A DNA stretch of 27,950 nucleotides, from positions 1 to 27,950 of the IMG/VR virus record IMGVR_UViG_3300037557_000403, one strand, 5' to 3'. The DNA comes from a virus. The translations under genes were made by a program, and so were the position numbers. The notes below the pieces were generated by a model that searched no databases, was not told the origin of the DNA, and saw only the letters and a list, made by a program, of their open reading frames with translations. Shown in pieces: positions 1 through 27,950 of this stretch; the first letter of the stretch is position 1; each line of letters opens with the position of its first letter.

Positions 1-1
1 A

Positions 2-841
2 TTTAAATGTCATAATTGTGGAACCGGCGGCTCAATAAAATTTTTATTAGACAAATTAGATCCTTCCTTATCAAGACAATATTCATTTGAAAATTATAAA
101 GAAGAAAAAGGTACACCTCTTCAGCAAGAAAAAGTGCCAATTTTTAGAAAACCAGTTTTTAAACATGATCCAGCAAAAATAGATGCCCCAAAAATAATTG
201 ATTTACCTCCAGATCACCCGGCTGTAAAATTTTGCGATGTAAGAATGTTGCCTAAGGTTCGATATGATGATATGTACTTCGCAGATTGTTTTAAAACTTG
301 GGTAAGCAATTATGATGTTGAACTTGCCGCACGATTGAAAGTAGATGATCCTAGAATAATTATTCCATTTTTTAGTAAAGACCGAAAACTTATTGCAGCA
401 CAGGGAAGAAGTTTAGACAATAATACATTAAGATATTTTACTATTAAAATAGATAAAAGTGCCATAAAAATATTTGGATTAGATAGAATAAAAGATGATG
501 AATTAATATACATTGTTGAAGGACCGTTTGATAGCATGTTTCTACCAAATTGTCTGGCTATGGCTGGTAGTGACCTAGATGATGCTAGTATGTTTTATGC
601 TAAGAACGTTGTTTTTGTATATGATAATGAACCAAGAAATACTGAAATTGTACTAAAAATTGAAAAATCTATTAAAAAAGGATTCGCGGTTTGCATATGG
701 CCAGACACTGTTAAATTTAAAGATATTAATGATATGGTCTTAGGTGAAATGGATATTTTGGAAATTATTGATATAATAAATATGAATACTTATCGTGGCC
801 TTCCCGCAAGAATAAAATTTAATCAGTGGAAAAGAATATGA
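2..841 (+). CDS. 61: DNA primase, T4 gp61-like (5' end missing)
   Basis: The reading frame is open from base 2, so the gene starts upstream of the window; 279 residues are visible. It should make RNA primers for lagging-strand synthesis with the replicative helicase. The first visible residues, FKCHNCGTGG, are the second knuckle of a primase zinc ribbon and would sit near the N-terminus. The Toprim part follows: an acidic motif EGPFDS at about 530, then VVFVYDNEP at about 610, which supply the metal-binding Glu and Asp residues. T4 gp61 is 342 residues, so roughly 60 residues may be missing. An internal ATG-like start (GTG at 134) would leave out the zinc ribbon and is not the true start. The stop overlaps the thyX start as ATGA. 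The primase family is firm; equivalence to gp61 is inferred from the zinc-ribbon plus Toprim layout and the phage setting. Confidence 0.82.
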   Translation, partial: FKCHNCGTGGSIKFLLDKLDPSLSRQYSFENYKEEKGTPLQQEKVPIFRKPVFKHDPAKIDAPKIIDLPPDHPAVKFCDVRMLPKVRYDDMYFADCFKTWVSNYDVELAARLKVDDPRIIIPFFSKDRKLIAAQGRSLDNNTLRYFTIKIDKSAIKIFGLDRIKDDELIYIVEGPFDSMFLPNCLAMAGSDLDDASMFYAKNVVFVYDNEPRNTEIVLKIEKSIKKGFAVCIWPDTVKFKDINDMVLGEMDILEIIDIINMNTYRGLPARIKFNQWKRI

Positions 842-1647
842 ATGAAGAGGTGAAAGTTCATGAAGATGGGCTAGTTAGATTATTAGATATTATGGGAAGT
901 GATGACGATGTAGTTGATGCAGCACGAATAAGTTATGGTAAAGGCACAAAAAAAGTTAGCGAGACGCGTAATTTAATTCGATATTTAATGAGACATAAGC
1001 ACACATCTCCCTTTGAAATGTGTGAAGTAAAATTCTATTTAAAATTACCTATCTTCGTTATGAGACAAATAATTCGGCATCGGACGGCGAATTTAAATGA
1101 ATATTCAGGACGATATTCGTTAATGAGTGAAGATTTTTACGTTCCTCATGACGATGATATACAAAAACAATCAACCCAGAACAATCAGGGTAGGGGTGAA
1201 GAAATTGAGCAAAAAGGTCTTGTTAAATTCGAATTTAATCGCATGTATGATAATGCTATTCAATCCTATCACAATTTATTAGATCTAGATTTAGCTCGAG
1301 AATTAGCGCGCTCTATTCTCCCAGTAGGCAACTATACCGAAGTTGTTTGGAAAATAGATTTGCATAATTTTTTCCATTTTTGTAAATTAAGAATGGATAA
1401 TCACACGCAAAAAGAAACTCGTGATTATGCTAATGCTATGTATAAGTTGGTTAAGTCCGAATTTCCTTTATGTTGTGAAGCATTTGAAGATTATAGTAAA
1501 GATGCTGTAACATTCTCTAAACAAGAAATGGAAATATTAAAGTATGAGTTGGCAGACCGAAGAAGAAGACCTAGAAATATTGAAGCACTATCAAATCGAG
1601 AACAAAAAGAATTCCTAGAAAAACTAGAAGCAAAGGAAATTGAATGA
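838..1647 (+). CDS. thyX: Flavin-dependent thymidylate synthase ThyX
   Basis: This 269-residue protein converts dUMP to dTMP using FAD, NADPH and methylene-tetrahydrofolate. The ThyX signature RHRX7S is intact as RHRTANLNEYS at residues 80-90, followed by GRY. The N-terminal AARISYGKG and HTSPFE segments and the C-terminal RRxRNIE-type region also fit, and the length is normal for the family. I chose ATG at 838 because it overlaps the primase stop as ATGA; a GTG 12 bases upstream is possible but less likely. Its own stop overlaps the ribonucleotide reductase start by four bases, so the two nucleotide-synthesis genes are translationally coupled. Phages often carry ThyX in place of ThyA to secure dTMP during replication. 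Confidence 0.96.
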   Translation: MNEEVKVHEDGLVRLLDIMGSDDDVVDAARISYGKGTKKVSETRNLIRYLMRHKHTSPFEMCEVKFYLKLPIFVMRQIIRHRTANLNEYSGRYSLMSEDFYVPHDDDIQKQSTQNNQGRGEEIEQKGLVKFEFNRMYDNAIQSYHNLLDLDLARELARSILPVGNYTEVVWKIDLHNFFHFCKLRMDNHTQKETRDYANAMYKLVKSEFPLCCEAFEDYSKDAVTFSKQEMEILKYELADRRRRPRNIEALSNREQKEFLEKLEAKEIE

Positions 1648-3605
1648 ACTTACCTACAGAATATCAATCATTTATACATCTTTCAAGATATGCGAGATGG
1701 AGGTATGATGAAGAAAGAAGAGAAAAATGGTCTGAAACAATTGGAAGATATTTTGATTTTTTTAAAGATGATTTAAAAGAAAAATGTAATTATGATTTTA
1801 CTGATACGGTAAGAAAAGAATTAGAAGAGGCGGTTCTAAATTTAGAAGTTATGCCATCTATGAGATGTTTAATGACGGCCGGAGACCCTCTCAAAAAAGA
1901 AAATGTTGCTGGGTATAATTGTTCATATTTAAAATGTGATAATCAGAGAACGTTTGATGAAATTATGTATGTTTTAATGAATGGAACAGGAGTTGGGTTT
2001 TCCGTTGAAGAAAAATATACAAATCAAATGCCAATTATCGCAGAAGAATTTTTTCCAACAGATACCACTATAGTAGTTGCAGATAGTAAATTGGGATGGT
2101 GTAAAGCTTATAAGGAATTAGTCTCATTATTATATCAAGGACAGAAGCCTAAATGGGATATGAGTAAGGTAAGAGCCGCCGGTATGCCTTTAAAAACTTT
2201 TGGTGGTAGAGCTTCTGGTCCGGAGCCGCTAGTAGATTTATTTAACTTCGTAACAGAAATTATTTCAAATGCTGCGGGAAGAAAGCTTAAACCAATTGAA
2301 TGTCATGACATTATATGTAAAACCGCGGAAGTAGTTGTAGTGGGCGGCGTACGAAGAAGTGCTCTCATTAGTCTAAGTGATCTAAATGATCGAGAAATGA
2401 GATTTGCAAAACATGGAGAATGGTATAAAGGTAATGTTCAGCGCGCATTATCAAACAATTCTGTTAATTATAAAGAAAAACCTGACGTTGGTACTTTTAT
2501 GAGAGAGTGGTTATCTCTTTATGATTCAAAATCTGGAGAACGCGGAATATATAATGGAGATTCCGCTAATCGACAAGTACAAAAATTAAATGAAAGGGAG
2601 CAAGATGGACATGGAGGATTTTTACGAAGACGAGATTCCGGACATGAGTTTGGCACAAATCCGTGCAGCGAGATCATTTTACGGTCACGAGAATTTTGCA
2701 ACTTATCTGAAGTCGTTGTCAGAGGACGGGACTCTCGCGAGTCTCTTAAGATCAAAGTTCGCAATGCAACAATTCTTGGAACCTTCCAATCAACCCTCAC
2801 TAACTTCAAATACCTTACTAAAGAATGGGCCAGAAACTGCGAAGAAGAGCGACTTCTGGGAGTTTCTCTTACCGGAATAATGGATAATGAATTAACAAAT
2901 GGAAAAAGAGGAAAAGAAAAAACTGGTAAACTTTTAGAGGAACTCCGAGATGTTGCTATCGAAACAAATAAAGAGTGGGCAGAAAAACTGGGGATTCCGA
3001 GATCTGCGGCGGTTACTTGTGTCAAACCGAGTGGAACTGTTTCTCAGCTCGTTGACAGTGCTAGTGGTATTCATGCTCGTCATAATCCCTATTATATACG
3101 AACTGTGCGGGCCGATAATAAAGATCCTTTATGTAAGTTCATGAAAGAGGCCAATTTTCCGAATGAACCCGATATAACAAAACCAGCACATACTTCAGTA
3201 TTTTCTTTTCCACAAAAAAGTCCAAAGGGGGCCGTATGTAGAATGGATATGACAGCTATAGAACAGTTAGAATTGTGGAAAATATATCAAGACCATTGGT
3301 GCGAACATAAACCATCTATTACAATATCGGTTAAGGAACACGAATGGATGGTTGTAGGTTCTTGGGTTTGGGATAATTTTGATTCTATTAGTGGTATTTC
3401 ATTTTTACCATTTAGTGAACACGCATATAAACAAGCTCCTTACCAAGATTGCGATGAAAAACAGTATAAAGAATTACTATCAAAAATGCCCAAAAATGTA
3501 GCTTGGGATAAATTAAGTGATTATGAAAAAGAAGACCATACAGCCGGTGCGCAAACACAAGCCTGTGGGAGTGATGGTGGTTGTGAAGTTGTAGATTTGA
3601 TTTAA
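1644..3605 (+). CDS. nrdJ: Adenosylcobalamin-dependent ribonucleoside-triphosphate reductase (class II)
   Basis: This 653-residue enzyme reduces ribonucleoside triphosphates to dNTPs with a B12-generated thiyl radical. It resembles the monomeric Lactobacillus leichmannii type (739 residues). Visible landmarks in order are GYNCSYLKC (first active-site Cys), NGTGVGFSVE, then NPCSE followed eleven residues later by the second Cys in REFCNLSE, which match the thiyl and redox Cys and the catalytic Glu. CVKPSGTVSQL and a C-terminal CGSDGGC redox pair come next; that pair is regenerated by thioredoxin or glutaredoxin. The enzyme needs host adenosylcobalamin and works without oxygen-dependent cofactor assembly. 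The central segment (about 2590-2870) has clearly higher GC than both flanks. No intron or intein interrupts the gene. Confidence 0.95.
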   Translation: MNLPTEYQSFIHLSRYARWRYDEERREKWSETIGRYFDFFKDDLKEKCNYDFTDTVRKELEEAVLNLEVMPSMRCLMTAGDPLKKENVAGYNCSYLKCDNQRTFDEIMYVLMNGTGVGFSVEEKYTNQMPIIAEEFFPTDTTIVVADSKLGWCKAYKELVSLLYQGQKPKWDMSKVRAAGMPLKTFGGRASGPEPLVDLFNFVTEIISNAAGRKLKPIECHDIICKTAEVVVVGGVRRSALISLSDLNDREMRFAKHGEWYKGNVQRALSNNSVNYKEKPDVGTFMREWLSLYDSKSGERGIYNGDSANRQVQKLNEREQDGHGGFLRRRDSGHEFGTNPCSEIILRSREFCNLSEVVVRGRDSRESLKIKVRNATILGTFQSTLTNFKYLTKEWARNCEEERLLGVSLTGIMDNELTNGKRGKEKTGKLLEELRDVAIETNKEWAEKLGIPRSAAVTCVKPSGTVSQLVDSASGIHARHNPYYIRTVRADNKDPLCKFMKEANFPNEPDITKPAHTSVFSFPQKSPKGAVCRMDMTAIEQLELWKIYQDHWCEHKPSITISVKEHEWMVVGSWVWDNFDSISGISFLPFSEHAYKQAPYQDCDEKQYKELLSKMPKNVAWDKLSDYEKEDHTAGAQTQACGSDGGCEVVDLI

Positions 3606-3615
3606 AATTTTATTG

Positions 3616-3644
3616 TTGATATTTGTGTATTAATGATATATAAT
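3616..3644 (+). promoter_or_regulatory. Sigma70-like promoter, TTGATA-N17-TATAAT
   Basis: TTGATA at 3616-3621 and TATAAT at 3639-3644 are separated by exactly 17 bases, a near-consensus host sigma70 promoter. It lies in the 48-base gap after the reductase gene. Initiation about seven bases downstream would fall almost on the ATG at 3654, giving a nearly leaderless transcript. The AGGG at 3645-3648 could serve as ribosome site only on transcripts that start further upstream. In a region this AT-rich, a chance match remains possible. Confidence 0.5.
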
Positions 3645-3653
3645 AGGGATAAT

Positions 3654-3866
3654 ATGAAAACGTCATTTGAAAAATATGTTGATGGGTGTGTTAAAGTTCT
3701 TGAAAAACATACTGAATCATTAGGTATATCCACAGTTCAAGAATTGTGGAAAGATATCGAAAATGCTCCAGCCTTTACGGGTAAACTTTGGCTGGAAGAC
3801 ATTCTTGATAAACAATATAAAGAAAAAGTTGACCCTGAAACCGAAATGAATTTTGTATACGATTAA
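3654..3866 (+). CDS. Small phage protein of unknown function (70 aa)
   Basis: This is a 70-residue acidic protein of no recognised family. The sequence is predicted mostly helical (MKTSFEKYVDGCVKVLEKH, then VQELWKDIENAP) and ends in an Asp/Glu-rich tail; it has no membrane segment or signal peptide. I start it at ATG 3654, preceded by AGGG five bases upstream; an ATG at 3633 in the same frame would add seven residues and would lie inside the putative promoter. It sits between nucleotide-metabolism genes, with only two bases before the HAD gene. A regulatory or inhibitory role is possible, but nothing in the sequence shows it. Confidence 0.7.
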   Translation: MKTSFEKYVDGCVKVLEKHTESLGISTVQELWKDIENAPAFTGKLWLEDILDKQYKEKVDPETEMNFVYD

Positions 3867-3868
3867 TT

Positions 3869-4345
3869 ATGAAAGTTTTTATTGATATGGATGGTGTTTT
3901 ATCAGATTTTAATAAATCCATCATCGAAAAGTTTGGTACTAAAAAAGAATGGAAACAAGGTGGCATAGAAAGGTGGGAACTTCTCCCTGAAGATTTTTTC
4001 CTTTCCCTTCCCAAAATGACAGATGCTGATGAATTAGTAAATCATATTTCTGGACAATTTGATTGGCATGTTCTTTCCGCGATTCCCGACGAACCTGTTT
4101 TTCCCGAATGCCGCCGGCAAAAAATGCAATGGGTTTTTGAACACTATAAATTATACCCTGTGAGGGTTCATTGTGTTTATCAAAGGGAAAAACAATATTA
4201 TGCCGCTGAAGAAAATTTATCTCCGAATATTTTAATTGATGATTCCGAATCAAATGTAGCTGAATGGAAGGCAAAAGGTGGCATTGCTATCTTACATACA
4301 TCTGCAAATGATAGTATAAGAGAATTACAACAGTTAGGATTTTAA
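3869..4345 (+). CDS. HAD-family 5'(3')-deoxyribonucleotidase-like phosphatase
   Basis: This 158-residue HAD-superfamily protein has motif I as FIDMDGVLSDF at residues 4-14, supplying the nucleophile and acid/base Asp pair. It has a late acidic motif, ILIDDSESNVAEW, at about residue 120. The layout and size resemble the NT5C-type 5'(3')-deoxyribonucleotidases found in many phages, which dephosphorylate dNMPs and could adjust the nucleotide pool or salvage degraded host DNA. Its place between the ribonucleotide reductase and a nuclease supports a nucleotide substrate. It is unlikely to be GmhB, the bisphosphatase missing from the heptose genes downstream, since its motifs are closer to nucleotidases, but substrate cannot be settled by eye. 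The next gene begins on the base after its stop. Confidence 0.75.
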   Translation: MKVFIDMDGVLSDFNKSIIEKFGTKKEWKQGGIERWELLPEDFFLSLPKMTDADELVNHISGQFDWHVLSAIPDEPVFPECRRQKMQWVFEHYKLYPVRVHCVYQREKQYYAAEENLSPNILIDDSESNVAEWKAKGGIAILHTSANDSIRELQQLGF

Positions 4346-4885
4346 TTGATTTGCGCAGGAATAGATTATTCTACAACCAGCCCATGTATTTGTATATTTA
4401 AAAAAGATGGAACAATTAATCCTATTGATTGTAATTTTAGTTTTTTTGCTTTGGATAAGTGGAGGCCTCGGTGGTCCGCCCTTCAAAATGTAAATTGTTA
4501 TAAGTTACCAAAAGATTTAAAATTAATAGATAAGTATATTTTTTTAGCTGATTGGACCATAGAAGCATTACGTTGGCATAATGGTAGAGTTGAGAAAGTT
4601 ATAATAGAAGATTATTCTTATTCGTCTACAGGTAGAGTTTTTAACATTGCGGAAAATGTTGGTATTTTGAAATTTAAATTAAAACAGAATGGTTTCCGTT
4701 ATGAAACAGTTCCTCCAACTGTTATTAAGAAGTTCGCAACGGGTAAGGGAAATTCTAATAAAGAAGCTATGCTAGAAGCATGGAAGGCAGAGCCGGATAA
4801 TTTTGAATTAGTTCAAGAAAATGGCAACCCTGCAACCGATATTGTTGATTCTTACTATCTTTGTAAATATGGAGTTACTCAGTGA
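4346..4885 (+). CDS. RuvC-like RNase H-fold endonuclease (Holliday-junction resolvase type)
   Basis: This 179-residue protein begins with the RuvC-type first strand AGIDYSTTSP, where Asp7 (counting the start as residue 1) would bind metal. Further acidic positions are in VIIEDYSYS at about residue 90 and DIVDSYYLC near the C-terminus, giving the expected Asp/Glu/Asp arrangement. It probably cleaves branched DNA during recombination and packaging, a job T4 gives to the unrelated endonuclease VII. The start codon is TTG, directly after the previous stop; no ATG is available near the N-terminus without losing the catalytic strand. Its 3' end overlaps the convergent minus-strand gene by 11 bases. 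Confidence 0.8.
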   Translation: MICAGIDYSTTSPCICIFKKDGTINPIDCNFSFFALDKWRPRWSALQNVNCYKLPKDLKLIDKYIFLADWTIEALRWHNGRVEKVIIEDYSYSSTGRVFNIAENVGILKFKLKQNGFRYETVPPTVIKKFATGKGNSNKEAMLEAWKAEPDNFELVQENGNPATDIVDSYYLCKYGVTQ

Positions 4886-5261
4886 ATATATTTACATCTC
4901 GAGTATGTTCAGTAATCATCTCAATTTGTTTTTCTAGAATCTCTCGTCTTCCTGGCCAATATATATATTCATTAGTGGAAGATTTTGCTAAGTTGTTTAG
5001 CAGAGGTACAATTAAATCTTCAACTTCTTTCATCTGTCGGCTGAATTCTTTATTTAATTTTTCCTTATGTTTATCAATATCTTCGTAATGATAGTCCAGC
5101 AGACTCCAGATTTTATTCACGGTCCCCTCAACTTCTTTTATTTGTCCAGCCTTGGCTTTTTCAACCGCTGCGGAAACTACTTTCTCTTCTGGTTCTTTAG
5201 CGGCCGAAGTAAATTCTTGCTCACTAACAGTGCTGAAACCAAAATCATTTAATTCACTCAT
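4875..5261 (-). CDS. Conserved-looking phage protein of unknown function, only minus-strand gene
   Basis: This 128-residue, strongly charged protein is predicted almost entirely helical, with a likely coiled coil around residues 45-85 (KIWSLLDYHYEDIDKHKEK onward). An aromatic stretch EYIYWPGR at about residue 98 precedes a terminal helix. The N-terminus MSELNDFGFSTV looks like a short interaction peptide. A ribosome site AAAGG precedes the ATG by four bases. It is the only real gene on this strand. It overlaps the RuvC-like gene end to end and lies 11 bases from the divergent start at 5273, so any promoter must lie inside the neighbouring coding region. No family function is known to me. Confidence 0.82.
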   Translation of the reverse strand: MSELNDFGFSTVSEQEFTSAAKEPEEKVVSAAVEKAKAGQIKEVEGTVNKIWSLLDYHYEDIDKHKEKLNKEFSRQMKEVEDLIVPLLNNLAKSSTNEYIYWPGRREILEKQIEMITEHTRDVNIFTE

Positions 5262-5272
5262 GATACCTTTCT

Positions 5273-6136
5273 ATGAAATTACAGTTTACTAATATATTTA
5301 GGACAGATGAAACTAACATAGGTGACTCGTATAGTACTCCTACAAAATATTTTGATTTGCCTGGAAATCAAAAAGATATTTTCCAATTAGAATATGATTA
5401 TTCACCGCCCCATGAAAATGTTATTTACGGCGGTGGGGGACTTATAGGCCAAATGAGACCAATGTCTCATGTTCTAAAACATCAAAAAAATTCTAATTAT
5501 AGATTATATGGATGGGGACTAGGCGAACATATGTATATTTGTTTAGATGAACAAGTACAATGTATTCCACCAATGAATATAACTTATCCGGCATATATAA
5601 GATCATTTGATTTATTGGGTATACGAGATCATCATCCACATCTATATAATTCTATACCAACAGCAAGATGGGTTCCATGCTCCAGTTGTATGCACGAAGC
5701 CTTCGATAAAGAATATGAAGTAAAACATGATATTGTATTTTTTACTCATGCTTCTCTTCCAATGAATATTATTCATGGCATGCCGAAAGAAACTTGGGAT
5801 TATCCTCATAAAGGAAACAATGAATTTAATTTTGAGGAAACAATAGAATTTATCGCAAGTGGAGATATTGTTGTTACAAATTCTTATCATGGTGCTTATT
5901 GGGCAACACTTTTGGGAAAGGTTGTAATAGTTTTTCCATGGTCTTCTAAATTTTATGGTTTAAAGCATACACCTTTATTTTGTCCTACAACTGATTGGTG
6001 GAAAACTGTTCAAGATAAGGAACAAAGACAATATAAAAGTTCTTTAGAAGAATGTAGAGAAGCAAATATAAATTTTCATAAAGAATTAACCGAACATATT
6101 TTAAATAGTCCTAGAACATTCAAGATCAACGTATGA
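5273..6136 (+). CDS. Polysaccharide pyruvyl transferase family protein
   Basis: This 287-residue protein has the landmarks of the CsaB/WcaK-type family: NIGDSYSTPTKYF near the N-terminus, the glycine-rich strand VIYGGGGLIGQ at about residue 50, and a C-terminal VVTNSYHGAYWATLLGKVV at about residue 200. The last contains the SxHG motif typical of these GT-B-like enzymes. Known members add pyruvate ketals to sugars of capsule, exopolysaccharide or secondary cell wall polymers using phosphoenolpyruvate. Here it opens a five-gene sugar cassette and overlaps the next gene as ATGA. It could instead be a glycosyltransferase of the same fold. In a phage it may modify host envelope polymers or glycosylate a virion or other product. 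Confidence 0.78.
   Translation: MKLQFTNIFRTDETNIGDSYSTPTKYFDLPGNQKDIFQLEYDYSPPHENVIYGGGGLIGQMRPMSHVLKHQKNSNYRLYGWGLGEHMYICLDEQVQCIPPMNITYPAYIRSFDLLGIRDHHPHLYNSIPTARWVPCSSCMHEAFDKEYEVKHDIVFFTHASLPMNIIHGMPKETWDYPHKGNNEFNFEETIEFIASGDIVVTNSYHGAYWATLLGKVVIVFPWSSKFYGLKHTPLFCPTTDWWKTVQDKEQRQYKSSLEECREANINFHKELTEHILNSPRTFKINV
5295..5302 (-). promoter_or_regulatory. Possible T4-type late promoter for the minus-strand gene
   Basis: Read on the minus strand, the sequence is CCTAAATA, which shares TAAATA with the T4 late promoter TATAAATA and resembles the CTAAATA variants described for T4-like cyanophages. It lies about 34 bases upstream of the minus-strand ATG, a sensible distance, within the 5' end of the divergent gene. 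With six matched AT-only bases in an AT-rich genome, chance is a serious alternative. Confidence 0.3.
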
Positions 6137-7152
6137 AAGACATTTATAAAGATAAGACAATCCCCCAAAGAAAAGAAAATAATATGGCCAAAGATTCTTT
6201 TGGGGGAACAGAATTAACAACCTTAGAATTATGGTCACATTTACCTGAAAAATATAAAACAGATTATCAATGGGTAATTTCAAGATTATATCCAGAAAAT
6301 ATTCAAACTATTTTACCCAGAATTTGGTGGTTTCATGATTTAGCTAAAGATGGAAGTGGGGGCCATGATTTTTTAGGAAATAAAGACGGTGCGAAAGAAT
6401 TTGAGAAATTAATCTTTTCGAGTTATTGGCAAATGCACACTTTTCTGGAAAAATATGATTTACCAATGGATCGCTGCGAGGTTCAAAAAACAGCTATATT
6501 TCCATATGAGCATTATGAAAAACCTAGAGACGGCAAAATAAATTTAATTTATGCTTCTACTCCTCAAAGAGGTTTACACGTATTATGTAATGCCTTACAC
6601 GAACTTGACAGAGATGATTGGCATTTACATGTATATTCAAGTTATCAGATATATGGTTGGAAAGAAAACGATCAACCATATCAAGAATTATTTGAACATG
6701 TTGAAAAAAATCCTAATATGACTCTTCATAAAATTGTTAAAGGGAGACCTTTAAGAGAAGAATGGAAAGATATGCATATTTGGACCTATCCATGTATATG
6801 GGAAGAAACTTCTTGTAGAACTGCTATGGAAGCAATGTCTTCCAGAACATTAATGCTTACAAATAGTTTAGGTGCGTTACCGGAGACTTGCTCTGATCAT
6901 GCATTTATGTATCCTTATATTAAAGATGAAATAGAACATTGTTATAGATTTGCAGATGAAGTAGATAAATTATTAGATACATATTGGGATGATGAAACAC
7001 AGGATATTATAGATCGAGCTAAAAAACATGCGGACAAATATTATAGTTGGGATTATAGAGCACCTAAATGGATAGAGATGTTTGAATTAATGGATATTGA
7101 AGATGAACTCGAAGAAACAGAAGATGCCGAAAGAATAGCAACGGCCTTATGA
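6133..7152 (+). CDS. Glycosyltransferase, GT4-like (GT-B fold)
   Basis: This 339-residue protein should transfer a sugar from a nucleotide donor. It has a glycine-rich N-terminal loop DSFGGTELTTLELW at residues 21-34, and the central NLIYASTPQRGLHVL starts the second Rossmann domain. EETSCRTAMEAM at about residue 230 provides the EX7E-type acidic pair of retaining family-4 enzymes, followed by LGALPE. There is no signal peptide or membrane segment, so it acts in the cytoplasm or at the inner face of the membrane. It overlaps both neighbours by four bases. The donor may be the product of the heptose-type genes just downstream; that link is inference. Confidence 0.85.
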   Translation: MKDIYKDKTIPQRKENNMAKDSFGGTELTTLELWSHLPEKYKTDYQWVISRLYPENIQTILPRIWWFHDLAKDGSGGHDFLGNKDGAKEFEKLIFSSYWQMHTFLEKYDLPMDRCEVQKTAIFPYEHYEKPRDGKINLIYASTPQRGLHVLCNALHELDRDDWHLHVYSSYQIYGWKENDQPYQELFEHVEKNPNMTLHKIVKGRPLREEWKDMHIWTYPCIWEETSCRTAMEAMSSRTLMLTNSLGALPETCSDHAFMYPYIKDEIEHCYRFADEVDKLLDTYWDDETQDIIDRAKKHADKYYSWDYRAPKWIEMFELMDIEDELEETEDAERIATAL

Positions 7153-7568
7153 AAAAAGGATTTACAGCTTCTAGTTTTGATTTACTACATGCAGGCCATA
7201 TTGTAATGTTAGAAGAAGCGAGAAAAAATTGTGATTATTTAATTGCTGGTCTTCACACCAGCCCTGCTCACAAAAAAAATCTAGTACAGTCTGTCTTTGA
7301 ACGGTTCATACAATTAAGGGGATGTAAATATGTTGATGAAATCATTCCTTATGAATCAGAAATAGATCTTAAAAATATATTAAAAACAATAGAAATTAAT
7401 ATTAGATTTTTAGGTGATGATTATTCCCGTGACAAAAAACCCATAACAGGGTATAATACATGTATCATGAAAAATATTGAACTTTATTATTGTAAAAGAT
7501 TTCATCATTATTCATCAACTGAACTGAAGAAAAGAATTGTTAGTTTGTCAAACCCCCCTACGGATTAG
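7149..7568 (+). CDS. Cytidylyltransferase-like nucleotidyltransferase (TagD/HldE-C type)
   Basis: This 139-residue protein has the HxGH nucleotide-binding motif, in GFTASSFDLLHAGH at residues 4-17. It also has a C-terminal YSSTELKKRI at about residue 122, the counterpart of the ISSTxLR motif of the cytidylyltransferase superfamily. Members activate glycerol 3-phosphate, heptose 1-phosphate, ethanolamine phosphate and similar molecules as CDP or ADP derivatives. Its position next to heptose kinase and isomerase homologues makes a sugar-phosphate substrate attractive, but sequence alone does not decide between CTP and ATP. The last 32 bases overlap the downstream kinase gene, the longest overlap in this cassette. 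Confidence 0.85.
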   Translation: MKKGFTASSFDLLHAGHIVMLEEARKNCDYLIAGLHTSPAHKKNLVQSVFERFIQLRGCKYVDEIIPYESEIDLKNILKTIEINIRFLGDDYSRDKKPITGYNTCIMKNIELYYCKRFHHYSSTELKKRIVSLSNPPTD

Positions 7569-8499
7569 TTTTTTCGGCGGCGGAACCGATATTCCGGAAT
7601 ATTATACTGTAGCACCTAATGGTGGTCAAGTCATAAGTGCCGCTATCGATAAATCTACTTATATTATATTGAATAGATTATATCGAGATCAATTTATTTG
7701 TAATTATACTAAAAAAGAAACTGTCGGAGAAGTTGATGATATCGAACATGAATATATTCGAGAAGTTCTTAGATATTTTGAGGTATCTCCCGGTCTTGAA
7801 ATTACAACTTTAGCGGACATCCCTTCTGAGGGGTCTGGATTGGCTTCTTCTTCAAGTATATTAGTTGGATTAATAAATGCTGTAAGTACTTGGATTGGGA
7901 CCCCAATGAATCAGGTAGATATTGCTCATCTAGCATGTCATATTGAGCTTGAAATCTTAGATAAGCCGATTGGGAAGCAAGATCAATTTGCGGTTAGTTA
8001 CGGCGGTTTTAACCACTTTCGGTTTTTTGAAGATAGTAGAGTAGAAATCAAAGAATTACAATATAATTCAGATTTTGAAAAAAAGTTCGTTTTGGTTAAT
8101 ACTGGACATCATAGACAATCATCTACAATCCTTACTTCTCAGAAAAGTTCTATAGAGAAAAATTTAAAAAAATATAATAAAATATATGACTTTTGTACTC
8201 AAGCTTTAGATTATTATAAGCAGGGTGAATATGATGATTTTGGTATATATATGAGTAAATCTATGGATATTAAAAGTACTCTTGCTAAAGGAATCACTAA
8301 TGATGGTATTAATGCCATCATGCAGACATCTCTTTCTTGGGCTACAGGATGTAAAATATGTGGAGCAGGTGGCGGAGGATATATACTTTTTATGACAGAT
8401 CATGCTAAGGAGATACATATGAAAAATAGAACTTTAGACACATTTGATGTAAAATTTGATAATATGGGAACAAGAATAGTATTTAATAATGAAAAATAA
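7537..8499 (+). CDS. hddA: GHMP kinase, D-glycero-D-manno-heptose 7-phosphate kinase (HddA) type
   Basis: This 320-residue GHMP kinase has all three family motifs: PLRISFFGGGTDIPEYY at residues 7-23, GSGLASSSSILVGL at about residue 98, and CGAGGGGYILF at about residue 277. The FFGGGTD version of motif 1 is typical of HddA, which phosphorylates heptose 7-phosphate at C1 to give the alpha 1,7-bisphosphate of the GDP-heptose route; related fucose kinases share it. The start is TTG at 7537, placing motif 1 at its usual distance from the N-terminus. It is inside the end of the preceding gene and has no clear ribosome site, which suggests coupled translation. It overlaps the isomerase gene by 11 bases. 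Confidence 0.87.
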   Translation: MLVCQTPLRISFFGGGTDIPEYYTVAPNGGQVISAAIDKSTYIILNRLYRDQFICNYTKKETVGEVDDIEHEYIREVLRYFEVSPGLEITTLADIPSEGSGLASSSSILVGLINAVSTWIGTPMNQVDIAHLACHIELEILDKPIGKQDQFAVSYGGFNHFRFFEDSRVEIKELQYNSDFEKKFVLVNTGHHRQSSTILTSQKSSIEKNLKKYNKIYDFCTQALDYYKQGEYDDFGIYMSKSMDIKSTLAKGITNDGINAIMQTSLSWATGCKICGAGGGGYILFMTDHAKEIHMKNRTLDTFDVKFDNMGTRIVFNNEK

Positions 8500-9184
8500 A
8501 AATATAGAAGTAATTTGGAAGTCAGATCTAATAAGTAATAGTATGCCTGATATTAAAGTGAATTCAGAAATAGAATTAAGAAGATCATTAATTAAAAAAG
8601 GCTGGCAATCGCATGTTAATTCTATAAGTAATTCTCTGCATTTAGTTTCAGAAAAACAACTTGATGAACTATTAAAGAGCATTTGGGACATATATATAAA
8701 CGAAAAACAGTTTTTTATATGTGGAAATGGGGGAAGTGCATGTAATTCTAATCACTTCGCTCAAGATTTAACAAAAGGAACTATTGAAAATGGACTTTCA
8801 AGACCTAGAATCAAAGCTATATCTCTTTGCAATGACATCGGCTTCATTACTGCTACATCTAATGACGATTCTTACAATAATATATTTAAGCACCAACTTG
8901 TAACTTATGCTAATAAGGGCGATGGATTATTTGTTCTTAGTGGAAGTGGCAATAGTAAAAATCTTATAGAAGCCGTTGAATGGGCCGATTCAAACGGAAT
9001 GGAAACTTTCGGCATTTTGGGATATGATGGGGGAATTTTGAAAGATAGACTCTCAAATTATATACATATTAATTTAAATCATATGGAAAAATGTGAAGGC
9101 ATAATGTCTATTATCTTACATTATATTATGTGTGAGCTAAAAGAATTATATAACGTAACGCTTGGAAAGTACGAAGGTAGCTAA
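8489..9184 (+). CDS. gmhA: Sedoheptulose 7-phosphate isomerase (GmhA-like SIS protein)
   Basis: This 231-residue SIS-domain protein carries the sugar-phosphate loop FFICGNGGSACNSNHFAQDL at about residues 73-92, the second loop VLSGSGNSKNLIEA at about residue 151, and a C-terminal helical segment around HMEKCEGIMSIILHYI. These match GmhA, which converts sedoheptulose 7-phosphate to D-glycero-D-manno-heptose 7-phosphate, the substrate of the HddA-type kinase encoded just upstream. GmhA proteins are usually about 190 residues; here a charged N-terminal extension of roughly 35 residues (MKNKNIEVIWKSDL and onward) precedes the normal first helix. The stop is directly followed by the next ATG. Confidence 0.88.
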   Translation: MKNKNIEVIWKSDLISNSMPDIKVNSEIELRRSLIKKGWQSHVNSISNSLHLVSEKQLDELLKSIWDIYINEKQFFICGNGGSACNSNHFAQDLTKGTIENGLSRPRIKAISLCNDIGFITATSNDDSYNNIFKHQLVTYANKGDGLFVLSGSGNSKNLIEAVEWADSNGMETFGILGYDGGILKDRLSNYIHINLNHMEKCEGIMSIILHYIMCELKELYNVTLGKYEGS

Positions 9185-9952
9185 ATGGCTTTTTCGAAAA
9201 GAAGTATTAACGCAAAATATATGGGTGACGAACCGGATCCGAATGATTGGGATAGTTTGCCTCTCGATAAATTAAAATCTGAAATTCATGAAGCCTTTAG
9301 ATGGTATTATAAATTTTTTGATTTTAAAGAGAGTATGGAGTTTGTTCAAGAATATTATAAAAAAAATAAAGTAAAAAGTAAATCTCCCGGAAAACTTAAA
9401 ATCACAGATTTAATCGAGGTTGGAAATCATGTTGGATATATTGCGCGAATGAAATTAAGGGGATTAAAGAGTTTACCAGAAGAATATGAAGATCTTTTTA
9501 TTCAAAAATTAAAAAAGATAGAACAGATTGCCGAGAATCGTAAAGTAGCAGTAGATACAAAATCTAAAGTAAAACCAGATATTCAGAAAAGAATTCGAGA
9601 AGCCGCGAAAAATTTAAAGTATGATATAGAGGATATTGTTGACGAACAACTCGAAGAAAATTTTAAAAAGAAATATAATTTTAAACAATTTGTAGCACAT
9701 AATAAAATTTCAAGGCCAGTAGCTAAACATTTAAAATCTGAAATTGTAGAAATGGCTAGTGAAATAAAATTAGCCAAAGAAGGTGATGTAGATTTTGCAG
9801 AAGCTTATAGCCATTTAAATAAACCCTTACAAAATAGATTAATTAAATTTTATGATATGATGATAGAAGAATGTGAAATAATAATCACAACAAAAAAAGA
9901 AAAGAAAGTAAAACTGGGAAAGAAAATTAAAATTAAAAAACTAAAAAAATAA
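9185..9952 (+). CDS. Lys-rich helical phage protein of unknown function
   Basis: I do not recognise a family for this 255-residue protein. It begins MAFSKRSINAKYMGDEPDP, has a Trp/Tyr/Phe-rich helix around residues 35-50, a long run of charged helices, and an extremely basic tail from about residue 237 (KEKKVKLGKKIKIKKLKK). It has no membrane segment or signal peptide. The basic tail suggests nucleic-acid or polyanion binding. The ATG follows the gmhA stop with no gap and has a good ribosome site (GAAGG) about nine bases upstream. It precedes the RNase H gene by one base, so it probably belongs to the replication/late core set rather than to the sugar cassette. Confidence 0.75.
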   Translation: MAFSKRSINAKYMGDEPDPNDWDSLPLDKLKSEIHEAFRWYYKFFDFKESMEFVQEYYKKNKVKSKSPGKLKITDLIEVGNHVGYIARMKLRGLKSLPEEYEDLFIQKLKKIEQIAENRKVAVDTKSKVKPDIQKRIREAAKNLKYDIEDIVDEQLEENFKKKYNFKQFVAHNKISRPVAKHLKSEIVEMASEIKLAKEGDVDFAEAYSHLNKPLQNRLIKFYDMMIEECEIIITTKKEKKVKLGKKIKIKKLKK

Positions 9953-9953
9953 T

Positions 9954-10811
9954 ATGATATTAATTGATTATAACCAGATGGTAATTGCTAATTTTATGGG
10001 ATTCCGGAAACAATTTGAACCAGGTAAAGAGGATGCCACGATGAGGCATATGGTTCTCCATAATATTAAAATGATCAAGAATAAATTTAGCAATAAGTAT
10101 GGAAAAGAAGTTGTTTTTTGTTGCGATAATAAAAAAAATTGGCGCAAAGACATTTATCCTTTTTATAAGGCCAATAGAAAGAAAGCAAGAGAAGAAAATA
10201 AACAAAATGTAGATTGGCAAGTGCTATTTAATACAATGGATAATATACGAAATGAAATAGCAGAAAATATGCCTTACAGAGTAGTTACTTTGGAAGGATG
10301 TGAAGCAGATGATATTATCGGGGTTATTTGTAAAGAATTTTCTCATAGAGATTATAATATATTGATAGTTTCTTCTGATAAAGATTTTATCCAATTGCAA
10401 AAATATCCTAATGTTTCTCAATGGTCTCCTCGAACTAAAAAGTTTATTAAAGAAAGTGATCCGGAAGGTCAATTGAGGTCTTTAATAGTAAAAGGAGATA
10501 GAAGCGATGGAATACCTAATATTCTTTCAAATGACGATTGCTTTGTAGAAGGACTAAGACAAAAGCCAATGTCGAAGAAGAAGATCATGGAATGGCTAAA
10601 TATAGTACCGGAAAAAGTCCTTGAGGGTGAAATCTTAAGAAACTTTAAACGGAATGAAACTTTAATAGATCTTGGCTGTATTCCAGATAAGATCGTTATA
10701 AATATAAGAACAAGGTATGAGAACGACCAATATTTGGGTCGTGATAGAATGCTCAATTATTTTATTAAGCATCGACTTAAAGATATGACTGAATCGATAC
10801 AGGAGTTTTAA
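9954..10811 (+). CDS. rnh: RNase H, T4 Rnh-type 5'-nuclease (FEN family)
   Basis: This 285-residue protein resembles T4 RNase H (305 residues), a flap/5'-3' exonuclease that removes RNA primers from Okazaki fragments. The metal-binding acidic positions appear in the expected order: ILIDYNQ at residue 5, VVFCCDNKKNWRKDIYPFYK at about 55-74, EGCEADDIIGVI at about 113-124, VSSDKDFIQL at about 137, and KGDRSDGIPN at about 180. The KANRK segment after the second motif is typical of the family. It lies one base after the Lys-rich unknown gene and two bases before the next. Confidence 0.9.
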   Translation: MILIDYNQMVIANFMGFRKQFEPGKEDATMRHMVLHNIKMIKNKFSNKYGKEVVFCCDNKKNWRKDIYPFYKANRKKAREENKQNVDWQVLFNTMDNIRNEIAENMPYRVVTLEGCEADDIIGVICKEFSHRDYNILIVSSDKDFIQLQKYPNVSQWSPRTKKFIKESDPEGQLRSLIVKGDRSDGIPNILSNDDCFVEGLRQKPMSKKKIMEWLNIVPEKVLEGEILRNFKRNETLIDLGCIPDKIVINIRTRYENDQYLGRDRMLNYFIKHRLKDMTESIQEF

Positions 10812-10813
10812 TT

Positions 10814-11266
10814 ATGGCTTTATCATTAATGCAATTATTGGAATTGGTAGACAAGGCAAAGAGTCAAAAGGAAAGAGGCGATCTACTTAAACAAAATCAA
10901 ACACATCATTTGGAAAATTTATTGTGGTATACGTTTCATCCAGATGTAAGATTTTTGTTGCCCGAGGGGAAACCACCCTTTAACGCGGGCGCGGAAGATC
11001 CAGACTCAACATTACTTTACGGACAAATTCGCAAATTAAGATATTTCGTGGAAGGTCCAGGGGGTGAAACTTTTTGCATAGGAAATACCGTTCAAGCAGG
11101 AAGAAGAGAACAAATGTACATAACAATGTTAGAGAGTATAACACCAAGAGAGGCTGAGTTTCTCGTGAACATAAAGACGAAAGATCTCGGCATCAAAGGT
11201 TTAACTTACAAACTAGTAAGTGAGATTTTCCCCCATCTTTTACCACCAATGCAATCCAGCAAGTAA
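10814..11266 (+). CDS. Conserved T4-like phage protein, DUF6433-like, unknown function
   Basis: This is a 150-residue soluble protein. The opening LLELVDKAKSQKERGDLLKQN, the LLWYTFHPDVRFLLPEGKPPF segment at residues 38-58 and EAEFLVNIKTKDLGIKGLT near the C-terminus recall a small conserved protein found beside replication genes in T4-like cyanophages. I believe that family is DUF6433, but I cannot confirm the assignment. Its function is unknown to me. The start has a strong ribosome site AGGAG at 10801-10805, eight bases upstream. It closes the block before the CRP-like operator. Confidence 0.78.
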   Translation: MALSLMQLLELVDKAKSQKERGDLLKQNQTHHLENLLWYTFHPDVRFLLPEGKPPFNAGAEDPDSTLLYGQIRKLRYFVEGPGGETFCIGNTVQAGRREQMYITMLESITPREAEFLVNIKTKDLGIKGLTYKLVSEIFPHLLPPMQSSK

Positions 11267-11290
11267 AATTTATTATAATAATTATGGAAG

Positions 11291-11314
11291 TGTGATCTAA
11301 ATCACATGTGATTT
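11291..11314. promoter_or_regulatory. CRP-like palindrome with overlapping second palindrome
   Basis: TGTGATCTAAATCACA at 11291-11306 matches the CRP consensus TGTGA-N6-TCACA exactly at all ten key bases, and both arms extend one more base. A third half-site, TGTGAT at 11307-11312, creates a perfect 16-base palindrome, AAATCACATGTGATTT, at 11299-11314. The centre of the first site lies about 39 bases upstream of the lysin ATG. A TATAAT at 11274-11279 lies just upstream with no good -35, so the sites could act as a roadblock there or as activator sites for a start further on. A weak hairpin is the alternative reading. Confidence 0.5.
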
Positions 11315-11337
11315 ATTCATTTCTAATAAAGGATTAT

Positions 11338-11958
11338 ATGAAAGTTTTAATAGCTTTTGTCATGGCGGTAGTATTTCTTACTTACCCAATGAAAATAGTT
11401 ATTTCGGAGAATGATGCAGTAGCGTCTAAAACAAATTCGCATACGCAAAGTTTTCTAGAAAACACAAATAAAAATTTAATAATGCATCGGCCTAGTACGC
11501 GATCGGTATCATCAATAGATCCGTCCTTACTAATATCTGCAGGAGCTGAACTTGAGATATCATGTTTGGCTAAAAATATATATTTTGAAGCCGCTGTGGA
11601 AAGTACAGCAGGAAAATTAGCAGTTGCCCATGTAACTCATAATAGAGTAACCAGTAGGCATTTTCCTAATTCTTATTGCAAAGTAATTTATGAAGGGCCG
11701 ACATATGCAAGCGGACTTCCTAAAAGAGATCGATGCCAATTTAGTTGGTATTGTGACGGAAGAGATGATGCACCATTTCCAGGAAAAACATGGGATAAGG
11801 TTCAGGATTTAGCAAATTATTATTATAAAAATGCTAATGATTTAAGAGATATAACAGATGGAGCAACTCATTACCATGCTGATTATATCAATGACCCCAG
11901 ATGGGCAATATATAAGAAAAAAACTGTTAAAATAGATACACATATTTTTTATAGGTGA
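11338..11958 (+). CDS. Cell wall hydrolase, SleB/CwlJ family, with N-terminal signal
   Basis: This 206-residue protein has a typical export signal: Lys2, a hydrophobic core LIAFVMAVVFLTYP at residues 4-17, and a possible cleavage site after AVA at 27-29. A Ser/Thr/Asn-rich linker follows, then a SleB-type hydrolase domain starting at CLAKNIYFEAAVES, whose Glu fits the catalytic FEA(R)GE position. QFSWYCDG and THYHADYINDPRW follow at about residues 140-190. Such enzymes cut peptidoglycan glycan strands; in phages they act as lysins. The signal suggests Sec-dependent export or signal-anchor release. I chose ATG 11338 because AAAGGA stands four bases upstream; a GTG at 11308 would overlap the operator. 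Confidence 0.88.
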   Translation: MKVLIAFVMAVVFLTYPMKIVISENDAVASKTNSHTQSFLENTNKNLIMHRPSTRSVSSIDPSLLISAGAELEISCLAKNIYFEAAVESTAGKLAVAHVTHNRVTSRHFPNSYCKVIYEGPTYASGLPKRDRCQFSWYCDGRDDAPFPGKTWDKVQDLANYYYKNANDLRDITDGATHYHADYINDPRWAIYKKKTVKIDTHIFYR

Positions 11959-11960
11959 TT

Positions 11961-12233
11961 ATGCCAAGTTATGATTATATTTGTAAAAATGAAGAGTGCG
12001 GCCACGAGTTTGAAGAGTCGTATAAGATAGTAGATCGTCATATACCAGCAAAAGAGCCGTGCCCTTCATGTAACAAGGACACGGTTCAAATGAACGCTCA
12101 GCGAGCTGGATTTGTTTATGATAATATTTCAGGCACGACTATAAAGGGCCATAAGAAGAAACCGGATGAAGCCTTTACAGATCACTTGAAGCAAATGAAA
12201 AGCAATTATCCGGGGAGTAATATGAATGTTTGA
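11961..12233 (+). CDS. Small zinc-ribbon protein, FmdB-like
   Basis: This 90-residue protein opens with the FmdB-type zinc ribbon: MPSYDYICKNEECGHEFE, with Cys8 and Cys13, then CPSC with Cys34 and Cys37, which would bind one Zn2+. The remainder is a basic, unstructured-looking tail with KGHKKKPDEAF. Proteins of this kind are frequent in T4-like marine phages; FmdB itself was named as a putative regulator, but the phage role is not established. Start ATG 11961 is two bases after the lysin stop and uses AGGTGAT as ribosome site; a GTG at 11955 is a less likely start. It overlaps the nuclease gene by eight bases. Confidence 0.85.
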   Translation: MPSYDYICKNEECGHEFEESYKIVDRHIPAKEPCPSCNKDTVQMNAQRAGFVYDNISGTTIKGHKKKPDEAFTDHLKQMKSNYPGSNMNV

Positions 12234-12870
12234 TCATGTAGATCTTGAATTTGAAGAATTAAATGCTACCACCACAAATGGATCCAGAGTTTATCAAACC
12301 CCTGACGGATCCTTTCCATCCATTACAACAGTATTAGGTAGAAAAAAAGCTCAATTCTTTAAAGAGTGGAGAGCTAGAATTGGTGAAGAAGAAGCCAATA
12401 AAATAACAACTCAAGCCACTCGTCGTGGAACAAAAGTACATAAAGTTGTAGAAAATTATATTTCAAATAAAGAAAATTATTTTGAAGATTCACAACCACA
12501 TGTTCAAGAGATGTTCCTTGCCATCAAACCCCACCTAGATATTAATCTTAAAAATATTGCCGGCATTGAAGTTCCATTATGGAGTAAACAATTGGGAGTT
12601 GCTGGACGTTGCGATTGCGTAGCCGATTGGAAAGGTCAAAAAGCAATTATAGATTGGAAGACTTCAGGAAAATTTAAAAAAAAAGAATGGGTTGAAGATT
12701 ATTTTCTTCAGGCGACTGCTTATACAATAATGTTTGAAGAAAGAACCAAAATCCCAATAAATAACATTGTTATAGTTATAGCAGTTGAGAATGAAGCACC
12801 TCAAATTTTTGAAGAGAAATCTTTTGATTATTGGGGGTTACTTGAAACAACACTAAAGGAATGGTTATAA
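12226..12870 (+). CDS. PD-(D/E)XK nuclease (RecB/lambda-exo-like)
   Basis: This 214-residue protein has the full set of motifs of RecB-type nucleases. They are RGTKVH at residues 68-72, Glu115 in GIEVPLWS, GRCDCVADW with Asp130, IIDWKTS with Asp143 and Lys145, and QATAY at 162-166. The order and spacing match the PD-(D/E)XK exonucleases found in many phages, which resect DNA ends for recombination or degrade host DNA. The start ATG lies inside the end of the zinc-ribbon gene and has a strong GGGGAG site eight bases upstream. Its stop forms TAATG with the following epimerase gene. Confidence 0.87.
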   Translation: MFDHVDLEFEELNATTTNGSRVYQTPDGSFPSITTVLGRKKAQFFKEWRARIGEEEANKITTQATRRGTKVHKVVENYISNKENYFEDSQPHVQEMFLAIKPHLDINLKNIAGIEVPLWSKQLGVAGRCDCVADWKGQKAIIDWKTSGKFKKKEWVEDYFLQATAYTIMFEERTKIPINNIVIVIAVENEAPQIFEEKSFDYWGLLETTLKEWL

Positions 12871-13655
12871 TGAAAATATTAATAACCGGAGTCAAAGGAT
12901 TTATTGGCCATCATTTATATATGCTTTTATCTGAAGAAGGTCATGATGTTTACGGTATTGATAATTGTTCGGGACTAGGTTGGGAAGATCGCGATGTTCC
13001 TCACTCTGATTGTGACATCACTACAGATCCTCTCCCCCATGTTGATGCAGATGTTGTGGTTCATTTAGCTGCAAGAGCTGGTGTTCGTAATAGTTGGGAA
13101 CCAAAACATTTAAAAGATTATTATAATGTAAATATTATTGGAACTAAGCGCATTTTTGAAACTTATAAAAAATCTAAAATCTTATATGCATCGAGTTCTT
13201 CTGTTTCGGATATGAAAAGTCCTTACGCAATGACAAAAGGAGCCTGTGAAGCAATGGCGCCACCTAATGCTATAGGAATGAGATTCTTTACAGTTTGGGG
13301 TCCTAAGTCGCGGCCCGATATGTTTTATAGACAATTACAAGAAGGAAAAATTAATTATTTAACAACTCACACGAGAGATTGGTTATATGTAAAAGATTGT
13401 GTAAAAGCTATATATTTACTTATGACAGAAACACCCGTATGGAAAAAATTTCCTAAAGTTTTTGATATTGGATATGGAACACCTAAATCAGTTTATGATT
13501 TTGCTAATGAACATTCACCGAAATCTATTGATATCGATTCAATAGATTTTAAAAATGTAACGGGCGAGAGCGAAGAAACTTGTGCCAATCCAACTGAAAT
13601 AAAAAAGTTGGGCTGGAAAATTGGATTCGCGAGTGATGATTTTAATGTAGAATAA
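12870..13655 (+). CDS. NAD-dependent nucleotide-sugar epimerase/dehydratase
   Basis: This 261-residue short-chain dehydrogenase of the extended (GalE/RfaD) type has an N-terminal Rossmann loop ILITGVKGFIGHHL at residues 3-16, VVVHLAARAGVR at about 70, ASSSSV at about 106, and the catalytic YAMTK (YxxxK) at about 118-122. These enzymes epimerise or dehydrate nucleotide sugars. At 261 residues it is shorter than GalE or the heptose epimerase HldD (about 310-340), with a compact C-terminal substrate domain. It could complete the heptose-type pathway encoded at 7149-9184 or provide a sugar for the downstream island; substrate is unknown. ATG 12870 uses the TAATG overlap; ATG 12861 in frame adds three residues. 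Confidence 0.86.
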   Translation: MKILITGVKGFIGHHLYMLLSEEGHDVYGIDNCSGLGWEDRDVPHSDCDITTDPLPHVDADVVVHLAARAGVRNSWEPKHLKDYYNVNIIGTKRIFETYKKSKILYASSSSVSDMKSPYAMTKGACEAMAPPNAIGMRFFTVWGPKSRPDMFYRQLQEGKINYLTTHTRDWLYVKDCVKAIYLLMTETPVWKKFPKVFDIGYGTPKSVYDFANEHSPKSIDIDSIDFKNVTGESEETCANPTEIKKLGWKIGFASDDFNVE

Positions 13656-14800
13656 TGTTATGTAGTTACCCCTTTAAACAAATTACAATTAGAGATTGGG
13701 ATGGAGATAAAGTTAAATGGTTTCATCCTTGTTGTAATATGTCGCGTCCTGATTGGGAAGATCCAATGGAATGGGAAGAGACAGATCTTACCCCCGAAGA
13801 AGCTTTTAATTCAAAACAATTTAAAGAATTACGTGAAGCTTTATCTAATAATAAAAAACATCCATTTTGTAAAACTTGTTGGGATATGGAAGAAAGAGGT
13901 ATAGAATCTTTCAGAATCCATAATGATGATACTATTCCCAGAGGGAAATTAGATGTAGTTGATTTCATTTTTTCTAATAAATGTAATTTGGCTTGTAGAA
14001 TGTGTGATCCTCAAACAAGTCATAGATTGATGTTAGATTATGAATTCTTTAGCAAAGCTGGCTTACTTCATGAAGTTGAAGAATCTACATCTGGTAAATT
14101 TAGAGGGAGGATTACAATTCCCAAAACTTCTAATTCAAAACAATTTCTTTGGCTTTTAAATAATCCCTTAAAGGAACTTAGGTTTAGTGGCGGAGAACCT
14201 TTCTTTGATGCGCAGGTTATAAAACTTCTTGATAAATATATTGATAAAGGTTGGGCCCAAAATACTATTCTCGCGTATCATACTAATGGTACAATGTTTA
14301 ATCCCACTTTGATAAATAAATTAAATAAGTTTAAAAAGCAATATCCTAAATTGAGTATAGATGCGGTTGAAGAATGTTACGAATATATAAGACATCCTCA
14401 ATCATTTGATGAATTAGACAGGACTATAAGATTATTTTTAAAAACTTCTACAAATTTGGGAAGAATTAATGTTGCTGTTGTTGTTTCAGCACTAAATATT
14501 TTAGATTTACATGAACACTGGCAATGGTGTTGCTCTTTACCTAAGAAAGTTTATATTTCATATTGCGAAGTGTATCCAGTTGACCGAGGCATAAGCCCAA
14601 TACATTTAAGTAGACAATTATTAGAAAATGTTCCTCGGATAGATTCAAAAAAATTTAATCAAATTCGTAATTCATATTTTAAAAGAAATTCAGAAAATAA
14701 AAGTAAAATACTTAAAGAAATTACATTATTTGATTATTCACGAAATCAAAAATTTCAAGATTATTTACATCCACATTTAACCCAGTGGTTAACAAAATAA
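13655..14800 (+). CDS. Radical SAM protein with N-terminal twitch-like Cys region (copy A)
   Basis: This 381-residue protein has the radical-SAM cluster motif CNLACRMC (Cys110, 114, 117) and the SAM-contacting FSGGEPFFD at about residue 178. Before the core is a Cys-rich N-terminal region (Cys3, HPCC at 25-27, CKTCW at 72-76) of the type seen in 'N-terminal twitch' radical-SAM proteins, where it probably binds an extra Fe-S cluster. Such enzymes cleave SAM to a deoxyadenosyl radical; the substrate here is unknown. The C-terminal half, with VVVSALNILDL, VYPVDRGIS and FQDYLHPHLTQWL, is shared closely with the protein at 25909-26958. It opens the island and starts in a TAATG overlap. Confidence 0.9.
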   Translation: MLCSYPFKQITIRDWDGDKVKWFHPCCNMSRPDWEDPMEWEETDLTPEEAFNSKQFKELREALSNNKKHPFCKTCWDMEERGIESFRIHNDDTIPRGKLDVVDFIFSNKCNLACRMCDPQTSHRLMLDYEFFSKAGLLHEVEESTSGKFRGRITIPKTSNSKQFLWLLNNPLKELRFSGGEPFFDAQVIKLLDKYIDKGWAQNTILAYHTNGTMFNPTLINKLNKFKKQYPKLSIDAVEECYEYIRHPQSFDELDRTIRLFLKTSTNLGRINVAVVVSALNILDLHEHWQWCCSLPKKVYISYCEVYPVDRGISPIHLSRQLLENVPRIDSKKFNQIRNSYFKRNSENKSKILKEITLFDYSRNQKFQDYLHPHLTQWLTK

Positions 14801-14808
14801 GGAAAAGA

Positions 14809-15225
14809 ATGTCACATATAAATTTTAAAATGGCCGGACAAAATGCGATTGAAGGTGGATATGAAGATATGAGACACTTCAAACGAGAACACCTTCTAGA
14901 TACTCCAGCTTATGTTGATGATACTGGAATTCTAGAAAAATTCGAAGATAAGCTAACCAATTCTATAATAACATGTAATGAAGTTTTTGTTCCTACAGAA
15001 AATGCATCATATCATAAATTAGTAATTGATACACCTTCTGATGAATTGATAGATGAGCTCAAATCAGCAATAGATGCAACGGCCAGTTGGAATCTTGTAA
15101 ATATTTCTTATGTAAATGATGAAGAATTTGCTGCGGCTAGCGATGGGATGACCCTGATGGCTTGTTGTGGAAATTGCGCTTCAGGTACAGAATTAGTTGC
15201 GGTTACTTTATCTTGTCGTCAATAA
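14809..15225 (+). CDS. 138-aa protein with Cys-rich C-terminal tail, unknown function (candidate substrate)
   Basis: I recognise no family. The first 110 residues are ordinary soluble sequence (MSHINFKMAGQNAIEGGYED; a helix around DELIDELKSAIDA at 78-90). The end is unusual: from about residue 113 it reads GMTLMACCGNCASG and then TELVAVTLSCRQ, with Cys119, 120, 123 and 136. Apart from Cys56, all its cysteines lie in the last 20 residues. It lies directly after a radical-SAM gene and has a clear AAGGA ribosome site ending six bases before ATG 14809; an upstream in-frame ATG at 14785 is less likely. The tail could be a modification target (leader-core layout) or a metal/Fe-S ligand set. Neither is proven. 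Confidence 0.75.
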   Translation: MSHINFKMAGQNAIEGGYEDMRHFKREHLLDTPAYVDDTGILEKFEDKLTNSIITCNEVFVPTENASYHKLVIDTPSDELIDELKSAIDATASWNLVNISYVNDEEFAAASDGMTLMACCGNCASGTELVAVTLSCRQ

Positions 15226-15237
15226 ACAATGAAATAA

Positions 15238-16290
15238 GTGATAATTGAAATAGATAGAATAAAATATCAAACTATTCAAGATTTGTTATTAGATTATGTT
15301 TTTATAAAACAACCTACTTCCAAACAAATTATATTTTTAGATTTGAACGAAGCTGGCCATTATTATCCCTACTCTACTACTCAGCTTTGGAAATTTAATA
15401 GTTTATATTATATCTATAAAAATCTCCATATAAAAAATTATAAGAATACTTATTTTTATAATAATGATATTAATTTAGACCACAATCATAATCAATTAAA
15501 AAACTTAATACAAACAAAGGAAAGCATCAATGTTAAGAGTTTTCCGTGGTATACTGTTTGTAGGGGGTTTAAAAGAGGTGATTTTGTTTTTAAAAATGTT
15601 AATAAGGGAATATTATATAATGTTATTTTTATGTGCGGTGAGCAAAGATTAAATAGACTTATGATATTAAATGCGCTTCACGAATATGATAATTTTGCTT
15701 ATTCTAATAGAGTGCCCAGAATAGAAGACCCGAAACCTATTACCTCACTTGATTTTTTGGATGATGATAATCTTTTTGTTAATGGAATAAAAACAAATTC
15801 TGATGTAATCACACCTAACTTTGTATTCAGAAAAGGTTCTTGGTGTACATCTATTAAAAAAGAACTGACAGAGAGAAAAGATATAAACATATTAGGAGAT
15901 ACGCCTCAAGAATATCTTTATTCAGGAATTGAATTAGTCGGAGAAAGTTATACAGATAAAGGATGTTGTCTAACGGAAAAAGTTTTAAAACCATTATATT
16001 ATAAAAAACCTTTTATCTCTATGGCAAGTAAAGGGTATCATACTTTTCTTAAAAATCAAGGATTCTATTTGTATGATGAACTTTTTGATTATAGCTTTGA
16101 TAATAGTCCGTTTAAAATTAGATTTAATTCTCTCATGGACCAAATGAAAAATATTTTAAAACTTCCAACAAAAAAATTGAAAAGTAAAATAAATAATATT
16201 AAATATAAATTAGATCATAATCATAAATTAATTAAACAAAGAATAGAAGAAAACAATTTTTGTTTAGATGTGAAAAACATTCATGATTAA
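15238..16290 (+). CDS. Glycosyltransferase-like protein (fucosyltransferase-type C-terminus)
   Basis: This 350-residue protein is very AT-rich at DNA level and rich in Asn, Lys, Tyr and Ile. The recognisable part is the C-terminal third: ELVGESYTDKGCCLTEKVLK followed by PLYYKKPFISMASKGYHTFL and the LYDELFDYSFD segment. This resembles the E..TEK...P...G.PF pattern of GT10-type and related phage glycosyltransferases. The N-terminal 200 residues are not recognisable. The start is GTG at 15238 without a visible ribosome site, 12 bases after the preceding stop; the first in-frame ATGs lie far inside. It overlaps the next gene by eight bases. Its place in the island suggests that glycosylation may be one of the steps. 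Confidence 0.55.
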   Translation: MIIEIDRIKYQTIQDLLLDYVFIKQPTSKQIIFLDLNEAGHYYPYSTTQLWKFNSLYYIYKNLHIKNYKNTYFYNNDINLDHNHNQLKNLIQTKESINVKSFPWYTVCRGFKRGDFVFKNVNKGILYNVIFMCGEQRLNRLMILNALHEYDNFAYSNRVPRIEDPKPITSLDFLDDDNLFVNGIKTNSDVITPNFVFRKGSWCTSIKKELTERKDINILGDTPQEYLYSGIELVGESYTDKGCCLTEKVLKPLYYKKPFISMASKGYHTFLKNQGFYLYDELFDYSFDNSPFKIRFNSLMDQMKNILKLPTKKLKSKINNIKYKLDHNHKLIKQRIEENNFCLDVKNIHD

Positions 16291-17362
16291 AATAGACACT
16301 ACAATTACAATTCCTAATAAGAATTTTAATTCTAAAAAAGATTGGAAGGATTATACGGTTTCTAATTTCGTTCCAGAGGGTGCTGACCCCTTGCGGGTTT
16401 ATAATTTTAAACAAATGGAAAAATATGGTGATGGATTTTTCTATTTAATATTTCATAAACCAAATATAGGTATATTAAATCATATCTATCAAACTTATGA
16501 AGAGTATGAACAAAGTATAAAATTAAGAAATGATCAAAAGGAATTATTTGAATCTAATAATATGGTTTATAATATTTCTGAACCTTATGAAATTAATGAT
16601 AGCATTTTAACAAAAGATCAATATCAAAATTTACATACTACTAATTTAGTTCCATTAGATATTAAAATTAATGTCGATTCTTTTTTATTAGAAATTGAAA
16701 GATATAATGATAATTTTTTTAGATGGGGAGATAGATATAAGGAATATCCCAGATACGCAATACCATTAGTTAATCTAAATGGAAAATTAGATAATGACTT
16801 GGAACCATCTTGTTACCCTTTAGATAGATGGAATTTTTTACAAACTGGTCTAGAGGATAATGCTGAAAATTTTACCGATTATGTATTCAATATGAGCCAT
16901 TTTGAAAAAGATAATGATATTTTATTTGAAACAAGTTTTAAGGCGCAGACAGAATTAATGAATTTTAGAAGTTTAAAAGTATTAGAACCCATTAAAGAAT
17001 ATATGGTGCGTTCATGTATTTTTAAATGGCATTCAATGGGCCACCTTTTACCACATTTTGATACATGGCACCCTACAAAATGGTTAAGACTTTGGGGAAC
17101 AACAAACCCTGAAAAAATGAAATTCAGATATAAGGTTTGTTCTTATCCTTTTGAAGGAGATGAAGGAATTGTTGATAATAAGATGTCTGGTTTAATAGAA
17201 AAATATGAAACTGAAAAAAATATTGAAGAAGGCAGACTATATTTACATGATAGTTTGAAATGGCATGATGCATTTGCATTTGATGATAATGTTTATCAAT
17301 TCTTTATTGCATTAAATGTTAACAGTTACGATTGTATTGAGAAATTAAAATATGTTAGATAA
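16283..17362 (+). CDS. Probable 2-oxoglutarate/Fe(II)-type oxygenase (Asp/Asn hydroxylase-like)
   Basis: This 359-residue protein has an N-terminal part of unknown type. Its C-terminal domain looks like a double-stranded beta-helix dioxygenase: HLLPHFDTWHPTKWLRLWG gives the HxD pair (His258, Asp260). After a spacer, LYLHDSLKWHDAFAFDDN gives a distal His328, followed by the strand YQFFIALNV. The WLRL and WHDAFA contexts recall aspartyl/asparaginyl beta-hydroxylase-like folds. If correct, it would hydroxylate (or otherwise oxidise) a substrate with Fe(II), 2-oxoglutarate and oxygen. The residue binding 2-oxoglutarate is not evident by eye. It overlaps the next radical-SAM gene by 11 bases. Confidence 0.55.
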   Translation: MIKIDTTITIPNKNFNSKKDWKDYTVSNFVPEGADPLRVYNFKQMEKYGDGFFYLIFHKPNIGILNHIYQTYEEYEQSIKLRNDQKELFESNNMVYNISEPYEINDSILTKDQYQNLHTTNLVPLDIKINVDSFLLEIERYNDNFFRWGDRYKEYPRYAIPLVNLNGKLDNDLEPSCYPLDRWNFLQTGLEDNAENFTDYVFNMSHFEKDNDILFETSFKAQTELMNFRSLKVLEPIKEYMVRSCIFKWHSMGHLLPHFDTWHPTKWLRLWGTTNPEKMKFRYKVCSYPFEGDEGIVDNKMSGLIEKYETEKNIEEGRLYLHDSLKWHDAFAFDDNVYQFFIALNVNSYDCIEKLKYVR

Positions 17363-18776
17363 AGACCCGGATAATTTACCATCAGAAACTTTTTGTGCAT
17401 TACCTTGGATGCATCTTTCTACTCGACCGAATGGACATATGAGAGTTTGTTGTACTGCAAATGCGTCCGCGGTACAAGATAAAAATTCAACAAATAAAAC
17501 ATTATCTGAAGCAGGAGTTCTTCGGAGAGATGATGGAAAGCCTGCTAATTTAGCAACAACAAGTTTACTAGATGCATGGAATAATGAATATATGAAATCC
17601 GTGCGAAAAATGATGCTTAGAGGTGAGCGGCCTGCATCTTGTTTAAAATGTTTTAAGGAGGAAGACGCAGGACACAGATCAAAACGGAAATGGGAAACTG
17701 CAAAATGGGTTAATGAGCTTGGGCTCGAAGAAGTTATTGGCCAAACCAAAGAAGACGGTTCCGTTCCACCTAAAGTACGTTATATTGACCTCCGGCTCGG
17801 CAGCAAGTGTAATCTTGCTTGCGTTATGTGTAGTCCTCACGATTCTTCTAAATGGGTAAAAGAATATAAACAAATTTGGCCGGCTTTAGAAAATAAAAGG
17901 CTCAAGGCCAGCATGGAGTGGGAAAAAGAATCTGGTAAATTGGCATGGTCAGGTGGTTCATATGCATGGCATAAGAAGAATCCAGAGTTTTGGGAAGATT
18001 TTTATAAACAAGTTCCTACACTAAGACAATTATATTGGGCTGGCGGCGAATCTTTAATTATGAGTGAGCATTATGAAGTCCTTGAAAAAATTATTGAAAT
18101 GGGATTTGCTAAAAATATTGAATTGCGTTATAATTCAAATGGTATTGAATGGCAACCAGAATTATTTGATTTATGGAAAGAATATAAGAATGTAATTTTT
18201 CATTTTAGTATTGATGATTATGGAGAACGAAATCACTATATTAGATATCCGGCAATGTGGAAAAGAGTTGTTAAACAATTACATAAAATCGATGACTATC
18301 CGCACGGCAATTTAAGATTAACAACAGCAACGTGTATCACAGCATTAAATATTTTTTATCTGCCAGAATTTATTACTTGGAAATTGGAAGAGGATTGGAA
18401 ATTATTAAACAAGTATCCAGCCGGTGCCGGCATGATAGATTTACACCTTGCATATTGGCCGCCGCAATTGAACTGTAAAGTATTACCAGATTGGTTTAAA
18501 AAAGAAACGACTTTAAAGTATCAAGATTTCGGAAAATGGTTAAAAAGTAATTTTCAGAAATGTAATGGTGTAGAAAGTTTAACATGGAATGAATGGAAAG
18601 AGCTACCATATGGAATTAAAAGATTAGAAGGTCTAGTTTCTTTTATGAATGCAGAAGATTGGTCGGAAAGATTACCCGAAACGAATGAATGGTGCTATAA
18701 GGTATCAAAGGAAAGAGGTTTAGATTTCGATAAAATTTTTCCAGATTTGGAATGGTTGAAAATGTATGGAAATTAA
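17352..18776 (+). CDS. Radical SAM protein with N-terminal twitch domain (copy C)
   Basis: At 474 residues this is the longest radical-SAM protein of the island. The N-terminus is a textbook twitch-type region: FCALPWMHLSTRPNGHMRVC followed by a second Cys, then ASCLKC (Cys15, 33, 34, 97, 100). The radical-SAM motif CNLACVMC is at Cys153, 157, 160. The SAM motif reads AGGESLIM, with Ser in place of the usual Pro. A Trp-rich insertion (about residues 185-225) and a long C-terminal region without further Cys pairs follow. This is not a simple copy of its neighbours and may act on a different position or substrate. It overlaps both neighbours by 11 bases. Confidence 0.9.
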   Translation: MLDKDPDNLPSETFCALPWMHLSTRPNGHMRVCCTANASAVQDKNSTNKTLSEAGVLRRDDGKPANLATTSLLDAWNNEYMKSVRKMMLRGERPASCLKCFKEEDAGHRSKRKWETAKWVNELGLEEVIGQTKEDGSVPPKVRYIDLRLGSKCNLACVMCSPHDSSKWVKEYKQIWPALENKRLKASMEWEKESGKLAWSGGSYAWHKKNPEFWEDFYKQVPTLRQLYWAGGESLIMSEHYEVLEKIIEMGFAKNIELRYNSNGIEWQPELFDLWKEYKNVIFHFSIDDYGERNHYIRYPAMWKRVVKQLHKIDDYPHGNLRLTTATCITALNIFYLPEFITWKLEEDWKLLNKYPAGAGMIDLHLAYWPPQLNCKVLPDWFKKETTLKYQDFGKWLKSNFQKCNGVESLTWNEWKELPYGIKRLEGLVSFMNAEDWSERLPETNEWCYKVSKERGLDFDKIFPDLEWLKMYGN

Positions 18777-19425
18777 AGAATACTGTAAGCGATATAGTGA
18801 TATTGTTCCAATAGAACATACCTTTAAAGAGCATAGGCTAATGATTTGTCCTTATGCCGATCATGAACATAAAATAAATCCGATAGGTTATAAATTTCCC
18901 GAGAGCGGTCTTAAAAATATAAGTTATTATAGAGATTGTTCAGATGTTGATCATCATGATCCGTTTTTTGGGGACATTGATTTTATGGATGAAGTATTGT
19001 GTTTAGATTATAAATTAATTGATAAAGCAATAGATAATCCTAATACTATGAATTTTTTGTTAGCATTTATAAACAATAGACAATCATTAAAACTTTTACA
19101 TTTAGTTAATTTTTGGCAAGCCCTTATACCGTCTAAAAGTTGGGACCATTTTTGTGATTTTATAAATGATACATCTATAAATGATGGAACATATCTTGAA
19201 ATACATAATAAAGATCCTAAAGAATCAATAGAAGTTTGTTTAAATGAAATATTAAAACTTGATTTAAATAAATTTATTGGAGTGGATTATTCACATCTAG
19301 ATGGTGAACCAAAATATGTACCCATAAAGAATAACGTTAATGAAAATATTGGTATTATTTTTGATTCAACTTCAAATCCTTATGGTCATGGAGATATTAT
19401 AAATGAAAATAGAAGATCAAAGTAA
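18766..19425 (+). CDS. Unknown 219-aa protein of the radical-SAM island
   Basis: No family is recognised. The protein is soluble and acidic, with scattered His/Cys residues: LMICPYADHEHK at about 26-37, CSDVDHHDPFFGDIDF at about 58-73, SWDHFCDF at about 125. These could bind metal, but no known motif forms. A central helical part (DYKLIDKAIDNPNTMNFLLA) and a C-terminal DFVDYSHL-like acidic segment are also seen. It overlaps the preceding radical-SAM gene by 11 bases and the following one by 23 bases, so it is almost certainly translated with them. A partner protein, carrier or further enzyme of the pathway are possible roles. Confidence 0.75.
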   Translation: MEIKEYCKRYSDIVPIEHTFKEHRLMICPYADHEHKINPIGYKFPESGLKNISYYRDCSDVDHHDPFFGDIDFMDEVLCLDYKLIDKAIDNPNTMNFLLAFINNRQSLKLLHLVNFWQALIPSKSWDHFCDFINDTSINDGTYLEIHNKDPKESIEVCLNEILKLDLNKFIGVDYSHLDGEPKYVPIKNNVNENIGIIFDSTSNPYGHGDIINENRRSK

Positions 19426-20548
19426 TAGATATCAAATAATATGGGATCTCGGTAGAAGATGTTCATATGCATGTTCTTATTGTCCTCCTCATAGAAATAA
19501 TAAGACATCTGCCTTTGTAAATTATGAAACTTTATGCAAGTCTATGGACGGCGTTGCGGAATATGCATTACTTTATGATTCATTTAGAAAAAAACCCGCT
19601 AAGAAAAAATTAAGTTTTACGGGAGGGGAACCCACTGTTCATCCCGGTTTTTTTAAATTTCTAAAATACGTAAAAAGTGAATATCCAGATTTCAGTAGAG
19701 GATTAACAACTAATGGATGGTTTAATGATAGGGTCACAGATAAAGTTATATCATTGACTACGGGCGGAACCCTGTCTTATCATTGCGAATCAACAAAGAA
19801 GCAAAAAGAACAAGTAATATCAAATGCAATAGCTTTAAGGGAAAAATATAAAGTCAATGTGATGTTCCATAAAGATTATTTTAAGGAATGCGTAGATGTT
19901 TGTGAAAAGTTAGAAAAAAATAGTGTAGATTTTATTCCTAGGATCATAGGAGATGATAATCCAAATGACAAAAAATCTATTGAGTTAGGTTATACTCATA
20001 TATATGATAGAGAGCAAATGAAATGGTTTCGAAATTATTGGAAACAGAAAGGGCAATCTGTCACAGAAAAAGGAAACAGTCAAACCGGGCTTGGTCGACC
20101 TTGCTGCGGGGGTAGAAGCTTCAAAGTTGATGGTGTGGATACTTTTTTCCTTCCTAGCACTAATTTTTTGGGTTGGAATTGTATGGTCAATTGGTATTTT
20201 CTTTTTTTAAACTCCGAACTTGATGCGGTTTATACTCATCAAACATGTGGAGTTAATTTAGAAGGAAAAGTTGCACCATTAGGTAAGATTTCAGAATTTG
20301 ACAAAATTATTGATAGTTTAGAACATGAATTATATGTACATAATAAAGTACCGATGATAACATGTCCTAAAACTTTCTGTGGATGTGGTATGTGCATAAC
20401 AAAAACCAGTCAAAATATTGAACCTATGTTTACAAAGCATGTAGTTGAAGGTCTTACATATGATGTTGTTTCTCAAAAAGAAAGTAATTGGGAATCAGAC
20501 CTAACCGTTAAAAAATTATTTTTGGAAAATAATGGGATCCCTCAGTAA
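19403..20548 (+). CDS. Radical SAM protein with C-terminal Cys clusters (SPASM/twitch-like, copy D)
   Basis: This 381-residue protein differs from the other six in the island. The radical-SAM motif CSYACSYC (Cys20, 24, 27) sits at the very N-terminus, preceded by the strand IIWDLGRRC, and LSFTGGEPTVHP follows at about 70-81. The extra cysteines are at the C-terminal side: RPCCGG at about 232, GWNC, HQTCGVN, and finally TCPKTFCGCGMC. This is the pattern of SPASM/twitch auxiliary Fe-S domains, common in enzymes that modify peptides, sugars or tRNA. Its substrate is unknown. Translation probably couples to the upstream gene (23-base overlap) and to the downstream one (17-base overlap). Confidence 0.88.
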   Translation: MKIEDQSNRYQIIWDLGRRCSYACSYCPPHRNNKTSAFVNYETLCKSMDGVAEYALLYDSFRKKPAKKKLSFTGGEPTVHPGFFKFLKYVKSEYPDFSRGLTTNGWFNDRVTDKVISLTTGGTLSYHCESTKKQKEQVISNAIALREKYKVNVMFHKDYFKECVDVCEKLEKNSVDFIPRIIGDDNPNDKKSIELGYTHIYDREQMKWFRNYWKQKGQSVTEKGNSQTGLGRPCCGGRSFKVDGVDTFFLPSTNFLGWNCMVNWYFLFLNSELDAVYTHQTCGVNLEGKVAPLGKISEFDKIIDSLEHELYVHNKVPMITCPKTFCGCGMCITKTSQNIEPMFTKHVVEGLTYDVVSQKESNWESDLTVKKLFLENNGIPQ

Positions 20549-21818
20549 AGCTGAAAAAATGGATGATACCACATTATTATCCAATGACGTTACAAAAATC
20601 AAAAGCGAATTACATAAGCAAGAAAAATACAAATATTTGTGTAAGGCGTTATGGAATACTATACAGCAAGATGTTCAATCTGAAATAAAGCCTTGTTGTG
20701 TTTTTTGTGAAAGGCCAATCCCGAGAGAAAAATATGATAATTTAAATGATGCGTTTTTCGGAAATGAATTAGATGTAATCAGACAAAAAATGTTAGACGG
20801 CGAAAAGATTAGCGGCTGCAATGGTTGTTATATTGGAGAAGAAGCTGGCGAATGGACATTAAGGAATCATTTTAATAATAGTTATGATGATTCTACAATT
20901 AATAATCCACAGATTAGGGATTTAGAAATTTCTCTTGATAATAATTGTAATTTTAAATGTGTAACGTGCAGTGCAAAATTTAGCACGGCTTGGTATGAAG
21001 ATGATAATAATATTCTTGAACAAACCAATTTAATTCGGCAATCAGCTCAATCAATTAAAACACAAACTCCTTTGATAAAAAATATTTCTGATTTATCAAA
21101 AATTAATTATGAACATGTAAGAAGTATAAGAATGCCTGGCGGTGAACCATTCATGAATAAAGAAATTTTAGAATGGTTATCGTCAATTGATTTATCAAAT
21201 ATTGAATTAACAATAATCACAAATAATTCTATCTTTCCTAAAAAATGGATTAAGACACTTAAAACTGCTAAAAAATTTAGATTAATAATTAGTTGTGATG
21301 GTGTTGGAGAAGTTGGTGAATTTGTTAGATATGGGATGAAGCAAAAAGTATTTTCAAAAAATTTAAAAAAATGGCAAGAAATTCAAACCAACAGAATGAT
21401 GATTAGTTTTAATTATGTTGTTCATGCGATGAATGTTTTGAATGTTGAGAAAACTTATAATTGGATTAGGGAGATGGGTGTTGACGAAAGCCAATATAAC
21501 TGGTATAATAAAATGATGAACGCACCTAAATGGGATTTTATAATAATGGCAATTGATAGATTATATTTTCCAGAGTATATTGATTTAAGATATTTGCCTG
21601 TTGAAACAAAAGAATTAATTCATGAACATTATGATAAGATGGGCCCTCTTGATGGTAGAATTAAAAATAAAATTTTAAAGTGGATGGATACCGGTGAAAC
21701 AAATGTTGATAGAAATAAGGATTTTATAACCTATTGTGATTTTCTTGAAGGAAGACGTTCTATTTTGCCCCAAGAAACAGAAATAATTTACAACAGTGTT
21801 TTGAGAAATTTCTTATGA
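20532..21818 (+). CDS. Radical SAM protein with N-terminal twitch-like Cys region (copy B1)
   Basis: This 428-residue protein has an N-terminal Cys region (Cys37, 55, 56 in IKPCCVFCE, and CNGC at 96-99) and the radical-SAM motif CNFKCVTC (Cys139, 143, 146). IRMPGGEPFM follows at about residue 200. The core is strikingly like the protein at 24242-25378: both have TNNSxFPKKWI, a DGVxxVGEFVR segment and a similar C-terminal ILPQETE/IPEQCE end. Compared with that copy, it has about 30 extra N-terminal residues. It directly precedes halogenase 1 with an ATGA overlap. ATG 20532 is supported by GGA five bases upstream; ATG 20559 is the alternative. Confidence 0.9.
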   Translation: MGSLSKAEKMDDTTLLSNDVTKIKSELHKQEKYKYLCKALWNTIQQDVQSEIKPCCVFCERPIPREKYDNLNDAFFGNELDVIRQKMLDGEKISGCNGCYIGEEAGEWTLRNHFNNSYDDSTINNPQIRDLEISLDNNCNFKCVTCSAKFSTAWYEDDNNILEQTNLIRQSAQSIKTQTPLIKNISDLSKINYEHVRSIRMPGGEPFMNKEILEWLSSIDLSNIELTIITNNSIFPKKWIKTLKTAKKFRLIISCDGVGEVGEFVRYGMKQKVFSKNLKKWQEIQTNRMMISFNYVVHAMNVLNVEKTYNWIREMGVDESQYNWYNKMMNAPKWDFIIMAIDRLYFPEYIDLRYLPVETKELIHEHYDKMGPLDGRIKNKILKWMDTGETNVDRNKDFITYCDFLEGRRSILPQETEIIYNSVLRNFL

Positions 21819-23020
21819 AAATTTGTATTATAGGCGGCGGCACTACTGGCTGGTGGGCAGCAAAATATTTAGAACAAAAAATGCCCGATGCTAATATTAC
21901 ATTATATGAAGATCCAAAAATTTCTCCAGTAGGCGTAGGAGAATCTACACTGCCACAGATTGGAGTTTTTTTAAAAGAATGTGGTCTTGAAGAAAAACTA
22001 TGGATGTCCAAGACAAATGCAATTTTTAAAAAAGGTTCTCATAAAAAAAATTGGGATAAAATAAATGGAGATGCGTGTAATTTTGCTTTTTGGTATAACG
22101 ATGAATATAAATTTGAATCTTGGATTAAAGAATATTTTAAAGGCAATAAAACAAAAAATGATTTAGGACTTGATTTATATAAGAAGGATGGATTTTGTGA
22201 ATATGCTTATCACCTAGATGCTAATTTAATAGGACAAGTAGTTAAAGATCAATGTAAAAATGTAAAACATGAATTAATTAGACTCGAGGGATTACCAGCT
22301 GGCTATGATTTTTATATAGATGCGACAGGGTTTAAACGGAAATTTACTAAAGACAAAACTTTAATTAAATTTAAAGATCATTTAGTAAATAGTTGTTGGG
22401 CAGGAAATCTTCAAAGAAAAGGTGAACCATATCCGTATACAAAAAGTATTGCAAGAAATGCTGGTTGGACATTTGGAATAGATTTAACTAACAGAACTGG
22501 AATAGGATATGTATATAGTAATAATCACATATCTAAAGAAGAAGCTTTAGATGAGTTTAAATCGTATTATCCAGAAGCATATGATATAAGAAATTATGTA
22601 TGGGAACCTGGCTATTTAAAAAATCCATGGAAAGATAATGTTATTTCTATAGGCAATGCCGGCGGGTTTTTAGATCCCTTAGAATCCAATAATCTTTTTA
22701 TGATTCAATTATCTATTACTAAAATACCAGACACGATATTAAAAAATTATAGACCAGAATCATATAATAGATTACTTAATAGAACATGGGCGCACGTTAG
22801 TAATTATATATTACATCATTATAAATTATCTAATAGAACAGATACTTCGTTTTGGAAATATTATTCAAAATTTAATGTTAAAGAGTCTATCTGGCAAGCA
22901 TATAATTTTCATGGCAACAAATATACAACAATCTTTCCTAATTCGCTTTGGTCTAACTTGGCCTTATATTATGACGAATTTACTTACTATAATCAATATA
23001 AACATTCTGAGGTAATATGA
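21815..23020 (+). CDS. Flavin-dependent halogenase 1 (tryptophan-halogenase family)
   Basis: This 401-residue protein would use FADH2, oxygen and halide to make hypohalous acid and halogenate an electron-rich substrate. The FAD loop is IIGGGTTGWW at residues 5-14. GVGESTLPQIG at 40-50 and the lysine of AIFKKG (Lys72) match the catalytic Lys region of PrnA. GWTFGIDL (Trp218, Phe220) replaces the WxWxIP motif, and GFLDPLESNN keeps the Glu-Ser pair (Glu290, Ser291). It is shorter than PrnA (538 residues) and closer in size to the viral halogenase VirX1 of cyanophage Syn10, reported as an iodinase. It needs a flavin reductase, which is not in the window. Confidence 0.9.
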   Translation: MKICIIGGGTTGWWAAKYLEQKMPDANITLYEDPKISPVGVGESTLPQIGVFLKECGLEEKLWMSKTNAIFKKGSHKKNWDKINGDACNFAFWYNDEYKFESWIKEYFKGNKTKNDLGLDLYKKDGFCEYAYHLDANLIGQVVKDQCKNVKHELIRLEGLPAGYDFYIDATGFKRKFTKDKTLIKFKDHLVNSCWAGNLQRKGEPYPYTKSIARNAGWTFGIDLTNRTGIGYVYSNNHISKEEALDEFKSYYPEAYDIRNYVWEPGYLKNPWKDNVISIGNAGGFLDPLESNNLFMIQLSITKIPDTILKNYRPESYNRLLNRTWAHVSNYILHHYKLSNRTDTSFWKYYSKFNVKESIWQAYNFHGNKYTTIFPNSLWSNLALYYDEFTYYNQYKHSEVI

Positions 23021-24249
23021 AAATTTGTATAATTGGAGGTGGGTGCTCCGGTTGGTGGGCTGCGGGCTATTTAGAAAAATTTGTACCAGATATTAAAATT
23101 ACATTAATTGAGAGCGAAGATATTCCAACTATAGGAGTAGGTGAATCAACACTACCTCAAATAGGTCATTTTTTTGAGGAATTAGGAATACTTGAATCTG
23201 ATTGGATGGAACAGGCGGAAGCGATTCACAAATATGGAAATATAAAACAGGGCTGGGATCATAAAGACGCACCTGAGTTTGCCATGACTTTTTGGTATAA
23301 TGATAATAATGCATTTGATGAATGGGCAAAAGATTACTTTGCAGGTAAAAAAACCGGAAAACCAGATGAAGAACTTAATAAAGATTTATATGATGATGCC
23401 GCCTGGAGAGCAGTCGCCCACCATTTCGATGCCGGAGAAAGTATTAATATAGTAAAAGATACATGCAAAAATGTAGAACATATAATTGATACTATTACTG
23501 AACTACCGCCCGGATATGATTTGTATCTTGATTGTACAGGATTGGCGCAGAAGTTTGTAAAAGATAAAACACGCTTACCCTTAACAGAAGGACACCTAAT
23601 AGATAGTGTTTGGGTTTGCCCTTTTGAATTAAGTGATGAAGATGTACCCCGGAACTATACCAGATCTATAGCAAGAGATGCGGGATGGCAATTTATAATT
23701 AATTTGGAAGAAAGAGCGGGCATTGGTTATGTATACAGTAGTAAGTATGTGAGTGATGATGATGCATTAGTATACTATAAAGATTTAACTAAAGGTAGAA
23801 TACCGTGGGGAGCATTTCCATGCACGCCGACCATACAACCAAAATTGATTAAATGGGATCCACATTATCTTGCAAATCCTTGGAGTGATAATGTTATAGC
23901 ACTGGGCCTTTCGAACGGATTAGTTGATCCCCTAGAAGCAAATGTATTGTATACGACTGTATATGGTATTCAAACGCTCGCTAAATGTTTAAACAGAGGT
24001 TATGGGGCCCGCGCATATAACAAAGCAGTATCTAAATTGCATTATGAAAATAGTGATTTTATTTTACATCATTACATGTTAAGTAACAGAACAGATACTC
24101 CTTTTTGGGAATATTATTCTAAATGTGATGTTAGAAAAACATTATGGGAAAATTATAGGAGATGCGGCGACAAACATGCAAATTTATATCCCGATGCTAT
24201 ATGGGCAACATTGGGTGTGTATTTTAATGAGTTTACATATTATGAATAA
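23017..24249 (+). CDS. Flavin-dependent halogenase 2, divergent active site
   Basis: This 410-residue paralogue of halogenase 1 starts in an ATGA overlap with it. The FAD loop IIGGGCSGWW and GVGESTLPQIG are intact. The putative catalytic lysine is kept but in a changed context, AIHKYG (Lys72), and the WxWxIP region reads GWQFIINL (Trp224, Phe226). The halide/active-site loop reads GLVDPLEANV, so the Glu is kept (Glu307) but the following Ser is Ala308. It is probably active, though halide choice or substrate could differ from halogenase 1. An insert at about residues 112-128 and the RIPWGAFPCT segment at 261-270 distinguish it. It overlaps the next radical-SAM gene by eight bases. Confidence 0.88.
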   Translation: MKICIIGGGCSGWWAAGYLEKFVPDIKITLIESEDIPTIGVGESTLPQIGHFFEELGILESDWMEQAEAIHKYGNIKQGWDHKDAPEFAMTFWYNDNNAFDEWAKDYFAGKKTGKPDEELNKDLYDDAAWRAVAHHFDAGESINIVKDTCKNVEHIIDTITELPPGYDLYLDCTGLAQKFVKDKTRLPLTEGHLIDSVWVCPFELSDEDVPRNYTRSIARDAGWQFIINLEERAGIGYVYSSKYVSDDDALVYYKDLTKGRIPWGAFPCTPTIQPKLIKWDPHYLANPWSDNVIALGLSNGLVDPLEANVLYTTVYGIQTLAKCLNRGYGARAYNKAVSKLHYENSDFILHHYMLSNRTDTPFWEYYSKCDVRKTLWENYRRCGDKHANLYPDAIWATLGVYFNEFTYYE

Positions 24250-25378
24250 AAGTCTTTGTTTAGCACCTTGGAATCATATTCAAATCAATGCAGAAGGTGT
24301 AGTTAATCCCTGCTGTATGTTTTATCCCACTGTGTATCATAAAAAGTATAATAATTTACAAGAAGCATTTGATGGTTCAGAAAATAAAGAACTGAGACAA
24401 AGAATGTTAAATGGTGAAAAAATCGAAGGATGTCATAAATGTGATTTATATGAAAGCCTGGATAAGTTTTCGTATAGAGAATATTTTAAAATGCAATATG
24501 ATAAATCAACTTTTAAGAATCCTAAAATACGAGAATTAGAATTCGCGCTTGATAATACTTGTAATTTTAAATGTATAACTTGCAATTCTAGATTTAGTTC
24601 AAAATGGTATGATGATGATTTAGAATTAAATAAAATAGGAATAAAAAGAAATTCACAAGCAATAAAAACAAAAACTCAAGTTGTTAAAAATGTTAATAAT
24701 TTAGATGATTTAGATTTAAGTGAATTGAGATTTCTAAAATTAATCGGTGGAGAGCCATTTATAAATGATAATTATATTGATGTCCTTAAAAAATTAAATT
24801 TAAAAAATATAGAATTGGCATTAATTACAAATAATTCTGTGTTTCCAAAAAAGTGGATAGAATATATTTTAAAAGTAAATCAGTTGAGTCTACGTATAAG
24901 TATAGATGGTGTATATGATGTTGGTGAATTTGTCAGAAACGGAATGAACTTTGAAAAATTTACTAAAAATTTAATCCAATGGAAAGAATTATCTGAAGAA
25001 CATGACAATATTGATATAAAGTTTAATTTTGTTGTTCACTCATTAAATGTATTAAATTTGAAATCTACTATAGAATATTTAAAAGATTTGGGATTTGTTA
25101 TCGATGTGAATCACACAAAAGATGAGATTTTAGAAGTGGATTTTTTAAATGAACCAGAGTATATTAATTTATCATATTTACCAGATCGATTAAAAAACAT
25201 TGTAGAGGAAAAATTAGATTTTAATTTGAATGGTAAACGAAATATGATAGTTGATTTTATGTATTCAAATAAACATGATGACAAAATTATGAAAGATTTT
25301 TTAAAATATTGTATATTTTTAGAAGAACGAAAAACCATTCCTGAACAATGTGAATTCATGGTGAGTAATGCATTCTGA
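24242..25378 (+). CDS. Radical SAM protein with N-terminal twitch domain (copy B2)
   Basis: This 378-residue protein has a clear twitch-type N-terminus: CLAPWNHIQINAEGVVNPCC (Cys6, 24, 25) with CHKC at 64-67. The radical-SAM motif is CNFKCITC (Cys107, 111, 114), then LIGGEPFI at about 163. It is the closest relative of the protein at 20532-21818, with matching TNNSVFPKKWI, DGVYDVGEFVR and FNFVVHSLNVL segments. ATG 24242 gives a normal family N-terminus; the reading frame is open further upstream within the halogenase gene, but that extension is only a shadow. It overlaps halogenase 2 by eight bases and the next gene by 11. It lacks the extra N-terminal residues of copy B1. Confidence 0.9.
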   Translation: MNKSLCLAPWNHIQINAEGVVNPCCMFYPTVYHKKYNNLQEAFDGSENKELRQRMLNGEKIEGCHKCDLYESLDKFSYREYFKMQYDKSTFKNPKIRELEFALDNTCNFKCITCNSRFSSKWYDDDLELNKIGIKRNSQAIKTKTQVVKNVNNLDDLDLSELRFLKLIGGEPFINDNYIDVLKKLNLKNIELALITNNSVFPKKWIEYILKVNQLSLRISIDGVYDVGEFVRNGMNFEKFTKNLIQWKELSEEHDNIDIKFNFVVHSLNVLNLKSTIEYLKDLGFVIDVNHTKDEILEVDFLNEPEYINLSYLPDRLKNIVEEKLDFNLNGKRNMIVDFMYSNKHDDKIMKDFLKYCIFLEERKTIPEQCEFMVSNAF

Positions 25379-25922
25379 ATATCTTTATCCAAACGTGCAT
25401 GATGATATAGTTTTAGATTTTTGTAATAAATGCGATGATTTAAATTATATGAATAATAACTCCTTTGAATCAATGAAATGGTATTGGGGAGAAGTTCGAT
25501 GGGTGGGAACATTTATAGATGATGTATTAGTTTCCCTAAGTGGGATCCATAAGTTTCCAGAAATAGATGAAAATTCATTTAGAATGATGTTCAGAGGCGC
25601 TTCATTACCAGGAGTAAAGGTTCCTTTAAATATTAGAACTACCCCAGTAAGACGACATTCGAATAAAGATGGTAGTTTCAAATTATTTGTAAATTTTCAA
25701 CAAATGCCTCTACAACAAAAATGGGCATATGAACAGAATGAAAACGCAACATTTTATGTAACATTTAATATAGATCCTATGATAAGTACAGGTGCATATT
25801 CTAAAGTCGGAGACAAAAGTAAGAATATGATTCGCGCAGTAAGACGTCATTGTAAAAATATTGGTTATCATGGTAAGATGAACATTTATAATGTAGAGCA
25901 AGAAGTTTATGTCTTATTGTAG
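25368..25922 (+). CDS. Unknown 184-aa protein of the radical-SAM island
   Basis: No family name can be given. It is a soluble alpha/beta-looking protein: MHSEYLYPNVHDDI, WYWGEVRWVGTFIDDVLVSL at about 39-58, then RMMFRGASLPGVKVPLNIRT at about 72-91, FYVTFNIDPMISTG at about 142, and a C-terminal basic helix KNMIRAVRRHCKNIGY. The pattern of an introductory helix, hairpin with VRWVG, RMMFRGA strand and FYVTFN strand recalls GNAT-like small phage proteins, but no acetyl-CoA loop is obvious. It overlaps neighbouring radical-SAM genes by 11 bases upstream and 14 bases downstream, so it is co-translated with them and probably belongs to the same pathway. Confidence 0.75.
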   Translation: MHSEYLYPNVHDDIVLDFCNKCDDLNYMNNNSFESMKWYWGEVRWVGTFIDDVLVSLSGIHKFPEIDENSFRMMFRGASLPGVKVPLNIRTTPVRRHSNKDGSFKLFVNFQQMPLQQKWAYEQNENATFYVTFNIDPMISTGAYSKVGDKSKNMIRAVRRHCKNIGYHGKMNIYNVEQEVYVLL

Positions 25923-26958
25923 TCTACCATTTAAACAAGTTGTAATGAAGAACTTTGATGGTAACGGATGTTCTCGGTTTCTTCCGTGCAGCCACATATT
26001 GAAGTCTGAAGTAGAAGATGCTTGCACTGTTAGACCAATGAAAGGGAAGCTAAACCTTACCCCGGAAGAAGGTTTTGGTCTTTATCAGGATGTGCGTGAC
26101 GGTATGATGAAAGGCGAACGGCCTGAACTATGTAAGGTTTGTTGGGACAAGGAAGATAAAGGTAAGACATCGTACAGACAAAAAATTGATAAGTTCGTTG
26201 AGGATAGTGAAAAATTTGTCATTGATATAAATTGTGGTAACGTCTGTAATCTAGCTTGTAGAATGTGTGCACCGGGACTGAGTAGGAAACTTAAAAAAGA
26301 TTATAACTACTTTGTTGAACACGGTCTTGATTTTAAAACTCCCACCGATGACTTCTTTACCATAGATCTGAACCCTGACCCAATAAATTCCTTACAATGG
26401 AAATGGATTACAGAAAATACAGATAAGATAGGCGGCCTCAAGTTAGCAGGTGGGGAACCATTGGTAAATAAATCCGTAATTTCCTTGTTTCGGAAAATGG
26501 TAAGTGATGGAATAAGTAAAGATATTAATTTAAGTTTTTATACAAATGGATTAGAAATATCAAATCATACAGAATTATTAAATCAGTTTAAAGGTGTATA
26601 TGCAAATTTTTCCGTAGAGGCTATCGGAGAGTTATACCACTATATTCGATATCCGGGAATTTTTGAAGACTTCGATTTTAATGTTAAATATTTTATGGCG
26701 AAAAGTACTAACCTAAAAGACCTAGCATTTAATGTCGTAGTATCAGTGTTAAATGTTCTTGATCTTGATTCTCTCAAAGAATGGCTGCCTACGGATAATG
26801 TAGGATATGTAAATGTGTTTCCTGAAGATCGGGGAATAAGTGTAAAGCATCTATGGAAAGATAGGGAAAAAGTTTTAAGTGAAATCCTTTTATTTGATAA
26901 ATCTAGAAATCAAAATTATAAAGATTTTCTGCACCCAGATTTAGTAAAGTGGCTATGA
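25909..26958 (+). CDS. Radical SAM protein with N-terminal twitch-like Cys region (copy A2)
   Basis: This 349-residue protein is a clear relative of the one at 13655-14800: SLPFKQVVMKNFDGN matches its SYPFKQITIRDWDGD, and VVVSVLNVLDL, PEDRGIS and YKDFLHPDLVKWL match its C-terminal half. The radical-SAM motif is CNLACRMC (Cys113, 117, 120), and LAGGEPLVN follows. The N-terminal Cys set is Cys4, Cys27 and CKVC at 75-78, but the PCC of copy A is PCS here, so one potential ligand is absent. It ends in ATGA overlap with the next radical-SAM gene. Base composition in the first third is less AT-rich than in copy A. Confidence 0.9.
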   Translation: MSYCSLPFKQVVMKNFDGNGCSRFLPCSHILKSEVEDACTVRPMKGKLNLTPEEGFGLYQDVRDGMMKGERPELCKVCWDKEDKGKTSYRQKIDKFVEDSEKFVIDINCGNVCNLACRMCAPGLSRKLKKDYNYFVEHGLDFKTPTDDFFTIDLNPDPINSLQWKWITENTDKIGGLKLAGGEPLVNKSVISLFRKMVSDGISKDINLSFYTNGLEISNHTELLNQFKGVYANFSVEAIGELYHYIRYPGIFEDFDFNVKYFMAKSTNLKDLAFNVVVSVLNVLDLDSLKEWLPTDNVGYVNVFPEDRGISVKHLWKDREKVLSEILLFDKSRNQNYKDFLHPDLVKWL

Positions 26959-27941
26959 GTTGTTATTATAGTCATAGTTCAATAAGTTTTAAATCTCAAT
27001 ATTCTACACATTGTGCTTTTAATTCCGATCCTCTTTGTTCATTCGAAGAAACGATATTACCTTCTGAAATTATAAAGTCTAAGGGATTCCAAAAAAGTAG
27101 AAAAATACTTGATAATGATAACTGGCCTTCTGGATGTGATCACTGCAGGCTGCCGGAATTGAAATCTTTAACTTCCTCCAGACATGATCATCCCATAGAG
27201 CATAAAAATTTAGAAAGAATTGAAATAAGATTTTCAAATGCTTGTAACATGACATGTTTACATTGCGGCCCAGAATTTTCAAGTCTATGGGCTAAAAAAT
27301 TAAATTATTCGGGTCCGGTATTGGGATTATCTTCCGAACAGGTTTTAAAAATATGTGAAGATTTAAAAAATATTCCAACAATACGAAGAGTTGTTTTATC
27401 GGGCGGTGAACCCCTAGTAAATAAGAATTTTTATAAATGTGCGGACAGCTTATCAGAACATCCGCAAGCTAGTGAGATGGTTGTATCTTTTCATACAAAT
27501 TTAAATCCCGGCTTGCCGATAGATTTTGATCATATAAATTCAACTTTTGGAAAATTTAAAGAAGCTTATGTGGTAGTGTCAATTGATGGAGGCAAAGATC
27601 TTTATCCTATTTTTAGAGGAGGAGATTGGAAAACATTAGTACATAATATTGATAAAGCTCTATGTATGAATATTAATGTTGATGCTACTATGAGTCTTAC
27701 AACTTATCAAATGAATGATATAAAAAATTGTTATCTAGATGTTTTACCTTTTGGGTTCAGAGAATTGAGAACAATGTATATTAATTCACCAGAAGAATTT
27801 GACCCGAAGCATGCAGTGAATGATGAAACAATGAAAAATTATAATTTTGTTTTAGATCATATTAGAGATAATTATTCAGGAAGTTTGCATGACTCTGCTT
27901 TATGGTACCTAAATATCTGTAAGGAGCGATTACTACGATGA
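26955..27941 (+). CDS. Radical SAM protein with reduced N-terminal Cys region (copy E)
   Basis: This 328-residue protein starts MSCYYSHSSISFKSQ and lacks the CC pair of the other twitch-type copies; Cys20, Cys28 and CDHC at 61-64 remain. The radical-SAM motif is CNMTCLHC (Cys97, 101, 104), followed by VVLSGGEPLVNK and VVVSIDGGKDLYPIFRGG, a typical strand for the substrate side. It is the last and smallest of the series. ATG 26955 overlaps the previous stop as ATGA; a GTG six bases upstream is an alternative. Its stop overlaps yet another start at 27938, preceded by AAGGAG, so the operon continues past the window. Confidence 0.87.
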   Translation: MSCYYSHSSISFKSQYSTHCAFNSDPLCSFEETILPSEIIKSKGFQKSRKILDNDNWPSGCDHCRLPELKSLTSSRHDHPIEHKNLERIEIRFSNACNMTCLHCGPEFSSLWAKKLNYSGPVLGLSSEQVLKICEDLKNIPTIRRVVLSGGEPLVNKNFYKCADSLSEHPQASEMVVSFHTNLNPGLPIDFDHINSTFGKFKEAYVVVSIDGGKDLYPIFRGGDWKTLVHNIDKALCMNINVDATMSLTTYQMNDIKNCYLDVLPFGFRELRTMYINSPEEFDPKHAVNDETMKNYNFVLDHIRDNYSGSLHDSALWYLNICKERLLR

Positions 27942-27950
27942 AAGCTATTA
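27938..27950 (+). CDS. Start of the next gene, cut by the window edge
   Basis: ATG at 27938 overlaps the preceding stop as ATGA and has a strong ribosome site, AAGGAG, at 27921-27926. Only MKAI is visible, too little to assign. It shows that the coupled gene series runs on beyond the window. Confidence 0.5.

Follow-up and report, generated by a model that had tools for sequence, protein, structure and literature searches.

A radical-SAM and halogenase gene island in a fragment of a T4-like marine phage

What might a phage produce with seven radical-SAM (rSAM) proteins, two halogenases and an oxygenase encoded side by side? The question is raised by virus record IMGVR_UViG_3300037557_000403, which was analysed over its whole length of 27,950 bases (the window). 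Between positions 13655 and 27941, 14 genes on the + strand encode seven rSAM proteins, two halogenases, a 2OG oxygenase and further proteins with a motif-based assignment or none. A sequence-only reading had likened this stretch to a pathway-sized biosynthetic cluster carried by a phage. Content on that scale is supported by our analysis, while the span proved to be no more than the left portion of an island that extends further and has swapped content, and its novelty as a phage cluster is qualified by the rSAM modules already described in Campylobacter phages CP220/CPt10 and in pelagimyophages.

At 28 kb, the window covers a fragment of the genome of a T4-like marine myophage and takes in only the start of the island. 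Backbone genes fill its left half: a primase-like frame, ThyX, a B12-type ribonucleotide reductase, a T4-type RNase H, DUF6433, a cell-wall hydrolase, a PD-(D/E)XK nuclease, sugar-activation genes and an epimerase. The RNase H was closest to those of Methylophilales phage Melnitz and cyanomyophages (44–46%). The sugar genes (5273..9184, + strand; Pfam matches) encode pyruvyl-transferase-like, glycosyltransferase group 1, cytidylyltransferase-like, GHMP kinase and SIS isomerase proteins. In order to compare the island with relatives, viral contigs were searched with RS2, RS3, halogenase and other island sequences, and 18 related contigs were analysed whole.

Proteins encoded in the island

The seven rSAM genes read from the sequence were borne out. 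Each gave a PF04055 match and combines the barrel profile of the radical SAM superfamily with a CX3CX2C motif that reads as intact in 7/7 proteins. Six matches lay above the Pfam cut-off; the exception, RS6 at 25909 (27.4 versus 29.5 bits), scored above the cut-off of the NCBIfam model N_Twi_rSAM. Membership of the latter family (NF033640), which is named after an architecture and not a reaction, was assigned on a score above the curated cut-off of 170 bits together with an N-terminal four-Cys twitch. Five of the seven proteins exceeded this cut-off: RS1 (13655..14800, + strand as are all island genes; PF04055; 203 bits), RS2 (17352..18776; 405 bits), RS4 (20532..21818; 224 bits), RS5 (24242..25378; 247 bits) and RS6 (25909..26958; 193 bits). 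By this cut-off, the twitch family named in the sequence-only reading holds for these five and not for the remaining two. RS3 (19403..20548; PF04055) reached 27 bits and stands outside the family: it lacks the N-terminal twitch domain, and its C-terminus is rich in Cys and SPASM-like, while RS7 (26949..27941; PF04055, E 1e-11) reached 130 bits and is of a divergent twitch type. The start of RS5 is most likely the ATG at 24242, as first read, rather than 24125, from which a GTG open reading frame was listed before trimming; RS7 may start at GTG 26949 or ATG 26955.

Recent tandem duplication was rejected as the source of the seven genes because most pairs of their products are merely 20–28% identical (RS4/RS5, 40%; RS1/RS6, 35%). 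A viperin or defence function was also rejected, the window proteins scanned scoring at most 45 bits against a curated viperin cut-off of 180.

Both flavin-dependent halogenases were confirmed as matches to PF04820: HAL1 (21815..23020, E 4e-71) and HAL2 (23017..24249, E 7e-63), which are 44% identical to each other. HAL1 matched VirX1, PrnA and RebH in the PDB. Lys72 and Glu290 are invariant across 14 phage sequences, and the GWxWxIP motif is altered to GWTFGID and GWQFIIN. On the profile match, the GxGxxG motif and the catalytic Lys and Glu, we assign the pair by sequence to the flavin-dependent tryptophan-halogenase family.

The oxygenase candidate OX (16283..17362), first recognised by its HxD...H motif, likewise stood up to analysis. 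Residues H258, D260 and H328 are invariant in 10/10 sequences, and a structure model (pLDDT 80) gave Foldseek matches to 4p7w, AspH and 7v4o, to proline hydroxylases and to HygX of hygromycin B biosynthesis. The double-stranded beta-helix of the model and the HxD...H residues identify OX as a predicted AspH-like Fe(II)/2OG oxygenase, of the AspH/proline-hydroxylase fold; the Arg that usually follows the last His and binds 2OG is not conserved.

Three further proteins are assigned loosely or not at all. The glycosyltransferase-like protein GT (15238..16290) keeps its label as a motif reading only, since searches of Pfam, NCBIfam and PHROG gave no match; it is 82–88% identical to proteins of contigs G008 and G011 and 24–30% to those of four other contigs. 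U219 (18766..19425), with no family match, is 94% identical to its counterpart in contig L034 and 26–34% in two others. The small GNAT-like protein (25368..25922), also a motif reading with no family match, is 80% identical in contig L142 and 56% in G008. A B12-binding rSAM-like protein of contig L119 includes a fused stretch related to the GNAT-like protein.

It had been noticed that nearly every gene junction overlaps, and 12 of the 13 junctions among the 14 genes do so by 4–23 bases, with a 12-base gap at 15225/15238; the epimerase gene and RS1 have one base in common at 13655. As evidence for a single pathway, the overlaps were rejected because backbone genes upstream overlap as often. An Rfam search for RNA elements gave no match. 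Promoter and terminator scans of the window stayed close to shuffled controls and the T4 late-promoter motif TATAAATA was scarce (1 observed, 7.8 expected); operon boundaries could therefore not be placed.

Borders of the island and exchange of its genes

The left border is conserved. The NAD-dependent epimerase gene (12861..13655, + strand; PF01370, E 3e-25) encodes a protein 92% identical in G001 and 69% in G002 and adjoins RS1 in both, and in G001, G002 and G011 the island starts with RS1 after the epimerase gene with the same backbone leading in. RS1 itself is a border gene that travels with the backbone (90% in G001, 86% in G011), and G002 also carries the sugar-gene block. On the right, G001, G002 and G029 (the latter identical with L142) have GT-like and unassigned genes followed by QueC-like, amidotransferase-like, dCTP-deaminase-like and SSB-like genes, all motif-based labels. 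Taking its extent from these relatives, the full island would span roughly 30–40 kb, from the epimerase gene to the ssDNA-binding and nucleotide genes.

The content of this interval varies. The related contigs hold between 2 and 22 PF04055 genes (n = 18), the contig with two ending inside RS2. In L142, HAL2-RS5-GNAT-RS6-RS7 is collinear with the window at 80–92% identity (HAL2, 83%, again adjoining RS5; RS7, 92%), after which come TauD-like, AMP-binding-like and QueC-like genes and a further ten rSAM genes, which brings the contig to 13. If collinearity extends to the left, these and RS1–RS4 of the window would make about 17 in such a phage. Across relatives, a core recurs that consists of RS2, RS3 and, at the right end, an rSAM trio accompanied by a GT-like gene. 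An assembly chimera was rejected, the left half of the island being backed by L026 (100%), L027 and L028, the middle by L034 and the right half by L142; the RS4-HAL1-HAL2 junction was seen only in this window.

Comparison with two contigs illustrates the mosaic. In G001, backbone proteins are 71–93% identical to those of the window, and past RS1 only RS2 and RS3 are highly identical; the oxygenase stands at 42%, and matches to GT, U219 and the GNAT-like protein are absent above threshold. In G008, backbone proteins are 29–52% identical, whereas ten cassette genes in window order reach 44–94%: GT 82, OX 75, RS2 81, U219 94, RS3 82, RS4 44, RS5 75, GNAT 56, RS6 84 and RS7 67. Halogenases are absent from the G008 island. 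Identities of OX and RNase H thus diverge, at 42% and 93% in one phage and 75% and 46% in the other. This pattern fits cassette transfer between distant phages, and the gene orders of G008 and L142 supply the synteny in marine viral contigs that the sequence-only reading had asked for. By its borders and these identities, the island occupies a fixed genome position at which content is swapped as cassettes. The mosaic identity table together with module homology places it among exchangeable phage rSAM modules of the CP220 type.

RS2 and RS3 may be slow-evolving core genes, since both are 76–92% identical in the five larger contigs compared. RS2 is 79–90% identical in the nearest marine phages and about 50% in Bdellovibrionia; RS3 is 72–92% identical across 15 contigs and 45% in one further contig, and RS6 84–89% in two. 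No sign of decay was seen that would make the genes inactive remnants, a concern raised with the first reading. By a simple NG86 estimate against L028, L034, L119 and L049, in which several dS values are close to saturation, dN/dS of the rSAM genes was 0.06–0.27 (RS6, 0.06), except for RS4 versus L034 (0.46, at 44% identity); these codon changes indicate purifying selection and thus genes that are not remnants. CX3CX2C is kept in 290/290 viral rSAM proteins of at least 300 aa found by profile, a count in which the profile favours the motif and overlapping loci recur.

A proposed surface decoration and competing explanations

Based on these data we tentatively propose that the island is an exchangeable pathway for a variable, sugar-containing decoration on a surface, either a host envelope glycan or the virion. 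The island would most likely be transcribed in infection as one extended series of overlapping genes. The enzymes would act in successive steps on a common sugar- or amino-sugar-containing building block, through radical-SAM C–H chemistry, oxygenation by the 2OG oxygenase, halogenation and transfer, and the glycosyltransferase-like proteins would attach this block to the envelope glycan or virion. Different cassettes would yield different decorations and thereby alter recognition by competing phages. What the data show directly is the gene content with its intact active-site motifs, purifying selection, fixed borders, cassette exchange and an rSAM core that bacteria also have; that the genes serve a joint product, that this is glycan-like, and how it is attached and brings benefit, we infer.

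A glycan-like decoration is more likely than a peptide one for several reasons. Islands of the relatives contain DegT aminotransferase (7/18 contigs), carbamoyltransferase, amidinotransferase-like genes, the cytidylyl- and nucleotidyltransferases CTP_transf_3 and NTP_transferase, and FkbM methyltransferase, typical of glycan or aminoglycoside-like pathways. Long proteins (1138–1185 aa) of two contigs carry Glycos_transf_2, the window backbone has sugar-activation genes, and HygX is among the fold matches of OX. The CP220 module joins rSAM, amidinotransferase and sugar-transferase-like genes, and no PqqD/RRE domain was found in the 18 contigs. The same surface role has been proposed for glycosyltransferases of the pelagimyophage hypervariable region (PMC7029224). 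Against the glycan reading, several glycosyltransferase calls are motif-only, and Glycos_transf_2 exceeds its cut-off in just 2/18 contigs. The AMP-binding, nitroreductase and TauD genes, found in relatives' islands beside class-I aminotransferase, PhyH, AspH and aldo-keto reductase genes, suit small-molecule or amino-acid chemistry equally well. Moreover, the SPASM/twitch relatives characterised so far mostly have peptide substrates, and flavin halogenases usually modify aromatic rings, not sugars.

A first rival explanation is that the twitch and SPASM rSAM enzymes, halogenases and AspH-like oxygenase modify a ribosomal substrate, such as a virion protein or the 146-aa product of 14785..15225 (+ strand; start perhaps ATG 14809), which has a Cys-rich tail, ACCGNCASGTELVAVTLSC, and no confident family match. 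We consider this unlikely, although the best match of an RS2 profile among PDB sequences was the peptide maturase SkfB (weak, E 0.003), many weak NCBIfam matches are to RiPP maturases and OX resembles Asp/Pro hydroxylases. The 146-aa protein is a possible substrate or precursor, and a relative holds the same position in L034 (hmm E 1e-7) with a different, Cys-free tail. However, two search routes recovered relatives only in L026–L028 (72–100%) and, weakly, L034, four contigs in all although rSAM arrays are common, and a poor structure model places a strand in the tail; the RiPP precursor idea was accordingly rejected as the leading explanation and kept as a rival. No RiPP protease or transporter was seen within the window, and the missing PqqD/RRE domain also speaks against a peptide, although many RiPP classes have no detectable RRE. 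A diffusible halogenated metabolite acting on host or competitors seems rather improbable. The halogenase pair and, in related islands, the AMP-binding, nitroreductase, TauD, PhyH, carbamoyltransferase and KedN5-type B12-rSAM genes would suit it, but neither PKS/NRPS nor export genes were seen and halogenases occur in merely 8/18 related contigs.

It is also improbable, and a little more so, that there is no single pathway and that a hypervariable region has gathered independent one- or two-gene modules. Independent occurrence, which the sequence-only reading had set against one pathway, does hold for the halogenases, found with no rSAM gene in 7/10 phage contigs of the closest relatives, and closely related backbones carry islands of strongly different content. 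Yet ten genes keep their order in G008 despite a 29–52% identical backbone, five do so in L142, and the RS2, RS3 and right-end trio core with its GT-like gene recurs. Hypermodification of phage DNA is very improbable. Radical-SAM and glycosyl steps are known from such systems, and the right border has QueC-like and glutamine-amidotransferase-like genes; both, however, belong to the backbone and not the cassette, the island yielded none of the known markers of base hypermodification, and such strong variation in content would imply another base for each phage. Of these explanations we favour the surface decoration.

Related systems in phages and bacteria

The closest precedent is provided by Campylobacter phages CP220 and CPt10, also T4-related, for which a 2010 paper described 11–12 rSAM genes and a module of five genes that is interchangeable (PMC2853527). 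We found 11 PF04055 matches in CP220, whose module comprises five rSAM genes, an amidinotransferase gene and two nucleotide-diphospho-sugar transferase-like genes. Its amidinotransferase is 30% identical, and several rSAM proteins 25–33% identical, to proteins of the islands. In contrast, the Campylobacter phages have fewer rSAM genes per block, a halogenase was searched for in CP220 and not found, and RS2 gave no match in Campylobacter phages. RS3 gave zero tblastn matches in the phage collection, as did megablast of the island against isolated phages. The T4-like marine pelagimyophages have a hypervariable region of ~45 kb in which glycosyltransferases and radical-SAM cassettes are gained and lost; the report touches on the cassettes briefly and mentions no halogenases (PMC7029224). 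Viral halogenases, namely VirX1 and singletons of cyanophage and HTVC008M, have the same Trp_halogenase fold, and those of isolated phages are at most about 28% identical among the matches listed, whereas a tandem pair within an rSAM run is a feature of this window. No description of rSAM arrays with halogenases in phages was found in the literature searched, which was limited to papers free of subscription.

A broader claim, that marine T4-like phages carry and exchange an entire pathway of natural-product scale in one run of genes, with up to about 17 radical-SAM enzymes plus halogenases, a core common with bacteria and a variable, possibly halogenated decoration as its product, is doubtful. 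Were it true, few pathways known from any genome would be as rich in radical-SAM enzymes. Beyond the isolated 2010 observation and a passing pelagimyophage remark, the analysis adds a recurrent marine-phage island type. Its borders are conserved, its conserved enzyme core is also found in Bdellovibrionia, and its halogenases are parts that can be exchanged. Should all the genes work towards one product, a great deal of radical-SAM chemistry would await reading in viruses, and the collinear cassettes offer a ready pathway set for expression and assay.

The bacterial counterpart of the core is chromosomal and lies in Bdellovibrionia and related metagenome-assembled genome (MAG) contigs, which hold RS2 homologues (47–55%). 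Near these, a CNYxCSYC rSAM gene and a CNAxCPMC rSAM gene each occurred at 17/20 loci, and a GT-A-like gene at 10/20, so that three rSAM enzymes with a glycosyltransferase-like partner resemble the phage-island core. The bacterial loci, known from MAGs, differ in usually having 3–9 rSAM genes in the stretch retrieved and no halogenase noted. Lastly, MAG contigs L084 and L085, which bear the labels Acidimicrobiaceae and Chloroflexi, carry phage-like arrays with RS2 at 78–89% and are probably mis-binned phage.

Possible split and fused radical-SAM proteins

Small proteins resembling a stand-alone twitch domain, with no radical-SAM (rSAM) barrel, were encoded at three loci (L123:48-643, L125:1665-2263 and L037:5639-5995). 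All adjoin short rSAM proteins, with which they possibly constitute split enzymes. A B12-binding rSAM-like protein of 732 aa (L119:5755-7953) includes a stretch that resembles the GNAT-like protein of the window (25368..25922, so labelled by motif reading), and a fusion of B12-binding rSAM-like and GNAT-like parts is possible.

rSAM sets on contigs labelled as bacterial

Three rSAM genes and a GT-A-like gene form a conserved chromosomal set in Bdellovibrionia (L089, L094, L096, L101 and other loci), which is homologous to the core of the phage island. Phage-like rSAM arrays were also observed on the MAG contigs PBYV01000081 (L084) and PAAV01000055 (L085), labelled Acidimicrobiaceae and Chloroflexi; these arrays are probably mis-binned phage DNA.

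Other features of the island and its surroundings

The protein U219 (window 18766-19425) showed 94% identity in the related viral contig L034, above that of every neighbouring gene, and its relatives were almost absent outside this contig. Across the whole window, the T4 late-promoter motif TATAAATA was observed once, against a chance expectation of 7.8.

The island's right border carries genes labelled by motif as QueC-like, glutamine-amidotransferase-like and dCTP-deaminase-like (L118:2214-4046 and L131:10985-12848). Downstream of the island, a single contig encodes two very long glycosyltransferase-type proteins of 1184 and 894 aa (L135:1406-7631). In Pelagibacter phage HTVC008M, the halogenase gene (63763-65157; L140) is flanked by the small terminase subunit gene on one side and the large on the other.
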